In this document: piece by piece, positions 1 to 64,000 of the stretch
Position numbering within the stretch: position 1 is the stretch's first letter
Layout of the letters: each line of letters begins with the position of its first letter
Virus record (IMG/VR): IMGVR_UViG_3300030385_001875
Span: 1-64,000 of that record
DNA: 64,000 bases
Reading direction: 5' to 3' (one strand)
From: a virus
Position numbers and translations under genes: made by a program
The notes under the pieces: model-generated
The model's input: only the letters and a program-made list of their open reading frames with translations
Told to the model about the DNA's origin: nothing
The model's database searches: none

Positions 1-386
1 TCCAGCGTTGCATATGGATCGCCCCAACCACCTAAGCGGACACCTTTATAGGCTAATTCTGCCCGTACCATTCCCTGTTCTTCTTCGCTTAGATCATGGT
101 AGTGCACTGCTTTCTGATACTTCGCTAGAAATGCAGTGATAACGTAACATCCCCCACCGTTCTGCTTGGTCAAGGGGCAATCTCCGCAAACGGTCTCTTG
201 ATTCTTGTTGTTGACCGTTTCAGTCGGGAAAATCGGTCTATCCTCTACCATGTCCCATTCGATGTAGAATGTGGTCGGTAGATCGCCCGTCTTGGTGTTG
301 CTCGTCGTTCTTGTGAGAATTTGTGCAACGTGTCCATCGGTGAATAAACTTGTTTGTACTGATAATATAACGTGTTTCTCATTCAT
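1..386 (-). CDS. Conserved phage protein with CxxC...CYV motif (DUF7227-like), 3' end missing
   Basis: Reading leftward from the ATG at 386-384, an open frame runs off the left edge of the window, so only the first 128 codons are present. It holds a cysteine cluster (CGDCP, then GGGCYV) followed by a VRLGGWGDPYA segment. This order, CxDCP, GGxCYV, then RxGxxGDP, is what I remember from a widespread small phage family of unknown function (DUF7227-like); the match is from memory. The start is supported by a purine-rich AAAGGGAAAG just upstream. The gene points away from the replication block and probably continues the leftward cluster seen at the right end of the window. Function unknown. Confidence 0.75.
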   Translation of the reverse strand, partial: MNEKHVILSVQTSLFTDGHVAQILTRTTSNTKTGDLPTTFYIEWDMVEDRPIFPTETVNNKNQETVCGDCPLTKQNGGGCYVITAFLAKYQKAVHYHDLSEEEQGMVRAELAYKGVRLGGWGDPYATL

Positions 387-650
387 TTTTGCTTTCCCTT
401 TGCTGAGAGATGCCACAAAAACCCCGTCTGCTCTTTGCAGTCGTATCAAGGTTTTGCTTTCTTGACTCTCTTAATTTCAATCATTGGTGTTATCTCGTGA
501 CCGCCTCGACTGTTTCAGACGACAGAAATTGGCTTCCCGTCCAGTCGTGGTGCGAGTTCGTGGGCTTTATCAGATTTGCCCGTCTGATTGAAACGATTTG
601 TAATTCCTGACTTGAATCACGAGATTGGTTACTCTTTTCGGTTATCAAAA

Positions 651-665
651 CCAGTCTATGACTGG
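651..665. promoter_or_regulatory. Perfect 15-bp palindrome, possible operator or leader hairpin
   Basis: CCAGTC-TAT-GACTGG is a perfect inverted repeat with six-bp arms and a 3-bp centre. It lies just downstream of the leftward promoter at 718-747, so it would sit in the 5' leader of that transcript or act as a repressor site. No T-tract follows on either strand, so it is not a terminator. Confidence 0.45.
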
Positions 666-717
666 CAATGGACGATTCCCGATTGATTCAAGTTGGATTC
701 TTGCTGAACCCACTAAC

Positions 718-747
718 ATAATAACATGACTGCATATTACCTGTCAA
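718..747 (-). promoter_or_regulatory. Sigma70-like promoter reading leftward
   Basis: On the minus strand TTGACA (747-742) is a perfect -35 box and TATTAT (723-718) a near-consensus -10 box, 18 bp apart. Transcription would start near 710 and run towards the gene beginning at 386. Confidence 0.6.
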
Positions 748-818
748 CGTAAAAGAGTAAAATAATTACACCATTACGTAAAATATTAGGGTTTTTACAG
801 TCGTGGCGCAGATTTAGC

Positions 819-847
819 TTGCATGTTTTTTTTCTTTGGTGTACTAT
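819..847 (+). promoter_or_regulatory. Sigma70-like promoter for the replication operon
   Basis: TTGCAT (819-824) and TACTAT (842-847) are separated by exactly 17 bp, with a T-rich spacer. Initiation near 854 gives a leader of about 34 nt before the GTG start at 888, which has AGGCAGG seven bases upstream. Confidence 0.7.
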
Positions 848-887
848 AGACAGCAGTTAAAACAATGATTAACAGGCAGGTTATAAA

Positions 888-3800
888 GTGTTAAAGGATT
901 GCAATATAGTACCCGTCGAAACGTGTTCCATCTGCTCCAAGGATTCATGGTGCATGGAATTTGTCAACGAAGCGGGACTAGCAGAGGCTTTTCTATGTCA
1001 CAGAGTGCCATCAGACAAGCCAGCGAAGACAGGCAACGGATATCTACATTTCCCTGATCAAAATACCAGCGAAACACGCCCCGTCAAGCCATCGGTACTA
1101 CACACCACACCGAAAGAACGTAAAGCTTGTACCCGTATGACTTCCAAGGTGCTCAAAGAGCTCTGGAACATGACAACGTTGAACGATACACACAAGGCGA
1201 GGTTATTGGCTCGTGGTCTCAAGGATCTAACAAAGTATCGAAGTTATCCATCATACAATGAAACCAAGCATATAATGAAGCAATTGTCACAGCGTTACAC
1301 TGACGCTGAAATGCTGACAGTCGCTGGGTTCTATCGCACTGCTAACGGTAGTGTTTGGATGCGAAGCGCAGAGAATGCAACGTTGATACCATGTGAAGAC
1401 GAACGGGGCGAAATGGTCGGGGCGCAGATCAGGCACGACGACGGAACGGAGGGGTCAAAATACACATGGCTTTCTGTAAATCGACGAAAACGAAGGCGAG
1501 GCGGTTCCAAAGCGGGACTCCGACTTCATGTCGCCCAACATCCACAGACCCACGTAACTCAGAATGAAAAATCGAAGGAACTCTACCTTACCGAAGGAAT
1601 TTTAAAAGCTGATCTCGTTTCGCAGGAACTGGGAATGGTGTGCCTAGGGATTGCGGGAGTGAGTGCATATGACCGTTCCGAACTGAAAAATACTATCGAC
1701 AAACAACTTGCCTTGCGAGGAACGGTCAATATTGCATTTGATAATGATAGATTTAAGAATAATCAGGTAGCTAAAGCTTTAGACAGGTTAGCTAAACATA
1801 TAAGCTCATGGGGATTCAAAGTGCGGTTCTGTGAATGGGACTCAAACTATAAAGGGCTTGACGACTATTTGGTTTCTGCTGGCACTCCAGAAATTGGTTA
1901 TGAACCGTACACCCCACCAATTAGTATTAACTCTATGAGATCCGTACCGACCGTGGTTTTCGATGATGACGGTGAAGTTGTCAGGGAAAACGGGAAAATC
2001 GTTAAGAAAATTCAGGAAAAAATAAGGGTGGTAGACAGTAATTTCACTCCAGAAGAAGTTGAAGTTGATCTGGAAGGGTTAAGGAACTCTATGGGGTCCC
2101 GAATTACTGATTTTTCTATTAACGGGGGTAGTAAGGGTTTATTAATGCGTGCTATACCCGGACTCGGTAAAACCCATACCAGTCGGATTGTCTTGGAGTC
2201 CCTAGCAGATAAAGGAACTCTAAGACCAGTATTCGCAATGCCTAGACACGATTTAATGGTTAATCTTAAAGATTGGAAACGGATACGTCCCCGACAACCA
2301 AGATTGCATGAACAACGGTCTATCCCGTTACCTATCCTTCAGAATAGGATCGAAGACGCTATCGAAGAGGCTCATGTAACAGGTCAAGTTAACTATGGAA
2401 CTCTACCCAGTCTCTGTCATCAATGGGAACGAGCCAATCAACTCGCTTCCAGAGGATGGAACGTTGTAAGTAACCTCTGCATGACCGATTGCAGTATCGG
2501 GATGGGTGAATGCTTGTATTTCAACCAGTTTGAACAAACAGGGAGACTGGCTACTGTACATGAAACACTGTTCATCCCACGGTTCTGTAACTCTATATTT
2601 GGTCAGGAAGAAGAAAATATTGACGGTTGGCAAGATACAATCCCACGATTACCTTCCGTAGCAGTAATAGATGAACCTTCACCGTCCAAATGGATCAAGA
2701 CCATCGAGATCGGGTCTGAAGATATGACAAAAGCTATCGAAACTTGTTGGAGTGACGAGGTTTTGGAGCTTCTCAAGGTTGTCAGGGAAGGATATGAAGC
2801 GTTTGTTCGGGATATGGGTGGGTTGCGTACCGTTGGAGGTAAAGATCTAATCGATATACTCATCAAAACAGCAGGTGATCGTGACGTTTTGGACGAATTA
2901 GTACGTAAATGTGACCCTGATAAGGTCATAAAGAACGAAACTGTGCTCGTTAAGTTCGATTCGCTTACCGTGAACAGGAAATCCAACTTTTCTGTCAGTA
3001 TTGCAGGGGAAAACTACTATATTGATTCAGCAAAAGCTAAAATACGTGCAAAAAACCTGCTGGAAGTGGAAAAAGTATATGCACTCATTAAAGAACTCCC
3101 TATCCATAGCGAATTTGATGAATCTGAAGGGGTCCCACTTAACTTTCAATCAGATTTAGTGCGTGTGCTCGATAGAGAACTAAGCAACTATGATGAAAAC
3201 GGTTATAACTCCTCGATTTACTTTGATGTGCAAAAAGGTATTAGACTGAACCTCAAAAACGAACTGGCAGTTCCGTCACATGTACCTCTCATATGTCTCG
3301 ATGGTCAAGGTGACCCGAAACTGCTCGAAATGTTAACGGGTAGACCGTTCGATGTCTGGTCTTACGATAAACTCCCTGATACTTCCATCGTGCAGATAGT
3401 AGATGGTGCTTACGGAGTCACTTCCTTATGGAACTCTAAGACTAAAACGCCTAAGTTTTCCTTGGATAAACTACTCGATACTATCGTGTTGCCTAAAGTG
3501 ACAGAGAAACCTGAAAAATGTCTCATAGTAACTTGGAAAGTTATCGCAGATTACCTTAAAGGTCTTCAAGATACTGGGGAACTTTCCGCAGCCGTTGGGA
3601 TCGAACATTATGGGAATCTCAGAGGATCTAACGAATATGAAGACAGAGAAACCGTAGTCCTTTTGGGGACTCCAAACATAAACACTAATCAGCTTGAAGA
3701 ACAAGTTAACGCACTCTTTATCGGTGACGAAAGAGTGAATATGGATACCCATAGGGTCTGGGAACAATACGATTACCGTGACAGTAACGGTAAAGGATAC

Positions 3801-4538
3801 CAAGTGCAAGTCCGAAGGTATCAGGATGAACGAGTTGAACGAATGGCGAGAATCTACAGAGAAAACGAAATGGTTCAAGCTGCTCACCGTGTCCGTCCCG
3901 TTGTCAATTCGGGTAGCCGAGAAGTAATCATTCTCAGTAACATACCTATCCCGCAACTCGCACCCACTCATTTAACCTCTGCCGAAGATTTATCGAAATC
4001 ATCTATGCCGATTGATCCGAGATCGATCAAATCCAATAAGGTTCTATTACGAGAGGCGACACGGATAGCGAAAGAGGTTATGTTTGAGAACGGATATATC
4101 CGAGCAGAATTACTCGAACCCGCACTACGACTTTGGTTCGACAATTACGCTAATAAGAATACCTTTGACGAAAATGTCGAACCACCGTCACTGTCTGGCT
4201 TTCCTGTATTAAGAACCTTGGAACGATGGGTGAAAAACATCGCTAACGAAGAAGGATGGGATAGTTTGCGGTGTACAGTAACGAATAGGTATGATTTTAA
4301 CGGTACAGGAACCGTAAACGTTGTCGTTTATCACGATGGAACAGTTGGAATTGAAGAAGTCTTGGAATGTGCGAAGACAGATTACCTCAATATGAAGAAT
4401 ATCAGTACCGAAGATGCAGAAGACTTATTGTTTGAATGGGAACTCTTTGAGAGCGGGCTAAACCCTGAAGATTTCCCAGTCGTAGAGCGGGGCGACCCCC
4501 CTTCAGAAGAAGTTCCAGATTGGTTTGAAAATATATAA
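888..4538 (+). CDS. Primase-helicase replication protein (DUF3854/Toprim-like plus P-loop ATPase)
   Basis: 1,216 residues, GTG start with AGGCAGG upstream; an ATG at 865 runs into a stop within ten codons. The N-terminus has a small cysteine cluster (CSIC...WC...LC, residues about 16-45) like a primase zinc finger. Residues about 230-330 match the DUF3854 Toprim-like fold: LTEGILKADL with the acidic residue, FDNDRFKNNQVA, and KGLDDYL. A P-loop ATPase follows, with Walker A PGLGKTHT near 424, a Walker B-like AVIDEPSPS near 593, and a motif VI-like QAAHRVRP near 998. This layout is typical of plasmid and phage DUF3854 replication proteins that combine priming and unwinding. First gene of the rightward operon. 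The domain calls are by eye; I infer it is the main replication protein because no DNA polymerase is visible in this window. Confidence 0.75.
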   Translation: MLKDCNIVPVETCSICSKDSWCMEFVNEAGLAEAFLCHRVPSDKPAKTGNGYLHFPDQNTSETRPVKPSVLHTTPKERKACTRMTSKVLKELWNMTTLNDTHKARLLARGLKDLTKYRSYPSYNETKHIMKQLSQRYTDAEMLTVAGFYRTANGSVWMRSAENATLIPCEDERGEMVGAQIRHDDGTEGSKYTWLSVNRRKRRRGGSKAGLRLHVAQHPQTHVTQNEKSKELYLTEGILKADLVSQELGMVCLGIAGVSAYDRSELKNTIDKQLALRGTVNIAFDNDRFKNNQVAKALDRLAKHISSWGFKVRFCEWDSNYKGLDDYLVSAGTPEIGYEPYTPPISINSMRSVPTVVFDDDGEVVRENGKIVKKIQEKIRVVDSNFTPEEVEVDLEGLRNSMGSRITDFSINGGSKGLLMRAIPGLGKTHTSRIVLESLADKGTLRPVFAMPRHDLMVNLKDWKRIRPRQPRLHEQRSIPLPILQNRIEDAIEEAHVTGQVNYGTLPSLCHQWERANQLASRGWNVVSNLCMTDCSIGMGECLYFNQFEQTGRLATVHETLFIPRFCNSIFGQEEENIDGWQDTIPRLPSVAVIDEPSPSKWIKTIEIGSEDMTKAIETCWSDEVLELLKVVREGYEAFVRDMGGLRTVGGKDLIDILIKTAGDRDVLDELVRKCDPDKVIKNETVLVKFDSLTVNRKSNFSVSIAGENYYIDSAKAKIRAKNLLEVEKVYALIKELPIHSEFDESEGVPLNFQSDLVRVLDRELSNYDENGYNSSIYFDVQKGIRLNLKNELAVPSHVPLICLDGQGDPKLLEMLTGRPFDVWSYDKLPDTSIVQIVDGAYGVTSLWNSKTKTPKFSLDKLLDTIVLPKVTEKPEKCLIVTWKVIADYLKGLQDTGELSAAVGIEHYGNLRGSNEYEDRETVVLLGTPNINTNQLEEQVNALFIGDERVNMDTHRVWEQYDYRDSNGKGYQVQVRRYQDERVERMARIYRENEMVQAAHRVRPVVNSGSREVIILSNIPIPQLAPTHLTSAEDLSKSSMPIDPRSIKSNKVLLREATRIAKEVMFENGYIRAELLEPALRLWFDNYANKNTFDENVEPPSLSGFPVLRTLERWVKNIANEEGWDSLRCTVTNRYDFNGTGTVNVVVYHDGTVGIEEVLECAKTDYLNMKNISTEDAEDLLFEWELFESGLNPEDFPVVERGDPPSEEVPDWFENI

Positions 4539-4556
4539 TTACGGAGGACAAAGATA

Positions 4557-4835
4557 GTGAGAATACCTAGTATAGAGAATCTGGATTCCACATATGCTTG
4601 GCTTCGGGGATGTAAACACGCCAAGGCGTTATATATTCCCCCCAAATCGGGTAGGTTTCTTTGGAGCGGTCTTACAGATACCGAAAAAGCGGAATGTGAG
4701 GCTAATAACGGAAAACTCCCGTGGACATCATGGAACTCTGCGTGGAAAGCGTTTCTGGTGAATTACGAATACACGATGACGAAATTAATAGAATCTGGGC
4801 ACAAAGTAAGAACCTTAAATAAGGAGAACCAGTAA
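4557..4835 (+). CDS. Small protein of unknown function
   Basis: 92 residues, GTG start with a strong GGAGG nine bases upstream. Rich in Trp, Lys and Glu, with no signal peptide or membrane segment and no family I recognise. It lies between the primase-helicase and the SSB-like gene, one base before the latter, so it is probably co-translated and may assist replication. Confidence 0.6.
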   Translation: MRIPSIENLDSTYAWLRGCKHAKALYIPPKSGRFLWSGLTDTEKAECEANNGKLPWTSWNSAWKAFLVNYEYTMTKLIESGHKVRTLNKENQ

Positions 4836-4836
4836 T

Positions 4837-5250
4837 ATGGAAGACCAGTTTATTGTTAGCTTTAATGACGAACTTCATCCTGAAGGGGAGTTCAGGGGAG
4901 TTATTGGTGATGTAGAGGTCGATGAGGGGCAGTTCGGAAGACAATACAAGTTCCATATAGATACAAATGAATCAGAAAGAGCCCTTTGGTTATGGACACA
5001 ACTAAAGACGGGTGAGACCAGCAAATTAGGCAAACTGTTGATGGCACTCAAGAACTGTAACTACAAGGAACTGATGGAATTTCTGTCGAAGGATGGGGAT
5101 AACCCCGAATTTGATGTCAGAAACACTATCGGGGCTGCATTAATGGTAACAGTTGAGCATAAAGAGAATCAACAAGGGCAAGCCAGAGCGTATATAACAG
5201 ATTTTAAGGGTCTGGAAGGTGATATCGAGCAAGAGGAGATACCATTTTAA
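4837..5250 (+). CDS. Putative single-stranded DNA-binding protein
   Basis: 137 residues, preceded by AAGGAG. The best clue is the C-terminus: an acidic run ending in EEIPF, matching the D/E-rich IPF tip by which bacterial and phage SSB proteins recruit partners. The N-terminal part alternates short beta-like segments (GEFRGVIGDVEV, QYKFHID) compatible with an OB fold. It sits between replication genes, and its stop overlaps the next start by one base. I infer SSB function from the tail and the context; a different small replication accessory protein remains possible. Confidence 0.55.
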   Translation: MEDQFIVSFNDELHPEGEFRGVIGDVEVDEGQFGRQYKFHIDTNESERALWLWTQLKTGETSKLGKLLMALKNCNYKELMEFLSKDGDNPEFDVRNTIGAALMVTVEHKENQQGQARAYITDFKGLEGDIEQEEIPF

Positions 5251-6482
5251 TGGATGACAAAAAGATTAAAGTCCCTACAATATATCTTGCGGGAACCCAT
5301 AGTAAGGACTGGAGAGGTGAAATTTGCAATTCTTTTCAGATAGAGGATAAAGCTAAGGATTATAACAACCTGCTATGGTCATCAGATTTTGCTGTTTTGG
5401 ACAGGTTCAATGGTGTTGGGTTGAAAAGGTTCCATGAAGATTTTAATAATGATATTGACGAGGTTTCTGATTCGGATGGAATATGCAAATCGATTCGTCA
5501 GGCTACGGAGAAAGCGGATCTTATATTTATTTATCTATCGACACCTCCCGACCCTCTAACCCTTTTAGAGGCAGGGGTGATTTTGGGACAGGAAAGAATC
5601 CCGATTGAGGGGTTTGATCCGATGCAGCCACATTCCAGAGTCGTGGTGTACATGGATGAACTCGCACAAAAAAGGATAGCTAAAGATCCTGTCTACAGGT
5701 ACTTGTCGGAATTAACTGTATATTCTCCTCCTGTGACAATAAATAACGCTTTAAAGAATTGGATATATAAATTTAACTATGACCTGCTTTTACACCCGGA
5801 TAGTCCGATAGAGAAAGTGTTTTTTGAGTATTGGCTGGAAGAAATGTGGGCAGATCGGGATATCGGGACTCATCTGGAACCCAACTATCCTGTATACAAC
5901 TCTGTAGCGGGACAGAATTTCTATATAGATTTCGTTCATCCTGAAACTCAGGTCGCTGTTGAGCTTGATGGGATGGGGCATTTCGGGGAGAATGTCCCTG
6001 AGGATGCTGAAACTACGTACCGCAAATATCTGGATGAAGATAAAATCCAGAAACATTATCAACGCCACCGATTATTACAGGAAGATGGGTGGGAACTGGT
6101 AAGGTTTACGGGCCGAGAAGTGAATAACAATACTGTAGCTTGTTGCGAATTTGTCCAGAAGGTTATTAGGTCAAGGATGGGAGCGGTGAAGACACCTGAC
6201 CCCGGATTGCTTCAGACAGGCAAAGAACTGAAACGGTTGCGTGTAGATGCGGGGTTAACCCAAAAGCAAGCCTCGGAAGTTACGGGTCTGCAAAGAAGAA
6301 GGTTCTCAGATTTCGAGCGAGGGTTGCTGTATCTGCCTTCTGATTCAGAGGCGTTACTGAGGAAGAAGTATCACGAATTAATCCAACCTAAGCTGGATCA
6401 AATCTTAGAAGAAGTTCCACTAACGTACTCTGATGAGGACAGGCTTGTTGAAACAGGGAACTTGGGGGAGGCTTCGGTATGA
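5250..6482 (+). CDS. Fusion: deoxyribosyltransferase-like + DUF559 nuclease-like + HTH
   Basis: 410 residues with three recognisable parts. Residues about 8-130 look like a nucleoside 2-deoxyribosyltransferase-like Rossmann fold: TIYLAGTHSKDWRGEI, then ADLIFIYLSTPPDPLTLLEA with the expected acidic residue. Residues about 184-305 resemble the DUF559 PD-(D/E)XK endonuclease fold: PIEKVFFEYW, YIDFVHPETQVAVELDG followed by GH, then GWELVRFTGREV. Residues about 322-360 form an XRE-type helix-turn-helix (LTQKQASEVTGLQRRRFSDF). The start overlaps the SSB-like stop and the end overlaps the next gene (ATGA), so it is embedded in the operon. The function of the combination is not known to me. A nucleotide-metabolising enzyme, a nuclease effector and an operon regulator are all possible, and they may act together. 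Confidence 0.6.
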   Translation: MDDKKIKVPTIYLAGTHSKDWRGEICNSFQIEDKAKDYNNLLWSSDFAVLDRFNGVGLKRFHEDFNNDIDEVSDSDGICKSIRQATEKADLIFIYLSTPPDPLTLLEAGVILGQERIPIEGFDPMQPHSRVVVYMDELAQKRIAKDPVYRYLSELTVYSPPVTINNALKNWIYKFNYDLLLHPDSPIEKVFFEYWLEEMWADRDIGTHLEPNYPVYNSVAGQNFYIDFVHPETQVAVELDGMGHFGENVPEDAETTYRKYLDEDKIQKHYQRHRLLQEDGWELVRFTGREVNNNTVACCEFVQKVIRSRMGAVKTPDPGLLQTGKELKRLRVDAGLTQKQASEVTGLQRRRFSDFERGLLYLPSDSEALLRKKYHELIQPKLDQILEEVPLTYSDEDRLVETGNLGEASV

Positions 6483-6976
6483 AGGGGATAACCTTGACAC
6501 AACAAGAGATGGTCTTGGGGTGTACCGTAGGGCTGACGAGGTATGCAGAAAGCATTTCCAAGAACAGGAAACCTCGGTTCCCAGAACAGTTTCCAGATCA
6601 AATGTTGCTTTTTCATCAGTTGGGCGCATGTGCTGAAGTCGCTTTTTGTAAGTTTGCAGGTCTATTTTATTCTCCTACGGTGAACAAGTTCGGTCACCCT
6701 GATATCGGTGACGATATTGAGGTGAGATGGAGTAGTAGGGACACTTTAAAAGTTAGCCCTAAAGATAATAATGTTTACTGTATATCCATGAGTGGGAATT
6801 TACCAACGTTTGTGTATAACGGCTGGATTTGGTCGGAAGAAGCTAAACAGAAAAAGTGGGAAGCTGATCCGGGCGATTGGGGGAAACCAGCTTTTTTTGT
6901 TCCAGTAACCGATCTTCGTCAAGGTAAGATTGAGAGGGATGCGGAAGTTGTCGAAACCTCAACGGTTACGGGTTGA
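6479..6976 (+). CDS. Conserved phage nuclease-like protein of unknown function
   Basis: 165 residues, start overlapping the previous stop. The pattern GACAEVAFCKFAG, then DIGDDIEVRW, then PTFVYNGWIW and PAFFVPVTDLR is one I recall from a common phage family encoded near replication and recombination genes. The acidic D...EVR centre resembles a PD-(D/E)XK core, but I cannot place the catalytic lysine. It directly precedes and overlaps rusA, consistent with a role in DNA processing. Confidence 0.6.
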   Translation: MKGITLTQQEMVLGCTVGLTRYAESISKNRKPRFPEQFPDQMLLFHQLGACAEVAFCKFAGLFYSPTVNKFGHPDIGDDIEVRWSSRDTLKVSPKDNNVYCISMSGNLPTFVYNGWIWSEEAKQKKWEADPGDWGKPAFFVPVTDLRQGKIERDAEVVETSTVTG

Positions 6977-7367
6977 TCTCCAGAATTTAAAGTTCCCGTC
7001 GCTTAATGAGATGTACGGGGGGAACCATTTCGTCAGGGCCAAGATTAAGAAAACATTTGGGATAGTATTAAAAGCAATATTCAGGCGAGAATTTCGTCCT
7101 GTTAACCAGTATCCCTTTAAGATCCAGTTTACTTGGTATTTCCCTGATTTTAGGACAGATCCTGATAATCGTGCTGGGGTTGGACAGAAAATAGTGCTTG
7201 ACTCTTTACAGGATGCTGGCATTATTAGGAACGATACCTTGAAGGATGTGAACTATATTTCACATTCTTTTAGTCTCGATAGGGAAAATCCGAGATTAAT
7301 AATCAGGTTAGATGAACCGCAACCTGAAAAGGAAGAGAGTTCGGATAACCAGTTAAGTTTTTTATAA
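6930..7367 (+). CDS. rusA: RusA-type Holliday junction resolvase
   Basis: 145 residues from TTG, with AAGG five bases upstream; an ATG three codons later (6939) is an equally possible start with a worse ribosome-site spacing. The RusA signature is clear: SLNEMYGGNHFVRAK near the N-terminus, then DPDNRAGVGQKIVLDSL, then GIIRNDTLKDV, which carry the conserved aspartates that bind metal at the junction. RusA cleaves Holliday junctions during recombination and can resolve branched DNA before packaging. It overlaps the preceding gene in another frame and closes the replication/recombination block. Confidence 0.88.
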   Translation: MRGMRKLSKPQRLRVDLQNLKFPSLNEMYGGNHFVRAKIKKTFGIVLKAIFRREFRPVNQYPFKIQFTWYFPDFRTDPDNRAGVGQKIVLDSLQDAGIIRNDTLKDVNYISHSFSLDRENPRLIIRLDEPQPEKEESSDNQLSFL

Positions 7368-7377
7368 AGGAGAGTGT

Positions 7378-8004
7378 ATGTTAAGCGGGTTGAAATTTTC
7401 TTACGTAGACGTTATCGAGGAGCTTCTTCAGGCAGAGGGACTATGGGTGGACGATCCTGACGATAAGGGAGGGGCAACTATGCGGGGTATAACGCTAAAA
7501 TCTTATTGTGCATATCTCGGTAGAGATGTCTCTAAAGATGAGTTGAGGGACCTATCCAAAGAAGATGCTGTTAAGTTCTATAAAGGAACGTATTGGGACG
7601 GTGCAAAAGTAGATACATTCAGTGATGAATTGAAGCATTTGTGGATGGATATGAGTGTCAACCACGGAAAACGGAACGCAGGTAAGATTTTGCAGCAAAG
7701 CGTTAATACGAAAGAGAATGCAAATGTTCTGGATGTGGACGGGATTGTAGGGAGTGGCACGTATAATGAAATAGGCATCCTTGGTATTAAGGATGTTTTA
7801 GTCGAAAGAGCAGTGTTTTTCGTTAATAATATCTTTGATGGGTCTCGATACCTAAAACGTACACCTCAAGCTAAATTTATACGTGGATGGTTCTTTCACA
7901 GGGTGTTCCATTTCCTCACTTATCCGTTGGAGGTTGTTATTAGGAAAAGGGATGCGGAAATCGAGGTATTAAATGAACGTGTTAAGGAGTTGGAGAATGC
8001 TTGA
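7378..8004 (+). CDS. Endolysin, glycoside hydrolase 108 N-acetylmuramidase
   Basis: 208 residues, with GGAG just before the ATG. The signature is an EG at residues 20-21 followed by DDPDDKGGATMRGIT, the GH108 catalytic motif with E20 as the likely acid. A central GTYWDGAKVD plus a later DVDGIVGSGTYNEI match the family's C-terminal peptidoglycan-binding part. There is no signal peptide, so release would need a holin. The C-terminal tail is charged and coiled-coil-like. It is followed without a gap by tiny membrane proteins, as in many lysis cassettes. Confidence 0.88.
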   Translation: MLSGLKFSYVDVIEELLQAEGLWVDDPDDKGGATMRGITLKSYCAYLGRDVSKDELRDLSKEDAVKFYKGTYWDGAKVDTFSDELKHLWMDMSVNHGKRNAGKILQQSVNTKENANVLDVDGIVGSGTYNEIGILGIKDVLVERAVFFVNNIFDGSRYLKRTPQAKFIRGWFFHRVFHFLTYPLEVVIRKRDAEIEVLNERVKELENA

Positions 8005-8089
8005 AGCTGTTGCTGTTTCTGGTGGTGTTGTTTTAGTTACAGCTTTACTGATTCTATTTATACGAAGGTTACAGAGTGGGATTAGGTGA
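7997..8089 (+). CDS. 30-residue single-span membrane peptide
   Basis: The ATG lies inside the last codons of the endolysin gene, with AAGGAG and GGAG nearby. The product is one hydrophobic helix (VAVSGGVVLVTALLILFI) followed by a basic end (RRLQSGIR), giving an N-out/C-in prediction. Position and size fit a holin-like or spanin-like lysis accessory, but no family is recognised. Confidence 0.55.
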   Translation: MLEAVAVSGGVVLVTALLILFIRRLQSGIR

Positions 8090-8327
8090 GATACTCAAGG
8101 GATATCTATACTGGAAAGGATGGAGGTCTCTATGGAAAAGGGGCAGGAAAGCTAATCAAGAAGCTATTGAAGACCTTCTTAACCAAATTAGGATTTCTGG
8201 TAAGACCGTTTCTGAGACCGAAGAAGTAGAGAGGGTTCCTATCATGGAAAGCAAATCTAAATCGTTTACTGACAGTGAACTTTATGAAAAGGAGCGTCAG
8301 GTAGGGATAGAAAATTACCATTGGTAG
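8076..8327 (+). CDS. Small basic protein of unknown function
   Basis: 83 residues from a GTG inside the end of the upstream membrane peptide gene. The N-terminal third is aromatic and basic (YLYWKGWRSLWKRGRKA), so it may be an amphipathic membrane-binding helix; the remainder is charged. No family recognised. The start is uncertain because the ribosome site is weak; translational coupling to the overlapping gene is likely. Confidence 0.5.
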   Translation: MGLGEILKGYLYWKGWRSLWKRGRKANQEAIEDLLNQIRISGKTVSETEEVERVPIMESKSKSFTDSELYEKERQVGIENYHW

Positions 8328-8330
8328 CTT

Positions 8331-8537
8331 ATGAAAACATACAGGATAACGTACACCCAAGCCAGCGAAAACACGGTTGAGATAGAGGCTTCTAATGCTA
8401 AGGACGCATGGGAGCTAATCAAGAAGGGGGACCTTGAGAAGAATAAGAGTGTTCTGTGGAATATTCAAGGAAATAGTGTGTTCAAGGTCAAACTAACAGA
8501 AGAAATAACGAAGCATATAGCGAGTAATCCAGCGTGA
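8331..8537 (+). CDS. Small DpnD/PcfM-like protein
   Basis: 68 residues. The pattern YRITYTQASENTVEIEASN followed by KDAWELI resembles short proteins of the DpnD/PcfM type, in which a beta-hairpin is followed by a helix carrying an A-x-E/D-A-W/I core. Their role is unknown. The protein at 58459-58659 has the same local pattern (VEASDREDAIKEV), so the phage seems to carry two such proteins. The stop overlaps the next start. Confidence 0.5.
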   Translation: MKTYRITYTQASENTVEIEASNAKDAWELIKKGDLEKNKSVLWNIQGNSVFKVKLTEEITKHIASNPA

Positions 8538-8707
8538 AAAAGGATAGGAATATATATACTATTTGCCCCACTTGTAACAAGGAGTTCTCTTATATACCTA
8601 GAAGTATCAAGAAACAGACGTATTGCAGCCATCCATGTTACTTGAACAATTCTGAGAACAAGTCTAAACGAAGGAAAGTTTTGAGCCATTATTATAATAA
8701 GGATTGA
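8534..8707 (+). CDS. 57-residue zinc-finger protein
   Basis: GTG start overlapping the previous stop (GTGA). The product has CPTC near residue 11 and CSHPC near residue 31, a treble-clef or zinc-ribbon arrangement like the finger of HNH and phage regulatory proteins, then a basic stretch (KSKRRKV). It has no room for a nuclease core, so DNA or RNA binding is the best guess. Confidence 0.6.
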   Translation: MKKDRNIYTICPTCNKEFSYIPRSIKKQTYCSHPCYLNNSENKSKRRKVLSHYYNKD

Positions 8708-8718
8708 TAAGGATTGAT

Positions 8719-8835
8719 ATGGGTGATCTTTTCTGGTGGATTGCAACTCTGATCGTTGTTTCTATTATATTAATGTTTTCTATTATTGGATTAATCACAA
8801 CAGTTGGATGGGTTGTAGTTCGCTTTTTGGGATGA
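8719..8835 (+). CDS. 38-residue membrane peptide, holin-like
   Basis: ATG start preceded by AAGGATTG. Almost the whole product is one long hydrophobic segment (from WWIATLIVVSIILMFS to VGWVVVRFLG), compatible with one or two short membrane spans. It is close to the endolysin and could be the holin, but size alone does not prove it. Its last codons form the left arm of the perfect hairpin at 8821-8851. Confidence 0.55.
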   Translation: MGDLFWWIATLIVVSIILMFSIIGLITTVGWVVVRFLG

Positions 8836-8851
8836 GGTATCCCAAAAAGCG
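8821..8851 (+). promoter_or_regulatory. Perfect 13-bp inverted repeat over a stop/start junction
   Basis: CGCTTTTTGGGAT and ATCCCAAAAAGCG are exact reverse complements separated by GAGGT. The stem covers the stop of the 38-residue gene and the ATG at 8832 of the next. No T-tract follows, so this is not an ordinary terminator; masking of the downstream start until the upstream gene is translated is a reasonable inference. Confidence 0.7.
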
Positions 8852-8951
8852 AAGGTTTAAGGTTGAATGGATAGAGAAAATCGTTGAGAAGAGACCTACC
8901 TTTTGGCGCAGGTTTATTATTTGGTTTAAGAAATCTTTTTGGGATAAATAG
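8832..8951 (+). CDS. 39-residue basic aromatic peptide
   Basis: ATG overlaps the previous stop (ATGA). The product is strongly basic with many Trp and Phe (KKRRFKVEW, RPTFWRRFIIWFKKSFW), suggesting an amphipathic membrane-active helix. Its first codons lie inside the hairpin at 8821-8851. No family recognised. Confidence 0.45.
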   Translation: MRYPKKRRFKVEWIEKIVEKRPTFWRRFIIWFKKSFWDK

Positions 8952-8965
8952 GTAAATTCAGTTAT

Positions 8966-9033
8966 GGGGCAGTTTTCCCGATTCACAGCGGGATAATAGG
9001 TCGGTTCGGCAGATCTGGCCTATTTACTGCCCC
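8966..9033 (+). ncRNA. Candidate structured RNA, three-way junction
   Basis: An 8-bp closing stem, GGGGCAGT (8966-8973) with ACTGCCCC (9026-9033), encloses two hairpins. The first is TCCCG/CGGGA (8976-8980 with 8989-8993). The second is AATAGGTC/GGCCTATT (8995-9002 with 9017-9024). The size is close to a tRNA, but there is no T-arm, anticodon arm or CCA, so it is not a tRNA. The element is flanked by near-identical copies of GGTTTAAnAAATC (8922 and 9036). It could be a cis-regulatory RNA for the packaging genes downstream or a free small RNA. Confidence 0.45.
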
Positions 9034-9066
9034 TTGGTTTAAAAAATCCTTTTGGGATAGGTCGTA

Positions 9067-9153
9067 ATGTTTAGTTTTATATTAATGGTAGTTTCAGCTT
9101 TTGTTGTTATGTATGCTGCTGTATGGCTTATTAACGAGATATATAGGAGATAA
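9067..9153 (+). CDS. 28-residue membrane peptide
   Basis: The product is one hydrophobic helix (FILMVVSAFVVMYAAVWL) with a short charged C-terminus. The ribosome site is weak. The stop is immediately followed by the next gene, whose ribosome site AGGAG lies in the last codons. No family recognised; it belongs to the run of tiny membrane peptides after the endolysin. Confidence 0.45.
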   Translation: MFSFILMVVSAFVVMYAAVWLINEIYRR

Positions 9154-9154
9154 T

Positions 9155-9391
9155 ATGGCTAAAGCGGGGAGGCCTTACTTGAAAGAGGTAAAGCCTGAAC
9201 AATACAAAGAAACTATAATTACGATGATGAGATATGGCACTAATGTAGACCAGATTGCGAAAAATTTAAATATGAATGAATCTACTTTGGGTGATTTCAT
9301 CAGGAAAGAAGGTATAGATTGGGATTTAAGACGCAGGTCTTGGGGGTGGAAAACTGAAGGAAAGCTGAATAGGAGAAAGAGAGGTAGATAA
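9155..9391 (+). CDS. Small helix-turn-helix protein
   Basis: 78 residues, with AGGAGA six bases before the ATG. The start AKAGRPYLKE resembles the GRP-x-K N-terminus of terminase-type and resolvase-type HTH proteins. The segment YGTNVDQIAKNLNMNESTLGDFIRK is a good HTH, and the C-terminus is basic. It sits directly before the putative small terminase and may regulate or assist DNA packaging. Confidence 0.6.
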   Translation: MAKAGRPYLKEVKPEQYKETIITMMRYGTNVDQIAKNLNMNESTLGDFIRKEGIDWDLRRRSWGWKTEGKLNRRKRGR

Positions 9392-9397
9392 GGAAAT

Positions 9398-9952
9398 ATG
9401 AATAATTTGAAACGGACTTGGAAGTATTCAGAGGAAGAGAAACGTCATGGTGTGTTTCTTTATATGCTTTGCGGTAGATCGTTTCAACGTGCAGCGGAGA
9501 TGATGGGGGAGCCGTGTACCAGAGATCGTATACGGTCATGGGTCGAGACTTATAGGCATGATGGAAGGTTTGAAGAGATAACGGCTGAAGCGGAAGACTT
9601 GTTCGCTAAAACCCTAATGACTGCTGCGGGAACTACCCTTTCAGTTATGATGAGTAACTTGGAAGAAGCGGATTTAAGGACACAGTTACTTGTTTTTGAC
9701 AGAGTTATGCACTATTATAATACGTTTAGGGATCAACCTGTACAGTTGACTGCACAGCATAAAACCGTTGTGAGTATCACTGAAGGTGAAGTAAAAAAAG
9801 AGATAGAGAAGGTGTATGGTGGACTTATCAAATCAATCTCTAGTGGACCTGTGGGAAACGGCTTACCTGAATCATCCCCAGTTGTTAGTGGAAAACTTGG
9901 GGCAGATGACGGCAGCAATGGGAGCACTGTTAAAGGTACAGAGCAAGAGTAG
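9398..9952 (+). CDS. Putative terminase small subunit
   Basis: 184 residues. The N-terminal 60 residues contain an HTH-like stretch (YMLCGRSFQRAAEMMGEPCTRDRIRSWV), followed by helical regions suited to oligomerisation and a low-complexity C-terminus. Small terminases bind the packaging site and deliver DNA to the large subunit. The call rests on size, the HTH and the position: its end overlaps the large terminase gene by about 137 bases in another frame. A low-complexity tail over such a long overlap is unusual but plausible. Confidence 0.65.
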   Translation: MNNLKRTWKYSEEEKRHGVFLYMLCGRSFQRAAEMMGEPCTRDRIRSWVETYRHDGRFEEITAEAEDLFAKTLMTAAGTTLSVMMSNLEEADLRTQLLVFDRVMHYYNTFRDQPVQLTAQHKTVVSITEGEVKKEIEKVYGGLIKSISSGPVGNGLPESSPVVSGKLGADDGSNGSTVKGTEQE

Positions 9953-11585
9953 GGAACTCGTACCTTTTATCCCTAACGAAACCCAGATGAGGATCTATAG
10001 GGAAATCTTCAGGCAACAGGAAGAAGGGAAACCTGTCCGTATCCTTGAGTTGAAAGGAAGACAGCAAGGTAGTTCTACAGGGATAGGGGCTTATAATTTC
10101 CTGCGTACTATCTGTGAACCGGGGACTAATAGCCTTATTATCACTGAAGAGAAGGGGGGGTCTGCCTCCAATATTTTCAGTATGTATAGACGGTTCCATC
10201 AGTATTTACCCTTACCTGTATCTACAGAGTCAGCGAGAGAAGGGCATCTGTTGAAACTAGCCCCTCCTGTTAATAGTCAGATTAAGGTTGAAGGGGAAAA
10301 GAACGTTACGTCCTATACCTTTCAGATGGTACATCTATCTGAAGCTGCGTTCTTTACTAATCTCTCCAAAACGTTAGCCATGCTTTTTCAGACAGTACCT
10401 GATGACCCTTCCACATTGATAATACTTGAAACTACTGCTAATATGGCAGGGGACGATTTCGCTATTGAATGGACAAGAGCACAGGAAGGTAAATCTGATT
10501 TCTCTGCTTTGTTCATTCCGTGGTATGTTCATAACGAATATAAGACTCCGTTCAAAACAGATGCGTCCATGAAAAGGTTTGAAGATTCCGTAGGGACAGC
10601 AGCGAATGATATGTACGGTGATGAAAGACGGCTTTTCGAGCAGTACCCGGAGATGAGTCTTGAGAGTTTAAGTTGGAGAAGATCGGCAATAAGGAACCGT
10701 ACTCAGGGCAGTATTTCGGAATTCATGCGACAGTACCCTGCCACAGCAGAAGAAGCGTTTCAGGCTAGTAATAACAGTATATTTGATATGGGGGTTCTTT
10801 CTCGTTGGTTGGAGAAAACTGTTCCCGCAGGGTATCGGGGTTACTTTGTTTCTAGAAACGGGGAGCCTCATTTTGAAGAAGACAGTGCTGGTATTGTTCA
10901 TATCTGGGAAGAACCTCATCTTTATCTTGAATACGTTGCAGGGTCTGACCATGCGGAAGGGTTGGATAGTGGGGATTATTCGTGTTGCTTGATCTTTAAG
11001 CGGATGCCGTTACAGCTTGTGGCTAAGATAAGAGGGTTTGACGGAAGACAAGTTCCCATAGACGAATTCGCAGAACAGATGTGGTTAATCTCACTTTATT
11101 ATAATCAGGCTTATTGTTGTCCTGAGAATAATGCGGATGGTGGTACGGTTGCACATATCCTTAGAAACGAATATACTTACCCGAATTTGATTACTGAAGA
11201 GATGTTAGGGTTGTTCGCTCACAAGACTGACAGGATAGGTTGGCGAAATACTTCAGCTACCCGTAGGAGAGTTGTCGCTAGGGTGCAGGAAGCTATTCAT
11301 AATGAAGAAATGATTGTACCTGATGAGAAACTCATACGGGAATGCCAGACTTTTGTGGCAGTCAACGGAAGACCACAAGCGATGAAGAAAGGTAAAGGTA
11401 GACGGATCGGAGAACCTGAAGACGGGTACTATGATGATGAAGTCATTGCTTGTGGAGGATGTTTGTTGGCACACGATGCTTTACCATTACCGAAATCTTC
11501 GCAATATTATGAGTCGAAGCATGAACCATTATGGTCGGACGTAGACAACCTTATAGGCGGGAAACATTATCTGGATTTAGTTTAA
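9816..11585 (+). CDS. Terminase large subunit
   Basis: 589 residues, ATG preceded by AGAAGG. The ATPase half shows an adenine/Walker A-type ELKGRQQGSSTG near residue 80 and the hydrophobic LIILETTAN near 205, where Walker B and the catalytic acid are expected. The C-terminal half has the RNase H-like nuclease start AGSDHAEGLDSGDYSCC near 370 and later acidic residues (EDGYYDDEV near 535). It pumps DNA into the prohead and cuts it. It is followed by the portal gene after 10 bases. The function is secure from motifs and gene order. Confidence 0.9.
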   Translation: MVDLSNQSLVDLWETAYLNHPQLLVENLGQMTAAMGALLKVQSKSRELVPFIPNETQMRIYREIFRQQEEGKPVRILELKGRQQGSSTGIGAYNFLRTICEPGTNSLIITEEKGGSASNIFSMYRRFHQYLPLPVSTESAREGHLLKLAPPVNSQIKVEGEKNVTSYTFQMVHLSEAAFFTNLSKTLAMLFQTVPDDPSTLIILETTANMAGDDFAIEWTRAQEGKSDFSALFIPWYVHNEYKTPFKTDASMKRFEDSVGTAANDMYGDERRLFEQYPEMSLESLSWRRSAIRNRTQGSISEFMRQYPATAEEAFQASNNSIFDMGVLSRWLEKTVPAGYRGYFVSRNGEPHFEEDSAGIVHIWEEPHLYLEYVAGSDHAEGLDSGDYSCCLIFKRMPLQLVAKIRGFDGRQVPIDEFAEQMWLISLYYNQAYCCPENNADGGTVAHILRNEYTYPNLITEEMLGLFAHKTDRIGWRNTSATRRRVVARVQEAIHNEEMIVPDEKLIRECQTFVAVNGRPQAMKKGKGRRIGEPEDGYYDDEVIACGGCLLAHDALPLPKSSQYYESKHEPLWSDVDNLIGGKHYLDLV

Positions 11586-11595
11586 GGGGGAGGTT

Positions 11596-13383
11596 ATGGC
11601 GAAAGGCAAGAATTTTGAGGAGATGACTAAAGAGGATGACATCCTTGAAGTTTTTAAGTCTATGCGTGATGAAGCACGTGAGAAGGTTGAACCCAGAGCA
11701 AAGGAAATACAGCGCAATTATCTGACGTATTTGGGGAACCATTATCTGAGAGAGAATGAAGAGGGGTGGACCGCTGATGATAAAGCACCTTCGTGGAGGT
11801 TCAGGGTTAAGAGGGATATTATAGGCCCTATGGTGGATACTTTACGCCCCATCCTAATGAGGGGATACCCTAAATATTACGTTGAAGCGGATTACCCTGA
11901 ATTACCTGCCATGATTGAGACGGAAGATGGTCAGCAGGTCCCTACGCCTATGCGAGAAGGTGACAGTGCTAGGTTTCTGCAAAATATTCTGGAAGCGTTC
12001 CATGAGGAACGAGGTGAAGGGATAGAGGTAGCTAAACTGCTGGTTGACGTTCTTGTTGGCGGGATTGCTTACCGAAAGGTGACGTTTTGTCCACAGACGA
12101 ATAGGGTGAGGTTACCCCACTTGAATTTTGAAGATCTTTTGCCTGACCCTTACGGAACACGTAGCGATTTCGGGGACCATAAATATGTGATTATACGTAA
12201 TGAGATGGATTGTTATGATATTGAACGTATTTACGGGGTTAAAGAGAAGGATTTCGGTGGAGATAACGAGGATGATTTTGGTGACGGCTTATTCAAAACT
12301 GTTAAGACGATGTTTAATAAGAAGAGCAGCCAGAAGAAAGATACTGTTGATCAGAACGAAACATGGAAACGGAGAAGGTATGATGTGTGGGAGTTGTATT
12401 ATAATGAAATGACTCCGATGGAGACAGAGTTCGGTAAAGCTCCCCCTAAAGCTGTGCGTTACCCTAAAGGTAGGCATATTGTTATCATTAACGATAAGGT
12501 GGTTGCTGTAGACAGGGAGAACCCTTATTGGCATGGACAGTTCCCGTTAATTACATATAACGCTAACCCGCTACCACATGAGTTTTTTGGTAAAAGTGAT
12601 GTGGACTCAATGGTCTCTATTCAGAGTGCGGGGAACATTTTGCAGAACATGGTTATTCAGAACGCTATGTTGTCCACCAACACCCAATGGATTTATGAGG
12701 AGGGGGCATTGTCAGCCGAGGAACTGACAAATGAGCCCGGGCTAATGATACCAGTGGCTCCCGGGGGGATAGGTAGACTTCAACGATTAGAACCCGCAAG
12801 CATTAGTCGGGATGCAATGGCTTTGATAGAGCAACTTGAAGGTCATGCACGAAGCGATATTTCTGGGGTTCAGGATGTGATGATGGGAAGAGAACCGACA
12901 TCCAATTCGTCAGGGGTACTAGCGAATACATTGCAAAGTGCTGCATTGACAAGGCAGGGGTTCAAGATACAGTCACTTGATGAAGGGTATAAACGTCAAG
13001 CGATATTGGAAGTATCGTTAATACAGCAGTTTTATAATTTTGAAGACCCCCACGTTACACGTAAGATGCAGATGGGAGAGCTTATGCAATGGAATGAAGC
13101 GATACGTAACCTGACATATGATGTTGTAGTGGAATCTAAAGCTGATATGCCACATAACGTGGTTTCTCGAATGAATATAGCTATGCAACTGATGCAGATG
13201 GGTGTATTCGATATCATGGAATTCTTGGATTATACGGGGTTGAAGATACGTGAAGATCTGAGGAACCAGTTGATTGGGGCCAGTTTAGGTGGTGGAGGTC
13301 AGCAAGGTCAAGGTCAGGGAGGTATTGCTGGTCAGGAGAATCTTGGATCAGGGGTTCCACAACAAGCGATACCATCTATGTAA
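11596..13383 (+). CDS. Portal protein
   Basis: 595 residues, with a GGGGGAGG ribosome site. The helical N-terminus with RAKEIQRNYLTYLGNHY, the wing segment (NFEDLLPDPYGTRSDFGD), then PLITYNANPLPHEFFGKSD and SDISGVQDVMMGREPTSNSS are typical of P22-type portal proteins. These form the dodecameric DNA channel at one capsid vertex. The C-terminus is Gly/Gln-rich. Directly downstream of the large terminase, in the usual order. Confidence 0.87.
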   Translation: MAKGKNFEEMTKEDDILEVFKSMRDEAREKVEPRAKEIQRNYLTYLGNHYLRENEEGWTADDKAPSWRFRVKRDIIGPMVDTLRPILMRGYPKYYVEADYPELPAMIETEDGQQVPTPMREGDSARFLQNILEAFHEERGEGIEVAKLLVDVLVGGIAYRKVTFCPQTNRVRLPHLNFEDLLPDPYGTRSDFGDHKYVIIRNEMDCYDIERIYGVKEKDFGGDNEDDFGDGLFKTVKTMFNKKSSQKKDTVDQNETWKRRRYDVWELYYNEMTPMETEFGKAPPKAVRYPKGRHIVIINDKVVAVDRENPYWHGQFPLITYNANPLPHEFFGKSDVDSMVSIQSAGNILQNMVIQNAMLSTNTQWIYEEGALSAEELTNEPGLMIPVAPGGIGRLQRLEPASISRDAMALIEQLEGHARSDISGVQDVMMGREPTSNSSGVLANTLQSAALTRQGFKIQSLDEGYKRQAILEVSLIQQFYNFEDPHVTRKMQMGELMQWNEAIRNLTYDVVVESKADMPHNVVSRMNIAMQLMQMGVFDIMEFLDYTGLKIREDLRNQLIGASLGGGGQQGQGQGGIAGQENLGSGVPQQAIPSM

Positions 13384-13688
13384 TGAAGGAGATAAGCGAA
13401 GAACTGGTTAGGTCATTATTAGAGGATGATAATGTACCTTTTGCAGAAATCAATTTAAAAAAACATAAAGGGACCCTTACTTATCTTGAGGTACGCTTGA
13501 AAGCGATAGATGAAGAAGGGATCGCTTGGATAATGAAGGTTTTGGATTATGCCAATCAGCGAAACAAAAAAAGCGCAGGATCTGGTGATAGAGTACAAGG
13601 TACGGTTGGAGGAAGCGTTGAAACCCAACGCAATCCTGAACCAAAGATTGATAAGGGTGATAGGCTTAAATACAGAGGTTCTTCTTGA
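13383..13688 (+). CDS. Small protein after portal, unknown
   Basis: 101 residues, ATG overlapping the portal stop (TAATG). The first 60 residues look structured and acidic; the last 40 are low-complexity and polar. The final 140 bases overlap the next frame, and an A-rich run (A7 at 13565-13571) lies early in the overlap. It may be a minor head protein. It could be joined to the next frame by slippage, but this is not shown. Confidence 0.55.
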   Translation: MKEISEELVRSLLEDDNVPFAEINLKKHKGTLTYLEVRLKAIDEEGIAWIMKVLDYANQRNKKSAGSGDRVQGTVGGSVETQRNPEPKIDKGDRLKYRGSS

Positions 13689-13779
13689 AAGCATGACGCA
13701 GACTGCACAGTTACGAGATGAAGTGGGTAGAATGCGGGCTGATATGAAGAGTATTGCTAAAAAAATTATTGACAAATAG
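13549..13779 (+). CDS. Small coiled-coil protein, unknown
   Basis: 76 residues, in the +1 frame relative to and overlapping the preceding gene. The product is mostly helical, with heptad-like spacing (RLIRVIGLNTEVLLESM, then LRDEVGRMRADMKSIAKKI). It could be an independent small head or scaffold accessory, or the C-terminal half of a frameshift product of the gene at 13383. A ribosome site is not obvious, which favours coupling or slippage. Confidence 0.5.
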   Translation: MPISETKKAQDLVIEYKVRLEEALKPNAILNQRLIRVIGLNTEVLLESMTQTAQLRDEVGRMRADMKSIAKKIIDK

Positions 13780-13797
13780 GTTTTGATGGTGTATTAG
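13769..13797 (+). promoter_or_regulatory. Sigma70-like promoter before the capsid genes
   Basis: TTGACA (13769-13774) is followed after exactly 17 bp by TATTAG (13792-13797). It lies at the end of the small coiled-coil gene and would give a leader of about 130 nt before the scaffold gene, allowing high expression of scaffold and capsid separate from the packaging genes. Confidence 0.55.
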
Positions 13798-13822
13798 TTT
13801 TTATATTCGTATTTTCTCCTTC

Positions 13823-13876
13823 GTTTCGTTTGCCCGAAACGGTTGTCTGGTGCGTTGCCTCCGTAATGTACCAGAC
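13823..13876 (+). promoter_or_regulatory. Leader hairpins upstream of the scaffold gene
   Basis: Two inverted repeats lie in the leader: GTTTCG/CGAAAC (13823-13840) and GTCTGGT/ACCAGAC (13845-13876). Neither is followed by a T-tract. They may stabilise the capsid-gene mRNA 5' end or regulate translation. Confidence 0.4.
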
Positions 13877-13935
13877 TGAAATCATAAATTTTAATGGACA
13901 AGTCGTTAAGACCCCAAAATAAAAAGGTGTAAAAA

Positions 13936-14727
13936 ATGTTAGAAGACCAAGGCTCACAAGCTGCTGAAGAAACAGGGAACTCCGATCAAGGAACAAACCC
14001 TGTTGCACAGGAGAGTACAGTCACCGCAACTCCAGAACTGGATGAAGCGGGAAGCGAACTGCAACTGATGCGTGACGAGATGGATAAGAAAAATGTCCAT
14101 GCTCAGAGAAAGATTACGCAGATGGGGCAGGATAATTCACAGATGCGAGATGATCTAAGTCAAAGGGATGGTGAGGTGCAACAACTTCGCCAACAGGTGA
14201 ACGAGCTACAATCTAACCAGTCCCAATATATGTCTAATTACGGTATGGAAAACGAGCAGGAAGCCAAAACAGGTGATAATGGTCGTATAGACATGCTTGA
14301 AAAGGCATTAGGTGACACGATTAACGAGATGTATAGTATGCGTGAAAATTTAGCTCAGGCTGATGCGGGCTCAAAGCAAACTCAACGGGTTCAACAGTAC
14401 AAGGATAATTACGGTATGACCGATGATGATGCTCAACTTGCGATCCAGTACGAGGATGCGGGAGAGTTTCCTAACGCTCACAAGGTTATTGAGTTAGCTT
14501 CAGCGCAGAACAGGTCACGGGAATCTGCAAACCAGAGACGAGGTTCATATTCTTCTACTGAGGGGAGTTCTTCTTCTTCTCTATTTAAGAGCGCAACTGA
14601 CAATAAGGCTGCTGTCGATAATATCTTAGGGGGTTCTAGGACTCCCGAAGAGGTGGCGAGTCTAATCGCTGATGATCCTAGCTTAATTGACAAGTTGGGC
14701 GACAGTTTAAAATTTAGCAGTGAGTAA
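13936..14727 (+). CDS. Scaffolding protein
   Basis: 263 residues, acidic and Gln-rich, with a long predicted coiled coil (about residues 40-95: MRDEMDKKNVHAQRKI, then LRQQVNELQ). The C-terminus (SSSSLFKSATDN onward) is small and helical. Position directly before the capsid gene, the charge and the coiled coil fit a capsid scaffold. It has no protease features. Confidence 0.7.
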   Translation: MLEDQGSQAAEETGNSDQGTNPVAQESTVTATPELDEAGSELQLMRDEMDKKNVHAQRKITQMGQDNSQMRDDLSQRDGEVQQLRQQVNELQSNQSQYMSNYGMENEQEAKTGDNGRIDMLEKALGDTINEMYSMRENLAQADAGSKQTQRVQQYKDNYGMTDDDAQLAIQYEDAGEFPNAHKVIELASAQNRSRESANQRRGSYSSTEGSSSSSLFKSATDNKAAVDNILGGSRTPEEVASLIADDPSLIDKLGDSLKFSSE

Positions 14728-14737
14728 CTACAGTCAG

Positions 14738-14770
14738 GACGGGCCGGACTAGAGACTGGCCCGTCTTCTC
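14738..14770 (+). terminator. Hairpin between scaffold and capsid genes
   Basis: GACGGGCC (14738-14745) pairs perfectly with GGCCCGTC (14758-14765); a pyrimidine tail TTCTC follows. The T-tract is weak, so partial termination or a processing/stabilising element for the capsid mRNA is likely. Confidence 0.55.
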
Positions 14771-14817
14771 TCTAGTGGGTGTAGTGAACAACTTTAATTC
14801 TATAGGAGTTTACTACA

Positions 14818-15879
14818 ATGCCAGCTATTCTTGACCAAATCAGTATAGCGACCTTAGCGATGCACCCTGACCTCAACACTAAACTGTTGAGTAGAGATTC
14901 TGCACTCTTGCGGATCTTACAGGCTAAATCGTCTAGCATGACAGGGTCGCCTCTGAAAATTAAGGTCAGATATAAAAGAAATAATGGCGGTTGGTACGCA
15001 GGTTTCGATACTTTCAATACCGCAAGGGTTGAACAGTTAGCCGAAGGTAGCGTGAACTGGACTAATGTCTATGTTAACGTTACTGTAGACGAAGACACCT
15101 TGGTAACAAACGCTGGTATGACGATCAAAGACCTTTTGAGCGTCAATTCACTTAAAAACCTACCTAAACGTGACCGAGTTACCCTGATCAATATCTTTGG
15201 TGCTGAACTTGAAGGTGCGATAGACGACAAGCAACAATTGTTGAATTCTGCCATCTATACAGGTGCTTCAAGTGCCAAACAATTGACAGGTCTTGACGGT
15301 ATCATTGCAGGTTCAACAGCCCACCCCGGTGCTTACGCTGGTATGGCTGCTGCTGATCTAGGTACATTCGATGATGGACGTAGAGGGTTCCTTAGCGGGA
15401 CTGATGGTTCTTCTACTAAGGATAATGTATGGGCAGCTAAGACGAAAACATTTCTTCCTACGCAGTCTGTATTGCTTGAAAATCTAGCCGATGGTTTAAA
15501 TGACTGTAATCAAGGGTCTTCTGACGGAATTGATTATGTCATTATGCCACTCGATATTTGGTCTTCTTTAGAACTGCAACTTGAAGGTCAGAAGACTCGT
15601 CCTAACGAGAACCTTTCTGCTATCGGGTTCCGCACAAATATCGAATGGGTAAGTTTCGGTTGTACTTTCGTTGCTGATCCTTTCTGCCCTGCTGGTACAG
15701 TTTACGGTATCAACACTAATCATCTTAAACTAGCGACACATCCGGGTCTGCAAATGGAAATGTCACAGTTTAAAGAACCGACAGATCAAGCTGCTATTAC
15801 AGCACAGGTTAAGTCGAAGTTGCAAACATGGTGCGATGATCGTGCCAAGCACTTCAAAATAGACGGCTTAACTGCCTAA
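14818..15879 (+). CDS. Major capsid protein
   Basis: 353 residues. Identified from its position immediately after the scaffold gene with its own leader, its size, and an HK97-like outline: helical N-terminus, a central segment VMPLDIWSSLELQLEG, and a C-terminal WVSFGCTFVADPFCPAG followed by a region like the usual P-domain strand. I cannot assign it to a named coat family from memory. The clean ribosome site and surrounding hairpins suggest high expression. Confidence 0.75.
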   Translation: MPAILDQISIATLAMHPDLNTKLLSRDSALLRILQAKSSSMTGSPLKIKVRYKRNNGGWYAGFDTFNTARVEQLAEGSVNWTNVYVNVTVDEDTLVTNAGMTIKDLLSVNSLKNLPKRDRVTLINIFGAELEGAIDDKQQLLNSAIYTGASSAKQLTGLDGIIAGSTAHPGAYAGMAAADLGTFDDGRRGFLSGTDGSSTKDNVWAAKTKTFLPTQSVLLENLADGLNDCNQGSSDGIDYVIMPLDIWSSLELQLEGQKTRPNENLSAIGFRTNIEWVSFGCTFVADPFCPAGTVYGINTNHLKLATHPGLQMEMSQFKEPTDQAAITAQVKSKLQTWCDDRAKHFKIDGLTA

Positions 15880-15891
15880 AGGGAGGATGAT

Positions 15892-16158
15892 ATGGCTACT
15901 TATAAGCGTAAAAAGACTCCAGATTCGTTAGGACTGGAAACTGTCACTGCTGCCGAATTACTTGCTGATACCACTTATGTAGGGTTGGTTGAAGTTACAC
16001 CTGATACAGGTGATGCTTTTACCGTTTCTAAAGTGGGGGCGATTTTCTGGTGGTTGATTGCTGCTGATGGGGCTGTACAGAAGCTCTATGCTTCTAATCG
16101 TGCACCTGTGACGCTGATCACTGACGGTGTAGATCAAGGGGATATTGATCCAGATTGA
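15892..16158 (+). CDS. Small head protein, possible decoration protein
   Basis: 88 residues, GGGAGG ribosome site, 12 bases after the capsid stop. Predicted mostly beta, with a C-terminal D-rich end (DGVDQGDIDPD). A decoration or capsid-stabilising role is inferred only from position, size and shared transcription with the capsid gene; a strong terminator follows. Confidence 0.55.
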   Translation: MATYKRKKTPDSLGLETVTAAELLADTTYVGLVEVTPDTGDAFTVSKVGAIFWWLIAADGAVQKLYASNRAPVTLITDGVDQGDIDPD

Positions 16159-16177
16159 TGAACTAAACTAAACTAAG

Positions 16178-16209
16178 GGTGCGGGGTTAGTTCCTCGCAC
16201 CTTCTTTTT
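16178..16209 (+). terminator. Intrinsic terminator after the capsid unit
   Basis: GGTGCGGGG (16178-16186) and CCTCGCACC (16193-16201) form a nine-bp stem with one G-T pair and a six-base loop, followed by TTCTTTTT. It closes the scaffold-capsid-decoration unit. Confidence 0.85.
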
Positions 16210-16245
16210 AACTGCCGTTATAAGGGTGGGAGATGGAGGAATTTA

Positions 16246-16773
16246 ATGGCTATTACTTTTACAAGAAGAAGAAACGCTTGGACGAGTTCTGAGAAGAATT
16301 CAGCCTATTCAGTAAACATACGTAAACGAGCTTTAGGGGCAACCTTAGATGCTAATGGTAACCTCAGTATTTATCGACCTGCATCAGGTGGGGGTTTAGG
16401 TCTCCATATTGAACAGGAAGGTACGGCTGCTTGTTTGCAACTCACAGGTGGTGGTATTCAACCTGCATATGAGACAATCGCTACCACAACTGCTAATATT
16501 ACAGCCAAAGCCTTAACGACATACGGTGTCAGTGACATAAAGACAACGGCTTCATGGACTGTCACTGCGACTCTAGCTGATCTCGATGCTACAGCGGTAG
16601 GGAGGACAAAGACTGTTACTCATAGTGCTCATGGGGGTGTTGTTACGATTACCCCTGTCACTTTAGGGAATGGTCAGAATGTGCTCTTGAACACTGCGGG
16701 GGAAGCTGTAATATTTGTTTGGGATGGTATTCAATGGAACGCAATCCTTAGTAATACGGCTACTGTGTCATAA
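16246..16773 (+). CDS. Putative virion structural protein
   Basis: 175 residues, GGAGG ribosome site. Mostly beta-rich and Thr/Ala-rich (NITAKALTTYGVS, ATLADLDATAVGRT), with a repetitive solvent-exposed look. A phage surface or fibre-like protein is plausible. It is first after the capsid terminator, so it may have a promoter in the 36-base gap, which I cannot see. No family recognised. Confidence 0.5.
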   Translation: MAITFTRRRNAWTSSEKNSAYSVNIRKRALGATLDANGNLSIYRPASGGGLGLHIEQEGTAACLQLTGGGIQPAYETIATTTANITAKALTTYGVSDIKTTASWTVTATLADLDATAVGRTKTVTHSAHGGVVTITPVTLGNGQNVLLNTAGEAVIFVWDGIQWNAILSNTATVS

Positions 16774-16785
16774 TAAGAGGTCTGT

Positions 16786-18087
16786 ATGTCTTTTACATTA
16801 AAAGACCTCAAGACCGAATTGCGTCTACGTATAGGTGAACCGACAGATGGTACAGTCGGTTCATCTGTTACTTATCAGGACGAAACAGGTGTCGATGAGG
16901 CAACTTTAGCTTTAAACCTTGCTCATAAGAAAGTCTGTGACGATGCTTTGTCCATAGGTTACGCTCTTCTACAGGGTCGTAAGAATATGGCAGTCGTTAA
17001 CAGTACGAGAGAATACTCTCTTCCTTCCGATTTCTCTTCTGTTTTAGACCTATTCCATTTACATGACGGTAGTTTTTACCGATTATCTCGTCATCCTTTA
17101 CGCATGATGAAAGACGGGTTGTCTGTCAATACGACTGGTACAACTTACACTCATTATGATGTGTTCGGTAGGGCTGGAGATGTCTTGGTGGAAAGTACGG
17201 TTACTACGGGCTTAACCAGTTCATTCGTTGACAGTCTTAACGATTTCACTTCAGGGGCCTTGGGTGCTGTAGGTGATATTGTTTTTAATCTGACAGATGG
17301 AAGTCAGGGTACAATAACTGTGGTGAATGGGAACACGGTAACAGTAGACGGGTTAGTCGGTGGCAGAAACAATGAATTCGACCTTAATGACAGGTATCAT
17401 ATAGAAACCAAGGAACAGATACTGGATGTACTGCATGTGTATCCTGCGATTAGTGCTGGGTTTGATTTGTATACTGCACAAGCTACTGTTTCTTGGGGGA
17501 GTAATGCAACTTTAAGCTGGACACCAACTGATGAAGTGATATTGTACTCGATTACTGTAACGTTAGGTTCGGCTATAAGTTCTCCTGCGAGGGTTTCAGT
17601 TACGAATTTAGCTAACGCAACAATAGGTTCAGCCGTTACGGGTGATAACGAAGCGGTCTTTGCTCAAGGGATTAAGCTGGATGCAGGGGTTGCTTATGAT
17701 ATTACAGTAGCCGATAGTCTAGGGGCTTCGGTTACACCTACCTCTTACGGTATTAAAGGGTATACGGGATCAGAAGAATTAGAACTTCATTATTCCCGTG
17801 TTCCAATGGACATGTCAGCACTTACCGATTACTCTGAATTACCTGATTGGGCTAAAGAAGCGGTTTTGTTATGGGCTATATACCTTTCAACATGTAAGAT
17901 GTTTGGGGGTGAAAGTAATCAGTCTGCTCAGGCCAGAACGCAATATGAGTTTGAATTACAGAAAGTGAAACGGTTTATGAGGGTTAAAGATCAAGATAGG
18001 CTTAACCTTGTAACAGATGTTGTAGGGAGCAAGTCTATACCTACTCATAAGAATGTACCTATTAACATATCGTTACCATTAGGTTAG
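16786..18087 (+). CDS. Head-tail adaptor protein with inserted beta domain
   Basis: 433 residues. The N-terminus (TLKDLKTELRLRIGEPTDG, then NLAHKKVCDD) and the C-terminus (LPDWAKEAVLLWAIYLS, then QARTQYEFELQKVKRFM) look like a phage adaptor of the gp4/gp6 type that docks below the portal. Between them is an inserted beta-rich segment (about 195-330), which may be a decoration domain. Position after the head genes supports this; confidence in the exact family is moderate. Confidence 0.5.
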   Translation: MSFTLKDLKTELRLRIGEPTDGTVGSSVTYQDETGVDEATLALNLAHKKVCDDALSIGYALLQGRKNMAVVNSTREYSLPSDFSSVLDLFHLHDGSFYRLSRHPLRMMKDGLSVNTTGTTYTHYDVFGRAGDVLVESTVTTGLTSSFVDSLNDFTSGALGAVGDIVFNLTDGSQGTITVVNGNTVTVDGLVGGRNNEFDLNDRYHIETKEQILDVLHVYPAISAGFDLYTAQATVSWGSNATLSWTPTDEVILYSITVTLGSAISSPARVSVTNLANATIGSAVTGDNEAVFAQGIKLDAGVAYDITVADSLGASVTPTSYGIKGYTGSEELELHYSRVPMDMSALTDYSELPDWAKEAVLLWAIYLSTCKMFGGESNQSAQARTQYEFELQKVKRFMRVKDQDRLNLVTDVVGSKSIPTHKNVPINISLPLG

Positions 18088-18096
18088 GAGAGAGAT

Positions 18097-18402
18097 ATGC
18101 CAAGGAAGATGGGGACTAAGCAAACTACGGAGAAAATATCAGCGAGTGGTAATTCGGTAATAGCGCAAGGCACAGCTACTCAGATACATCCGGGGGCATC
18201 TGCTCCTTGCAATATAGGGATAACACTTAAAGCGTATTCAGCGAACAGTGTTGACATTTTCGTAGGGAGTCTAGGTGTTTCGACTACAAGCGGGTTCGCT
18301 ATAAGCCCCGGAGAAACTGTGTCTTTAAGACTGGATAATATCCAAGATATTTTTGCGATTACTACAACGGGATCACAGATCTTGTCATATATAGGAATGT
18401 AG
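18097..18402 (+). CDS. Small beta protein related to the C-terminal domain of the next gene
   Basis: 101 residues. From about residue 41 (GITLKAYSANSVDIFVGSLG) to the end (TTTGSQILSYIGM), it aligns by eye with the last 65 residues of the 1,423-residue repeat protein encoded next (GITVVASSANTASIFLGDNG to the end). It is thus a free-standing copy of that fibre tip or trimer domain, possibly a cap or a baseplate/decoration protein that shares its receptor. Confidence 0.6.
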   Translation: MPRKMGTKQTTEKISASGNSVIAQGTATQIHPGASAPCNIGITLKAYSANSVDIFVGSLGVSTTSGFAISPGETVSLRLDNIQDIFAITTTGSQILSYIGM

Positions 18403-18411
18403 GAGGACACC

Positions 18412-21400
18412 ATGCCTAGAGCGCAAAGTGAATTTTCGGTAATGCAGGAACTCGGTAATGCTATCGGGCAAACTAATGAAGGTGAACTGGACGTTAATGT
18501 AGTAAACGCCTTGTCTACCGAAGATCTGAATAGTGCGATAGCTGATTTAGAAGCGATACGTGCTGCGTTGGTTGACGGTGGGGGTGTCAGTATTTCTGTA
18601 GCTAACATGGATGTTGATCTCGATGATTTGGAGAAGATTTTTAATGGTGGATCATCTGTTGGTGTAGGGGGGCCTACTTTTGATATAGGTCAACTGATGA
18701 CTGACATTAAGGCATCTATTCAACTCTTGGACGATGCTGTAGGTACAACTAACGGCACTTCTCCCACTAAAGGGAAACTTGTTGGCGGGAAAGATAGCGG
18801 GGGAGATTTTCAGCCTCTAAAGATTGCTACAGATGGTACGTTGCAAGTAGATATAGGGTCCACTATAACAGAAACGAATTCAGCAGCTATCAAGACTGCG
18901 ATAGACACGATTACAGCAGCGGTTAATAGTAGTAAGATGGATGTTAATCTGTCAACTTCAGGGATAACTCTTCCTGTTAGTGGCAGCTTTTTTCCTGCCA
19001 CGCAACCTGTATCAGGGACGGTAGGGGTTTCTGGAACGGTAACGGTTGATGGAAGTGCTTCAACGCAGCCCGTATCAGGGACAGTTACAGAAACAAACTC
19101 AGCAGCTATAAAAACCTCGGTAGAAGCACTCGACAACGCTATTGCTGGTAACGAAATGCAGGTAGATGTAGTTACTATGCCTAACGTGACAGTAAATGGA
19201 ACAGTAACTGCTAATGTGGGTACAGGGACTCAAGGTGTTTCGGGTACTGTTGCTGTTTCAGCTGTTTCAGGTACGGTAACCACTACTGAAGGTAGCGGAA
19301 CAACGATAGCTACTAACACAGCTAAAATAGATGACGTTCAAGCTGCTGATGCGGGTACTAACCCAGCCAAAGGCGTGATGATGGGGGGTACTGACGGTAG
19401 TAATTTACAGTACCTTTTAACTGACGGTCAAGGTCATTTGCAAGTAGATGTCCTTTCAGGTGCTTCAGGGGGTACAGTAGATACGGAACTGACAATTGCT
19501 GACTTGGATACGGGTGTTGGAACTGACACCAAAGCTGTTGTGGGGGTAGCATTAGCAGAATCAGGTGGGGGTCAACTTTTAGGTTCAGCTAACCCTATGC
19601 CTGTAAGCGGGACGTTCTGGCAAACCACTCAACCTATAAGCGGTTCAGTTACAGAAGCGAATTCAGCAGCTATTAAAACTGCGGTAGAAGCACTCGATAA
19701 CGCTATTGGTGGTAACGAGATGCAGGTTGATGTTGTAGCTGCGTTACCAGCGGGAACTAACAATATCGGTGATGTTGATATAGCTTCAGCTTTACCTGCT
19801 GGAGGGAATAATATCGGTGATGTGGACATAGCGTCTGCAAGTTTCGAGGCTTCTGATGGGGCCACTGCACCCACCAAAGGTGTGATGATAGGAGGAAAAG
19901 ACGGGGCTGATTTCCAAGTACTTAAAGTTAATAGTGACGGTGAGCTTGTGGTCAACCTTGAAGCATCCAGTCTTAATATCGGTGACGTAGACATAGCTTC
20001 TGAACTTCCAGCAGGGTCTAATAATATAGGTAACGTTGATATTGCTTCTGCATTACCTGCTGGAGCTAATGCCATAGGTAAACTGGCAGCCAACGATGGA
20101 GTGGATATAGGTAACGTTGATGTGACCAGTCTACCTTCAATACCAACAGGGGCTAATGCCATTGGTAAATTGGCAGCTAATTCGGGAGTGGATATCGGTG
20201 ACGTTGATGTACTTACTCTTCCTCCGATACCAGCAGGGACTAATAACATAGGCGATGTGGATGTTGCTTCTGCCTCGTTTGAACATGCTGAAGATGAAGC
20301 ACATACAACTGCTGATAAGGGTGTTCATATATTAGCAGTCAGGAAAGACACTGCTGCTGCTCAAACAAATGCTGATGGAGATTACAGTTCACTATTAACA
20401 GATTCTGATGGTAAGTTGCATGTTAATGCTGGACCAATGGCTGCTCAGATAGCGGGTGATGTCAATATTGGAGATGTTAGTCTCGCTCCAAGTCTTGCTG
20501 ATGGGGGTTCATTAACGGGTGTTGAAGGTCTTGCTGTAGGTGGTAAGGATGGCAGTGGTAACTTCCAGATGCTAAAAGTTAACGCTGACGGGGAACTGGA
20601 AATTAACTTAGAGGCTTCCACTCTTAATATCGGTGATGTCGATATAGCTTCTGAACTTCCTGCTGGCACGAACAACATTGGTGACGTAGACATAGCTTCG
20701 GCACTTCCTGCCGGGGCTAATGCGATAGGGAAATTAGCAGCTAACTCAGGTGTTGATATCGGAGATGTGGATGTACTTACTCTTCCAGCGTTACCCGCAG
20801 GGACTAACAATATAGGTGATGTCGATATTGCCTCTGCCATACCAGCAGGTAACAATAATATAGGTAACGTAGATGTGGTTACTCTTCCTAGTTTAGCAGC
20901 CGGGACTAATGCTATTGGCAAATTAGCTGCTAACTCAGGGATTGATATCGGTGATGTTGACGTAACCTCTTTACCGTCTTTAGCAGCGGGTACGAATAAT
21001 ATCGGTGATGTTGATATTGCCTCTGCTGGGTTTGAAGCTGTTGACGGAGCTACTGTTCCAAGTAAAGGCGTAATGATAGGCGGGAAAGATGGGTCTGATT
21101 TCCAAGCTGTAAAGGTCAATAGTGATGGCGAACTACTTGTTAATTTGGAAGCGTCTTCCATTAACATTGGAGATGTAGACATAGCTTCTGCATTACCCGC
21201 AGGAAACAATAATATAGGTAACGTGGACATAGCGTCTTCTTTACCCGCAGGTGCTAACGCTATAGGTAAATTAGCTGCCAATAGCGGAGTAGACATTGGC
21301 GATGTAGATGTCACATCTTTACCGTCTTTACCAGCGGGTGCTAACGCTATAGGTAAATTAGCTGCTAATAGCGGAGTGGATATCGGGGATGTGGACGTTA

Positions 21401-22683
21401 CTAGCTTACCTTCACTACCCGCAGGGAATAATAATATAGGGAATGTGGACATTGTTACACTGCCGTCTTTAGCAGCAGGAACTAACGCTATTGGCAAATT
21501 AGCTGCTAACTCAGGGGTTGATATCGGTGACGTTGATGTAACGTCACTACCAGTACTTCCAGCGGGAAACAATAATATAGGGAATGTCGATATTGCGTCT
21601 TCTCTTCCTGCTGGGACTAATGCGATAGGCAAGTTATCAGCCAATAGCGGAGTAGATATTGGTGACGTTGATGTAACCAGTTTACCATCACTTCCAGCAG
21701 GGAATAACAATATAGGTAACGTTGATATTGCCTCTGCTTTGCCCGCAGGTACTAATGCTATAGGCAAACTGGCTGCTAACACTGGCGTTGATATAGGCGA
21801 TGTAGATGTAACATCGTTGCCATCAATCCCTGCGGGCACGAACAATATTGGTGACGTTGATATTGCATCTGCCAGTTTTGAAGCTGCGGATGGAGCTACT
21901 GCACCAAGTAAAGGTGTAATGATAGGTGGGTTAGCTGGCACTGATTTTCAAGCACTTAAAGTTAATGCTGATGGAGAGCTTGTTGTTAATCTTGAAGCGT
22001 CCACTCTTAATATCGGTGATGTCGATATAGCTTCTGAACTTCCTGCTGGCACTCAAAATATTGGGAATGTAGATATAGCCTCTGCTATACCTGCTGGGAA
22101 TAACAATATAGGCAATGTGGATATAGCTTCTGCGTTACCAGCGGGTAATAACAATATAGGTAACGTAGACATTGCGTCTTCTCTTCCTGCTGGGACTAAT
22201 GCAATTGGTAAATTATCAGCCAATAACGGGGTGGATATAGGTGACGTTGATGTTACTTCGTTGCCAGCATTACCAACTGGAAGCAATGCGATTGGTTCTG
22301 TAACAGTTACTTCCGCACCAACAACTGCTGTAACAGGTAGTTTTTATCAGGGAACTCAACCCGTAAGCATAGCTTCTATGCCAACAACTGCTGTCACTAC
22401 TGTACAGAGTGCTTTCGATACAGGGCAAAATGCTGCTGTAGGTACTACTAGAGTACAAGTTAAATCAGCATCTCAGGCATTGCAATCTGGTATAACGGTT
22501 GTAGCTTCTAGTGCAAATACTGCTAGTATTTTTCTTGGTGATAATGGTGTTACTAGTAGTGGAGGCACTATAGGATTTGAGTTAGCTGCTGGTGCAGGGT
22601 TTACTTTTAGTTTAAGTAATGCTAACTTGTTATATGCCATTTCAGCATCAGGAACTCAAACTGTAAACTTCGTATCAATGTAG
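18412..22683 (+). CDS. Repeat-rich tail fibre-like protein
   Basis: 1,423 residues, with an AGGAGG ribosome site. The N-terminal 440 residues contain related modules with TNSAAIKTAVEALDNAI and V-rich GTV segments. The remainder is built from dozens of short repeats of the kind IGDVDIASALPAGTNN and IGKLAANSGVDIGDVDV, interrupted by a recurring spacer (KGVMIGGKDGADFQ, then VNLEAS). Such regular V/I-D-V periodicity suggests a beta-solenoid or trimeric fibre shaft. The last about 65 residues are a globular domain shared with the preceding gene. Receptor-facing fibre is the best inference; it has no enzymatic motif. Confidence 0.7.
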   Translation: MPRAQSEFSVMQELGNAIGQTNEGELDVNVVNALSTEDLNSAIADLEAIRAALVDGGGVSISVANMDVDLDDLEKIFNGGSSVGVGGPTFDIGQLMTDIKASIQLLDDAVGTTNGTSPTKGKLVGGKDSGGDFQPLKIATDGTLQVDIGSTITETNSAAIKTAIDTITAAVNSSKMDVNLSTSGITLPVSGSFFPATQPVSGTVGVSGTVTVDGSASTQPVSGTVTETNSAAIKTSVEALDNAIAGNEMQVDVVTMPNVTVNGTVTANVGTGTQGVSGTVAVSAVSGTVTTTEGSGTTIATNTAKIDDVQAADAGTNPAKGVMMGGTDGSNLQYLLTDGQGHLQVDVLSGASGGTVDTELTIADLDTGVGTDTKAVVGVALAESGGGQLLGSANPMPVSGTFWQTTQPISGSVTEANSAAIKTAVEALDNAIGGNEMQVDVVAALPAGTNNIGDVDIASALPAGGNNIGDVDIASASFEASDGATAPTKGVMIGGKDGADFQVLKVNSDGELVVNLEASSLNIGDVDIASELPAGSNNIGNVDIASALPAGANAIGKLAANDGVDIGNVDVTSLPSIPTGANAIGKLAANSGVDIGDVDVLTLPPIPAGTNNIGDVDVASASFEHAEDEAHTTADKGVHILAVRKDTAAAQTNADGDYSSLLTDSDGKLHVNAGPMAAQIAGDVNIGDVSLAPSLADGGSLTGVEGLAVGGKDGSGNFQMLKVNADGELEINLEASTLNIGDVDIASELPAGTNNIGDVDIASALPAGANAIGKLAANSGVDIGDVDVLTLPALPAGTNNIGDVDIASAIPAGNNNIGNVDVVTLPSLAAGTNAIGKLAANSGIDIGDVDVTSLPSLAAGTNNIGDVDIASAGFEAVDGATVPSKGVMIGGKDGSDFQAVKVNSDGELLVNLEASSINIGDVDIASALPAGNNNIGNVDIASSLPAGANAIGKLAANSGVDIGDVDVTSLPSLPAGANAIGKLAANSGVDIGDVDVTSLPSLPAGNNNIGNVDIVTLPSLAAGTNAIGKLAANSGVDIGDVDVTSLPVLPAGNNNIGNVDIASSLPAGTNAIGKLSANSGVDIGDVDVTSLPSLPAGNNNIGNVDIASALPAGTNAIGKLAANTGVDIGDVDVTSLPSIPAGTNNIGDVDIASASFEAADGATAPSKGVMIGGLAGTDFQALKVNADGELVVNLEASTLNIGDVDIASELPAGTQNIGNVDIASAIPAGNNNIGNVDIASALPAGNNNIGNVDIASSLPAGTNAIGKLSANNGVDIGDVDVTSLPALPTGSNAIGSVTVTSAPTTAVTGSFYQGTQPVSIASMPTTAVTTVQSAFDTGQNAAVGTTRVQVKSASQALQSGITVVASSANTASIFLGDNGVTSSGGTIGFELAAGAGFTFSLSNANLLYAISASGTQTVNFVSM
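19738..22290 (+). repeat. Internal coding repeats of the fibre gene
   Basis: The DNA is a patchwork of imperfect direct repeats encoding the short IGxVDI(A/V) units. Unit copy number and order vary along the segment, so slippage or recombination could change fibre length. Silent substitutions between copies show that the copies have diverged at the DNA level. Confidence 0.75.
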
Positions 22684-22693
22684 AGGAAAAGAT

Positions 22694-25600
22694 ATGGTCC
22701 CTTTTGGATATATACCTCCCCCCTCATCTGGTGGTGGAGGTGGTGGCGGTGGAGCAGGTGAAGTAGAGATTGCTGTAACTGTTGCGACTAGCCCTAATAG
22801 ATTTGTGATTGATGGAGTTTCACAACAGGATTTCACTATTCTTCCGGGTATGATCTACAAGTTTGATGTTAGTGCAAGTAGTAATTCTGGTCATGTATTA
22901 GCTCTTTCACTCACTGATAATAACTCTGGCAGTTCGGAATATACTTCAGGACGAACAAGATCAGGAACTCCCGGTACTACTGATGCTTATGTCCAATGGG
23001 ATGTGCCTCTGAATGTAGCTGATACTGTCTATTATTATTGTACACAGCACTCTGCTATGGGTGGAGCTTTGACCAAGACAGGTACTGGTGGTGCTGCTGG
23101 TATTGCTGAAATGGAATTTACTACAGATGGGCTTGAAGATGATATCGCAGCTCTAGCATTTAAGGTTGCAGCTAATAGCAGTTTGGATGATTTCAGTTTA
23201 TCTAACCAAATAATAGATGATTTTAAAACAGAAGCTGATTCAAATATAGATACCAGCTTAAGTGTTGATGAACAATATTCTTCTACTAGGTGGGGTGGTT
23301 CTGTTGTAGGATCAGGTGCATTTACGACTACGGGTAACCCTACATCAGCAGAGGTTGGAAACGAGACAATCTTAACTTGGACCCAATCAGGTTCTTTTAC
23401 CCCTACTGCCACTATGTCTGTAGAATATTTTGTAGTTGCTGGTGGTGGAGGTGGTGGCGGTAGTAGAGGTGCTGGTGGTGGTGCTGGAGGTTACAGAACT
23501 GCAACAGGTTTCTCCGCAACTGCACAGCAACATACTGTCACAATTGGATCAGGTGGATCTGGAACTGGAGCTGTGCAGCAAACGGGAGTAAGTGGTCAGT
23601 CCTCGGTATTTTCTTCAATTTCTACAGTTGGAGGGGGTGGTGGTGGTGGTGGTTTTAACCCCGGCTCATGGAGTCATGGATTAGTTGGTGGATCTGGTGG
23701 TGGTGGTGGAGCGAATAGTGGAAATGGTGGTGCTGGTACTAGTGGTCAAGGTTATGCAGGTGGTACCATGTCTGGTAATCAGGGTGCTGCTGGAGGTGGA
23801 GGTGGTGGTGCAGTTGGATCTAATCAATCAAATAATGGGAATGGGGGAGCTGGTGGTGTTGGTATAGCCACTTCTATTACTGGTTCATCCGTTTATTATG
23901 CTGGTGGCGGTGGTGGTGGAGCTAATGGTGGTAGTGCAGGAGCTGGTGGTAATGGAGGTGGTGGAAATGGTACTAATAACAGCTCAACTGCTACAGCTGG
24001 TACAGTAAATACTGGTGGTGGTGGTGGTGGAGCAGGTTCTGGCGGTACAGGTGGAGCAGGTGGATCAGGTAAAGTTATGATAAGATTTGCAACTCCAGTA
24101 CCCGCAGCCAATAATGATATGGATTTAGTTTCTAATGCTTTTACTGTTTCTTCAGTTCCCACACAAGCTGATATAGTCTTGATGTATGATGATTCAACAG
24201 GAACGGCAGTTTTAAATACTGATCTGAAAGTATGGGCCAGCAGAGATAATGGTAGTACTTGGACTCAAGGCACACTGTCAGGTAAAGAAGTAATGGGAAC
24301 TGAGATACTTACTTCTGCTCATGATATCTTAATAGCAGATCAGCCTAGTGGTACAGCTATGCGATATAAGATTTCTACTCATAATCAAGCTGTTACTTTA
24401 GTCACAAGCATAGGTGCTGTCTCTTTAGGCTGGAAAGATCCTGCTACAGCTATTGTAACTGCTGGTGGTAGTGGTGGCATAACAGATTTAACAGTGGCAA
24501 CTTCTGGCTTGGAAGATGATATCGCTGCCCTAGCATTCAAAGTTGCAGCAGCTAACAGCTTGGATGACTTTAATTTATCAAACCAGATGGTAGATGATTT
24601 CAAGACACAAGCAGATTCTGCTATTGATGAGGCTGGTAGCACTAATATTACAATAGATTCATATGGTGCTTCTCAAGCTGGACTCCTAGATACTGGTAAT
24701 AGATGGAGTGGGTTTGTTGCAGGATCAGTAGCTGATTCAAATTGGAGCAGTGTTGGAACGCTTATAAACGGAACTGAAACTGTAGCTAGTGGTTCATTTC
24801 CTGAGACAAGTAGTACTGGACATACAGTTACATTAACAGGAGTTACACAAACAACTGGATCTGGTGGTAAATTTGGTGAAGGATATACTTTTGGTTCTTA
24901 TGCCAGCAATCATTATATGGCTATGCCAGATCATGCTGATTTCAATTTTGCAGGTGGTAGTTTCACTATAGAATTCTGGATAAAATTCACTGCAACTCCA
25001 AGCAATTATGCGACTATTTTTGGACAGGGTTCACAAACTGCTGAACACGCCCTTGTTTTGGGTGATTGGGGCGGTACTACAGATGAACATAATTTAGAAT
25101 GGATAGCTGAAGGTGGACTTGGGAGTGATATGAATATGAGGGGCAGTTCTGGTTCCAACCAAACTGGCCCACTTAACGTATTGAATACTTGGTATCATAT
25201 TGCTGTAGTTAGAAATAGTGATTTGTGGAGTATATATATTAATGGTAATTTTAGAAAGAGTGAAACTCACTCAGGAACACTTTCAGATTTCAGTGATCCA
25301 ATGGAGATTGGTAGAAGATCGTTAAACTCCGCATATAGAGGTAGTTTTGAGGGTGTTTTAGATGACTTTAGAATCACTAAAGGTGTAGCAAGATATTCTG
25401 GAACAGTACAAACAGATTGGGGTAATTTTAGTGAAATAACAGCAGCCTTTCCTACTAGCGGAACCGCCAATAATCCTCAGTATAACAATATAGAATTAGT
25501 CTCTGATATACAGCCTGCATCAACTGCCCCTAGTTCAGGAGATGTGGTTCTCTTATATACTGATACTGTTGGCACTGCTGTTCTCAATACAGATCTTAAG

Positions 25601-27124
25601 GCTTGGGTAAGTAGAGATAATGGTACAACATGGACAGAAGGTGTATTAGCAGGTGGAGATGCAGTGGGTGATGAGAAACTTGCCTCTGCACATGATATAG
25701 ATATCTCAGGTCAGCCAAGTGGTACACAGGTTAGATATAAGATAACTACCCATAACCAATCTGCAACTAAGTTAATATCTATAGGTGGAGTAAGTCTTGG
25801 ATGGACTAATCCTACTGATGTAACTTACTCTACTGTAACTGCTGAACGTGGTGTATCTGTAGTAGCTAACAAGGCTGCATTACAAGCTATTACACCTTCT
25901 GGAACTCTGGGACAATTCTATTTTGTTACTGCTACTAAAGCTATGTATTATTCCAATGGTAGTGTTTGGACACTTCTAGGGAGTAACGCTCCGGGTTGGG
26001 GTAGCTTTACAGAAGATTATGGAACACTTACACATACTAATTCAAGTAGTAATCCAGTAACTCATTATCCTACGGCTACGGGTGCAGCAAATAGTGGAGA
26101 TCCACAGGCAACTTCTATCTTAGCCGTTACTGATGAAGCTGAGAGTATTATTGTCTATGCAGCACCTACCAATATTATAGTTTCAGATTGTTCTCACTCG
26201 CCATCACATACAGGAGCACAAACCTCTGTAGATGCTGGACTTGTTATTGGGTCTTCTTCTGGAGAAGTAGAAGTAACACCCCCAAGCGCATGGGTAGATG
26301 ATACTGTTACTGCTACTGTTACAGCTAGTGATGGTATTAATATTTTAGAAAAGAACATAACATGGAATATTGGTGGATTGTGGCCCGCTAATGATGCAGA
26401 TTTTTCTGATGTCACTTTCTTATCACACCTTGATGGTGCAATTGCTGATGTAAGTAATGATAGTCGTGCAGCCGTTGCTGACACAATGGTATGGAGTACT
26501 GCTCAGAAGAAATGGGGTTCTGGCAGTGCAGACTGCACTACTGGAACAAGAAGATTATGGTATGCAGATTCTACTACCTATCCTATTACTAGAGAGTTTA
26601 CATGGGAATGCTGGTTTAAATTAACAGGTTTAAATACTGGTGGTCAGATGTATAGAACTCAAACCCTTATGGGTAGAGGAAATAATTATTCTGGGCTCAT
26701 TATAAAAAAAGATGCAGATCCGTCTGGTATCCCTAATATGACAGGTAGTCAACTATCAGGTCATAGTCTAGGGTTTTGGGTTGATACCCCAACACATACT
26801 TATCCTTTCTGGCCCCATCATACACTGATGACAGTAGATGGTCTTTGGCATCATGCTGCTGTTAGTTGTGATGCAACTAGGATTTATATGTTTCTGGATG
26901 GAGTTTTATCTACTGAGTCCCAAGTATCATCTTGGGCTTGGACAGGTCAGCATACAGATGCATGGTCATCTTCTGACACCAATAGAATGTCAATTGGTGG
27001 TGGAATTTGGAACGAAGGTAGCATGCCCGCTTTAGGTTATATTGATGACTTCAGGACTACTATAGATACATGTCGGTATACAGCAGATTTTAATGCTCCC
27101 GCAGGAGCATTCCAAGATCAATAA
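22694..27124 (+). CDS. Large multidomain tail fibre with Gly-rich, cupredoxin-like and LamG-like domains
   Basis: 1,476 residues. A Pro/Gly-rich N-terminus is followed by a cupredoxin-like module ending in DTVYYYCTQHSAMGG (about residues 111-125), which carries the Cys-x2-His-x2-Met copper-ligand pattern. Next come a long Gly-rich domain (about 250-465), two copies of a GLEDDIAALAFKVAA module (about 148 and 605), two copies of a VLNTDLKxWxSRDNG module, and two LamG/concanavalin-like modules (FTIEFWIKF near 760; FTWECWFKL near 1,302). These are binding modules, so adsorption to glycans or surfaces is likely. The gene looks lower in GC than the head genes. The stop overlaps the next start. Confidence 0.7.
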   Translation: MVPFGYIPPPSSGGGGGGGGAGEVEIAVTVATSPNRFVIDGVSQQDFTILPGMIYKFDVSASSNSGHVLALSLTDNNSGSSEYTSGRTRSGTPGTTDAYVQWDVPLNVADTVYYYCTQHSAMGGALTKTGTGGAAGIAEMEFTTDGLEDDIAALAFKVAANSSLDDFSLSNQIIDDFKTEADSNIDTSLSVDEQYSSTRWGGSVVGSGAFTTTGNPTSAEVGNETILTWTQSGSFTPTATMSVEYFVVAGGGGGGGSRGAGGGAGGYRTATGFSATAQQHTVTIGSGGSGTGAVQQTGVSGQSSVFSSISTVGGGGGGGGFNPGSWSHGLVGGSGGGGGANSGNGGAGTSGQGYAGGTMSGNQGAAGGGGGGAVGSNQSNNGNGGAGGVGIATSITGSSVYYAGGGGGGANGGSAGAGGNGGGGNGTNNSSTATAGTVNTGGGGGGAGSGGTGGAGGSGKVMIRFATPVPAANNDMDLVSNAFTVSSVPTQADIVLMYDDSTGTAVLNTDLKVWASRDNGSTWTQGTLSGKEVMGTEILTSAHDILIADQPSGTAMRYKISTHNQAVTLVTSIGAVSLGWKDPATAIVTAGGSGGITDLTVATSGLEDDIAALAFKVAAANSLDDFNLSNQMVDDFKTQADSAIDEAGSTNITIDSYGASQAGLLDTGNRWSGFVAGSVADSNWSSVGTLINGTETVASGSFPETSSTGHTVTLTGVTQTTGSGGKFGEGYTFGSYASNHYMAMPDHADFNFAGGSFTIEFWIKFTATPSNYATIFGQGSQTAEHALVLGDWGGTTDEHNLEWIAEGGLGSDMNMRGSSGSNQTGPLNVLNTWYHIAVVRNSDLWSIYINGNFRKSETHSGTLSDFSDPMEIGRRSLNSAYRGSFEGVLDDFRITKGVARYSGTVQTDWGNFSEITAAFPTSGTANNPQYNNIELVSDIQPASTAPSSGDVVLLYTDTVGTAVLNTDLKAWVSRDNGTTWTEGVLAGGDAVGDEKLASAHDIDISGQPSGTQVRYKITTHNQSATKLISIGGVSLGWTNPTDVTYSTVTAERGVSVVANKAALQAITPSGTLGQFYFVTATKAMYYSNGSVWTLLGSNAPGWGSFTEDYGTLTHTNSSSNPVTHYPTATGAANSGDPQATSILAVTDEAESIIVYAAPTNIIVSDCSHSPSHTGAQTSVDAGLVIGSSSGEVEVTPPSAWVDDTVTATVTASDGINILEKNITWNIGGLWPANDADFSDVTFLSHLDGAIADVSNDSRAAVADTMVWSTAQKKWGSGSADCTTGTRRLWYADSTTYPITREFTWECWFKLTGLNTGGQMYRTQTLMGRGNNYSGLIIKKDADPSGIPNMTGSQLSGHSLGFWVDTPTHTYPFWPHHTLMTVDGLWHHAAVSCDATRIYMFLDGVLSTESQVSSWAWTGQHTDAWSSSDTNRMSIGGGIWNEGSMPALGYIDDFRTTIDTCRYTADFNAPAGAFQDQ
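27092..27111 (+). promoter_or_regulatory. Perfect hairpin over the halogenase start codon
   Basis: AATGCTCC (27092-27099) and GGAGCATT (27104-27111) are exact reverse complements around a CGCA loop. The ATG of the halogenase gene lies in the left arm and the only GGAG in the right arm, inside the end of the fibre gene. This would make halogenase translation dependent on ribosomes moving through the fibre gene. Confidence 0.6.
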
Positions 27125-28256
27125 GATTAAGCAAGCAAGGAAAATAACTGTTTTAGGGGCAGGTAGTTCAGGATGTATAGCTGCACTTCATTTCGCACTT
27201 GCAAGAAAATATTCATCATTAGGTTGGAAAATTCCAAGAGTTGAAGTTGAACTTATACATGATCCAGAAATATCTCCTGAACCTGTTGGTCTTGGTACTT
27301 TACCAAAAGTATCTACAGCTATCTGGTCTGCATTAAATCAGACTGATTGGCATACTAATCCTATGGATGCTGTACCTAAGTTGGGGGTATTGTATGAAGG
27401 TTGGGGAAATACGGAAGAAGCTTTTGCACCACTAGCATATGATTATGTTGCAATGCATTTCAAGCCATCAAAGTTTCAGGAATATATTTTAAATTCCAAA
27501 CAGTTTGATGTGATTGAAGCTAATGTTAAAGATTATGAAAGTATTGATTCAGATCTTATTGTTGATTGCAGGGGTACTCCCACTGATTGGGATAATTATG
27601 ATGAGTTATTGAACCCACTTAATACAGTATTGTTAGGTGAACTTGATGAACAAGATCCTAAACAATTATGGACAAGAGCAGTAGCAACACCAAATGGTTG
27701 GACTTTTGTAATACCTGTAGGAAATTCTACGTCATATGGATATCTGTATAATAATAAATTAACATCTGATGTTGATGCAATTTCCAATTTTGAAGAGATG
27801 TTTGGAATAAAAGAAACTAAGAAATTATCTTTCAAAAATTATATAGCTAAGAATCCTTTTGTTAATAATAGGATTGCGTTAAACGGTAACAGGTTATTTT
27901 TTATAGAACCATTAGAAGCTACATCACTTATGACTCATTTAGATTGGTGTAGGATGCTTTGGAGATCTGTAATTATGAACAAAATGACAACTGATAATGC
28001 TACTAACCAACTTAAAAAATATGTTAATGAAGTAAAGAACTTTATACTTTGGCATTATCAAGTTGGATCAAAATATGACACACCTTTTTGGAATTACGCC
28101 AAAACATTACAGATTGATGATCCCTCTTTTTATAATATAATAAAAGGAATAGAAAGTCCTAACTATGGATTTTATGAGAAAGACTCACAAGCTGTCTATG
28201 GACAGTGGGGTCTTCATCCTTTTAAAATGTGGTATGATAGGGTAATTTCAGCATGA
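27093..28256 (+). CDS. Flavin-dependent halogenase (tryptophan halogenase family)
   Basis: 387 residues. The FAD-binding Rossmann motif is VLGAGSSGCIAALHF (residues about 20-34), followed by EPVGLGTLPKV. AVPKLGVLYEGWG (near 92-104) corresponds to the region with the catalytic lysine of PrnA-type enzymes. WTFVIP (near 208) takes the place of the diagnostic WxWxIP, with the second Trp changed to Phe. FIEPLEATSL (near 271) is the conserved second flavin/active-site strand. These enzymes use FADH2, oxygen and halide to halogenate aromatic substrates; a related phage enzyme (VirX1) was reported from a cyanophage. AT-rich compared with neighbours, suggesting acquisition. The substrate is unknown. 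Confidence 0.75.
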   Translation: MLPQEHSKINKIKQARKITVLGAGSSGCIAALHFALARKYSSLGWKIPRVEVELIHDPEISPEPVGLGTLPKVSTAIWSALNQTDWHTNPMDAVPKLGVLYEGWGNTEEAFAPLAYDYVAMHFKPSKFQEYILNSKQFDVIEANVKDYESIDSDLIVDCRGTPTDWDNYDELLNPLNTVLLGELDEQDPKQLWTRAVATPNGWTFVIPVGNSTSYGYLYNNKLTSDVDAISNFEEMFGIKETKKLSFKNYIAKNPFVNNRIALNGNRLFFIEPLEATSLMTHLDWCRMLWRSVIMNKMTTDNATNQLKKYVNEVKNFILWHYQVGSKYDTPFWNYAKTLQIDDPSFYNIIKGIESPNYGFYEKDSQAVYGQWGLHPFKMWYDRVISA

Positions 28257-28279
28257 GAATCATAGCTCTAGAGATATAA

Positions 28280-28522
28280 ATGTCTGATAGTTGGGAGAAA
28301 CATCAAGAGCATGTGTTATCTGAATTGCAGAGACTCGGTTCTAAGATAGAAGATATCGATAAAGAAATGAAAGAGTTTCACACTAACCATCTTTCAGGTA
28401 TCAAAGGTCAGGTTGCTGAAATAAGGGCTACTGTTAGGCTTTATGGAGTTGTCGCTGTGGGGGCAGGACCTTTTGCTGTAGGGATAATTGAAGTTTACCT
28501 AAAGATGACAGGTAAGGGGTGA
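28280..28522 (+). CDS. Holin-like protein with N-terminal coiled coil
   Basis: 80 residues. A helical N-terminus (HVLSELQRLGSKIEDIDKEM) is followed by a single hydrophobic segment (VVAVGAGPFAVGIIEVYL), an arrangement seen in XhlA/phage haemolysin-type holin accessories. The role in lysis is inferred; other holin-like candidates occur at 8719 and 50879. Confidence 0.55.
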   Translation: MSDSWEKHQEHVLSELQRLGSKIEDIDKEMKEFHTNHLSGIKGQVAEIRATVRLYGVVAVGAGPFAVGIIEVYLKMTGKG

Positions 28523-29332
28523 ATGGTTGTTTTACAGCGTGTATCTCCGGGGATAGGGGACGCTATTATGATGCAACCTTTGATAGAAAACCTTTACAGG
28601 GATAATCATAAGGACTTCGGGTTAGTAACTAAGTTTCCTGATCTATTCCGAGGAATGTATCCTATTTATGATACCCCTCCCGAATTCGCAGAAGTTATAG
28701 ATGTTGACGATCCTTGCCCATGCAGTTTATATGAATCTGAGGTGAAGGTTATTAAGAAAGGCCGAACACAACTGTTCCTTGAAAGCGGTGGGTATACTTA
28801 TAAAAAAGAAGCCCCTAGACTGGAACTGACAGCGGTGGAACAGGGGAAAGCCGAGGAGTTTAAAGGAGAGCAGGGTGTTCAGATCGGGTTGAGTACAACA
28901 TCCGCTGCTTACGGGAACGTTCTTGATGGGTGGAGAGATTACCCGTACCCTGAAGCATTAGCGAAATCCTTAAGTTCTCTTGGGCATGTTGTTTGGATGC
29001 ACACAGAATCTTTACATAGTAAATATGCAGAAGATTTCAAAGGCTCGTTACGTGACCTTATGATAAGGATAAAGAGTCTGGACATAATGGTAGCTGTCGA
29101 TACGGCTGCTGTTCATATAGCTGGAGCGTTAGGGGTGACAGTGTACGGGCTTTTCGGCCCGACTGACCCTGCTTTAAGGATAGCAGATTATACTTCTACG
29201 TTCTGGTTACCGAAATACGAAAAATGTGGCAGGGCATACTGTTGGTATGATCCCTGTAAATGGCGTTTTTGTTTGCAAAGCCTCAAACCTAAAACAATAC
29301 AAAAAAAGGTAAAGGTACTTTTAAATGGATAA
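28523..29332 (+). CDS. Glycosyltransferase family 9 (heptosyltransferase-like)
   Basis: 269 residues, directly following the previous stop. The N-terminus VLQRVSPGIGDAIMMQPLIE matches the GT9 start that binds the acceptor/nucleotide loop. The signature VAVDTAAVHIAGALGV then TVYGLFGPTDPALR is diagnostic of ADP-heptose:LPS heptosyltransferases. The C-terminus has a cysteine cluster (KCGRAYCWYDPCKWRFC) like many GT9 proteins. It probably transfers a sugar to host LPS or to a virion/host glycan. Confidence 0.8.
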   Translation: MVVLQRVSPGIGDAIMMQPLIENLYRDNHKDFGLVTKFPDLFRGMYPIYDTPPEFAEVIDVDDPCPCSLYESEVKVIKKGRTQLFLESGGYTYKKEAPRLELTAVEQGKAEEFKGEQGVQIGLSTTSAAYGNVLDGWRDYPYPEALAKSLSSLGHVVWMHTESLHSKYAEDFKGSLRDLMIRIKSLDIMVAVDTAAVHIAGALGVTVYGLFGPTDPALRIADYTSTFWLPKYEKCGRAYCWYDPCKWRFCLQSLKPKTIQKKVKVLLNG

Positions 29333-29960
29333 ACTGGAAATAGGTGGTGGGAGTAACCCTGCTGAAGGGTACTTAAACCTCGATATCAACGCTGATTGCA
29401 AACCTGATATAACAGGAGATGTGAGAGCGTTCTTTACACCTGATGTGGATCTGGAAGATTATCCTGATTTAATGGGAATCGATGAGTTTGTGTTTGACGA
29501 AATCAGGGCGACACATTTCGTTGAACATATCGAGTGGATATACCAGAAACCCATGTTTGAATGGTTTTACAAGGTATTGAAACCAAGCGGTAGAATTGTA
29601 ATAGAGACCCCTAACTTGCACTGGATAATAAAGAGTTACCTTAAAAATTATGGTTCAGGAGAGTATCCCCAAGAAGACCACCCTGACCTTAACGGTACTA
29701 ATGATTTTGTCCCTTGGGTTAATTTTAAGCTGTTTTCTGGTTGCAGTCCCGGTGACTATCATCATGCTATGTTCGACAAAGTTTGGATGAGACGGGTTTT
29801 AAAAGAAACAGGGTTCACTCCTACGGTAAAGGCGAAAGGGGCGTACATACAGGCTATAGGGGTCAAGAAGGATTTGGGTTTGCCAGAGGAAGAGTATTAT
29901 GTTCCACGAAATAATCGAAGATGGTGGGATGCGTTTAAGATGGGGCAGTGGATAAAATGA
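29325..29960 (+). CDS. SAM-dependent methyltransferase
   Basis: 211 residues, start overlapping the GT9 gene. Motif I KLEIGGGSNPAEGYLNLDI, then IRATHFVEHI and FYKVLKPSGRIVIETPN, are typical of class I methyltransferases acting on sugars or small molecules (predicted SAM-dependent methyltransferase group). Located between two glycosyltransferase-like genes, it probably methylates a glycan or a precursor. Confidence 0.75.
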   Translation: MDKLEIGGGSNPAEGYLNLDINADCKPDITGDVRAFFTPDVDLEDYPDLMGIDEFVFDEIRATHFVEHIEWIYQKPMFEWFYKVLKPSGRIVIETPNLHWIIKSYLKNYGSGEYPQEDHPDLNGTNDFVPWVNFKLFSGCSPGDYHHAMFDKVWMRRVLKETGFTPTVKAKGAYIQAIGVKKDLGLPEEEYYVPRNNRRWWDAFKMGQWIK

Positions 29961-30886
29961 AGGTACAACCTCTGTTTGAGTTAGGGATGTTTTCAAATAA
30001 CCGTATACATGCGACCTTAAAGAAATACGCACCTGAGACAGTAGTGTTCACAGGCGAATACGGAAGAACCCCTAACGGTATGCATTCTAGATGGGGGATA
30101 GATACTTCCTGTGATGCCTATATTTTTCATGCAACCCCCGGAGGTGATTCTTACCGACAACTGTTCTGGGGTGAGAAGGACTGGGTTGTGACGTTGATGG
30201 AAGAGGTTGAAAGGAAACCTAAAATAATCTTGTTTGAAGTACACGACCTACTGGTTATGTACCCTGAATGGATTAAAGATAAAGATGTTATTCAGTCTTA
30301 TAAGATGTCGGATTGGTTTCCTGAACACCCTAACTTGATTTCCTATCCTATGCCCGGAAGCGGAAGGTGGATCGATGAAGATATATTTTACAGGAAAGAA
30401 GAGATTGGGAAGAATCAGGGTCGCATTCTTGTGAGTTGTGACCAGTTGAAACGCAATCTATACGAAACCATATCTTCTATGGGGCATCCCCTGCATATTC
30501 TAGGTACGAGCAATCAGCGTTTTTTGGGGCAGATGAAAGAGAATGATACTTGTGGTACTATATATCCGCAAGACTCGGATAAGCTAAACGATCTCTATAA
30601 CACTCTTGACTATGCAGTGAATTTTCAGGTTGTCGGGTTTGAAAGCTGGTTGGTTGAAGCGAGATTCTGCGGGGTGAAATGCTATTATCCTGACTGTGAT
30701 CATGCAAGATCCCTTTTCGGTGATGAGAATGTAGGATTCTTTGATCTTGAAGATATAGAAGGGACGCTCAACCTTGAGAACGATATGACTGAGAGTGATA
30801 TCGCTTACAGCAGACAGAAATGGGGTGCGGAACACAGAGTACCTTTGTTTTGGGAAGAGGTACGGAGCAGGATAATCCCTGAATAG
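29957..30886 (+). CDS. Putative glycosyltransferase
   Basis: About 309 residues from the ATG at 29957, which overlaps the previous stop (ATGA); a GTG three codons earlier is possible. The outline GRILVSCDQ, a central linker, then LNDLYNTLDYAVNFQVVG and ESWLVEARFCGVKCYYPDC fits a GT-B fold glycosyltransferase C-terminal half, where the conserved acidic residue contacts the sugar nucleotide. Weakly similar in layout to the gene at 52756. Assignment is by context and outline. Confidence 0.5.
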   Translation: MKVQPLFELGMFSNNRIHATLKKYAPETVVFTGEYGRTPNGMHSRWGIDTSCDAYIFHATPGGDSYRQLFWGEKDWVVTLMEEVERKPKIILFEVHDLLVMYPEWIKDKDVIQSYKMSDWFPEHPNLISYPMPGSGRWIDEDIFYRKEEIGKNQGRILVSCDQLKRNLYETISSMGHPLHILGTSNQRFLGQMKENDTCGTIYPQDSDKLNDLYNTLDYAVNFQVVGFESWLVEARFCGVKCYYPDCDHARSLFGDENVGFFDLEDIEGTLNLENDMTESDIAYSRQKWGAEHRVPLFWEEVRSRIIPE

Positions 30887-30909
30887 CAGGATTAATAGGA
30901 TGAGACGTT

Positions 30910-31173
30910 GTGAGAAGAAGTTATTGGTTTTATCTGGCGATAAAATTTGTCGAAACGTTTTATTTCTCGGCTTATTGGAGAAAAACGAAAGGGCCATCTC
31001 TCTCCACGTCAGCTTGGTCACCGACAGTTACGGAATATACTTCGAGGGCTTCGAGGGCTTCGTGGGACGGGATTACTGTTGACAGGTCAGAGGGAGCTTG
31101 GTCGAAAGAAAAGGGAACCCGATCAGATTGGGGACCAGAAAAAGCTCCCAAGAAAAGTGATTGGGAAAGGTGA
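30910..31173 (+). CDS. Small Ser/Trp-rich protein, unknown
   Basis: 87 residues from a GTG with a purine-rich ribosome site. The C-terminal half has a repeating pattern of Ser/Thr-x-x-Trp (TSAWS, RASWDG, EGAWSK, RSDWG, KSDWE), which I recall from other phage structural-gene neighbourhoods. Two other open frames overlap the same stretch; this one is chosen because its repeat is protein-like. Function unknown. Confidence 0.45.
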   Translation: MRRSYWFYLAIKFVETFYFSAYWRKTKGPSLSTSAWSPTVTEYTSRASRASWDGITVDRSEGAWSKEKGTRSDWGPEKAPKKSDWER

Positions 31174-31179
31174 AAGGGA

Positions 31180-33690
31180 ATGTTAAAGAAAGCATATGCG
31201 AATTTCTCGTTAGGCATACACGGCAGTGCTGGATCTCAGCCTAGCGTAAGAGAAGTTGCTGCCAGAGAGATCCGTAACATGGATGTTGATCTCGATGGGA
31301 GGCTTGTACGCAGGTTAGGTAAGGATCGTAAATGGGCTACCCAGTTAGCGGGAGATATCAAAAGAGTTATCCCTGCTTACTATACGGGAACCAACGAACT
31401 CTTCACTACTGAACGTACTCACCTTTTTGTTCAGACAACCACCAATATGTATCATTGGAACGGATCAGCTTTTACAACCTTGACTCTTCCAACAGGTGTA
31501 ACCCCCGCAACGGATTTCACGGATTCGTTCAGTTACTCGACAGCAGGAGGAAGACTGTTTCTTGCCAATGGCAAGGTAACTCTGTGGGTGGATATATCTC
31601 TACCAAATCCAGTGGTCTACTACTGGGGGGCGACCCCACACAAATCTCCCAGTGGGGGATCATCCTACCAAATAGATGGTGCTGATCTGGAAGGGATGCC
31701 TAAACTTAACGTGCAAGCGATAGAGAGAAAAACGGGTGACGTTAAACACCAAGGGGTAGGTGTAGGGTATCTAAGTACGGATTCAATGTATGCTTACTCT
31801 TTCGCTTATTACAACGAAAGCTGGGGAATATTTAGCGGGTTATCTGATCGAGTGATATTCAAACCAGAGGATGATTTTCAGACAGCGTTCCTTACTGGGA
31901 TGGAATATAATCCTGATCCGCAAATCACGCATATAATAATTTATAGGTCAGATAGTGTTGCTGTCTTACCAGAGCTTAATAGTCCTGCTAATAGCAGAAC
32001 GAACAGTGCGAACATAGAAGTTTTAATGAAAACGGCTCCTTTATATGCTTTTGCTAAGATTGAGAACAAGGCTCCTATTGTAGGAGTTGCATCCCATACT
32101 TCAGACCAAACTCTTGATACAGAAACCTTAGTCGTTAGCAGTATGAACTTTAAAACCCACGGAGTTGTTGTCGGTCAAAAAGTTAGAAACACAACGGCAA
32201 ATGAAGGCTATGAAGTTATCGGGATACACACAACGCACACTCAATACGACACGCTCTATTTAACGAGAGCACCTCAAGTACTACAAGCATTCAGTGCTGG
32301 TGATGGTTACCAGATACTGTTTGATAGCTTTTATGATAAAGGAAGGATAACAGGTGTCGCTCAACCGGGAACCAGTGGGGCTTCCGGGGAAGAATCAGAG
32401 AAACTTTTGGTTGACGGCACAAAACCTGATTGGGCTAAAGCACCTTATGACCCCACAGGTAGGGATATCATCTTCTGGGACACTTCTACTGCTAGTGAAG
32501 AAGGGCATGTTCTTTCTATTAAAGATGATAACAGTTACATGGATGCAGACAGGTTTACCCACACCATACAAGATACAGCTTTCGTTGCAGGTAAATTGTA
32601 TCAGGTACGATACGGTAAAACGGATCAGGCAGTAGAAGGGAGTAACCCACCTTTCGACACAGCACATATAGCTCATCATGCAGGGAAACTCTGGGCAGCA
32701 CAAGCTAAGAGTTCTACAGTTATCTTCTGCGGGATGAACACGACAGGAGATGGTATCTATGATTTGTTTCCTGACGAAGATGCCGAGATGCCTCATATAA
32801 TTTATATCAACAGAGGTGATGGAACAGAGATAACGGGATTGCAACCTGCACATGACGGTCAAGTTCTTCATGTATTAAAGGAAGCAAGCCTAACCCATAT
32901 CAGGGGTAGCGGGGTGATATCGGGAATGTATAATGTAGGGAGATCTGCTTCTCCTGTACAGATAGATCTCGATGCCAGTGCTACCAGTCACGCAGCAGGA
33001 TGTGTCGCCCCAAGATCAGTTGCTAATGTAGGGGGTGATCTAGTCTATTTCTTCGCTAGAGATAAACAGATATGGGGAGCAGCAGGAACACAGATTCAGC
33101 CAGTAAGCCTTTCCATACAGAGACATTTAAACCAGATACCTGATAACAAGGTAAGTGAAGTTGTTTCTTGGGGGTACAAGAACAAGTTGCATGTAGCCTT
33201 TACTGACGGATCGGTTGCGTATAACAACAGGGTTGCAGTCCTTGATCCGCAACGGAAGATGTGGACGATGTACGATTCATGGAATATCAGGGATGCTGTC
33301 TGGAGTCAAGGCGGGACTGATGATGGAGTGTCGTTTGCTGGAACTACAGATGGGTTTAACGATTATGTAGATGTCTTGTATACGGGAACAACAGATAACG
33401 GGTCAACTTTTAAAGGAAGTTATACGACTAACGAACTTCAGTTTCAACAGGAAACGGTTCTAATGGGAGTTTATGTTTACTCCTTAACGAGTACAGGACT
33501 ATTAGCGGTGACTGTTACGGCTAATAATGTTACAGTAGCTAATCAGGTAGCGTTTACGCCCGTAGCTTCTAATAGATATAGGTTAGGGGTTCATGCCAGA
33601 GGAAGAGTTTTTACTATCAAAGTGGAAGGCACAGGGTTAGACCTTATAGACAGGATAGAGTACGAATATCAGGTTAGAGGACAACGATGA
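31180..33690 (+). CDS. Tail nozzle/stabilisation protein
   Basis: 836 residues, AAAGGGA ribosome site. The N-terminus (PSVREVAAREIRNMDVDLDG then RLVRRLGKD) has the pattern common to podovirus tail nozzle and P22 gp10-like head-stabilisation proteins. The remainder is beta-rich, with propeller-like repeats (ITHIIIYRSD, then LYLTRAPQVLQ). These proteins form the hub below the adaptor to which fibres attach. Next to the ejection-protein genes, as expected in a short-tailed phage. Confidence 0.6.
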   Translation: MLKKAYANFSLGIHGSAGSQPSVREVAAREIRNMDVDLDGRLVRRLGKDRKWATQLAGDIKRVIPAYYTGTNELFTTERTHLFVQTTTNMYHWNGSAFTTLTLPTGVTPATDFTDSFSYSTAGGRLFLANGKVTLWVDISLPNPVVYYWGATPHKSPSGGSSYQIDGADLEGMPKLNVQAIERKTGDVKHQGVGVGYLSTDSMYAYSFAYYNESWGIFSGLSDRVIFKPEDDFQTAFLTGMEYNPDPQITHIIIYRSDSVAVLPELNSPANSRTNSANIEVLMKTAPLYAFAKIENKAPIVGVASHTSDQTLDTETLVVSSMNFKTHGVVVGQKVRNTTANEGYEVIGIHTTHTQYDTLYLTRAPQVLQAFSAGDGYQILFDSFYDKGRITGVAQPGTSGASGEESEKLLVDGTKPDWAKAPYDPTGRDIIFWDTSTASEEGHVLSIKDDNSYMDADRFTHTIQDTAFVAGKLYQVRYGKTDQAVEGSNPPFDTAHIAHHAGKLWAAQAKSSTVIFCGMNTTGDGIYDLFPDEDAEMPHIIYINRGDGTEITGLQPAHDGQVLHVLKEASLTHIRGSGVISGMYNVGRSASPVQIDLDASATSHAAGCVAPRSVANVGGDLVYFFARDKQIWGAAGTQIQPVSLSIQRHLNQIPDNKVSEVVSWGYKNKLHVAFTDGSVAYNNRVAVLDPQRKMWTMYDSWNIRDAVWSQGGTDDGVSFAGTTDGFNDYVDVLYTGTTDNGSTFKGSYTTNELQFQQETVLMGVYVYSLTSTGLLAVTVTANNVTVANQVAFTPVASNRYRLGVHARGRVFTIKVEGTGLDLIDRIEYEYQVRGQR

Positions 33691-34061
33691 GGGGCAGGGG
33701 TTCTAAGTTAGCAAAAGCAAACAAGCATCCGTTAAACCAATTATGCAGGGAAAAGATGGAAGAGGCGGGAGAAGGGGTTAACGGAGGAGCACAGTATCAC
33801 CATCAAGCTATAGCGTTAACATTATATGATTCAGAAGAGATGTGGGATTACTCTTTACTTGAAGAAAAGTTCGCTCATATGGAAAGATATGGAGACCCGC
33901 TAGAATCTTTAAAGGATATGCTTGACGCTGGCCCATCTATTGACAATGAAAGCACGTTAGAAGAAATTTCGGAAACATTAATGGAGTCTTGGGTAAGCAA
34001 ACTGCAAGAAGAAGGGTCTTGGTCTCCGATGGAAGACTCTCGTTTAACCATAAGGGGGTAG
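33687..34061 (+). CDS. Small protein, unknown
   Basis: 124 residues, start overlapping the previous stop (ATGA). It contains a Lys-rich N-terminus and an acidic C-terminal helix (ESLKDMLDAGPS, then LEEISETLMESW). No family recognised. It lies between the nozzle and ejection genes and is probably a minor virion protein. Confidence 0.5.
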   Translation: MRGRGSKLAKANKHPLNQLCREKMEEAGEGVNGGAQYHHQAIALTLYDSEEMWDYSLLEEKFAHMERYGDPLESLKDMLDAGPSIDNESTLEEISETLMESWVSKLQEEGSWSPMEDSRLTIRG

Positions 34062-34067
34062 GTTGTT

Positions 34068-36425
34068 ATGACGATGACGGCAAACAATAATGTCAGGGAG
34101 CGAATACAAAAATCTTTCACTGACGCTGCAAAAAAGACAGGGGTTCCTGTTAAGCTTCTGAAGATGGTAGCAGCGATAGAAAGTTCTGGACGACCAGACG
34201 TTACGTCCGAAACAGGTGCTCAGGGTGTCATGCAGATAATGCCTAAAACCAAAGAAGATATTATCAAGAGACTGGCCCCTAAAGGAGCATTCCCTACGAA
34301 TGCAGAAGGATGGGATACAGGGAATGTTGAACAGAATGTTCTTCTGGGAGCGTATTACTTGAAGGATATCTTGGGAATGAAGGGTATTGATAATGATTGG
34401 GAACGGGCTATGGCTGCATACAATATAGGTCCCGGGAACAGATGGATTAAAAAACCAAACTGGAAAGAAGATAAAAGGTACAGTGCTGCTCGGATGGGGT
34501 CTGAGAATTATAGTGTTAAGACCTATATTGACAGAGCAAACCAGCTAGTCGGAGACAGGGGATGGAGCGATGTTCCTATGTCATCAGTAATAGGAGGTGG
34601 TGGGTCTGGGATGCAACCTGCTTCAGCACCACCTGCTTCAGCACCACCTGCTTCAGCACCACCTAATGCTCCTGCTGCTGGAACGGACATTAACCGTACT
34701 CTTAACCCCCCATCGCAATACGATCCTTTAGTAACAGAAACTGATGCACCTCCTGTATGGAACGAGCCAGCATTAGATCCTTATAGTGAAAGAAACTATG
34801 AATCTGAGATTGCTGAACAGGCAAGAAACTTTATCGATACTAATAAGTACGTAAATAAGCTCTATCAGAACGAAACCCCTGAACAACAAGCGATAAGGCG
34901 AGATACGTTAATAGCTACGTTAAATCGGGATACAGGAATTGGAGGAGACGCTGTAGATTTGTCTCAGGTTGATGATACGAGGAGCCCAAAAACAAGCTTT
35001 GAAAGCCTTGAAGCCTTACCCGCAAATTTTGGGGCTTACGCAATGGGGGGAGAGAATCCTACAAGAATAGGTCTCACTTCAAATGAGCCTATGAGTTGGG
35101 ACCAACAAGTTCGGACACATGTCCAATCGGAGAACCCATTTCCAACAGAGTATAACAAAATGGGTTATGGAGAACTAACAAGGGATACCTTTCAAGGGGG
35201 ACAAGATACATATAAGCCTCTATCTCCGATTGGATCACAGGCTGCTGCGAGTCCTCAAGTTGGAGCACAGGCTGCTGCGAGTCCTCAAGTTGGAGCACCT
35301 ATCGGACAGATGCAGACGAATATTCCTCAGGGGCTTGAGATCCCACCAGTGAATTATGGGTACACTTCTAATATAGATAAGTTTATGGAAGGGTATGAGC
35401 CGGGAGATATCACTGCTGCTTCTACTGCACCTCCTCTTTCTACGGATACTACTACTGCTGCTGCTTCAACTGATCCTGCTGCTGCTTCAGCATCCCAACC
35501 TGTTGACCCTTTAGTCAAGATAGCAGCGAAGCTGGGCTTTAGTATCCTGCCTAGAGGTGGGGGTAACGAAAAGAAACATATGGATTTCTCTTCTGTGACA
35601 GGAAGTGATAAACCTGAAGAGCAATCTTGGCTGAGAAAAGCGTGGGAAACAGGTGAGAAGTATCTTGAACCTGTAGCTGAATACGGTAAGTATCTTCCTA
35701 TCCCTTATGTTCAACAAGGACTTACTGCTATTGACGCTATGTATGATGCGGAAGACGCAGTCACCGCTGCTAACAGGGGAGATTATCTCGGAGCGGTGAT
35801 GGAAGGATCAGGAGCCGTCGGTGGAGCTAAAGATTTTCAAGCGTTACAGCAGGGTGGAGGACCTAATCCTCTCAGCGGTTACAACTTACTGGGAGATCAC
35901 GCTGAAAGTAGTGATCTGATGAAAGGGATACAGAAAACTGCGACTAAGATCGGGACAGATGTTGCAGGTAAAGCAATCTCGGGAGGATACGGTGGTGGTA
36001 GCGGGGGAAGAGGATCAAGTTCTCCTTATATGGATCAAGCCGATAGTGCTGCTAACAGGTATCGACAACAAGCCCAGAGAGCAAACCAAGATTATCAAAG
36101 GTTAACAGGTGGTAGACTTTCTGCTCAAGGGATACAAGGACCAACACGAGAAGGTATTATAGGTCGTCAAGCTGCTAACTTAACATCTGCTACTCAACAA
36201 AACGTAACAGGTCTTTATAACCAAGCAGCTTATAGGGAACAAACAGCAAATATGATGAGAGATCAGGAAGATAAACGTAACTGGATGGGGTTACTTGATA
36301 ACCTATCTCAGATCTATGCGATTTCCGAAATGGATCTCGGGGATGACACAGCAACGACAACGGAAGAGAACCCCTTGGGAAACTTCACCTCTCAGATCTT
36401 TAGTATTCTAGAGGAGGAGATATAA
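34068..36425 (+). CDS. Ejection protein with N-terminal lytic transglycosylase domain
   Basis: 785 residues. Residues about 15-150 are a Slt-type lytic transglycosylase: AAIESSGRPDVTSETGAQG with the catalytic Glu in IESSG, then GVMQIMPKT and AMAAYNIGPGN. The remaining sequence is low-complexity (Ala/Pro/Gln) and helical. Such proteins are packaged with the DNA and open the peptidoglycan so DNA can pass. The gene lies between the nozzle gene and two further ejection-type genes. Confidence 0.8.
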   Translation: MTMTANNNVRERIQKSFTDAAKKTGVPVKLLKMVAAIESSGRPDVTSETGAQGVMQIMPKTKEDIIKRLAPKGAFPTNAEGWDTGNVEQNVLLGAYYLKDILGMKGIDNDWERAMAAYNIGPGNRWIKKPNWKEDKRYSAARMGSENYSVKTYIDRANQLVGDRGWSDVPMSSVIGGGGSGMQPASAPPASAPPASAPPNAPAAGTDINRTLNPPSQYDPLVTETDAPPVWNEPALDPYSERNYESEIAEQARNFIDTNKYVNKLYQNETPEQQAIRRDTLIATLNRDTGIGGDAVDLSQVDDTRSPKTSFESLEALPANFGAYAMGGENPTRIGLTSNEPMSWDQQVRTHVQSENPFPTEYNKMGYGELTRDTFQGGQDTYKPLSPIGSQAAASPQVGAQAAASPQVGAPIGQMQTNIPQGLEIPPVNYGYTSNIDKFMEGYEPGDITAASTAPPLSTDTTTAAASTDPAAASASQPVDPLVKIAAKLGFSILPRGGGNEKKHMDFSSVTGSDKPEEQSWLRKAWETGEKYLEPVAEYGKYLPIPYVQQGLTAIDAMYDAEDAVTAANRGDYLGAVMEGSGAVGGAKDFQALQQGGGPNPLSGYNLLGDHAESSDLMKGIQKTATKIGTDVAGKAISGGYGGGSGGRGSSSPYMDQADSAANRYRQQAQRANQDYQRLTGGRLSAQGIQGPTREGIIGRQAANLTSATQQNVTGLYNQAAYREQTANMMRDQEDKRNWMGLLDNLSQIYAISEMDLGDDTATTTEENPLGNFTSQIFSILEEEI
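34617..34661 (+). repeat. Three tandem 15-bp repeats in coding sequence
   Basis: CCTGCTTCAGCACCA is repeated three times in frame, encoding a PASAP-type linker after the transglycosylase domain. Likely a flexible linker that can vary in length by slippage. Confidence 0.8.
35237..35296 (+). repeat. Two tandem 30-bp repeats in coding sequence
   Basis: A 30-bp unit is exactly duplicated in frame and encodes a Gln-Ala-Ala-Ala-Ser-Pro-Gln-Val linker. The identity of the copies indicates a recent duplication. Confidence 0.8.
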
Positions 36426-36426
36426 G

Positions 36427-38124
36427 ATGGCTAAGTTTACAGAAGCTGAACTTGGATTGGGCGCATCAGCTATCGTTAAAAACATAATGACTTACAAGAC
36501 GATGGCAGATAAAGCTCGTACAAGTCGAAGAAGAGACGAAAGTAAACAGCTTTTTCAAAGAGCGAATTTAGAGCTTGATAAGCTAAAGACCGTGATCGAT
36601 GTTAAAAAGCTCCAACAGGATCAAGCATACAAAAAAGGTATCCTAGCCCATCAGGACAAAATTCTTCAGTTTAAACTTAATAATGAAAACAGCGTAGAGA
36701 ACAGACAGAAATCTGTTCAGAGTCTAATAAAAAATGAAGCTGTCGGCTTAACTCCTGCACAGATAAAGAACCTCCATATCTGGGCAGCTACAGACAACTC
36801 TAGTTTAATAGATGACATTCTTTCTGGACCTCAAAGCAAGCAACCTAGTGTTAATGATAGAAGCAATTTAAATAAATTGGGAGTTGACCTCCAATCCGAA
36901 GTACACGGGGTTCCTGCTACAAAGTCCCAGCAAGAGGCAGAGGGCTATGAAGGTGGGGGGTACGCATCCCGAAAGCATAAACCTCTCTCAGACCTAGTTA
37001 AAGATTACATTACAGATTACAATACTCCCGACGAAACTCGGGCTTTAGTTCACAAAGTAAGAAACTTGCAGATGCTGGTAAGCAATTTTGCTAAACCTGA
37101 GAATGCACGATGGATAGGTGGTTCAGAAGATATGGCATTAGACCAAATTGAAAGAGCGTTAAGTTCTCTCAATACTGTCGAAAACCCGCTTAACCCTAAA
37201 CAGGGTCGGCACGGTTTCATGTGGCATAAAAAGGCAGGAGGCCAGATAACCGACAAACTAGCTAAAGAAGCTGGGCAACAGTTTGGTCAAGTATGGAATA
37301 CTGCTGCCGACTATGAAGTGGGAATGGCAAAGGAACTGAACAACCTGCGATTAATGGTTAAAGCTGCAAAGGGTAAAGGACAGCCCCAGCAACAACAAGG
37401 ACAAGCCCAGCAACAACAAGGGCAACCCGGAGAACAGAAAGTCCGTGAAGGTGCAGCAACAGATATATGGAATAGCCAATCGGAAGCTCTTAAGGAAGAG
37501 GATCAGGGTGGGCTTTCTAGTAAAATGACGGAAGGTGTCGGTCCTAGAGATAAGGATCAGCCTAAAGTTTATGAGAAGCTAAGTCGTAGACAGCAAGGAA
37601 GATCAGGTCGTGAAGGAGATCTAGGGGACACGACACAAAATCCTGCTGTTTTACGAGCGCATCTGGGAGAAGACATGACGAGCGAGGAATCATCTGGAGA
37701 TTACCATTTCAAACCAGAGGGTAATAGAGGGCTCATCAAGGACGTAGTAGATAAGGCAGCATCATTTTGGAATACTAGAGGAGGTCAAGAGCTCGAGATT
37801 AAGGACCGCATAAATTCTATCCAAACGATGGTGACATCTCTTGAAAGGGGTGAAGGTCCTCCTAGACATCAGAAAAAAGTATTTGAAGATATGATGAGTT
37901 ACGCTCACGCTCTAGGTTGGCCTGAACCAGAACAGTCAGACTTAAGACTTTCTGAAGAATGGAAATCAAGGATGTTAGCCTTACTCAAAAAATTCACTCG
38001 AAAAGAGATTAAAGCACCTACAGAGAGAAGAGACATGAGTGGAAGTCTTTTAAAAGACACACAAGGTCAATGGTACAACAATATCAATAAGGGGGGTAAC
38101 AGTGGCTACCAACAAAACTACTGA
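36427..38124 (+). CDS. Internal virion (ejection) protein
   Basis: 565 residues, GGAGGAG ribosome site. Highly charged and helical, with a Gln-rich repeat (PQQQQGQAQQQQGQ) near residue 320 and no recognised enzymatic motif. It is sandwiched between the transglycosylase and the giant protein and overlaps the latter by 23 bases, so it is probably an ejected core protein. The assignment is by context. Confidence 0.55.
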   Translation: MAKFTEAELGLGASAIVKNIMTYKTMADKARTSRRRDESKQLFQRANLELDKLKTVIDVKKLQQDQAYKKGILAHQDKILQFKLNNENSVENRQKSVQSLIKNEAVGLTPAQIKNLHIWAATDNSSLIDDILSGPQSKQPSVNDRSNLNKLGVDLQSEVHGVPATKSQQEAEGYEGGGYASRKHKPLSDLVKDYITDYNTPDETRALVHKVRNLQMLVSNFAKPENARWIGGSEDMALDQIERALSSLNTVENPLNPKQGRHGFMWHKKAGGQITDKLAKEAGQQFGQVWNTAADYEVGMAKELNNLRLMVKAAKGKGQPQQQQGQAQQQQGQPGEQKVREGAATDIWNSQSEALKEEDQGGLSSKMTEGVGPRDKDQPKVYEKLSRRQQGRSGREGDLGDTTQNPAVLRAHLGEDMTSEESSGDYHFKPEGNRGLIKDVVDKAASFWNTRGGQELEIKDRINSIQTMVTSLERGEGPPRHQKKVFEDMMSYAHALGWPEPEQSDLRLSEEWKSRMLALLKKFTRKEIKAPTERRDMSGSLLKDTQGQWYNNINKGGNSGYQQNY

Positions 38125-41100
38125 GTCTCTTATATTTGGGGGGCAGACATATTCATATAAACTTCCTCGAGACCTTACTGAAGAAGAACAAGTTAGGATT
38201 AGCAGCTACACAAAGACTTTCCCTGAACTCGAGCCTTTGATTCAACAGAGACTTAACGATAAAGGGGCAGATGAGCTTATGAGGTTTTTTGATAGGCTCG
38301 ATACCCCTGAGAACATAATCAAGTCCATTAAAAAGGTTCAAAGCGGTGAAGTAAGCTCAGAGAGATTTTATGGAGACATAGCAGCAGGAACACAGACAGG
38401 TCTTGCTGCTGACCAATCACTAGGTGGGACACTTAGAGCAGAGGCTACACAGAGAGCTCCACATTTGGTGAAAACGTTCGCTAAGAATTCCCGAGATATC
38501 ATGGTGAACCTGAAAGAAGACCCTGTTAAGTTCCTTAAGGAAATCGGTTGGTCTATGATAACCTCACCTATTGTCATAGCAGCAGGTGGACTTGAGACAA
38601 CAGGGAAACTGTTTTCTGGAGATTATGCGACTGATCCTGATTGGAGTTGGAGACCGTTAACAGGTACAGGTGAGAAAGGGAAAGGGGTAGGGTTAGCTGG
38701 TGCTTTACAATTTGTACCTATGCTTGGTGCTGCTACCAGAGCAAGCCGATGGGCAAGGAACCTGAAAGGGTTCAGTGCAACAACCAAAGCGGGTAAAGTT
38801 ATGAGCGGAGCGTCAATAGCTCTAGGTAAAGCTGCTCGGTTTACTCCTGAAAGGGCTGTAGGGTACAAGCTTTCTAACACTCTTGCTGATTTACCTTTAG
38901 CTTGGAGAGATGCACTTTCAACCGCTGGTAACCTCGCTGAAATAGATCCTCTTGAACTAGTAGCTGACCTGCCTTTCCAACTGATGTTGAATGCTCCTCA
39001 GAGAATAGGTCTTCCTACCTTTGCCAGATACATTAAGAAGAGACAACTCAGGAAACAGGCAACCCAAGCAGCAACCCAAGCAGAAGCTGCTGCTAAAGAT
39101 CCTACACAGGTTCATAGGGCAGATATCACTCCCGAAAACTTTGATGAAGAGTTTTCTAACCTGATTGATACCATCACAACGATGGCAGAAGAAAAGGTAG
39201 GCCCAAAAGGTGTTTACACACCGTATAGAGATTTCCTGATGAATCTGGGTGACCAGCTTACGGAAATGGAGATGACTCCTGAAGGGTTAACGGAAGCTAG
39301 ACATCTCGTTGATGCTGCTAAAGAGGTTATCGATGAACTCACTACTAACGTCAGATCTATACTTGAAAACGCTGAACAACATGACCAAGTTCAGGAGATG
39401 CGTAGAGGGCAAGGATGGGGCGAAGAAGAAGTTAAAAATGGACTATCTGTTGTTGCAGCCACGATTAATCAGGAAATACAAAGATTAACAGAAGCTCCGT
39501 TCGCAACCAAAGGAACTGTAACAGCAGAAGAAGCAGAGGGAGTAAAAGCAGATAACGCTAAAAGATTAGAAACCCTGAAAGATGCTTTAGGGCAAATCAG
39601 CGGGTTTGAGCCCACCTTAGAAAACCTTACCTTGGCAGAACGGTTGATGGAATTTACTATCGATCCAGCAAACGTTGGGTATGAGGGTATAGGTGAAAGC
39701 ATCACCTCCGTAACTGAACATCTAGAAGAGTTAGCTTTAGGGTTACTTAGTAACAGTATGGGACAACAAGCCAAAAGCGGTGAAGTGTTAGATGATATTT
39801 TTTCGGACTTCCCGTTTGAAGCTTATACAGATATGAGTCGGTTCTCTAACCGTCCTTTCAGGTTCATAACTGCTCTTGATCAGATGGCAAGCGAAGAACT
39901 GGGAAGAGAAGCTACCAGAGCAGAAAAAGACGCTTACACTCGACGATTCGCTGCTAGTCTTATTAAGATGGCTGGAGCACTCCGTAATGATGGACCTACA
40001 ATGACCACGCTTGTTAATAGTGTTAACATTATTCGTGAGATTATTGCTGGAGTCTTCTCAACACCAGAGAGGACTCAAGGGTTACTTGAAACTGATGTTG
40101 CTTATATTCCTCAAGGACCTGCTGTAGTAGGGAAACCTTATTCAGGTTGGAATCCTCCCACTGAACAGGAGGCAACGCAGGAAGTAAACGAGGAGGATAA
40201 AGATGTAGAGGTAGAGGAAGAGGTAGAGGAAAAGGTAGAGGAAGAGGTAGAGGTAGAGGAAAAGGTAGAGGGAGATGTAGAGGAACCTGCACCTATTCAC
40301 GTCTCCCTAGATGACATCCTTGCAGACGACACAGTAGTAGCAGACGACACAGTAGAAGAGGTAGAGGAAAAGGAAGAGGTAAAACCACTTACGGGTAAGA
40401 TCGCAGCAGAAATAGATAAGTTTGGCGGTCTTGATGACATGTTTAGTGCTGCCCCTTCAATGGCAGACGAAGAATTACGTTCACAAACCCCTCTTACTGA
40501 TGCTCAAAAAGAAGAGAAAGCACGTCAATTCGCCTTAAAAATTGGAGTGCTACTCTTTAAGGAAAAGGTCAATGATTTCGGTGAATTTCTCGACTCAATG
40601 GTGGAGCTCCTAGTAAAAAGCCCTGAAGATATCCGCAAACTTGAGATAATGAAGGGGCCTATGGTATCTACTTGGGGGCAACTGCAAGGAGAGGCATATG
40701 GGAAAGGAGACACAGATTTTGCCAACAGCATGACACCATTAGCAGAAGTTGCTGCCTTGGTAGATAAAAGGATGTTTGATCTAACAGGTGAAGCTTTAGA
40801 AGAAGGAGATGAAGATGAATCCAGTGATGATGCTGGTCCAGAAAGGACGGGAGCTCAAGGAACGAGAACGGGTATTCAGGGAGATGCAGAAGCAGGAGGA
40901 GGAGAAGCAACGGATGGAGAAACTGTTTCAGGAGACAGAGGAGAAACTGAAGGAGACCCAGTTATTGGGGACGAAAGAGTCGGAGAAGATATTGCAGTCG
41001 ATCCAGAACCATCTCCAGAAGAAGGCCCCGTAGAACAACCCAAACAACCTATTATCCAGAGAATTAAGGATTTCTTCTTAACACCTGTCAGTCAGTCGGA

Positions 41101-44100
41101 TCGTCGTGTTCAGCAAGAGTTATCAGAACAGAAAGAACATATATCCTATCAAGCTCAAGACATCTTAACCCCTGATGGGGAATATGCGTTCGCTAATGAA
41201 GACGGGACTGATGCTGCCCATGACCATAAAGCGAAACTGGTTACTTCTTCCACTCTAGGTATGACAGTCTCCCCGCAAATAACTTATATTCCTGAAGGGC
41301 TAGACACAAATGTACAGGTCGTAACAAGGGATGAGACAGGAGCGATTGTCAAAGATGCAGAAGGTAATCCTGTCTCCGAGACAAAGAACATTGTTAGGGA
41401 CGGGTTACTAAGTAAGGTTCAGTTAGAAGCTATAGCTGTTGCAGGACAAACATGGTTGACACGAACGTATCAAGGGTTCCGCAAAGCGATAATGTGGGGA
41501 CACGGAACAGGTTCTGGTAAAGGAAGAATGATTGCGGGTGCTATCGTAGAGGCTTTCTCTAGAGTTCCCTCAAACGGGAAACGCAGGGCTTTATGGATAA
41601 CAGAATCTAAGTCGTTAGCTGAAACTGATGCGATGAGAGACTGGGAAGCTTTAGGCCAAGATCCCGAAATGATCTTCAATTTTGATAAAAGTAAGTGGGA
41701 TAAAAAGACAGCCAACACTACCAAGAGAGATGAGCAGGGTGTCACAGGTAACGTGGTTAACTTCTTACCTGATGAAGGGGTAATGACTATTACCTATCAT
41801 TCGTTGGGGTCAGGGGGAGGAGCAATTTCTGATATATTAAAGAACACTAATTTGTCTACTGAAGAAATGGATCGACAGATAGATGAAATTCTCCAGAAAA
41901 AGAAGGGGACCCAGTATCACAATTTAGTTACAGTTTTGAACTGGTTAACTTTTGGAGAGAAACAACGGATTACTTCTCACAAAACGATGAAAGATTCTCA
42001 TCTGAAATGGAAAGATTTTAGCGGTGTTATCGCTTTTGATGAAGCTCATACCATGAAAAAAGTGGGGACAGGAGCAGGGGCGGGAAGTAATGCGATGATA
42101 GCATTAGGGCTCCAACACCAAACACCTGAAAGCAGAATAGTTTATGCTACTGCGACGGCTGCATCTGAAGTAGATAATTTCCGTTATGCTTCTCGATTAG
42201 GGTTATGGGGTGAAGGGACAGAATTCGATAACGCTGATGATTTCATTACACATGTAGGTCGAACAGGTGTGGCAGGGCTGGAAATCCTAACTAAAGACAT
42301 GAAAGCGTTAGGTCTTTATGTTGCAGCACAACTCAGTTTTGAAGGTGTAGAAGTTGATCCTCTTCATATCGAATTAGATGATCAAGAGATAGAACGTTAT
42401 AACACTTTCGTTAAAGCGTTAGATGACGGGTATAAAGTTCTGGAACAGATTCTAGCTGACAACAGGATGAACCTCAGTAAAAATGATATAACCCAGATGA
42501 GGAGTCAATGGTGGGGCGAACATCAACGACTCGTTAATTCCTATCAAGCAGGATTGGTCACCAGTCAGATGCTGGACGATTTCCAGAATAACTACGGATC
42601 TGAAAACTACACCCCTGTTTTCCAGATGATCTCTACTGGAGAAACATCGTTTGAAAGAAGTATTGACAGGTTATTGTCTAACCCTAAATATACTGACAAG
42701 AACGGTAATATCACTATTCCGCAAGACGAAAACGGTAATTATATTCTATCTGAAGAGATGGTTAATGAAATCGATATTACAGGGAAACAAGATCTCATAG
42801 CCCAGATAGATAAGATGACAGATATACGTCCTTGGTCTGTAGGGCCTGACGGAGATAAGTCTATAAGTGCTAATCGGAAGGATGATTTAAAAGCTGATGG
42901 ACAAAAGTATGGGGCTGAGATACCCGCACCTATAGAAGACCTTGTACTGATTAAGGCCCGATTAATGGAAAGTCTCGAAACTGTTACACTTGCCACAATG
43001 CCGTTACATAGTCTCATAGAACATTTCGGTGCTGAGAACATAGCAGAAGCTACAGGAAGAAATCGAAGACTTATTAGCCGACCTAAAAAAGGTGGAGCAG
43101 AAGGTGAAAGAGAATACATTATAGAGAGGCACGGAAATAAAGGGAAATCGTCCGATATACTGGACTTCAAAAACGATGACAAAGAAGCTATTGTCTTCTC
43201 TATAGCAGGTGCTACAGGGCAAAGCTATCACGCTAGTAACGAATACAAGAACAAACGACAGCGAGTTCATTACGTCCTGCAACCCGGATGGGAAGCTGAT
43301 AAAACAATGCAGGGTTTCGGTAGGACTAACAGGACTGATCAGGCATCTGCACCTATCTATCGTATTCTTTCAACCAACCTACCTTCTTCCAAAAGGTTTT
43401 CTTCTGTTATTGCTAAAAGACTGCAAATGTTAGGAGCGTTATCAGAAGGAACACAAAAAGCTGGTGCAGCAGAGATGTTCTCAGGGGCTGAAAGTATCCT
43501 GCTAACACAAGAAGGAGTTCAAGTTTTAAGGAACTTCATCCGTGATACATGGTTCCGTTCTACTGGAACTGGTTGGAACCCTAGATCTCTTGCTAATCAA
43601 GAAATTATAAACGATTACTTAATAAACTTACAACATGAACCTGAAAAGACTCTTGTCCTAAGTAATCCCGACGGGTCATTATCCAAGCTTCAGAGCCTAG
43701 AAGTAGAGACAGGACTTGACTTAACAGAATTAGCGCAGATAGAGACAGACATCTCGTTAATCACGCAGGTATATGAAGCAGTAGCAGAACAGTTCGATTT
43801 CGCTAACGAAGCGTATAACAGAATGGGGTTAGAATGGGATATAGCAAATCAGGATGAGATTAATAGTGATCCAATGACTGATCCAGTATACATGCCTGTT
43901 CTTGGAGGCGGTACTGTTGATATGTCTCAATGGTTAAACAGGATGATGACACTTCCTTTCGGTTGGCAGAATTCTATTTTCGGTCTTATTGCGGGTAGAA
44001 TACAATCAGAATGGGATCAAGCGTTATCATTGGGGATTGCTGACACGGGGATTGAATCTGTAACAGCACATAAGATTAAACTCAATCCAAAGATGGAAGA

Positions 44101-47100
44101 TGTCCCTATCTTCACAGGAACTGCTGCCCAGACTTTTGCACATCAAGTAGACTTGGAACTTCCTCAAACAGAGACTCGTCTTTCAGGTATCGTTGAAAGG
44201 TTGAGAAACAATCTAGCTGAGTACCGAACCTTCAAGGGAATATTTAAAGATGGAGACGGTCAAGTTATGGCAGCATTCGCCAGTACTGTTTTGGAAGGGG
44301 AAGAAAGAAAAGGCAAGATCACAGCTATCTATCCGTCAAGGAAAAATGACTCAGCTTTGAAGGTGGTGGGTAACAACATGTCTTTATTTTACCTTGATGG
44401 CATCACCCAACTCATCAGCCGAGAAGAGTTCTTGAAAAACTTTGTGGACGGGGAAAGCGTTATTAGCCCTGATTGGGATGGGTCTCCTATGATGAACACT
44501 CCTTTTGGGCAAGAAGGGAGAGAAGGGCTTCAAAGAGGTGTTGAAGAATGGGTTAATCAACTGGTCGATGGGTATACTAAAAACGCTGTCGGTGTCCCCC
44601 TCCCTGAAGGGCAAACAAATAAAGATGCAGAAGGTAATCCTATATCTCTATACAAAGAGTCTCGGTGGTACATAACAGGAGCGCATCTACCTCTCTGGAA
44701 AAAGATAATGCCCAAATCAACATCGAGAGACAAAAAAAATGCTCCCCTCCCTATTATCAGAAGAATCTCCTTACCTTTTAAAGACGGTACTCAAGAACGA
44801 ATAGCTGTAGAAATAGCATCAAATAAGCTTTTTACCACGGCAACCGCTGAAGTAAAGGCGAAAGCTGTTATGGGGGCAGTAACACCTAAAACAAAGTATA
44901 TGGACAAAGACGCTCCTCATTTTGAAGGGGTGATTGATGAAGCGACAGGTATTTATCACGAACTTACCAGATGGTTTGACGAAGCATCTGAAAAAAAAGT
45001 ACTTGTATTGACTGACGGTTCTGTTCTGGTAGATTATCCTTATCAGTCTTTTGATTCTGAATCTGGACAAGAAGCAACTTTACACAGAATATACCTGTTT
45101 TCAGCTAAAGAAAACCCTCAAGTGCAAAATGAGATAAATTCTTCGGATAATTCTTTCTTTGTCTCTGAACATGCAGGGTTAGGGTTTGAAAGTGAAGGAA
45201 GAACAGACGATTTCCGTAAAAATGTGGAATGGTTCAAAGATAAAGGGTTCATTATTCATGCTGAAGAAGGGCAGTTAGTTCTCCCTTCAAGTAGGCACGA
45301 CGCAGTTAAGGCTTTAGCTAACGTTCTAAATGAGTTCTATATAGATCATGGACACATTGAAGGTACTGTTCATAAGATGTTCCCTGCTTCAACATTAAAA
45401 GCTTCAGCTTATAAACCTATCTATTTTGACACTCTTCCTTCAATGGAAACCCCTCCTGTAGGTCGTGTCTCAGAAATGATGTTTGACAGCATACCGCAAA
45501 TGTTAACCTCGGGCTTTGTTGTCAATGATGATCTTACTGGGGAACGCAAAGTGCTTTTCAACGCTGGGGAGACCAAGGTAGGTTATCCGGGGCACGAGAG
45601 AAACTTAAACGTAGACGACCTGTTTGCTAACGAGGAAGATATTAAGTGGATAGAGGAAAAACAACCCAATATAGCTGAATTACTCTTTTTTGAAGAGATG
45701 TGGGATGACGTTCCTCCTTCTGGAGGGTTCCGAGACCTGAGCTCAGGAGATCCTGTTTCTGGGGGCTATTTAAATAGTGGAGTTCAACATGTCTCAGTCC
45801 ATTTCTTAGGAGGTAAAACAGGAACTCACTTAGCGGAATACGGGTATATGGTAACTGTTTACAGACCATTACAGAAAAACCCTGAAACAGGTGAGGAAAT
45901 CGCCCATAGTGTTCAGTCAGTTATTGTTCCTGCATATGTATCTAAAGATGGTACACCCAAATTCCTAGAAGAAAACATGTCGGAAATGGAGAATCTTCTA
46001 GGCTCAAACAGACACTCAGAAAACCAACCCACAACAATCTTAAAAAGATTTAGTGGAAACCTTAACATACACCCGACAAGCAGGACATCTCGCAGAGTGA
46101 TGCAATTCCTGAATATCGCTATGCTGCAAGAGAAGAAAAGAAACATGGAACACAGGGCTGGACCTTTTGATCCGACACGGACTAAAAGGGTTTTTGATCA
46201 CGGGGATACAGGGCATGAAAAAACTGTTTACGCAACTGAAAGCGTTCCAGAGAACCTGTTTAACATGGCTGGTAGATTCGCTAAAGTGTTAGGGTTCCAT
46301 TTCGGAACAAACAAACACCTTGCTCCCACAAATCTCAAAGACACGCAAAAGGTACTGTGGGAGGACGAAGCTGGGAAACACAAAACCCACCGAGAAATAA
46401 GACAACGTCCTCAAACAGCTTCAAAGATACTTATCTATACCGACGTTGATTCAGGAGAAGCTGCTTCTTCTTGGGTAGAAGTAGATAGCATTAAAGATGG
46501 TCAAGGAACTAAGTACCGTAACTCTTTAAACATAAGAATGCCGTCAACTTATACCAGAGCATCTACCTACGACCATCATCCTGACCATGCTGAAGCTAAA
46601 ATCACTGTTTCACCTGCAACTGCTGCTAGGTTTAGGTTGAAAGCGTATGGAAGTTACTGGAATATCTTCTCTCCTCTAAGAGGAGAAGATGTTATGGGTA
46701 AATTCACACCTAATCTCGGTAACAGTAGAACTGATGGCTCCATATGTTTCAGGACACAAACCGCTGAAGACTCAACAATAGATGAACCTCAACAAGTAAT
46801 GACGTTAGCCCATGAAATGGGACATGCTTTTCACTACACGGTACTTGACTCTTTAAACTGGCAGTTCCAAGAACCTCTCTATCACTTGTTCAGAAAACTA
46901 CATGCTAAGATAGGTAAAGAAAAATGGACGGAAGAGATGCTCATTTATGCAGCGTCTAATCCGCAATATGCTAAAGACTTTTTAGAAGCTTTAAAAGCTT
47001 ATGATTTACCTCCAGATTCGCTCACAGACCCCGACAAAGTTAGAGCAGCACTCATTGCTGAAGGGGAACGGGGTGGAGAGTATGCCCAATACCTTTTAAG

Positions 47101-50100
47101 CCATGTGGAGTTGTTCGCCAACCAAATAGCTAAATGGGCTTTAGATGTCGGTGCTCTGGATAAAGATTTCCAAAAAGCCAGTAACAGTATAGATCCAGAT
47201 AAACGTCCGTTCTTAGCGATACTCAAGGAAGTGTTTAAAGACATTATCAAGTCGCTTAAAAAACTTTACAACGAAGTGCTAATCGCCTTAAAGGTACGTT
47301 TTCAAGGTGACTCCAGAAGCGAAGGGTTGGAATACCTAACAGTAAAACCGATGGTTTCATTTGCTGAATGGATGGACAATTGGGTTACAAGAGTAGAAGG
47401 TCACCGAGAAACAAAAAGAAAAACAGCAGGTGATGTAAAAAGGTTCTTTACATGGAAAAAAGATGATTACAACACTCTAAGAATCTTGCCAGAAGACCCT
47501 ATACTCCCTGATGAAGTTAAAGATGACCCTAGAGGAAAGATAGAAGATCACCAGATACCTAAAAGTGTCTTTGGAGAAAACGGAGACGCTAACGTTTTCC
47601 CGCAAGGGCTCGAACAAATAGATGTAGCTAGAGCGATGGCTCGTCGAAATATCTCCCCTGCTCCAGACAGTGATCCCGCAAGGGCAGAAGAAATTGAGAG
47701 TATGGCTATGGGGACAGGAGACTTTGTTAATAAAGCTAGAAATGTTATGGGTGAAGCGTGGAAAAAGGGCTGGCTTCCTATTGAACAAAAAACAGGGGCG
47801 GGTGACTTTTTCTTCACGATGGCTGTCCAACTAAGGAATCGAGGTTACGGATGGATGGTGGACCTCATAGAAGAAGTCAGGGATAACTCCCAAAGAAAAT
47901 GGGGGGAAGCGAACATCAAGATGTTAAAAGGTGAAGCCGAATTGCAGGGTGGATTCTGGAAGGGGTGGTACAGGAAATTCGGGGTCTATAATATTAAGGG
48001 AGTAGGGGTCCCAAAGAAGAACCAATACATGAAAGATGTAATGCCCCTGATTCGTAAGTTTATGGAGACAGGATATGAAAGGACATATAATAAAGGAACG
48101 AAACACGAACGACAGTTTGATGAAGAAGGTAACCGACTACTGCATCCTGTTGTTGTTGGGATTGACCTTAAAACAGCTTGGGGAACATTGGCAACATCAG
48201 AACAACGACGACCCGCAAAAACAGAAAAAGAAGCGTACCAATTGTTACTCGCTCATATCTCACACGTAGCGGAAGGTAAGGAAGAAGCGTTACTAGCTCC
48301 AGTTCTTGATATTGTCGCAGCGTGGAAAGAAAATAGAGAAGAGTTAGCTAACAAGATATTAGAGATCAGTGCCACTAACAAAGATATGGGTAAGTTAGGG
48401 GAGAAAGTAGATCCTGACGAAGAGTTAGCTGAACTGCTTATGTCTATAGCATTAGGCCCAGCTAACGGTAATAACCCTCCAGCAAAAGCGCAACTGGCTA
48501 ACTTACTTAACTCTAATTTTGGTGTCAGTATTACACCTGAACTAATCATTAGAGAAGCTACAAAAGATAACCTTATTAAAAGAGGTGTCTTGTTCCTTGT
48601 CCAAGATGTCGCTAATCAATACGCTGTGGCATATGATAACGGGAAAGTAATAATATATGACCACAAAAGAATGAGAGACCCTGTTTGGTTATATGACGGA
48701 AACCTAAAAATTAAGAGCGAATGGTCACCTCACAAAGCGGATTACTTACCTCACATGTTCGATCTGGAAAAATTGGGGATGGACAACCCAGCTTCCGCAA
48801 AATGGAAAGCTAGTGTTAAAGCTTTCATGGATGCGAACCCTGACAAGAATTGGGATGAAGCTATGGCAGCACAAAAGCTGTCGAGTTATATCGTAAATTC
48901 AAGGAGTAACAAATTCGGTAACCTTGAATTCACAAGAGAATACAATATCCCTTGGTATGAAGAAGACTTCTTTAAAATCACTTCAATCTACTTGTCCCGT
49001 GCATGGAGACGGGCCTACGAGATAGAGGCTTTTGGTCAAAACAACGAAATCTATGAAGAGATGATGCTCGACTTTGCTTCGGGCCAAACAGACACAAGAT
49101 CTGTATCTCCAAGCCTGTTCAAGCTCAATAGACAACATAAAGCGACCCGTAAACTACGAGATGCGATGGGGTTCAACACCCCTTGGGCTCAAAGTTTACG
49201 GGGGTTGATTGATAACGCTATGCCGTTAGCAGCAGAACAAGAGAGAGGGTCTAAACTCTACTCAACTTTCTTTAACCCTGAAACAGGTGAACCGTACCAT
49301 CTTAACAAAGATGAACCTCAGTTTCAGTATATGTCACTTAGGGATTGGGAGACTCTTGAAGAGGCAGGGATTCTTAACGCTAACAGGGATAATGCGGGTA
49401 ACATTCAGTCATATAATGCTGTACCAGAAACTGCACACGTAGTTAATGCGCTCTTCGAGATAACTCCTGAAGGTATTGATAACGACAGTATAGCACGAAA
49501 GTGGATTGATAGGCAGATAGGAAGCGTCCATTCCTCCAGTGAAGAACGTCGGTTAGATGATCTGTATAAAGAGTTAAAAACGGCTGCTGCATGGGCATTC
49601 CTTTCCCGAGCATGGACTTCTAATATCTCTCAACCAGCGAACGCTGTCAGGTGGACAGGAATGCGGTCTTTCTTGGAAGCTGTCCGAGACATCTTCAAAG
49701 AACAAGACCGAGATTGGGCTGCTGCCACAGGTGCATTAACCAGTGATATCGCTGCTTTTTACAGTGGAGGTGTTTTCAGTGCTGATGTCCTTCTTCGTAG
49801 ATGGACACCATTCCAGTTTATTGAAGCCAAGATTAACCGTCAAATCTCAGCACTTGCTGGTAGAAACTATCTGGTAGTAGCATTAAAGAAATTCCAGAAG
49901 AACCCTGATGCCAAAGAATTACGACGGTTTACGGAACTGGATTTAGTTAGGTTATCAGATGAAGAGCTCGGTGCACTCGGGGCAACAGCAACAGAGAAAG
50001 ATATCGATAGAGCAAAAGCAGAGAAAACAAAAGAACTGCTTTTTGATGCTATAGGTGAGAACGGGGTTACAGAAGAAGAGATCAATATAGCGAAAAGCTT

Positions 50101-50878
50101 TGCCTCAAATGTTCTTCCATACGTTACGAAAGATGCAGACGGAAAAGCTGTCCTAACTGAAGAGAAGGATAGTAACGGTAACCGTATAGTTAAAGGTGAC
50201 TACACGCATCTCCAAAAACTTTCGCAAATAATTTCGAGAGGTGCGTTACGGATTTCAAATAAGACCCAGTTCAAAACAGAACCTATCGATCTTCCTCCAT
50301 CGTACACTGCATCTCCTCTGGGTAAACTGATGGGCCAGTTTACAACGTTCACCATCAAACAAGCACAGTTCACTAAAGATGCGCTTTGGAGAGATTGCAA
50401 GAACTTCAGGAACGATCCGTTCGGTGTCCTACCTCCGATGTTGTCATTTCTAGTTGCAGCAGGAGGTTTGGGAATGGTGTCCAATATCATTGGTTCACTG
50501 TTCAACGCTGATATAGACGAAGCTAAGAAATGGATCTATGAATCAAACGAAATTCAAAACCTTCTTGCACACTGGAACCGAGCAGCAGCGTTTGGAGCAA
50601 TCTCCTACTTATTAGATGTAGGGAATATCCCGGGAGCAATAGGCGGGTTCTTTAGTATCCGTGCATTCGGCCTTGCTGAAAGGTTGTACAGGTATCCACA
50701 GAAAGCTCCGAGACTAATCCCTGTAGTTGGACCTGCAATACAAACAACTTTAGATAGAGGTTTCAAGGAAGGTTTCTGGGGAGGAGATGAAGATTACGGT
50801 ACTCCTGCTATGAATCAGGTTATGGGAAGAAGAGGCCGAGGTGGGGGTAGAGGTAGAGGCAGAGACACACGGAGATAG
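38102..50878 (+). CDS. Giant polyvalent ejection protein with strawberry-notch helicase and HEMGH motif
   Basis: 4,258 residues, GTG start with a GGGGGG-rich ribosome site. The N-terminal about 700 residues are helical, with a hydrophobic stretch near 155-170. An acidic Glu/Val linker (about 700-760) and a charged Gly/Glu linker (about 900-980) follow. A superfamily 2 helicase of the strawberry-notch type spans about 1,100-1,800: Walker A GHGTGSGKGRMIAGA near 1,133, FDEAHTMK near 1,312, YATATAASE near 1,350, and motif VI GFGRTNRTDQAS near 1,738. HEMGH (2,904-2,908) is a zinc-metallopeptidase-type motif in TLAHEMGHAFHYT. Later there are helical segments, a hydrophobic stretch near 4,110 and a final Arg/Gly-rich tail. 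Like P1 DarB, which also carries a strawberry-notch-like helicase, it may be injected to protect incoming DNA; here I see no methyltransferase motif. Confidence 0.75.
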   Translation: MATNKTTESLIFGGQTYSYKLPRDLTEEEQVRISSYTKTFPELEPLIQQRLNDKGADELMRFFDRLDTPENIIKSIKKVQSGEVSSERFYGDIAAGTQTGLAADQSLGGTLRAEATQRAPHLVKTFAKNSRDIMVNLKEDPVKFLKEIGWSMITSPIVIAAGGLETTGKLFSGDYATDPDWSWRPLTGTGEKGKGVGLAGALQFVPMLGAATRASRWARNLKGFSATTKAGKVMSGASIALGKAARFTPERAVGYKLSNTLADLPLAWRDALSTAGNLAEIDPLELVADLPFQLMLNAPQRIGLPTFARYIKKRQLRKQATQAATQAEAAAKDPTQVHRADITPENFDEEFSNLIDTITTMAEEKVGPKGVYTPYRDFLMNLGDQLTEMEMTPEGLTEARHLVDAAKEVIDELTTNVRSILENAEQHDQVQEMRRGQGWGEEEVKNGLSVVAATINQEIQRLTEAPFATKGTVTAEEAEGVKADNAKRLETLKDALGQISGFEPTLENLTLAERLMEFTIDPANVGYEGIGESITSVTEHLEELALGLLSNSMGQQAKSGEVLDDIFSDFPFEAYTDMSRFSNRPFRFITALDQMASEELGREATRAEKDAYTRRFAASLIKMAGALRNDGPTMTTLVNSVNIIREIIAGVFSTPERTQGLLETDVAYIPQGPAVVGKPYSGWNPPTEQEATQEVNEEDKDVEVEEEVEEKVEEEVEVEEKVEGDVEEPAPIHVSLDDILADDTVVADDTVEEVEEKEEVKPLTGKIAAEIDKFGGLDDMFSAAPSMADEELRSQTPLTDAQKEEKARQFALKIGVLLFKEKVNDFGEFLDSMVELLVKSPEDIRKLEIMKGPMVSTWGQLQGEAYGKGDTDFANSMTPLAEVAALVDKRMFDLTGEALEEGDEDESSDDAGPERTGAQGTRTGIQGDAEAGGGEATDGETVSGDRGETEGDPVIGDERVGEDIAVDPEPSPEEGPVEQPKQPIIQRIKDFFLTPVSQSDRRVQQELSEQKEHISYQAQDILTPDGEYAFANEDGTDAAHDHKAKLVTSSTLGMTVSPQITYIPEGLDTNVQVVTRDETGAIVKDAEGNPVSETKNIVRDGLLSKVQLEAIAVAGQTWLTRTYQGFRKAIMWGHGTGSGKGRMIAGAIVEAFSRVPSNGKRRALWITESKSLAETDAMRDWEALGQDPEMIFNFDKSKWDKKTANTTKRDEQGVTGNVVNFLPDEGVMTITYHSLGSGGGAISDILKNTNLSTEEMDRQIDEILQKKKGTQYHNLVTVLNWLTFGEKQRITSHKTMKDSHLKWKDFSGVIAFDEAHTMKKVGTGAGAGSNAMIALGLQHQTPESRIVYATATAASEVDNFRYASRLGLWGEGTEFDNADDFITHVGRTGVAGLEILTKDMKALGLYVAAQLSFEGVEVDPLHIELDDQEIERYNTFVKALDDGYKVLEQILADNRMNLSKNDITQMRSQWWGEHQRLVNSYQAGLVTSQMLDDFQNNYGSENYTPVFQMISTGETSFERSIDRLLSNPKYTDKNGNITIPQDENGNYILSEEMVNEIDITGKQDLIAQIDKMTDIRPWSVGPDGDKSISANRKDDLKADGQKYGAEIPAPIEDLVLIKARLMESLETVTLATMPLHSLIEHFGAENIAEATGRNRRLISRPKKGGAEGEREYIIERHGNKGKSSDILDFKNDDKEAIVFSIAGATGQSYHASNEYKNKRQRVHYVLQPGWEADKTMQGFGRTNRTDQASAPIYRILSTNLPSSKRFSSVIAKRLQMLGALSEGTQKAGAAEMFSGAESILLTQEGVQVLRNFIRDTWFRSTGTGWNPRSLANQEIINDYLINLQHEPEKTLVLSNPDGSLSKLQSLEVETGLDLTELAQIETDISLITQVYEAVAEQFDFANEAYNRMGLEWDIANQDEINSDPMTDPVYMPVLGGGTVDMSQWLNRMMTLPFGWQNSIFGLIAGRIQSEWDQALSLGIADTGIESVTAHKIKLNPKMEDVPIFTGTAAQTFAHQVDLELPQTETRLSGIVERLRNNLAEYRTFKGIFKDGDGQVMAAFASTVLEGEERKGKITAIYPSRKNDSALKVVGNNMSLFYLDGITQLISREEFLKNFVDGESVISPDWDGSPMMNTPFGQEGREGLQRGVEEWVNQLVDGYTKNAVGVPLPEGQTNKDAEGNPISLYKESRWYITGAHLPLWKKIMPKSTSRDKKNAPLPIIRRISLPFKDGTQERIAVEIASNKLFTTATAEVKAKAVMGAVTPKTKYMDKDAPHFEGVIDEATGIYHELTRWFDEASEKKVLVLTDGSVLVDYPYQSFDSESGQEATLHRIYLFSAKENPQVQNEINSSDNSFFVSEHAGLGFESEGRTDDFRKNVEWFKDKGFIIHAEEGQLVLPSSRHDAVKALANVLNEFYIDHGHIEGTVHKMFPASTLKASAYKPIYFDTLPSMETPPVGRVSEMMFDSIPQMLTSGFVVNDDLTGERKVLFNAGETKVGYPGHERNLNVDDLFANEEDIKWIEEKQPNIAELLFFEEMWDDVPPSGGFRDLSSGDPVSGGYLNSGVQHVSVHFLGGKTGTHLAEYGYMVTVYRPLQKNPETGEEIAHSVQSVIVPAYVSKDGTPKFLEENMSEMENLLGSNRHSENQPTTILKRFSGNLNIHPTSRTSRRVMQFLNIAMLQEKKRNMEHRAGPFDPTRTKRVFDHGDTGHEKTVYATESVPENLFNMAGRFAKVLGFHFGTNKHLAPTNLKDTQKVLWEDEAGKHKTHREIRQRPQTASKILIYTDVDSGEAASSWVEVDSIKDGQGTKYRNSLNIRMPSTYTRASTYDHHPDHAEAKITVSPATAARFRLKAYGSYWNIFSPLRGEDVMGKFTPNLGNSRTDGSICFRTQTAEDSTIDEPQQVMTLAHEMGHAFHYTVLDSLNWQFQEPLYHLFRKLHAKIGKEKWTEEMLIYAASNPQYAKDFLEALKAYDLPPDSLTDPDKVRAALIAEGERGGEYAQYLLSHVELFANQIAKWALDVGALDKDFQKASNSIDPDKRPFLAILKEVFKDIIKSLKKLYNEVLIALKVRFQGDSRSEGLEYLTVKPMVSFAEWMDNWVTRVEGHRETKRKTAGDVKRFFTWKKDDYNTLRILPEDPILPDEVKDDPRGKIEDHQIPKSVFGENGDANVFPQGLEQIDVARAMARRNISPAPDSDPARAEEIESMAMGTGDFVNKARNVMGEAWKKGWLPIEQKTGAGDFFFTMAVQLRNRGYGWMVDLIEEVRDNSQRKWGEANIKMLKGEAELQGGFWKGWYRKFGVYNIKGVGVPKKNQYMKDVMPLIRKFMETGYERTYNKGTKHERQFDEEGNRLLHPVVVGIDLKTAWGTLATSEQRRPAKTEKEAYQLLLAHISHVAEGKEEALLAPVLDIVAAWKENREELANKILEISATNKDMGKLGEKVDPDEELAELLMSIALGPANGNNPPAKAQLANLLNSNFGVSITPELIIREATKDNLIKRGVLFLVQDVANQYAVAYDNGKVIIYDHKRMRDPVWLYDGNLKIKSEWSPHKADYLPHMFDLEKLGMDNPASAKWKASVKAFMDANPDKNWDEAMAAQKLSSYIVNSRSNKFGNLEFTREYNIPWYEEDFFKITSIYLSRAWRRAYEIEAFGQNNEIYEEMMLDFASGQTDTRSVSPSLFKLNRQHKATRKLRDAMGFNTPWAQSLRGLIDNAMPLAAEQERGSKLYSTFFNPETGEPYHLNKDEPQFQYMSLRDWETLEEAGILNANRDNAGNIQSYNAVPETAHVVNALFEITPEGIDNDSIARKWIDRQIGSVHSSSEERRLDDLYKELKTAAAWAFLSRAWTSNISQPANAVRWTGMRSFLEAVRDIFKEQDRDWAAATGALTSDIAAFYSGGVFSADVLLRRWTPFQFIEAKINRQISALAGRNYLVVALKKFQKNPDAKELRRFTELDLVRLSDEELGALGATATEKDIDRAKAEKTKELLFDAIGENGVTEEEINIAKSFASNVLPYVTKDADGKAVLTEEKDSNGNRIVKGDYTHLQKLSQIISRGALRISNKTQFKTEPIDLPPSYTASPLGKLMGQFTTFTIKQAQFTKDALWRDCKNFRNDPFGVLPPMLSFLVAAGGLGMVSNIIGSLFNADIDEAKKWIYESNEIQNLLAHWNRAAAFGAISYLLDVGNIPGAIGGFFSIRAFGLAERLYRYPQKAPRLIPVVGPAIQTTLDRGFKEGFWGGDEDYGTPAMNQVMGRRGRGGGRGRGRDTRR

Positions 50879-51322
50879 ATGAATACAAGTAAGGAAGACT
50901 TTAATGATTTTCTAAATGAGGTTAATTTAGAAGAGGAAGATCCTGATAAGAGAAGGGATAAAGAGTTTGATACCTTTCAGGAACTTGATAAAGATAATAG
51001 GTTAATAGACCCCGAACATAATGGTGTAGCAGCTAGGGCGCATGAATTAAACCTTGAACTGATTGAGATTATCAAGTATCGTAACTCTAAGAAATGGCAT
51101 CTGTCTTTCTTTCTAGTACTGATATTGTTTATGATTATCTTCCTGATGATGGCGATGGTTGCTGTTGGGAAAGATGTAACTGAAGAATGGAAGGAAGTAC
51201 TCCTAGTATTATTAGGGGCGTTCGTGGCGAGCTTTAGTAAACTTATAGATTTCTGGTTTAACAACCAAGAAGCAGAAAATGCCTTACTTAAAGCAGCGCA
51301 AGATGTGAATGGTGATGAATGA
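50879..51322 (+). CDS. Holin-like membrane protein
   Basis: 147 residues, starting at the base after the giant gene's stop. An acidic N-terminus is followed by two hydrophobic segments (SFFLVLILFMIIFLMMAMV near 75-93; VLLVLLGAFVASFSKLI near 108-124) and a charged tail. Two spans, charged ends and a late-gene position fit a holin, but there is no diagnostic motif. Confidence 0.55.
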   Translation: MNTSKEDFNDFLNEVNLEEEDPDKRRDKEFDTFQELDKDNRLIDPEHNGVAARAHELNLELIEIIKYRNSKKWHLSFFLVLILFMIIFLMMAMVAVGKDVTEEWKEVLLVLLGAFVASFSKLIDFWFNNQEAENALLKAAQDVNGDE

Positions 51323-51587
51323 GAAAACTCATAAAGAAAACTTTAAGAAAATTAAAGATGATATCAAGAAAGAAGTTGAATCTAACCCTCAACACAAGAG
51401 TGACAAGGTACAGGCGCATGCTGCTGGTGGTCTCGGCATTACTGGGATGTTGGGGTGCGCTGGTGCTGAAGCTCTTGAATTGATAGGTGGACACGTAACA
51501 GAAATAGTTGGAGGAGGAACAGGGATCGGCATAATACTGTTCTTCCTCTTTAAATTCTTTGCCATAGAAATGGAGGAATTACACTAA
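51309..51587 (+). CDS. Small membrane protein, lysis-associated?
   Basis: 92 residues, overlapping the previous gene. The N-terminal 35 residues are basic and helical; Gly-rich hydrophobic stretches follow (GGLGITGMLGCAGAEAL; GGGTGIGIILFFLFKFF). Possible holin or antiholin partner of the upstream gene. No family recognised. Confidence 0.5.
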   Translation: MVMNEKTHKENFKKIKDDIKKEVESNPQHKSDKVQAHAAGGLGITGMLGCAGAEALELIGGHVTEIVGGGTGIGIILFFLFKFFAIEMEELH

Positions 51588-51778
51588 TGGAAATCATCAA
51601 TAACTCTACTAGGAAATTTGGTGAGAACGCATCTTACATCTTCTTGAAAGACAATCTGGGAGATGAAGACGATAAAGCCTACCTTTTCACCCGTCACGAA
51701 CTCTGGCAAGCAGAACAACGGGCCAAGAGGAAAAGCGGGCTGATCCCAAAGAGTTTCTGGAATCGCATCTTTAGATAA
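51587..51778 (+). CDS. Small protein, unknown
   Basis: 63 residues; the ATG overlaps the preceding stop codon (TAATGG). Charged and aromatic, ending in KSFWNRIFR. No family recognised; translationally coupled to the membrane genes upstream. Confidence 0.45.
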   Translation: MEIINNSTRKFGENASYIFLKDNLGDEDDKAYLFTRHELWQAEQRAKRKSGLIPKSFWNRIFR

Positions 51779-51786
51779 GATATAAT
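51758..51786 (+). promoter_or_regulatory. Candidate promoter for the modification cassette
   Basis: A perfect TATAAT (51781-51786) lies 17 bp after a weak TGGAAT (51758-51763). The downstream gene has AAGGAGGACC before its ATG at 51811. The -35 is poor, so an activator or low basal level is possible. Confidence 0.4.
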
Positions 51787-51810
51787 AAATGAGCGATTCT
51801 AAGGAGGACC

Positions 51811-52746
51811 ATGAATAACCTAGCATTGACAAATCAGGAATTGGTAAAACCGATATCAGTGCTCTTCAAGGACAGGGTTTATCCTATCCATGTCAAGTTT
51901 AACCCCGCTACTGTTTGTAATATTCGTTGCACTTTCTGCAATAATGATGATTATAATTATTTGAGTCCTGATGCTAAAAATCTGGCAAACATCCCAGATA
52001 CCATCAAGATGTTTAAAGGGTTGCGTGATCGTGGCACAAAGGCTGTTAGTATCGAAGGTGGTGGTGAGCCTACAGTTCATCCTGATTTCAACTTACTGGT
52101 TTCATCATTGGCAGGTTTGGGTCTTGAGGTAGGGTTGTTAACCAATGGCACTCGATTAAAATCAATTGAGCCTGTGATGGGCTTGTTCACTTGGGTAAGG
52201 GTAAGTTTCTCTGATGAATATGAAGATATAACAGCAAATGACCTGACATTGGACCTAGTTCTGGATCAGGTCTCAAGCTGGATAAAAACTGAGCAGCAGG
52301 TCGATATCAGTTTCAATTTCGTGGATATGGGGATCGATAACGTTATATGGGACGGGGTTGTTGAGTTCATAGCCGAACATCAGGGATACAGCAACTTCTT
52401 GGGGATGAGGGTCTCACCTGATGATACTCAAGATAAAGGATTGACTAAAGAGTCTGATCTTGAAAGTGTTATCTTTACAGGGGGAGTAACTGAAGACACT
52501 CCCATACCTAAAGGGGGTCGATGTAAGGTAGGGTTAGCCAGACCCGTGATAACCCCTAATCATACGGTATACGCTTGTTGTCGCCTGATGGAAGGGTTCA
52601 ACTTCTCTGCACCTTATAAAGAAGACATCTTAACGATAATTGATAAGCAGATAGAATACACATGTTCTCTTACCGAATGCCCTTTCAACAGCTTAAGAGA
52701 GACCCTAAACAGTATTGACGAGGTGAGGCATCCGAATTTTGTTTGA
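51811..52746 (+). CDS. Radical SAM protein
   Basis: 311 residues, with AAGGAGG upstream. CNIRCTFC (residues about 36-43) is the CxxxCxxC that holds the 4Fe-4S cluster and cleaves S-adenosylmethionine. GGGEPTVHPDF near 90 is the usual GGEP strand. The C-terminal cysteines (GRCKVG, CCRLM, CSLTEC) suggest a SPASM-like auxiliary cluster, typical of enzymes that modify peptides or sugars. First gene of a four-gene cassette with a glycosyltransferase-like protein, a methyltransferase and a sulfotransferase. The substrate is unknown; a glycan or a peptide is possible. Confidence 0.8.
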   Translation: MNNLALTNQELVKPISVLFKDRVYPIHVKFNPATVCNIRCTFCNNDDYNYLSPDAKNLANIPDTIKMFKGLRDRGTKAVSIEGGGEPTVHPDFNLLVSSLAGLGLEVGLLTNGTRLKSIEPVMGLFTWVRVSFSDEYEDITANDLTLDLVLDQVSSWIKTEQQVDISFNFVDMGIDNVIWDGVVEFIAEHQGYSNFLGMRVSPDDTQDKGLTKESDLESVIFTGGVTEDTPIPKGGRCKVGLARPVITPNHTVYACCRLMEGFNFSAPYKEDILTIIDKQIEYTCSLTECPFNSLRETLNSIDEVRHPNFV

Positions 52747-52755
52747 ATTCAAACG

Positions 52756-53736
52756 TTGAAAGGAATAGTTGCAGTTGTTCATGGGGAACCGCCCAACTCA
52801 TATGATAACCCTATGCCTGAACACCTTCTGGATCAAGTAAAGTTAGGCCCACAGGGAGCAACCGATCCTGCCACTAATCTTATGGATAGAGGGTTTACAT
52901 ATCAATATCATAACTGGGAGATCTTACCACTTTTAGGGGAGGGTTATGAGTTCAGGAACATGTCTCTCGACAAAGTTCCTAACCATGTCATCGAGTATGC
53001 TTTTATATATGTAGGCAATTTTCATCTAGAGACATCTTTGTCGTTCTTGTCCTCTGCTTTTGATTCTTGCCGTAATGTTTTTCTTTTTCACGATTTAAAC
53101 TCTTTTTGGCTATTGTCTACAGCTCTTGTTTTTCTGGAAGAACATAAAGAAAAAATAACGGGGCTTATTGTTCAGAACCCTGATATAGTTAATGTTGTTG
53201 AAAAGGTAACTGGTATAAAAACTTTGGTAGCCGTAAGTACCACTGACGGATTGGAAGAGGATATCAAACAGGTACAAGAGCCAACTAAAGAGTTATTGGT
53301 TGCTGGAGGGCCAAATGAACGGGGTGGTATCGTTGGCAACACTTTTGCAGAATACCATTTCAAAGGCAATTATGATGTTATCCAAAGATACCCGCATGAA
53401 CTCCCAAAAGTGTTAGATGGTTGTGCGAATTTTTATGAACATATGGAACTGGATGCTTGGCGAAAGTTTATTGTTGATTATAAATATATAATTGATGGTA
53501 CAAATGGGGGGTGTTCTTATGGTCGTGTAGGTTGGGATGCTTTTTGTTCGGGCCGTAGTTTTATTAGTGTTAAGAATAGAAGCTACGCATCTTACCTGTT
53601 TGATGCCATCTCTATTAATTCTGAGGTTGACTTGGCTGACTGGGAAGATATTGGTTGGCAAGAGGCACATAAATTAGCCAAAGAACGGTTAGTCACTAAA
53701 GAAGATCTACATGCTATGTGGTTACAGGTTCTTTAA
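52756..53736 (+). CDS. Putative glycosyltransferase-like protein
   Basis: 326 residues from a TTG that follows the previous stop by 9 bases; no good ribosome site, so coupling is likely. The N-terminus VAVVHGEPPNS, then FLFHDLNSF, and a C-terminal GRVGWDAFCSGRSFISVK suggest a GT-B-like fold, where the last segment would take the place of the sugar-nucleotide site. It resembles the layout of the gene at 29957. Assignment is weak apart from context. Confidence 0.4.
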   Translation: MKGIVAVVHGEPPNSYDNPMPEHLLDQVKLGPQGATDPATNLMDRGFTYQYHNWEILPLLGEGYEFRNMSLDKVPNHVIEYAFIYVGNFHLETSLSFLSSAFDSCRNVFLFHDLNSFWLLSTALVFLEEHKEKITGLIVQNPDIVNVVEKVTGIKTLVAVSTTDGLEEDIKQVQEPTKELLVAGGPNERGGIVGNTFAEYHFKGNYDVIQRYPHELPKVLDGCANFYEHMELDAWRKFIVDYKYIIDGTNGGCSYGRVGWDAFCSGRSFISVKNRSYASYLFDAISINSEVDLADWEDIGWQEAHKLAKERLVTKEDLHAMWLQVL

Positions 53737-53758
53737 ATAAAATACAGGAGATAGTAAT

Positions 53759-54400
53759 ATGGAAACGTTGACCGAGGTAAGGAATCACTGGGTTGAAAAG
53801 GGTTGGCATATTGGTAATCAGAAGTCGGGGATAGGTTATTTGGAGAATTTTTATGATAAGGTTTTCCCCCCATTAAGAGAAAATTGCAAAGCCTTATTGG
53901 AAATAGGTGTTTGGCATGGAGGCAGTTTAGACCTATGGAGGGCATACTTTCCTGACGAAACTGAAATATATGGTATCGACAATCTCCCAGAAAACGTCCT
54001 CTATCGTTCAGAGGTAGAGGGTCACCACCTCGAAGGTGATGAAATTAAAGGGGCAACGCTTATTGTAGGGGATGCTTATTCAGATGAAGTCGTGAACCAG
54101 CTTCAAGATAACTATTTTGATATTATTATAGACGATGGTAACCACGCATATACGTCTTGGGAAATCCTGATAGTCAAGTATTACCCTAAATTAAAGACTG
54201 GGGGAATAATGATTATTGAAGATCTGATGTCCACCCTCGATATTGGCTCCACGGAGAGGGAATCTTTAAAGGCTAAGGCAGAAGAGGTGGGATTTTCCTC
54301 TGTTGAAGAGCACGATATGAGTGGATTCGCCAATGGTGCACATTTTGATAATAACCCTATGCTTCAGGGGGAGACTTTTATATTAAAACTAGAAAAATAA
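53759..54400 (+). CDS. Class I SAM-dependent methyltransferase
   Basis: 213 residues, ATG preceded by AGGAGA. ALLEIGVWHGGSLDLWRAYF is motif I, followed by IYGIDN and YFDIIIDDGNHAYTSWEI, then KTGGIMIIEDL. This matches Methyltransf_24/cephalosporin-hydroxylase-like proteins found in polysaccharide loci, so glycan methylation is likely. The next gene starts at the following base. Confidence 0.75.
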   Translation: METLTEVRNHWVEKGWHIGNQKSGIGYLENFYDKVFPPLRENCKALLEIGVWHGGSLDLWRAYFPDETEIYGIDNLPENVLYRSEVEGHHLEGDEIKGATLIVGDAYSDEVVNQLQDNYFDIIIDDGNHAYTSWEILIVKYYPKLKTGGIMIIEDLMSTLDIGSTERESLKAKAEEVGFSSVEEHDMSGFANGAHFDNNPMLQGETFILKLEK

Positions 54401-55183
54401 ATGTTAAACCTCTGGAACTCTCAAACCCCCCAGACGATTATTATGACTTCAGCTATGTATACAGGGACAACTTTCCTGAGAGAACTTTTGATATCGATAC
54501 CGCACTTGGTAACAACCCTAACCAGAGACCTAGCCAATGACAAGTCGGGGCCTTTTTATTTGCAGGATTGCACAGGTAAGGTTTGGAATTCACCTCAAAT
54601 TAACTTAACTGATCTTAATAGCTATTTAACTAAACTGAAGAGAGGTAATGGCAAGATATTATTCCTAGAAGGGCATATCCATGAACATTGGATGCACAGT
54701 CTTGTCTTTTTTGTGACTTTTAATCATAAAGTCATATCCCCCATAAGACATCCATTTGATTCGTTGCTAACGAAATACCTGAGACAAGAACCTCATATCC
54801 TAAATACTGACCCTTACGACAGGCATCCGGGTTGGCTTTGGTCTTACTTGCAGATCCTAGCCTTACAAAAGAATCGACCTAAAGATGTAGTTTTGGTTCC
54901 TGTTGATTTATTAGGTCAAAAACCTGAAGAGGAACGGGTAACCGAACTTGTTTCTTTGTTAGCTAGTATTGGTGTCAAGGTCAGTGAAAAGAAAAATCAG
55001 GAATTTTACCAGTTAGCTAGGGAATGGAAACCAACAAACACTCACACTTCACAGTTTCAAGAAGAAAAGAGAGCAGTCAGCGATGAAGTGTATCAAGAAA
55101 TTACTGACAGGTTAGAGAAATCCAATGTTTACTACTATTTGGAACAAGCAGGGATTCATTACCCCATAAAAAAAAGACCCTAG
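54401..55183 (+). CDS. Sulfotransferase-like protein
   Basis: 260 residues. The N-terminal TSAMYTGTTFLRELL is the P-loop-like 5'-phosphosulfate-binding motif of PAPS-dependent sulfotransferases, and ISPIRHPFDSLLTKYL carries the expected RHPFDS of the 3'-phosphate loop. These enzymes transfer sulfate from PAPS to sugars or proteins. Last gene of the rightward cassette; its stop lies in the stem of the terminator. Sulfation would change surface charge; the target is unknown. Confidence 0.7.
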   Translation: MLNLWNSQTPQTIIMTSAMYTGTTFLRELLISIPHLVTTLTRDLANDKSGPFYLQDCTGKVWNSPQINLTDLNSYLTKLKRGNGKILFLEGHIHEHWMHSLVFFVTFNHKVISPIRHPFDSLLTKYLRQEPHILNTDPYDRHPGWLWSYLQILALQKNRPKDVVLVPVDLLGQKPEEERVTELVSLLASIGVKVSEKKNQEFYQLAREWKPTNTHTSQFQEEKRAVSDEVYQEITDRLEKSNVYYYLEQAGIHYPIKKRP

Positions 55184-55206
55184 TGAATGAGACTAGGATC
55201 TTTTTT
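55171..55206. terminator. Bidirectional intrinsic terminator between convergent genes
   Basis: CCTAGT (55179-55184) and ACTAGG (55192-55197), extended by G-C and A-T pairs around one mismatch, are flanked by A8 on the left and T6 on the right. It therefore works in both directions: for the rightward late genes, and for any leftward transcript crossing the array at 55311-55872. Confidence 0.85.
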
Positions 55207-55310
55207 ATTGTTTGAAAATAACAAAGGAGAAGCAATATGAACGAGCGATGTCTGAAAACGCTATGACTGAAGCACACATTGCAACATAAACAGTCTAACT
55301 CAACAGAACA
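55207..55310. other. Short spacer with vestigial reading frames
   Basis: AAAGGAG lies before an ATG at 55237 that opens only nine codons; a second ATG at 55248 opens 13 codons. The good ribosome site with no real gene suggests the remnant of a deleted gene or a micro-peptide. No other feature seen. Confidence 0.35.
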
Positions 55311-55872
55311 GTCTTGTCAAGAGTCGTATCGTTGTGTCCCGTCTCGTCGCATTGTTATGTTGTGGGATGTCGCATTGTGTTATGTCGCATTGTCCAGTAA
55401 CGTCCTGATCCGTCCCGTCTCGTCGCAGTGTCAAGTGCAGTCCGGTCCCGTAAAGTCGCATTGTATTGTTTGGGCTAGTTTCGTACTGTATTGGTTACGT
55501 CGCAATGGCAAGTCAAATAGCGTATAGTTTGGTCGCATTGTGATGTCAAGTGAAGTCTGGTCGGGTCCCGTCCAGTCGCATTGTCCCGTACAGTTGCGTT
55601 CTGTTTAGTCGCATTGTCAAGTCACGTTCGGGGTGAAGGCTCGTCCTGTCGCATTGTGAAGTCCTGTCGTGTCATGTCCAGTCCCGTCGCATTGTATCGT
55701 ATTGTCCTGTCTTTGTCTGGTCATGTCGCATTGTACCGTATCGGTGCGTCAAGTCTTGTCGCATAATGTATCGTCGCATTGTTCGGTAGCGGATAAGTTA
55801 GGTCCTGTCGCATTGTTTCGTTTTGTTTTGTCCAGTAACGCCCTGTTTCGTTCCGTCGCATTGTAATGTAAT
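55311..55872. repeat. Composite array 1: GTCGCATT headers plus GTNNN pentamers
   Basis: Thirteen exact copies of GTCGCATTGT begin at 55346, 55369, 55384, 55455, 55532, 55575, 55608, 55648, 55686, 55725, 55773, 55807 and 55855. Near copies begin at 55422, 55499 and 55758. Between headers the sequence parses into consecutive GTNNN pentamers with freely varying NNN, so spacing is 8+5n in many cases (23, 33, 38, 43, 48). A few intervals are off by one or two bases because of imperfect pentamers. The period of five excludes a coding explanation. The array lies after the leftward epimerase gene and before a leftward terminator. Confidence 0.9.
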
Positions 55873-55941
55873 TGAACTTTTTTCGTAAAAAAAAGCGATT
55901 TGGCGAATTTTTCGAGAATTGCTTCGTATAGGGTCGGAACA

Positions 55942-55961
55942 GGGGCTGTTAGAGTAGCCCC
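55942..55961. other. GC-rich hairpin between promoter and array 1
   Basis: GGGGCT (55942-55947) pairs with AGCCCC (55956-55961) around an 8-base loop. Without a T-tract it is not a terminator; on a leftward transcript it would lie at or next to the 5' end. Confidence 0.5.
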
Positions 55962-55967
55962 CACCCC

Positions 55968-55976
55968 ATTATAGCA
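55968..55976 (-). promoter_or_regulatory. Extended -10 promoter reading leftward into array 1
   Basis: On the minus strand the sequence reads TGCTATAAT, a perfect extended -10 element just beyond the epimerase stop. There is no good -35, as is common with extended -10 promoters. Initiation near 55961 would produce a roughly 790-nt RNA covering array 1 and ending at the terminator at 55206-55171. Confidence 0.5.
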
Positions 55977-55978
55977 CA

Positions 55979-56986
55979 TTAGCACCAATCGTGATAATCT
56001 TTGTACCAATCCACGAAATTTTGTACCCCCACCTTAATAAAAGTGCGAGGTCGGTAAGTCGTCACTTCCTGCAATTTACTGATATCTGCATTGGTGAAAC
56101 TGATATCTCCCAGTTGATAATCTGTTAGCTTGATTTTCAGCTTTTTCCCCGTTGCATCTTCAATCGCTTTCACAAAGTGATACTTACCCTGCCAATCCTC
56201 TGAATAAAGCGGGACGGGATTGTTTGATCCCACGTTGAAGATATGATGATAAAATGGCCTTGGGTTTTCTATACCACTCAACCCTCGTTCCATCGCTAAG
56301 ACCAAACCTTCTACCGCATCATCGACGTAGGTAAAGTCTCTGGCTTGGGAGCCAGACCCATACAACTCTACCTCTTCATCTTCAAGGATAGCTTTAGTGA
56401 ATTTCCATAAAGCCATATCGGGTCTACCCCAAGGCCCGTAAACAGAAAATAACCTTAAACCTGTGCAAGGAATTCCGTACATGCGGGAATAAGCTTCTGC
56501 TGTCACCTCGTTACTCTTCTTGGTAGCAGCATACAGCGAATAAGGGTGATCTGTGTTATCAGTTTCCTTGTACCCTGTGGATGTACTAACCCCATAAACA
56601 CTTCCTGAAGAAGCGTACACCAAATGAGGTGTCGGGTTCATGTTTCGAGCAGTTTCCAGTACCGATTGGAAGCCTGTGATGTTAGGCAGGTATTCTTCAG
56701 GATGATCGATTGAATGGCGAACACCCGCTTGTGCAGCAAGATGAATAATCACATCTATACCACGAAAAGTCAGGTCCTCTTTCTCCATCCCCACAACATC
56801 CATATGTTTGAACTCGAATTTCCAGTTGTCCATCCATTCAAGATTACCGATCCTATCTTTTTTCAGCTTAACGTTATAGTAGTTATTGATGTTATCGATA
56901 CCTATAACGTTATGGTTATCGGATAACAATCTCTTAGTAACGTGATAACCAATAAACCCAGCGCAACCTGTAACTAGAATCTTCAT
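55979..56986 (-). CDS. UDP-glucuronate 4-epimerase-like NAD-dependent epimerase
   Basis: 335 residues, AGGAGG before the ATG. GCAGFIGYHVTKRLL is the NAD-binding GxxGxxG motif. AAQAGVRHSIDHP, ASSGSVYG and YSLYAATKK (the YxxxK catalytic pair) place it in the short-chain epimerase family. AAQAGVR is typical of UDP-glucuronate 4-epimerases (CapI/Lpp type), which supply UDP-galacturonate for surface glycans. The start overlaps the preceding gene's stop. It could supply the phage glycosyltransferases or alter host capsule. Confidence 0.8.
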   Translation of the reverse strand: MKILVTGCAGFIGYHVTKRLLSDNHNVIGIDNINNYYNVKLKKDRIGNLEWMDNWKFEFKHMDVVGMEKEDLTFRGIDVIIHLAAQAGVRHSIDHPEEYLPNITGFQSVLETARNMNPTPHLVYASSGSVYGVSTSTGYKETDNTDHPYSLYAATKKSNEVTAEAYSRMYGIPCTGLRLFSVYGPWGRPDMALWKFTKAILEDEEVELYGSGSQARDFTYVDDAVEGLVLAMERGLSGIENPRPFYHHIFNVGSNNPVPLYSEDWQGKYHFVKAIEDATGKKLKIKLTDYQLGDISFTNADISKLQEVTTYRPRTFIKVGVQNFVDWYKDYHDWC

Positions 56987-57510
56987 CCCTTACCTCCTAT
57001 CCTACCTTTCCATTCACGTTTAGGGCTCCAGTCACCTGCAAAAAGGATGGTGAAATCCAGTAACCCTAATTTACTGATGGGAGAATCTTTTGAAAGAATT
57101 TCTGTCCCTCCATTGACAGCTAACGCTCGAGGTAAAATCCGAAAATATCCACCGTTACAGATAAGTTCTGATGTTTGAAGTTCCCCGAAAACGAAGCTAA
57201 AGTCTTTGTCCCAGACCCCCTCTTCAAGTTCCTCCCTGAGCAAGTCATAATTTTCGCCACATCCCAAAAAATCTTGGATATCGCAAATACCGAACACAAG
57301 CAGTTCATGTGAGCTTTGCGGAAAACTGACAGAAGCAGTAAACCTGCCTGAATCTAATGTCCCATCAAACTTTATTTTCAGGTCCATTAAAGCGACGCTT
57401 CGTTTCCCTTGCTCAAATAGCATCTCTGCAAAGTCTTTAGGGAACAAACTCAACTGCAAGGACTTTAACGATCCTGATTGGGATTTATTCGTCGATATCT
57501 TGATCTCCAT
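56983..57510 (-). CDS. Conserved hypothetical protein
   Basis: About 175 residues from the ATG at 57510, chosen because AAGGAAGGAAG lies just upstream; longer frames would run deeply into the preceding gene. Beta-rich with SLQLSLFPKDFAEMLFEQ and FSFVFGELQTSELI. No family recognised. The stop overlaps the epimerase start. Leftward early-type cluster. Confidence 0.55.
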   Translation of the reverse strand: MEIKISTNKSQSGSLKSLQLSLFPKDFAEMLFEQGKRSVALMDLKIKFDGTLDSGRFTASVSFPQSSHELLVFGICDIQDFLGCGENYDLLREELEEGVWDKDFSFVFGELQTSELICNGGYFRILPRALAVNGGTEILSKDSPISKLGLLDFTILFAGDWSPKREWKGRIGGKG

Positions 57511-57904
57511 CTTCTTCTTCCTTCCTTTTATAGTAAGCTTTCTGTTTACATGTATTAGAACAATACATCGCCCGTTTATGACGGGTCTCGAATCGTGCTC
57601 CGCAATGAACACATGCTCTGCCGTCACCAAAGACGGCATCATCCCTGTTTTCATCTGTGATACGTTCTATCTTAAAGTTGCAGATACGCACGGGAGGATT
57701 CTCAGGGTGAGAAAACAGTCTCCCCTGATTGGCATTGAAAATCTCCAGCAAAGTCAAAGCTGGATCATCCGTTAAAACCTCCAGATTGATTATCAACCTT
57801 GCGTTAGAAGGAGTTCTGCTATGAGCTCCCGCTACCGCATTAAGATGCTGTTTGTTGGAATCAGTGTCCCGATCCCAATAGTGGATCACTTTTTCTCTAG
57901 GCAT
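57485..57904 (-). CDS. Zinc-finger protein
   Basis: About 139 residues from the ATG at 57904 with AGGAGG nine bases upstream; a TTG at 57925 is a possible earlier start. The C-terminus has CVHCGARFETRHKRAMYC then SNTCKQKAYY, a CxxC...C...C zinc ribbon, followed by an acidic tail. The N-terminal part is unrecognised. It may bind DNA or RNA and regulate the cluster. Confidence 0.6.
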   Translation of the reverse strand: MPREKVIHYWDRDTDSNKQHLNAVAGAHSRTPSNARLIINLEVLTDDPALTLLEIFNANQGRLFSHPENPPVRICNFKIERITDENRDDAVFGDGRACVHCGARFETRHKRAMYCSNTCKQKAYYKRKEEEDGDQDIDE

Positions 57905-58457
57905 CTCCTTCACCCTCCTTTTCAATCCAATCTACCATCTCATTAAGTTCCTCAATCTCAAGTGATCGGACAGTATTTCTATGCATCTCCATAGCGTGTG
58001 CCTGAACCTTGTCGTTGGGAACACTCTTCTCCTTCATCTTTACCCGAAGCATCTCCAGTAAAGTTTCCCGTTTATCTTCCTGCACTTCACGGGCTTTGGT
58101 TTTGGATTCGATGCGTGACATCTCTTCCGCTGACGCATACTCGCTTCCGCTTAATCCCGCTGCTGCGAGTGCTCTCCCAATAGCAGATGTCTCACAATTT
58201 TCAGTATAAGAAGCGAAATTAACGTTCTGCTTGTTTGTCTTCTCGATGAACTCCAACGCATGACCCACAAAAACGTCAGGTTGTTCCTGATCCTTCTTAT
58301 GGTGGGTTACCGTTGATTTCATCAAGATGAAGGTGTCGTTAAGTTCTTCAATCTCTGTCTCAACCGAAACTGAATCACCTTCATCCCTTTTCTCATGGAA
58401 CATAACCATCCGTTCCGCAACAGTACGATACTCTTTACCACGAATTTTGATAGGCAT
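57897..58457 (-). CDS. ERF-like single-strand annealing protein
   Basis: 186 residues. YRTVAERMVMFHEKR near the N-terminus, GHALEFIEK in the middle and NCETSAIGRALAAAG near residue 90 match the phage annealing/recombination-mediator pattern with an ETSAIGRAL core. These proteins pair complementary single strands during phage recombination. The C-terminal third is charged and helical. Leftward orientation away from rusA, but functionally related. Confidence 0.65.
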   Translation of the reverse strand: MPIKIRGKEYRTVAERMVMFHEKRDEGDSVSVETEIEELNDTFILMKSTVTHHKKDQEQPDVFVGHALEFIEKTNKQNVNFASYTENCETSAIGRALAAAGLSGSEYASAEEMSRIESKTKAREVQEDKRETLLEMLRVKMKEKSVPNDKVQAHAMEMHRNTVRSLEIEELNEMVDWIEKEGEGDA

Positions 58458-58458
58458 C

Positions 58459-58659
58459 TCAATTCTCCTCCTCAGATTCTACGATTGTGTGACAGGCAAC
58501 TTCCAGAAATCGCATATAAGGTCCAGTTAAAACTTGATAGTTCGTCTGGTCAATCTTCTTTTCGACTTCTTTAATCGCATCTTCCCTGTCACTAGCTTCT
58601 ACCTCAAGTAATTGCTCCATCGTTAGCTGGAGCACCGCTACGTATTTATTTTTCTTCAT
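58459..58659 (-). CDS. Small DpnD/PcfM-like protein
   Basis: 66 residues with GAGGAGGAAG before the ATG. KYVAVLQLTMEQLLEVEAS followed by DREDAIKEVEKKI resembles the pattern of the protein at 8331-8537. Role unknown. Starts 33 bases after the T-tract of a strong terminator. Confidence 0.5.
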   Translation of the reverse strand: MKKNKYVAVLQLTMEQLLEVEASDREDAIKEVEKKIDQTNYQVLTGPYMRFLEVACHTIVESEEEN

Positions 58660-58691
58660 AAAACTTCCTCCTCTTACTTAATAATGGGCAC

Positions 58692-58737
58692 AAAAAAAGC
58701 GTGAAAACTAACCGTTTTAGAGGCTAATTTTCACGCT
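58692..58737 (-). terminator. Strong leftward terminator after array 2
   Basis: AGCGTGAAAA (58698-58707) and TTTTCACGCT (58728-58737) pair perfectly, and further pairs extend the stem inward. On the minus strand it is followed by T7 (58698-58692). It would end transcripts that carry array 2. Confidence 0.88.
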
Positions 58738-58744
58738 TACCAAT

Positions 58745-59145
58745 GTCACGTTTTGTGAAGTGTCGTACCGTTCTGTTTGGTCGCATTGTAAAGTACAGTG
58801 GGGTTGCGTGACGTTCCGTCGCATTGTAGAGTACAGTGTCGTAAGGTTTCGTCGCATTGTTGGGTGTTGGAACAGAAAGTATCGTCATGTCGCATTGTCT
58901 TGTTATGTGGTGTATCGTATTGTCATGTCGCATTGTTACGTACTGTTTTGTCGCATTGTATAGTATCGTCTTGTCGCATTGTGAAGTTTTGTCCAGACTG
59001 CGTTGCGTCTCAGCTTGTCGCATTGTAAAGACATGAGAGTAAGCCTAGGCGCACCTAGGCTTATCTTTCATCCGTTTTTAGGCTTACGTTACCTTACTCA
59101 TGGTATAGTATCGTCTTGTCCTGTCGCATTGTTACGTTTCGTCGT
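58745..59145. repeat. Composite array 2: GTCGCATT headers plus GTNNN pentamers
   Basis: Nine exact GTCGCATTGT copies begin at 58780, 58818, 58851, 58889, 58927, 58950, 58973, 59017 and 59123. The intervals 38, 33, 38, 38, 23, 23 and 44 again follow 8+5n, apart from one base in the last. The variable pentamer bases differ from those of array 1, so this is not a recent duplication. A palindromic element at 59032-59102 interrupts the array. It lies between the end of the leftward gene at 59157 and the terminator at 58692-58737. Confidence 0.9.
59032..59102. other. Nested inverted repeats inside array 2
   Basis: TAAGCCTAGG (59040-59049) and CCTAGGCTTA (59054-59063) are perfect 10-bp arms around CGCA. 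A third half-copy, TAGGCTTA, lies at 59079-59086. Outer arms CATGAG...TAAG (59032-59044) and CTTACTCATG (59093-59102) could close the whole. Alternative pairings are mutually exclusive. Confidence 0.7.
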
Positions 59146-59156
59146 ATTTGGGTTTG

Positions 59157-59684
59157 TCAACGGTAATACGGTTTTTGCTCAGGGAACTGTGACGGGAGGT
59201 ATCCTTTGAACACCTCCGCTGTTATTTTCCCTTCACAAAGAACTGAATTCAGATCACTAAAGCTTCCCCTACCGTTGAACCTAGGATTCAATTTCTGTTG
59301 CAAGGCATGTCGGTATCGATGGGCATCTTCAAGCGTCTTGAATTTCTTCTTTATCGCATGTTTCAAGACACCTGAGTTGTACCACCATCCACCTTCTTCC
59401 TTACCTCCAAACAGACGGTCAGTATCGTAGATTCCTACCCAGTAGGTTCCTTCATCCCTCAAAAGATGACTACGCCAGACCGCACCGTCACTAATATGGT
59501 CAACGTGGATTTCTGACTCAACAGTCTTACTACACCCTTCACAGATGTAGAGATGGTCTCCCTTAAAAAGGAAAAGCCCGTCTGTTTTGCTCTGGGGCTC
59601 ATCCCACGGGATGTCTGCCAACGTATCACAGTCAACGCATTCGATAACCCGTCTCAACTGAGTCTTGTGTTTATGTTTGTTCAT
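59157..59684 (-). CDS. Conserved hypothetical protein with two CxxC motifs
   Basis: About 175 residues from the ATG at 59684, chosen because AAAGGAGGAAA is correctly spaced upstream. CVDC near residue 17 and CEGC near 49 form a possible zinc ribbon. The middle is Trp/Gly-rich (GKEEGGWWYNSGVL). Its stop is followed directly by array 2, so the array would be its 3' UTR. Function unknown. Confidence 0.6.
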   Translation of the reverse strand: MNKHKHKTQLRRVIECVDCDTLADIPWDEPQSKTDGLFLFKGDHLYICEGCSKTVESEIHVDHISDGAVWRSHLLRDEGTYWVGIYDTDRLFGGKEEGGWWYNSGVLKHAIKKKFKTLEDAHRYRHALQQKLNPRFNGRGSFSDLNSVLCEGKITAEVFKGYLPSQFPEQKPYYR

Positions 59685-59712
59685 TGTTATTTCCTCCTTT
59701 CTATTTTTAGGC

Positions 59713-59752
59713 AAAAAAAAATGGGTGAGAACAGAACTCCCTGCTCTCACCC
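59713..59752 (-). terminator. Leftward intrinsic terminator
   Basis: GGGTGAGA (59723-59730) and TCTCACCC (59745-59752) form the stem, with extra inner pairs, followed on the minus strand by T9. It lies just after the stop of the gene at 59759. Confidence 0.88.
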
Positions 59753-59758
59753 TTGGTG

Positions 59759-59965
59759 CTAATCTTCTGCATCCAGCTTCTCTTCGATCCTACGGAGTTG
59801 GTCTAGCACACCGTCCAGCTTTCGATTTAAGAGACTGAATGCGCTATGGAGACCATATCCCTCACGGAGGTGTTCATTGACCCCTTGAAGCACTCCTCGA
59901 TGCAAATGGTCTACCGTTAAAGGTTCCTTGTCTTTATCTTTGAACCATAAGTGTTCGGGTTCCAT
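59759..59965 (-). CDS. Small coiled-coil protein
   Basis: 68 residues with AGAAGGAGA upstream. The C-terminal half is a regular helix (SLLNRKLDGVLDQLRRIEEK) with leucine heptads, so oligomerisation is likely. No family recognised; last gene of a leftward unit that ends at the terminator at 59713. Confidence 0.55.
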   Translation of the reverse strand: MEPEHLWFKDKDKEPLTVDHLHRGVLQGVNEHLREGYGLHSAFSLLNRKLDGVLDQLRRIEEKLDAED

Positions 59966-59976
59966 ATCTTCTCCTT

Positions 59977-60309
59977 CTAGTTGAATACTGCTTTTTCCTT
60001 TTTTCGGTCACCAACAATCGTCATCCCGAAAAAGACCAATGCTTCATCTGCGAAATCCTTTGCTGATGCTTGTATCTTCTCGCTTCCAATTTCACGAAGA
60101 AATTCTTGGTGATGCTTCAGCAAAACGTCTTCGTTTGCGTCCCAGAACATTTGGGATACTTCCTCAAACTCTTCATGCTTGAAGACGAACTTGCAAAGGT
60201 TCTTGAAGTTAGCAAGAGGTGGAGCCTCCCCCACCCTCGCTACTGCCCAGTTGACTGGGATCTTCAACATCGCATATTCCTCGTTGTCGAGTACATCAAA
60301 TGGATTCAT
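59977..60309 (-). CDS. Small acidic protein, unknown
   Basis: 110 residues; the ATG overlaps the stop of the upstream membrane peptide (TAATG). Mostly helical and acidic (KHEEFEEVSQMFWDANED). No family recognised. Confidence 0.5.
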   Translation of the reverse strand: MNPFDVLDNEEYAMLKIPVNWAVARVGEAPPLANFKNLCKFVFKHEEFEEVSQMFWDANEDVLLKHHQEFLREIGSEKIQASAKDFADEALVFFGMTIVGDRKKEKAVFN

Positions 60310-60407
60310 TATTGTGCTCCCACGACAATAGACATTACTTTCAAAAAGACTAGCACCCCCATACTACCAGCTATCAGGGTGAAAATGTCTGCGAAGAATG
60401 TTTTCAT
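60309..60407 (-). CDS. 32-residue membrane peptide
   Basis: ATG preceded by GAGGGGAG. The product is a single hydrophobic helix (IFTLIAGSMGVLVFLKVMSI). Overlaps both neighbours by a few bases, indicating translational coupling and a real gene. Role unknown, perhaps an early inner-membrane effector. Confidence 0.55.
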   Translation of the reverse strand: MKTFFADIFTLIAGSMGVLVFLKVMSIVVGAQ

Positions 60408-61081
60408 TTTTTCGCTCCCCTCTTCTTCTTCGCAGGTGGATCTATTTCTTCAAACACTACTACGTCGAACTTCCCTTTCTCAAAGCTTCGTTGGGAGCCC
60501 AGCCCAACTTCCTGTCCCAACTCAAGGATTTCTTGCAGGTGCTCGGGGTTAATGTCTTTAGTGCCTTCCATCCTCACACTGAGACACCAGATTTGAAACT
60601 CAAGGGTTGGCTTGATAAGATACTCCGCACTCTTGAGGATTGACCGCATCCCTTGCATGGTCTGAACGTGACCAGCAAAGTCCTCGATACCGTCTTCCTT
60701 GGGTCGGAACGGTTGAAATATAATCTTCTCTTCCGTGAACTCCTCCCCAATCCGTCCCTTCACCGCTGTCCCTTCACGAAGCGTCTGCTTACTTCCCCTG
60801 AGAAGTACAGTTAGCTTCAGTAGGGAAATGCACTGCTTCATCATCGCCTTGACAGCGTAGTCTCCAATATATAAAGCGTCTCTTTCAGTGCATCGCTTGA
60901 AGCCTGTTCGTACCTTCTCCTCCTCCTCTTCCAGATCCAAATCAGTTTCCACAATGGAGGTATCCTCTGACCCGAATTTCGCTTCCACGTAATTCTTGAC
61001 GAGCTCTTTCGATTTCGGGAGCCCACCGTAGATACGGTTGCGGAATTCCAGCTTCACATTAAACTTCCTGAATATACTCAT
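60404..61081 (-). CDS. Conserved phage protein of the annealing/recombination neighbourhood
   Basis: 225 residues, GGAGAAG upstream. GLPKSKELVKNYVEAKFG near residue 20 and LQEILELGQEVGLGSQRS near 185 match a phage family I remember only as hypothetical. These were seen close to recombination and DNA-metabolism genes. The C-terminus is Lys-rich. No catalytic motif identified. Confidence 0.5.
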   Translation of the reverse strand: MSIFRKFNVKLEFRNRIYGGLPKSKELVKNYVEAKFGSEDTSIVETDLDLEEEEEKVRTGFKRCTERDALYIGDYAVKAMMKQCISLLKLTVLLRGSKQTLREGTAVKGRIGEEFTEEKIIFQPFRPKEDGIEDFAGHVQTMQGMRSILKSAEYLIKPTLEFQIWCLSVRMEGTKDINPEHLQEILELGQEVGLGSQRSFEKGKFDVVVFEEIDPPAKKKRGAKK

Positions 61082-61093
61082 TTGCTTCTCCTT

Positions 61094-61357
61094 TTATTGG
61101 TACATCATGTCATCAAATTCTCTCGCACAGTTCACGAGATATTGTTTTGTGCGGGCAATCCGCACATTCAGACTTTCTTTTCGCCACGTTTGATGCTGGA
61201 GGTACTTGAAAACCTTCTTCATCCATCCGTAATCTGGTAGAGACACAACTAGTCTCTTCAAGCTACCAGCGTCATTATACTCGAATACTATTGAATGCTC
61301 TCCCCCAGAGTGGCATGGTTCAAATACTATCGTGCCACGCTCGTCTGAGAATCTCAT
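61094..61357 (-). CDS. Small protein, unknown
   Basis: 87 residues, overlapping the upstream stop by four bases (ATGA). Beta-rich N-terminus (GTIVFEPCHSGGEHSIVFEY), helical C-terminus. No family recognised. Confidence 0.5.
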   Translation of the reverse strand: MRFSDERGTIVFEPCHSGGEHSIVFEYNDAGSLKRLVVSLPDYGWMKKVFKYLQHQTWRKESLNVRIARTKQYLVNCAREFDDMMYQ

Positions 61358-61551
61358 TCCTCCTCCTCCTCGTGGTTATCCTCCCAATCACACCAAGCAG
61401 TATAATCCCTCATCTCTGCCTTGGTCATTTTGTCGAGAAGTAGATTAAGATGCTTCTTCATCCCCTCAAGTTCCGATTGCAGTAAATCAATTTGTCGCAC
61501 CTTCTTCGATACCTTCAACAGCAATCGTTTGGTCATTAAATCTTTCAACAT
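61354..61551 (-). CDS. Small coiled-coil protein with acidic tail
   Basis: 65 residues, with GGAGGAACC before the ATG. A helix with leucine heptads (LLQSELEGMKKHLNLLLDKM) precedes an acidic C-terminus (DNHEEEEE). Starts 24 bases after a terminator's T-tract. No family recognised. Confidence 0.5.
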   Translation of the reverse strand: MLKDLMTKRLLLKVSKKVRQIDLLQSELEGMKKHLNLLLDKMTKAEMRDYTAWCDWEDNHEEEEE

Positions 61552-61574
61552 GGTTCCTCCTTCTACTAATGGGC

Positions 61575-61607
61575 AAAAAAAAAGCCCCTCCGAAGCGGAG
61601 AGGCTTT
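61575..61607 (-). terminator. Leftward intrinsic terminator
   Basis: An almost perfect 12-bp stem (AAAGCC and CTCCG arms paired with CGGAG and GGCTTT) with a 3-base loop, followed on the minus strand by T9. It follows the stop of the gene at 61612. Confidence 0.9.
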
Positions 61608-61611
61608 TACC

Positions 61612-61893
61612 CTATATCAGGATAGTATTGTCACCCTTGACGGTAACCTTCTTAGCCTTGGGATCTACCTGACTGAATAGCAGTCCCATGCCGATAAATT
61701 CTTTCCTCTCTCGAGTGCTTTCAAAGCTATCGAAGTAGGTAACCGTTGAGGTATCTCCACCAAAGAGATCTGGAGTCCAATCCCCTGACCCAACACCTTT
61801 TTGAGGGTGTTGGCTGGGGTCTCCCTTGAAACACTCGAACTCCCACTTATCATTCTCAATGGTAGTCTTAAGCATGAACTTATTCATGTCCAT
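61612..61893 (-). CDS. Small protein, unknown
   Basis: About 93 residues from the ATG at 61893, preceded by AAAGGAGGTGAG. The frame can be extended to an ATG at 61911, but that would put the start inside the ribosome site. Beta-rich (STVTYFDSFEST, KKVTVKGDN). No family recognised. Last gene of its unit. Confidence 0.55.
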   Translation of the reverse strand: MDMNKFMLKTTIENDKWEFECFKGDPSQHPQKGVGSGDWTPDLFGGDTSTVTYFDSFESTRERKEFIGMGLLFSQVDPKAKKVTVKGDNTILI

Positions 61894-61907
61894 AATCTCA
61901 CCTCCTT

Positions 61908-62474
61908 TCATATCATTTTCTTGTATCCTCGTTCTTCATAATCCTCCACCTCTGACTCCAGCACCAACTGTCGGCAAGGATGTGGTGCTGGGAGCAACAC
62001 AGATGTATGTTTGATATCTTCTTCCCCGTCAAAATCTTCTATGAATGCCACTTGATTCCTCGTTGTCGAGTTTATAAACTGGGTCTCCTTTCCTTCCTTG
62101 TCCCGCCTTCGTTTACTCGTGCTGATCATAGGCACGATTTCGATAGGCTCATCCACTGGGTTCCGCTTGAGTCGGTTCCTATCTGACGGTGATAATGCGT
62201 CAAAGTTCCTGATGAACTCCCGTACACCTTCTGAGTGACCGTAATCCACCCGCCTTGTGTCATCCTCGTAAGCGTCGTTCGTGTTGATCCGTTCCACTTG
62301 GGTGAAATGTACCCGCACATCCAACCAGCCAGTATACTCGTTGCCATCCCCCAACAAGAGAGCTTCTTTTTCGCTGTCTTTAAGACTGTCTTTCAATAGA
62401 AGTGCAATCGGACAGGATTTGCTGTTGTTGGTTTTCCCTTTGTCGAGATGAGTCCCTTCCATTTTGAGTCTCAT
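61908..62474 (-). CDS. Conserved hypothetical protein
   Basis: 188 residues, overlapping the upstream stop (ATGA). Charged; GWLDVRVHFTQVERI and IEIVPMISTSKRRRDKEGK are the most regular parts. No family recognised. Confidence 0.5.
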   Translation of the reverse strand: MRLKMEGTHLDKGKTNNSKSCPIALLLKDSLKDSEKEALLLGDGNEYTGWLDVRVHFTQVERINTNDAYEDDTRRVDYGHSEGVREFIRNFDALSPSDRNRLKRNPVDEPIEIVPMISTSKRRRDKEGKETQFINSTTRNQVAFIEDFDGEEDIKHTSVLLPAPHPCRQLVLESEVEDYEERGYKKMI

Positions 62475-62641
62475 TCGTTTTCTCCTTTGTGTTTACCCAA
62501 AACATATTCCAAAGCTTCTATCCAACCATTCAGTATTCCTTCTTCAATAGTCGCAGGATAGTCTCCTTCGTCGAATTTCCATTTCTCTCTATCCTCATAA
62601 AGCTCTTGAAGATGTTCTGTTATCTGCTCCTTACTCTTCAT
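62471..62641 (-). CDS. 56-residue acidic protein
   Basis: ATG with AAAGGAGAAA upstream. The product is acidic and helical (KEQITEHLQELYEDREKWKF, then IEEGILNGWIEALEYVLG). The stop overlaps the next start (ATGA). First gene of its unit, downstream of a candidate regulated promoter. Function unknown. Confidence 0.6.
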   Translation of the reverse strand: MKSKEQITEHLQELYEDREKWKFDEGDYPATIEEGILNGWIEALEYVLGKHKGENE

Positions 62642-62668
62642 GTTGTTTTTCTCCTTTTGATTGATTTA

Positions 62669-62697
62669 ACTGATCCTCTACCCTTAGGGTATGTCAA
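62669..62697 (-). promoter_or_regulatory. Weak promoter with palindromic operator
   Basis: On the minus strand TTGACA (62697-62692) is a perfect -35. Immediately downstream lies the palindrome TACCC-TAA-GGGTA (62691-62679) in the spacer. The expected -10 (ATCAGT) is poor, so activation or a different sigma factor may be required. A repressor or activator binding to the palindrome would act on the unit at 62641-61612. Confidence 0.45.
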
Positions 62698-62725
62698 ACT
62701 ATTGCTTAAATCGAATCCTCATACC

Positions 62726-62768
62726 AAAAAAAAGGGCTCAGACCCCAGTTCACCTGAGATTTGAGCCC
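62726..62768 (-). terminator. Leftward intrinsic terminator
   Basis: GGGCTCA (62734-62740) and TGAGCCC (62762-62768) close a hairpin with further inner pairing, followed on the minus strand by T8. It lies just after the stop of the membrane peptide at 62779. Confidence 0.85.
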
Positions 62769-62778
62769 TTTGACTATT

Positions 62779-62856
62779 TTACGCCATGACCAAGATTGCG
62801 ATTGCTATCCACACGGTCATGGTTACGAAGAAGCCAACGGTTTCTAGGATGGTCAT
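62779..62856 (-). CDS. 25-residue membrane peptide
   Basis: The ATG overlaps the stop of the preceding 336-residue gene (ATGA). The product is one hydrophobic helix (ETVGFFVTMTVWIAIAILVM). Coupling, size and a following terminator support a real gene. Role unknown. Confidence 0.5.
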   Translation of the reverse strand: MTILETVGFFVTMTVWIAIAILVMA

Positions 62857-63863
62857 TCTCGGTCATCCTTTACGGAGTTATAGTTATCAACATCCTCTTG
62901 TGTTATTAATCCTATTTCTCCTTTTTGTTTTCTCTCTACCAGTTCCTCAAGATACACCGTCATCCTTCGGAGTTCGTACATGGCTTCTGTACCCATGATC
63001 CCCAAGTGATCGAGTGCTTTGACAAACTGTACCAGAGGTTCATCCTTATCCTTATCCTCTTCCTCTGGAACCTCTACCTCTTTTAAAGGTAGCTGGAGAG
63101 GTGCTTGTCTATTGAGCGCACACATTTTGAATGCCTCATTGATCTCGTTACGGATGGCTGACTCTATCCTCTCCAGTTTCTCATCTGTCTCCCTTCTCGC
63201 TTCGTTGACGTATTCCTTCACCTCGCTCTCAGTCGGGAGTACTCTCACTCGCTCATTGATTTCCCAGAGGATGCTTTGTAACTCCCTTGTATGGGCTGTA
63301 ATCTCTGAAGAAACTTTCTCTCTTAGAGATCCTTCGAGCTCATCCAGTCTCTTGAAGATGTCCACTCCCAATCGGTCTACGTTGACGTTGGAGGTATCAA
63401 TCTCGATATGCTGGGCTATGTCTTCAGCGTCAATAGCGAGATGCCTTGCTACGTCTTCAGCGTCGATGTTGATAGATATATCACTGGTATCAATCTCCAG
63501 ATCATTTGCGAGATGGTCGGCAATCTCTGAAGCGTCAATGTTGCTGGCAATATTCTCGCTCGATATCTCTTCAGATTCAAACGTGGCTCCGATCAGATCC
63601 CTGAGACCATTGATCGTGCCAACCAAATCCGTGGTCGCTTCCGCTTGTCCTTGCCCAGTGCTGGCTTCGAGAGCTAACTTTTTCATATCCACTCTCATGT
63701 CAGCAGAGAATGAACCTTGAAGGAAGTTTTTCATTATGTCGCTTTGACCGTGTAGCATATCTGAGATGCCAGAATATTCCACTCCACCGTTGATAACGGA
63801 GGTGTTCTCTTTAAGGGCTTCTACTATGCTTGTAATTCCTGATTCTATCTTGCTGTAATCCAT
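62853..63863 (-). CDS. Coiled-coil protein with IDA/IDT repeats
   Basis: 336 residues, AAAGGAGAAA upstream. Residues about 105-165 hold a repeated pattern of I-D-A/T-S/E followed by D-V/I-A-x-H-L/I (for example NIDASEIADHLA, IDAEDVARHLA, IDAEDIAQHIE). Before and after are long helices (SEVKEYVNEARRETDEKLER). It might be a filament or oligomeric scaffold. No family recognised. Confidence 0.6.
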   Translation of the reverse strand: MDYSKIESGITSIVEALKENTSVINGGVEYSGISDMLHGQSDIMKNFLQGSFSADMRVDMKKLALEASTGQGQAEATTDLVGTINGLRDLIGATFESEEISSENIASNIDASEIADHLANDLEIDTSDISINIDAEDVARHLAIDAEDIAQHIEIDTSNVNVDRLGVDIFKRLDELEGSLREKVSSEITAHTRELQSILWEINERVRVLPTESEVKEYVNEARRETDEKLERIESAIRNEINEAFKMCALNRQAPLQLPLKEVEVPEEEDKDKDEPLVQFVKALDHLGIMGTEAMYELRRMTVYLEELVERKQKGEIGLITQEDVDNYNSVKDDRE

Positions 63864-63932
63864 TTGTTTCTCCTTTGGTACTTACTACGGTACATTTCAG
63901 CACCGCTGAGTGCAGTGCCTTCACTTATAGGC

Positions 63933-63964
63933 AAAAAAAAAGCGAGGGAGTTTAAGCCCTCGCT
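63933..63964 (-). terminator. Leftward intrinsic terminator
   Basis: AGCGAGGG (63941-63948) and CCCTCGCT (63957-63964) are a perfect 8-bp stem, followed on the minus strand by T9. It follows the stop of the gene that enters from the right edge. Confidence 0.9.
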
Positions 63965-63971
63965 ATTGGTG

Positions 63972-64000
63972 TTACTCGATGATGTTATTCTTGATGGTCT
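63972..64000 (-). CDS. C-terminal end of a leftward gene, 5' part missing
   Basis: The minus-strand frame ends in TIKNNIIE and a TAA at 63974-63972, immediately before a terminator. Only nine codons are in the window, so identity cannot be judged; the stop just before the terminator supports the frame. Confidence 0.4.

What the first reader, a model, noticed from the sequence alone, without database searches (positions are those of the whole stretch)
27093..28256. Phage-encoded flavin-dependent halogenase
FAD motif, PKLG lysine region, WTFVIP and FIEPLEATSL motifs identify a tryptophan-halogenase family enzyme. Phage halogenases are rare (VirX1 of a cyanophage is the known case). It lies in the tail-fibre region, next to glycosyltransferase and methyltransferase genes, and its WxWxIP motif is altered (Phe for the second Trp), so its substrate may be unusual.
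Basis: partly seen in the sequence, partly recalled or inferred. Interest (0 to 1): 0.75.

Follow-up and report, generated by a model that had tools for sequence, protein, structure and literature searches.

The report
Short phage flavin-dependent halogenase-type enzyme
This marine phage carries an intact gene for a shortened enzyme of the tryptophan-halogenase family; hundreds of marine viruses carry close relatives, so it is not rare, but I found no report that this compact viral branch has been tested, and its target is unknown.

Summary
In detail: ORF 27093-28256 (+, 387 aa) is an intact PF04820 / phrog_2928 protein with GxGxxG, catalytic Lys (K96), WTFVIP and FIEPLEATS (catalytic Glu E275). 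Its AlphaFold model superposes on solved tryptophan halogenases over about 357 residues (Z up to 35.5). The Trp-to-Phe change is not a quirk of this protein but the signature of a well-supported, almost exclusively viral clade of short proteins (about 360-400 aa) that lack the roughly 50-aa insert after the HxF motif and much of the C-terminus of the long type (VirX1, PrnA). New here: (i) recognition of that clade; (ii) its enrichment beside 2OG-Fe(II) oxygenases; (iii) this protein has lost, against its own clade, residues at the flavin/substrate site (Q67L, H112A, F114L, S276A) while keeping K96 and E275. Best explanation: an FADH2-dependent halogenase-type tailoring enzyme with an opened, altered pocket, plausibly working on a large substrate such as a virion protein or its glycan. 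Halogenation and substrate are inferred, not shown. Protein hydroxylation (QhpG-like) is the main rival.

The parts
27093..28256 (+). short flavin-dependent halogenase-type ORF, 387 aa (true start may lie up to ~15 codons downstream)
27156..27173 (+). GxGxxG dinucleotide-binding motif (residues 22-27, GAGSSG)
   Evidence: G22, G24 invariant in 19 phage homologues
27378..27380 (+). codon of K96, equivalent of PrnA/RebH catalytic Lys79
   Evidence: invariant in A1 and A4; aligned to the RebH Lys
27423..27434 (+). residues 111-114 FAPL: place of the substrate-stacking HxF (Trp2) motif; clade has H112 50/53, F114 53/53
   Evidence: role of Trp2 region (PrnA 101-105) from PMC8269204
27699..27716 (+). 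WTFVIP (residues 203-208), clade form of the WxWxIP motif
27900..27926 (+). FIEPLEATS (residues 270-278) with catalytic Glu E275 (27915-27917); S276 of the clade is Ala here
22694..27124 (+). upstream tail-fibre-like protein, 1476 aa (Gly_rich_2, two Laminin_G_3 stretches); overlaps the halogenase ORF by 32 nt; GC3 0.20, like the halogenase (0.21)
28523..29332 (+). GT9 (heptosyltransferase-like) protein
   Evidence: PF01075 1e-7
29325..29960 (+). methyltransferase-like protein
   Evidence: PF13489 4e-5, below curated cut-off; phrog_5399 0.003
29948..30886 (+). 312-aa protein of unknown family in the same cluster
   Evidence: no hit below 0.001 in Pfam or PHROGs, none below 0.01 in NCBIfam

Best explanation
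The ORF encodes a stripped-down FADH2-dependent halogenase-type enzyme of an almost exclusively viral clade. Shown: family, fold, conserved Lys/Glu pair, monophyly of the short clade, absence of the insert that follows the HxF motif in long enzymes, enrichment beside 2OG-Fe(II) oxygenases, purifying selection in relatives. Inferred: a host flavin reductase supplies FADH2 (no reductase was recognised among the window proteins searched); the flavin hydroperoxide makes HOX from halide, which K96 guides to an electron-rich aromatic activated by E275. Because part of the substrate-binding module is missing, and because relatives sit beside 2OG oxygenases, Gly-rich tail fibres or capsid/tail genes, the substrate is most plausibly an exposed residue of a virion protein or its glycan, decorated late in infection. 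The window's own protein has a changed pocket (A112, L114, L67, A276), so its substrate probably differs from that of its relatives.
For: PF04820 2e-32, phrog_2928 1.8e-74. Model pLDDT 88.9, pTM 0.88; the listed top Foldseek hits are all flavin halogenases; VIA-align Z 35.5, rmsd 3.0, 357 residues to AbeH; MibH, a peptide-Trp halogenase, Z 31.1; VirX1 Z 28.1. K96 and E275 invariant in 54 aligned short proteins. Short clade is one side of a branch with support 96/88. Spacing from K96 to H122 is 24-27 aa in the short clade, 66-90 in the long type (45 in the Campylobacter phage protein). 2OG genes: 32/188 genes at distance 1-3 versus 14/254 at distance 7 or more in 51 non-redundant loci, Fisher p = 1.2e-4; 18/51 loci have one within 3 genes. 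L024, L026 and L099 have the order Gly-rich fibre, then 2-3 2OG oxygenases, then halogenase. Six of 51 lie by gp23 major capsid, two by a tail-tube gene.
Against: No member of the short clade was found to have been assayed in the literature searched. Contexts vary: 14 of 51 loci show none of the scored neighbours and others lie by nrd or glutaredoxin genes, so a virion substrate is not implied everywhere. No 2OG oxygenase was found in this window. The window protein departs from its clade at 25 of 136 conserved positions (median row 7), some at the active site, so it may be impaired. Gly-rich enrichment alone is not significant (p = 0.09). AlphaFold does not model FAD, and residues 266-270 next to the active site have low confidence.
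Confidence: 0.45

Rival explanations
1. It is a non-halogenating FAD monooxygenase that hydroxylates an aromatic residue of a protein, like QhpG, which dihydroxylates a Trp of QhpC; the 2OG oxygenases would be fellow hydroxylases.
For: The only NCBIfam hit of the window protein is QhpG, below its cut-off (E 6.6e-4; 18.7 bits against 240). QhpG has a halogenase-like fold and a protein substrate (PMC7876137). Clade-wide change of WxWxIP, a motif held to prevent monooxygenation (PMC8407142).
Against: Sequence and fold are closer to halogenases that use the Lys/Glu pair, and both residues are kept. QhpG was not among the profile hits in PDB sequences up to E 10. WxWxIP variants or absence occur in genuine FDHs such as Bmp5 (PMC8407142).
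Confidence: 0.25
2. It halogenates a small molecule (host metabolite or antimicrobial), as an auxiliary metabolic gene like cyanophage prnA or the jumbo-phage cluster predicted to make a halogenated metabolite or capsular sugar decoration.
For: VirX1 accepts many small aromatics (PMC8407142); predicted jumbo cyanophage cluster with halogenase, 2OG oxygenases and methylases (PMC7824862). The HxF substrate motif is kept in most of the clade. AG-345-E15 has its copy upstream of sugar genes.
Against: No recognisable small-molecule pathway next to the gene in the window; the insert that follows HxF in long enzymes is missing.
Confidence: 0.2
3. The window copy is a degenerating accessory gene, recently acquired, no longer fully active.
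For: 25 of 136 clade-conserved positions changed, including Q67, H112, F114 and S276; GC 33.6% against 43% for the window.
Against: Full-length open frame, K96 and E275 kept. Two other clade members deviate more (32 positions). The tail-fibre gene before it has the same low GC3 (0.20), so low GC3 is not private to it. The dN/dS value is for relatives, not for this copy.
Confidence: 0.1

Closest known systems
phrog_2928 / PF04820 phage 'tryptophan halogenase' (prnA, T4-GC 212), short form as in S-ShM2/S-RIM14, Sf-CH8 and marine virus AG-345-E15
   Same: same short clade, 38-44% identity over 91-95% of the length, WxFxIP (WxFxIH in S-RIM14), Lys and Glu kept
   Different: window protein lacks HxF (FAPL), Q67 and S276 of its clade
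VirX1 (cyanophage Syn10, PDB 6QGM)
   Same: phage FDH, same fold (Z 28.1 over 345 residues), same catalytic Lys and Glu
   Different: long type, 531 aa, WxWxIP, EPLESTG; separate branch in the tree
Tryptophan FDHs PrnA, RebH, PyrH, AbeH
   Same: fold and catalytic Lys/Glu
   Different: 18-20% identity; window protein lacks the insert after HxF and most of the C-terminus with the Trp4 motif; HxF lost in the window copy
MibH and other peptide-modifying FDHs
   Same: fold (Z 31.1); precedent for peptidyl Trp halogenation
   Different: longer (541-aa chain), in RiPP clusters; the window's substrate is unknown
QhpG / LodB flavoprotein maturases
   Same: halogenase-like fold in QhpG, similar length (profiles of 423 and 361 aa), protein substrates (PMC7876137)
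   Different: only a sub-threshold match to QhpG; no quinoprotein partner recognised nearby

Membership tests
PF04820 Trp_halogenase / phrog_2928 | profile match over the curated cut-off | tested here: met
   113 bits against cut-off 21; phrog_2928 1.8e-74
Flavin-dependent halogenase | GxGxxG FAD motif | tested here: met
   residues 22-27 GAGSSG; G22 and G24 invariant
Flavin-dependent halogenase | catalytic Lys (PrnA K79) | tested here: met
   K96, invariant in all alignments
Flavin-dependent halogenase | catalytic Glu (PrnA E346) | tested here: met
   E275
Flavin-dependent halogenase | WxWxIP motif | tested here: not met
   WTFVIP; clade-wide WxFxIP. Not strictly defining: variants or absence are reported in genuine FDHs (PMC8407142)
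Flavin-dependent halogenase | Fx.Px.Sx.G tunnel motif or variant | tested here: inconclusive
   FIEPLEATS: F and P kept, S is Ala, G is Ser; most of the clade keeps S
Flavin-dependent halogenase | fold | tested here: met
   VIA-align Z 35.5, 357 residues; Foldseek E 3.9e-21
Flavin-dependent halogenase | halide-dependent product formation | not testable with these tools
   needs biochemistry
Tryptophan FDH (free L-Trp) | Trp2 HxF stacking motif | tested here: not met
   FAPL in the window; HxF in most of the clade
Tryptophan FDH (free L-Trp) | Trp4 motif (YYxxF...NFW...YY) | tested here: not met
   C-terminus YGQWGLHPFKMWYDRVISA has only a faint remnant; 54 residues follow W333 against 100 or more in most long types
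QhpG / LodB protein-Trp maturases | NCBIfam equivalog match | tested here: not met
   18.7 bits against 240 for QhpG; no LodB hit for the window protein

The most novel reading that the evidence does not exclude
A viral clade of miniature flavin halogenases, partnered with 2OG-Fe(II) oxygenases, post-translationally halogenates (or oxidises) aromatic residues of phage tail-fibre or capsid proteins: enzymatic halogenation of virion proteins, widespread in the ocean.
Probability: 0.22. Interest if true: 0.85.

Novelty: new variant of a known kind. Interest (0 to 1): 0.42.

Why it matters
Phage 'tryptophan halogenases' have been listed as auxiliary metabolic genes since 2010 with only speculative roles. 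Separating the short WxFxIP clade from the long VirX1-like type shows that one annotation covers two anatomies, gives a compact FDH scaffold with a more open pocket, and ties it to 2OG oxygenases. That points to a testable role in decorating large substrates, possibly the virion itself.

Tried and rejected
Single-protein scans of IMG/VR with the halogenase and with the 836-aa tail protein found no relatives, so there is no close genome to compare gene gain or loss. Megablast of the first 24 kb against phages: no match. Relatives cannot be drawn for a virus record. The genome-contig scan with A3 had no usable pattern; with A2 it gave 3 MAG contigs. The one whose genes were read (L120) looks phage-like, so the short clade is taken as essentially viral; a distant WxFxIP protein, L138, lies in one Chloroflexota genome of 201 searched. 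Chance or pseudogene rejected as the main reading. 'Rare in phages' rejected. I first read the HxF (Trp2) motif as part of the missing insert; alignment shows it precedes the insert and is kept in most of the clade, but not here. Gly-rich neighbour enrichment was not significant. The VirX1 paper is not held. QhpG does not appear in the displayed top fold hits, which is no evidence of absence.

Full report
Observation. ORF 27093-28256 (+) encodes 387 aa without internal stops. It matches PF04820 (2e-32), phrog_2928 (1.8e-74) and solved FDHs. The ATG overlaps the preceding tail-fibre-like gene by 32 nt; relatives start about 15 residues later, so the start is uncertain.

Fold. AlphaFold2 on 54 short relatives gives pLDDT 88.9, pTM 0.88. 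The listed top Foldseek hits are all flavin halogenases. VIA-align gives Z 35.5, rmsd 3.0, 357 residues for AbeH, 31.1 for the peptide halogenase MibH and 28.1 for VirX1. FAD was not modelled.

Distribution. tblastn finds 85 phage records, mostly cyanophages, also Pelagibacter and Campylobacter phages. Two alignment queries find 332 and 503 IMG/VR stretches encoding relatives (the two sets overlap). In 84,980 cellular genomes only three MAG contigs match; the one whose genes were read has phage-like content. Published counts agree that FDH genes are common in cyanophages: 20 of 153 (PMC10452541), and T4-GC 212 PrnA in 2010 already listed genes of 1104-1167 bp beside 1437-1593 bp (PMC3037559), i.e. 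both forms under one name.

A short clade. Of about 118 loci with an extracted ORF, 110 read GWxF rather than GWxW. The tree (IQ-TREE, LG+C20) puts all 47 short rows on one side of a branch, 96/88, apart from 10 long phage proteins, two cellular rows lying on the long side. One distant cellular WxFxIP protein (L138) was seen in a Chloroflexota genome. Long branches at the base of the short clade mean its deep shape is unsure. In the short clade the distance from catalytic Lys to H122 is 24-27 aa against 66-90 in the long type and 45 in the Campylobacter phage protein; the missing piece follows the HxF motif, and the C-terminus is also shorter in most. PrnA/RebH-type Trp4 residues are absent or faint. 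Purifying selection is strong (median dN/dS 0.08).

This copy. Against its clade the window protein differs at 25 of 136 well-conserved positions (median 7). Among them are Q67 to Leu (52/53 Gln in the clade; the preceding VG and following T are the flavin/Trp1 region), H112 to Ala and F114 to Leu (H 50/53, F 53/53; the place of the substrate-stacking HxF, Trp2 motif of PMC8269204) and S276 to Ala next to catalytic E275. K96 and E275 stay. So an altered substrate is plausible, but for reasons other than the Phe in WTFVIP, which the whole clade shares. The gene has GC 33.6% against 43% for the window; its GC3 (0.21) equals that of the fibre gene before it (0.20) and lies below all other genes listed, which fits a fibre-plus-enzyme unit of foreign origin but does not prove it.

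Context. In the window: a fibre with Gly-rich and LamG domains before it, an 80-aa protein, GT9, a methyltransferase-like and an unknown protein after it. In relatives, 2OG-Fe(II) oxygenases are enriched within three genes (odds ratio 3.5; 32/188 against 14/254, p = 1.2e-4; 18 of 51 non-redundant loci), in L024, L026 and L099 as fibre, 2-3 oxygenases, halogenase; others sit beside gp23 capsid (6), tail tube (2), nrd/GIY-YIG or glutaredoxin genes. The gene is thus a mobile accessory with a bias to virion and oxygenase surroundings. No 2OG oxygenase was found in this window.

Mechanism. Shown: fold, family, catalytic pair, clade, neighbours. Inferred: FADH2 from a host reductase, HOX formation, delivery by K96, activation by E275, and a large substrate because the pocket is opened. 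Precedents for protein or peptide substrates on this fold are MibH and the hydroxylase QhpG (PMC7876137), whose model is the only NCBIfam hit of the window protein, far below its cut-off. I put 0.45 on halogenase-type tailoring of a large substrate, 0.25 on protein hydroxylation, 0.2 on small-molecule halogenation and 0.1 on decay.

Novelty. Phage FDHs and even this PHROG are known; I found no paper that separates the short WxFxIP clade or assays it, within an open-access library only. Hence a new variant of a known kind, moderate interest.

Noticed in passing
window 38102-50878 +: 4258-aa protein with AAA_34 and Helicase_C_4 (strawberry notch) domains, no PHROG match: a giant polyvalent helicase-type phage protein.
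   Followed up: partly
window 18412-22683 +: 1423-aa fibre-like protein built of many repeats of the kind NNIGDVDIASALPAG; long antisense ORFs (e.g. 20445-21941 -) are by-products of the repeats.
   Followed up: no
window 51811-56986: Radical SAM protein, methyltransferase and NAD-dependent sugar epimerase: a second possible glycan or modification cluster.
   Followed up: no
L007, L008, L010, L012: Four phage homologues have Gln in place of the catalytic Glu (EPxQ); a review (PMC8407142) reports that Glu to Gln inactivates an FDH.
   Followed up: no
L016 4377-7482 and L013 4686-7797: Two long halogenase genes in tandem in Syn10 and S-RIM44; the Syn10 pair includes the 530-aa protein taken here as VirX1 by its length.
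   Followed up: no
L019 3659-6118: Closest relative (50% identity) lies between a 2OG-Fe(II) oxygenase and a radical SAM protein.
   Followed up: partly

Follow-up and report, generated by a model that had tools for sequence, protein, structure and literature searches.

A giant polyvalent DarB-like phage protein with a strawberry-notch motor and without a methylase partner

We describe a phage gene (positions 38102–50878, + strand) whose 4,258-aa product is, judged by its sequence, a polyvalent DarB-like giant with a strawberry-notch (SNO) motor and without a methylase, a new variation of this type of protein. Each of the 160 SNO relatives whose upstream sequence was long enough carries a fused adenine-type methyltransferase. 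The methylase-helicase pair is a main theme of polyvalent proteins (Iyer et al., 2017; PMC5512222), and it was proposed that a helicase-dependent enzyme methylates the injected DNA (PMC5512222). The role of the DarB-type helicase has so far been tied to its methylase partner; a natural intact motor without a methylase separates the pair, so that protection or import by the motor alone becomes testable.

Genome and late gene module

The window, i.e. the whole stretch of DNA analyzed, comprises 64,000 of the 64,904 bases of an IMG/VR virus record. Its first 135 bases recur at 64770–64904 with 99% identity, forming a direct terminal repeat, and a second IMG/VR record of 47,310 bases has the same circular gene order across the repeat junction. 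Therefore, the 64.9-kb genome is essentially complete. Although the record is classed as linear, the 135-bp repeat points to a genome that is circular or has terminal redundancy.

The late module contains a terminase-like gene followed by genes for a P22/SU10-type portal protein (11596–13383, + strand), a major head protein (14818–15879, + strand), an SU10-type adaptor and two large tail proteins, each of some 1,450 aa. It ends with the genes for a T7 gp16-like transglycosylase and a 565-aa protein and with the giant gene, smaller genes being interspersed, an order that resembles those of Parlo and BcepIL02. The two large proteins (1,423 and 1,476 aa) are encoded at 18412–22683 and 22694–27124; eight separate segments of the 1,423-aa protein match phrog_9224, a pattern suggestive of internal repeats. 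The lytic transglycosylase or internal-virion-protein gene (34068–36425, + strand) has a T7 gp16-like N-terminus (phrog_342, E = 6.5e-21). The first-pass annotation had placed the giant gene after this transglycosylase; the phrog_342 match upholds the late virion context. A 565-aa gene (36427–38124, + strand) lies in between, directly upstream of the giant gene. In position it is like the virion-associated gene before BcepIL02 gp70, and no similarity was detectable between the products of these two genes.

It should be mentioned that the window also contains a gene at 27093–28256 with a strong match to tryptophan halogenases (phrog_2928, E = 1.8e-74), and that the small genes after it include a SAM-methyltransferase-like one. 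Downstream of the giant gene lies a radical-SAM-like gene (51811–52746; E = 7e-6), and a methyltransferase-like gene is located at 53759–54400 (phrog_21658, E = 1.7e-18). The 1,216-aa protein encoded at 888–4538 contains DUF3854 at residues 229–333 (E = 1.2e-12), and we read it as a TOPRIM-like primase that also includes a helicase-like portion. In the protein encoded at 5250–6482 a DUF559 (restriction-endonuclease-like) segment is joined to a helix-turn-helix domain.

The giant protein, its motor and its HEMGH region

The giant gene is one open frame from a GTG start to the stop codon. Its start overlaps the preceding gene by 23 bp, and a Shine-Dalgarno-like GGGGGG, read by eye, is located just 5' of the GTG (38091–38096, + strand). 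A twin of the protein with 97% identity over the full length is encoded in the second, independent IMG/VR record (3300025267_000021); IMG/VR scans with single proteins as query returned this twin only. All of the elements listed by the first-pass annotation could be located in the ORF: GSGKG at residue 1137, DEAH at 1313, GRTNRTDQ at 1740, HEMGH at 2904 and the Arg/Gly tail.

No domain or distant homologue was recognised when the N-terminal region (residues 1–690; 38102–40171, + strand) was searched. It is followed by an acidic low-complexity segment (residues 690–1036; 40169–41209, + strand), which occupies the place of the adenine methyltransferase of relatives, and by the motor. Near the C-terminus lies the sole strongly hydrophobic segment of the protein (residues 4116–4134; 50447–50503, + strand), a possible site of membrane insertion, and the last 18 residues form an Arg/Gly-rich tail (residues 4241–4258; 50822–50875, + strand). 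In about 3,000 residues no domain could be recognised, and the main function may therefore reside in them. PHROGs and NCBIfam yielded at most a weak stretch, over HEMGH, and a Pfam scan did not find any of the named LPD domains, which are common in the polyvalent class and not required for it. Matches to PDB sequences were dismissed as chance.

The assignment to SF2 strawberry-notch helicases was borne out by the domain search. The two halves of the SNO helicase, AAA_34 (E = 2.7e-65) and Helicase_C_4 (E = 1.2e-52), were both detected by Pfam, and the motor comprises residues 1037–2033 (41210–44200, + strand). Motif I (GTGSGKGR, residues 1135–1142; 41504–41527), motif II (DEAH, residues 1313–1316; 42038–42049) and motif VI (GRTNRTDQ, residues 1740–1747; 43319–43342) are all on the + strand. 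In an alignment of the window protein with four plasmid SNO proteins (30–35% identity) motifs I, II, V and VI form gap-free cores, and as far as can be read from these residues the ATPase motifs of the motor are intact. The SWI2/SNF2-related SF2 motor of the DarB dyad is present, in its SNO type. As in the polyvalent class, a very large ORF adjoining virion genes combines unrelated enzyme domains, the second of which is a prediction.

This second domain is a predicted zincin metallopeptidase-like region (residues 2835–3030; 46604–47191, + strand) around HEMGH (residues 2904–2908; 46811–46825, + strand). By composition, 0.11 HExxH motifs are expected in a protein of 4,258 aa, so that HEMGH alone is weak. 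When compared by hhalign with 19 zincin segments of relatives (the polyvalent MPTase cluster), the region gave a probability of 87.7%, driven by the match of LRGEDVMGKF...HEMGH with VRGKGVLGQF...HEIGH, and HMMER against the same zincin family gave E = 0.47. The candidate third zinc ligand is Glu3003 (47108–47110, + strand) in YLLSHVELFANQIAKW, at +99. In other viral zincins this stretch lines up with YWGNPKELLARAAEAW, and Glu3003 with the Glu of ELLAR in polyvalent ones; another alignment prefers E2962. Two AF2 predictions of the region reached pLDDT values of 31 and 48, too poor to use, and Foldseek with the predicted low-pLDDT structure returned no match. The earlier description of HEMGH as metallopeptidase-type has some support at the sequence level. 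The fold was not confirmed by AF2 or Foldseek; the region is probably a zincin.

In comparison with the twin gene, dN/dS values of 0.38 (motor) and 0.26 (HEMGH region) contrast with about 1 in the acidic linker and 1.3 across residues 2034–2640; for the whole gene it was 0.53 with a dS of only 0.026 (in total 137 non-synonymous and 72 synonymous changes). With so few substitutions the low values in the motor and zincin region are only suggestive of constraint. At the DNA level the giant gene is 97% identical to its twin, against 77–96% for most other matched blocks of the two genomes. Given this high identity and the low dS, it looks as if the gene had been recently exchanged or swept.

Distribution of the methylase and avoidance of restriction sites

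SNO relatives were collected from IMG/VR and from 84,980 species genomes with the helicase motifs as the sole criterion. In total 165 SNO ORFs were obtained, 160 of which match a methylase profile made from the viral relatives (158 of these also have NPP[FYW]). Four of the remaining five end before the methylase place, and the fifth, without a methylase, is the twin of the window protein. The 160 relatives (77 viral, the others from plasmids, genomes and one isolated phage) come from partly redundant records, and 36 relatives are left when the pattern-scan set is held at <55% identity.

As a control independent of these motif patterns, 1,088 bacterial genomes of three phyla were searched with Pfam AAA_34. 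The methylase was fused or adjoining for 44 SNO ORFs: fused in 41, in an overlapping frame in two and as a separate upstream ORF in one. One further SNO gene was broken, and its upstream sequence was too short for a judgement. This gene and the one with the separate upstream methylase ORF had at first looked methylase-free. In the locus L285 (G841:C2:207500-216000), from a genome sampled in the same phylum as the cyanobacterial locus L108, separate ORFs encode the methylase and the SNO helicase. They are 1.7 kb apart, and an opposite-strand ORF of 409 aa lies between them; perhaps the gene was split by an insertion element.

The NPPY/F motif of the methylase half of the DarB dyad is absent from the window giant protein. 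In the window, the methylase profile matched nothing but a stretch at the SNO domain's start, and it had no match in the remaining 0.9 kb or in the twin genome. A methylase located in another part of the protein, of the window or of the last 0.9 kb was thereby ruled out. The first-pass annotation had pointed to P1 DarB as a model of counter-defence; with the methylase half absent from both protein and genome, DarB-like protection in the published sense is not supported.

Judged by its distribution and by the outgroup, Bacteroides phage BS-TP4, which has a methylase, loss of this domain would be a simpler reading than an ancestral methylase-free state. In the tree the window protein sits on a long branch (1.61; median 0.57) that joins another long one, that of the outgroup, so that its exact place is unsafe. 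The linker motif HxxKLVxS...P...Y.P is kept in the window protein. We set it aside as proof of methylase loss because SNO domains of methylase-free proteins also have this stretch at their start.

Among the 256 tetramers, depletion in the window genome is strongest for CGCG, CCGG and GCGC. CGCG does not occur in the whole genome (52 expected under a maximal-order Markov model) or in the twin record (46 expected), and CCGG and GCGC occur 33 and 28 times (98 and 63 expected). Therefore, at least one restriction threat has been met by removal of sites and not by the giant protein, and the complete absence of CGCG suggests a kind of restriction outside the cover of this protein. Palindrome depletion was rejected as a mark of methylase loss: the ratio for six-base palindromes is 0.71 in the window genome, and methylase-bearing relatives avoid them too (median 0.77).

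Possible function and relation to known systems

Burkholderia phage JC1 gp69 (4,515 aa, 22% of the JC1 genome) was detected in CsCl-purified virions by mass spectrometry with 51 unique peptides (PMC9144972). For P1 DarB, packaging operates through the N-terminal 30 residues, and the protein is believed to pass into the cell (PMC9024508), and injection was predicted for the polyvalent class by Iyer et al. (PMC5512222). The giant gene and JC1 gp69 have equivalent genomic positions. As there is no detectable homology to BcepIL02 gp70, the virion property is transferred by analogy, and on this footing the giant protein is probably a virion component that enters the cell together with the DNA. The likeness to podophage DarB-like proteins holds in size and position, one of these proteins, JC1 gp69, being virion-associated by mass spectrometry (PMC9144972).

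We consider the chances about even that the product is an injected, virion-packaged polyvalent DarB-like giant without a methylase partner, with its motor acting early in infection. After ejection, the SNO ATPase would move along the incoming double-stranded DNA and clear or block DNA-bound host defence enzymes, with type I-like restriction complexes as the precedent. The zincin-like region could cut the polypeptide to free its parts or to mature the giant protein, and the hydrophobic C-terminal segment and the N-terminal region may serve packaging or envelope passage. Protection would then come from the motor and not from DNA methylation. More tentatively, the motor ATPase alone might provide the early-infection benefit, by removing defence enzymes from the phage DNA or by pulling this DNA in, while type II restriction is met by elimination of sites such as CGCG. 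Sequence matches to homologues of tested function are confined to the motor.

The main rival, which we regard as rather unlikely, is that the injected SNO ATPase, together with the transglycosylase and other ejection proteins, reels the genome into the cytoplasm, counter-defence being secondary or absent. Translocation on double-stranded DNA is a property of SWI2/SNF2-type enzymes (Iyer et al., 2017; PMC5512222). Such a role does not need a methylase, and it accords with the T7 gp16-like ejection gene close by and the hydrophobic C-terminal segment; however, retention of the methylase by the relatives suggests that the family usually serves in marking or protection. Moreover, no podophage is known in which an injected helicase serves DNA entry. 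As SNO domains form a general DNA-motor family, the protein might instead be made late and stay unpackaged as a DNA or transcription remodeller inside the infected cell, but the late structural operon position and the presence of JC1 gp69 and P1 DarB in virions make this improbable.

Two further readings seem very unlikely to us. The motor could be paired with a host methylase or with small phage methyltransferases, as the window has two SAM-methyltransferase-like genes (29325–29960 and 53759–54400); yet NPPY/F is absent from both products, and the profile of the SNO-linked methylase matches neither of them nor any other ORF in either genome. The long branch and the overall dN/dS of 0.53 would suit a relic drifting since the loss of the methylase. 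Against such decay, the 12.8-kb frame is intact in two records with the catalytic motifs kept, and dN/dS is lower in the motor and zincin region than in the linkers.

The claim that this is one of the largest phage proteins proved overstated: 21 of 56 complete viral SNO ORFs (median 3,915 aa) have at least 4,258 aa, and the longest SNO ORF that we met, itself cut at one end, has 6,252 aa. A size record was rejected, since longer viral SNO ORFs and phage proteins exist (also PMC9144972, PMC6630229).

Among known systems, the best matches to the helicase (30–35% identity) are the MTase-SNO proteins of conjugative plasmids (Sulfitobacter, Methylomonas and others), which differ in their size, mostly about 1,400 aa, in the fused methylase and in the plasmid context. 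The sole isolated-phage match for the helicase is BS-TP4 gp3 (5,391 aa; 26% over 182 aa), a giant like the window protein and encoded beside the portal gene, but with an NPPF methylase and with the six-residue HEAVAH in place of HExxH. P1 DarB shares the SF2 SWI2/SNF2-type motor, the counter-restriction precedent and the status of a virion protein; it differs in its mass of about 250 kDa, its combination of methylase and helicase and its other SF2 subfamily (PMC5512222, PMC9024508).

The Bcep22-type DarB-like proteins (JC1 gp69, 4,515 aa; BcepIL02 gp70, 4,667 aa; Parlo, 3,764 aa; Atu_ph08 gp21, 4,877 aa) have, unlike the window protein, a helicase of non-SNO type, and they show limited sequence similarity or none; blastp of the window protein against BcepIL02 gp70 gave no significant match, and gp70 has no SNO domain. 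BcepIL02 and Parlo keep the methylase motifs NPPF/NPPY, which the window protein lacks. Like the window protein, they take up about one fifth of a roughly 60-kb podophage genome at the end of the virion module, and HExxH was present in both of those checked. From the polyvalent proteins of Iyer et al. (PMC5512222), represented by 77 IMG/VR loci, the window protein differs in that all 77 have an NPP-type adenine methylase directly before the helicase, and the LPD38 profile built from these relatives has no match in its C-terminus. It shares with them the giant single ORF with an SNO helicase, and 37 of the 56 complete viral ORFs likewise contain HExxH or HExxxH downstream of the helicase.

What the first reader, a model, noticed from the sequence alone, without database searches (positions are those of the whole stretch)
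55311..55872. Non-coding array with an 8-bp header and GTNNN pentamers
Seen directly: 13 exact and 3 near copies of GTCGCATTGT, with the DNA between them parsing into consecutive GTNNN pentamers. Header spacings of 23, 33, 38, 43 and 48 equal 8+5n, and most others miss by one or two bases. A period of five is not coding and does not fit ordinary iterons, CRISPR repeats or tandem duplication, because the NNN triplets vary freely. Inference: a modular protein or filament reads one GT (or AC in RNA) per five bases, with the header as phasing or start site. TRAP, which binds GAG/UAG triplets in RNA at five-base spacing, is a useful analogy, not a homologue.
Basis: partly seen in the sequence, partly recalled or inferred. 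Interest (0 to 1): 0.93.

Follow-up and report, generated by a model that had tools for sequence, protein, structure and literature searches.

The report
Phage RNA-guide array with five-base code
A virus of bacteria carries stretches of five-letter DNA words (two fixed letters, three free ones) that, together with a CRISPR-like protein encoded nearby, most likely make guide RNAs for attacking rival viruses, in a form that differs from the recently described VIPR systems.

Summary
GT recurs every five bases (62 pairs against 17 in shuffles, z = 12), and header spacings follow 8+5n in 61 of 77 cases across three phages. Two further arrays lie in the window (58745-59026 and 59103-59142). It is not a TRAP-like site. 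Searching viral contigs for the bare GT-pentamer pattern repeatedly brought back the same kind of neighbour, a small RAMP (Cas7/Csm3-like) protein. In the window this is the gene at 60404-61081 (-). Its distant relatives include SUSP1 Vipr, the effector of VIPR systems (preprint, April 2026), in which RAMP proteins use pentamer-repeat RNAs (GGY/NN) as non-contiguous guides against DNA of competing phages. The window therefore carries a VIPR-like system of a divergent clade: fixed GT (AC in the probable RNA) alternates with three variable bases, short units are separated by an 8-nt header, units turn over between related phages, and no accessory gene is conserved. One unit, read as consecutive triplets, matches 17 of 18 bases of primase codons 23-28 of a rival relative, in frame, with one synonymous mismatch; the phage's own primase differs at four positions. 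Read-out rule and transcription are not proven.

The parts
55311..55872 (-). Array A: GTNNN pentamers (NNNAC in the probable RNA strand) in about 15 units separated by header GTCGCATT (AATGCGAC)
58745..59026 (-). Array B, same make-up, eight exact headers
59103..59142 (-). Array C, short, one header
58859..58888 (-). Unit of array B whose triplets spell MDFVNP codons of a competitor's primase (17 of 18 bases; G019 = L156:1069-1086)
60404..61081 (-). Vipr-like RAMP protein, 225 aa, C-terminal glycine-rich loop GLGSQRSFEKGKFDVV
55968..55997 (-). Promoter-like site TTATCA-18-TATAAT with TG before the second hexamer, pointing into array A in the AC sense; also present in G001 although the gene beyond it differs
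55170..55206 (-). Terminator-like inverted repeat beyond array A in the AC sense (usable on both strands)
58697..58738 (-). Strong terminator-like hairpin (17 pairs, T-run) directly beyond array B in the AC sense

Best explanation
The arrays are guide-RNA arrays of a VIPR-like system. They are transcribed leftward (minus strand), each repeat carrying a fixed AC (GT on +) and three variable bases, with the 8-nt header delimiting units of mostly 5-8 repeats. Copies of the Vipr-like RAMP protein (60404-61081) coat the RNA, one subunit per five nucleotides; the fixed dinucleotide is held by the protein and the variable bases are presented to double-stranded DNA at a pitch of three target bases per repeat. 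The complex blocks expression of genes of competing phages. Shown here: arrays, period, header spacing, RAMP protein, its recurrent association with arrays, unit turnover between relatives. Inferred: transcription, strand, complex formation, read-out rule, DNA targeting, repression.
For: Period and header spacing. Contigs fetched by DNA pattern alone: 20 of 33 with a diverse pentamer array have a Vipr-like ORF within 1 kb, 0 of 29 without such an array do. One array-adjacent family matches PDB 36pp SUSP1 Vipr at E = 9e-55; the window family aligns to it by profile, E = 1.5e-5, matches the PADLOC Csm4 model, E = 2e-4, and its fold model finds Csm3/Cas7 chains of CRISPR type III and VII. Published biochemistry of VIPR with pentamer guides (PMC13142463). 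Units turn over between G000 and G001 while period and flanks stay. Triplet decoding gives 2 near-perfect matches in three contigs of close relatives against 0.02 expected; the better one is in codon register, mismatched only at a wobble base, and differs from self at four positions.
Against: No RNA data. The window protein's model is of low confidence (pLDDT 47) with TM-scores near 0.3, and profile similarity to Vipr is modest (prob. 80%). The published GGY/NN motif, 9-16 repeats per guide and accessory gene are not seen. The target signal rests on two matches; one is out of codon register, and several read-out rules were tried.
Confidence: 0.85

Rival explanations
1. Same RAMP-RNA complex, but the target is RNA (as in type III/VII CRISPR) or another molecule, not double-stranded DNA.
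For: The nearest folds of both families are Csm3/Cas7 of RNA-targeting complexes.
Against: The nearest characterised array-plus-RAMP system binds DNA (PMC13142463); no nuclease or accessory gene is conserved beside the window clade.
Confidence: 0.08
2. TRAP-like regulation: the array RNA is only a binding platform or decoy for an oligomeric RNA-binding protein, and the triplets carry no information.
For: Five-base period of a fixed motif; triplets vary freely.
Against: Hundreds of bases in up to 1.4 kb, units exchanged as blocks, a protein of the guide-binding RAMP class, and one unit matching a rival's primase codons.
Confidence: 0.04
3. A DNA element: iterons, centromere or recombination hot spots bound by a DNA-binding protein.
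For: Intergenic direct repeats on one strand, GT-rich.
Against: Two to three arrays per genome within the early gene region, bounded by promoter- and terminator-like sites in one sense; constant partner is a RAMP protein, not a replication or partition protein.
Confidence: 0.02
4. Neutral repeat expansion without function.
For: Simple GT pentamer tracts exist in other contigs.
Against: Triplets are highly diverse (57 of 64), headers stay in register, arrays recur in distant phages next to the same protein class.
Confidence: 0.01

Closest known systems
VIPR (Viral Interference Programmable Repeat) systems, e.g. Escherichia phage SUSP1 (PMC13142463; PDB 36pp)
   Same: Phage-borne intergenic pentamer arrays next to a small ancestral RAMP protein; two-part repeats of fixed and hypervariable bases; probable use against competing phages.
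   Different: Fixed GT (AC in the probable RNA) with NNN instead of GGY with NN; header-delimited units of mostly 5-8 repeats instead of 9-16; a recurring 8-nt header instead of a structured 3' tail; no conserved accessory gene; RAMP clade not matched by Pfam or PHROGs. The preprint's supplement with 'related consensus' motifs and staggered arrays could not be read.
Type III and type VII CRISPR-Cas effectors (Csm3, Csm4, Cas7)
   Same: RAMP fold with C-terminal glycine-rich loop; periodic meeting of protein subunits with a guide RNA; an array of units with a short repeated element (8 nt here).
   Different: No palindromic repeats, no Cas1/Cas2, single RAMP gene, period five with fixed bases inside the guide.
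TRAP (trp RNA-binding attenuation protein)
   Same: Five-base spacing on single-stranded RNA (from general knowledge).
   Different: Motif, protein family and genetic context all differ; no (G/U)AG series, and the associated protein is a RAMP.

Membership tests
VIPR | Vipr protein: single-RRM RAMP homologue with glycine-rich loop | tested here: met
   Profile match to a Vipr-containing family E = 1.5e-5; Csm4 model E = 2e-4 over the G-loop; Foldseek top matches Csm3/Cas7. Model confidence is low.
VIPR | Intergenic tandem pentamers, fixed bases alternating with hypervariable ones, flanking the vipr gene | tested here: met
   in G002 the array lies 28 bp from the gene, in the window 1.3-4.5 kb away.
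VIPR | GGY/NN consensus | tested here: not met
   Fixed part is GT only and all three other positions vary. The preprint allows 'a related consensus', which could not be compared.
VIPR | 9-16 repeats per guide RNA | tested here: inconclusive
   Regular units between headers hold 3-9 repeats, mostly 5-6; transcript ends are unknown.
VIPR | Invariable 3' tail with structure | tested here: inconclusive
   Only the 8-nt header recurs; no unusual folding.
VIPR | Accessory (vap) gene beside vipr | tested here: not met
   Within 5 kb, only the RAMP gene and array-derived ORFs are shared among eight loci of this clade.
VIPR | Target read with one skipped base per repeat | tested here: inconclusive
   Pitch of three target bases favoured, but reading of the third base cannot be told apart.
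VIPR | Guide RNA expressed and bound by Vipr | not testable with these tools
   No RNA or protein data for this phage.
CRISPR-Cas | Array of identical 20-40-bp repeats with cas1/cas2 and multi-gene effector | tested here: not met
   Repeated element is 8 bp; only one conserved protein gene.
TRAP binding site | (G/U)AG triplets every 4-5 bases in a leader | tested here: not met
   Fixed element is GT on one strand, AC on the other.

The most novel reading that the evidence does not exclude
This clade uses a different guide code from published VIPR: two fixed and three variable bases, all three variable bases read as consecutive target triplets (no skipped base), and an 8-nt header acting as a per-unit tag, giving a CRISPR-like unit array that turns over between rival phages.
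Probability: 0.3. Interest if true: 0.88.

Novelty: new variant of a known kind. Interest (0 to 1): 0.74.

Why it matters
VIPR was described only in April 2026, from loci with GGY/NN guides. A phage clade with GT/NNN arrays, a repeated short header and unit turnover suggests that the guide code itself has diversified. It offers a natural comparison for deciding which bases of a pentamer are held by the RAMP protein and which are read, and a possible step towards CRISPR-style unit arrays. The RAMP protein of this clade is not matched by Pfam or PHROGs, so such systems are missed in annotation; the bare DNA pattern GT-N3 repeated with one GT-N6 gap finds them. Mae-JY09 (Microcystis) carries a homologue in a sequenced phage with a named host, in which the idea could be tested.

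Tried and rejected
Header-plus-pentamer scan of bacterial and archaeal genomes: 32 single matches, all without lag-5 enrichment, taken as chance. Rfam: nothing at threshold in the window or in ten array loci, no hammerhead; weak minus-strand matches at 55168-55291 are far below threshold. tRNAs: none. RNA folding of part of array A: z = -0.3 on the AC strand and -1.3 on the GT strand, no evidence of structure. BLAST of array A against sequenced phages: none. Decoding GTGNN arrays of other phages against held contigs: no signal, uninformative. Decoding window-type units against the window's own genome and against G001/G002: no excess. A two-mismatch match of a 15-base unit in G019 and a 17/18 match in G009 were not counted as evidence. 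Accessory gene for this clade: none found. Host identification through the terminase failed (about 21-27% identity to varied phages). No match of the RAMP protein in plasmids. An alignment of seven family members was too divergent for a collection scan.

Full report
OBSERVATION. The window lies in a 64.9-kb virus record of IMG/VR. Array A (55311-55872) holds 13 exact and 3 near headers GTCGCATTGT. GT pairs five bases apart number 62 against 17.0 +- 3.7 in dinucleotide shuffles, z = 12. Array B (58745-59026) and a short array C (59103-59142) have the same make-up and strand. The record has no other array.

RELATIVES OF THE ARRAY. A pattern scan of viral contigs found two relatives with the same header. 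G001 (L001) is from the same phage lineage and has both arrays at the same places with conserved flanks. G002 (L002) has a 1.4-kb array with header GTCGCANN. In these three phages 61 of 77 header spacings equal 8+5n. The ends of array A are conserved between window and G001, but only 3 of 14 units are shared. One unit sits in array A of G001 and in array B of the window, and one unit of the window's array B recurs in G002 with two changes. Units therefore turn over and move as blocks while the period is kept.

THE WIDER CLASS. A scan for GT pentamers with one GT-N6 gap and no header found many contigs with other headers, for example GTGNN arrays with GGAAAA-type spacers. In most of them the GT strand is antisense to the neighbouring genes. 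Comparing all proteins of these contigs showed one recurrent family beside the arrays, known to PHROGs only as phrog_4652, unknown function. Its relatives in sequenced phages SUSP2, LESphi2, DSL-LC04 and MakoManhole sit beside intergenic pentamers of GGT or GGC plus two free bases. The window gene 60404-61081 and its homologues in G001, G002, L061, L081, L099, L114 and Microcystis phage Mae-JY09 form a second such family. Among 62 loci fetched by DNA pattern only, 20 of 33 with a diverse pentamer array have one of the two proteins within 1 kb, against 0 of 29 with simple repeats or none. Twenty is a lower bound, because several loci stop at contig ends; G001 and G010, for instance, carry the gene outside the fetched stretch.

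WHAT THE PROTEINS ARE. The first family matches PDB 36pp, 'SUSP1 Vipr protein', at E = 9e-55, and its model (pLDDT 81) matches Cas7/Csm3-type chains of type VII and III CRISPR complexes at E down to 6e-8. The window family aligns with the first by profile (E = 1.5e-5, prob. 80%) and matches the PADLOC Csm4 model at E = 2e-4 over its glycine-rich C terminus. Its own model is of low confidence (pLDDT 47), yet all listed PDB matches are type III or VII CRISPR proteins and Cas7-11. It has no match in PHROGs and none of note in Pfam.

KNOWN MECHANISM OF THE NEAREST KIND. PMC13142463 (preprint, April 2026) reports VIPR: a phage RAMP, Vipr, binds RNAs of 9-16 repeats of GGY/NN; the NN bases pair with double-stranded DNA with one target base skipped per repeat; the complex represses genes of competing phages and satellites. 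Seven types use GGY/NN 'or a related consensus', some with 'staggered arrays with overlapping vrRNAs'. The supplement could not be read here, so whether the window's form is among the seven types is open.

HOW THE WINDOW SYSTEM MOST LIKELY WORKS: STRAND. In G000, G001 and G002 terminator-like hairpins lie beyond the arrays only in the AC sense; array B ends at a 17-pair stem with a T-run. A TTATCA-18-TATAAT promoter-like site, present in window and G001, points into array A in that sense. The RNA is therefore probably (NNNAC)n with AAUGCGAC headers. This is inference; a T-run between that promoter and array A could also end transcription, and L081/L114 have the GT strand in the sense of their gene.

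HOW THE WINDOW SYSTEM MOST LIKELY WORKS: READ-OUT. Published VIPR spends five guide bases on three target bases. Keeping that pitch, GT/NNN units would read consecutive target triplets. Tested on held contigs, only this spacing gave an excess: 3 of 37 longer units with at most one mismatch in 1.3 Mb, against 0.12 for shuffled triplet order, and 2 against 0.02 in three contigs of close relatives. The better match is the unit at 58859-58888. Its triplets, in coding sense, spell ATGGATTTTGTTAACCCA (MDFVNP). Competitor contig G019 has ATGGATTTCGTTAACCCA at codons 23-28 of its primase, in frame, differing at one synonymous wobble base; the window phage itself has ATGGAATTTGTCAACGAA, four differences. 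The second match (a G001 unit near the start of a small gene of the same competitor) is out of codon register and mismatched at a middle position. The signal is suggestive only, several rules were tried, and whether the base aligned with wobble is read or skipped cannot be told.

VERDICT. The system works like VIPR and its protein is a Vipr-like RAMP. It departs from the published core in motif, unit length, header and lack of an accessory gene, and is best called a divergent VIPR variant, pending the preprint's type table and RNA data.

Noticed in passing
window 55235-55285 (+): Two tiny overlapping ORFs (MNERCLKTL and MTEAHIAT) behind a Shine-Dalgarno-like AAAGGAGAAG, between the terminator and array A; nearly unchanged in G001.
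   Followed up: no
window 59030-59100: Imperfect inverted repeats around CCTAGGCGCACCTAGG and GTAAGCCTAGG/TAGGCTTAC between arrays B and C, conserved in G001.
   Followed up: no
L145 (Mae-JY09) 38460-38976: Sequenced Microcystis phage with a homologue of the window RAMP protein beside a GG-pentamer stretch and recurring GGGTNGTC elements; GG pairs at lag 5 are raised (32 against 11-20 at lags 2-4) but no shuffle control was run.
   Followed up: partly
L066 (G003) 4311-4722 and 5080-5335: Clear diverse GTNNN-like arrays on a 5.5-kb contig without a protein that matches either RAMP profile.
   Followed up: no
L149 1640-1700 and 2980-3140: Gordonia phage MakoManhole: pentamer stretches beside the Vipr-like gene are followed by repeated copies of a hairpin-forming element (GCTCGGATGGTCGCAGGTGGGGTTCGACTCC.CACCCGAGC) that looks like part of a tRNA.
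   Followed up: no
window 38102-50878 (+): A single 4258-aa ORF with helicase-like stretches.
   Followed up: no
window 18412-22683 (+): A 1423-aa ORF built largely of LPAGTNNIGDVDIAS-like repeats, with matching DNA tandem repeats.
   Followed up: no
window 55979-56986 (-): A nucleotide-sugar epimerase-like gene sits between array A's promoter-like site and the early genes in the window but not in G001, so it looks like a recent insertion.
   Followed up: partly
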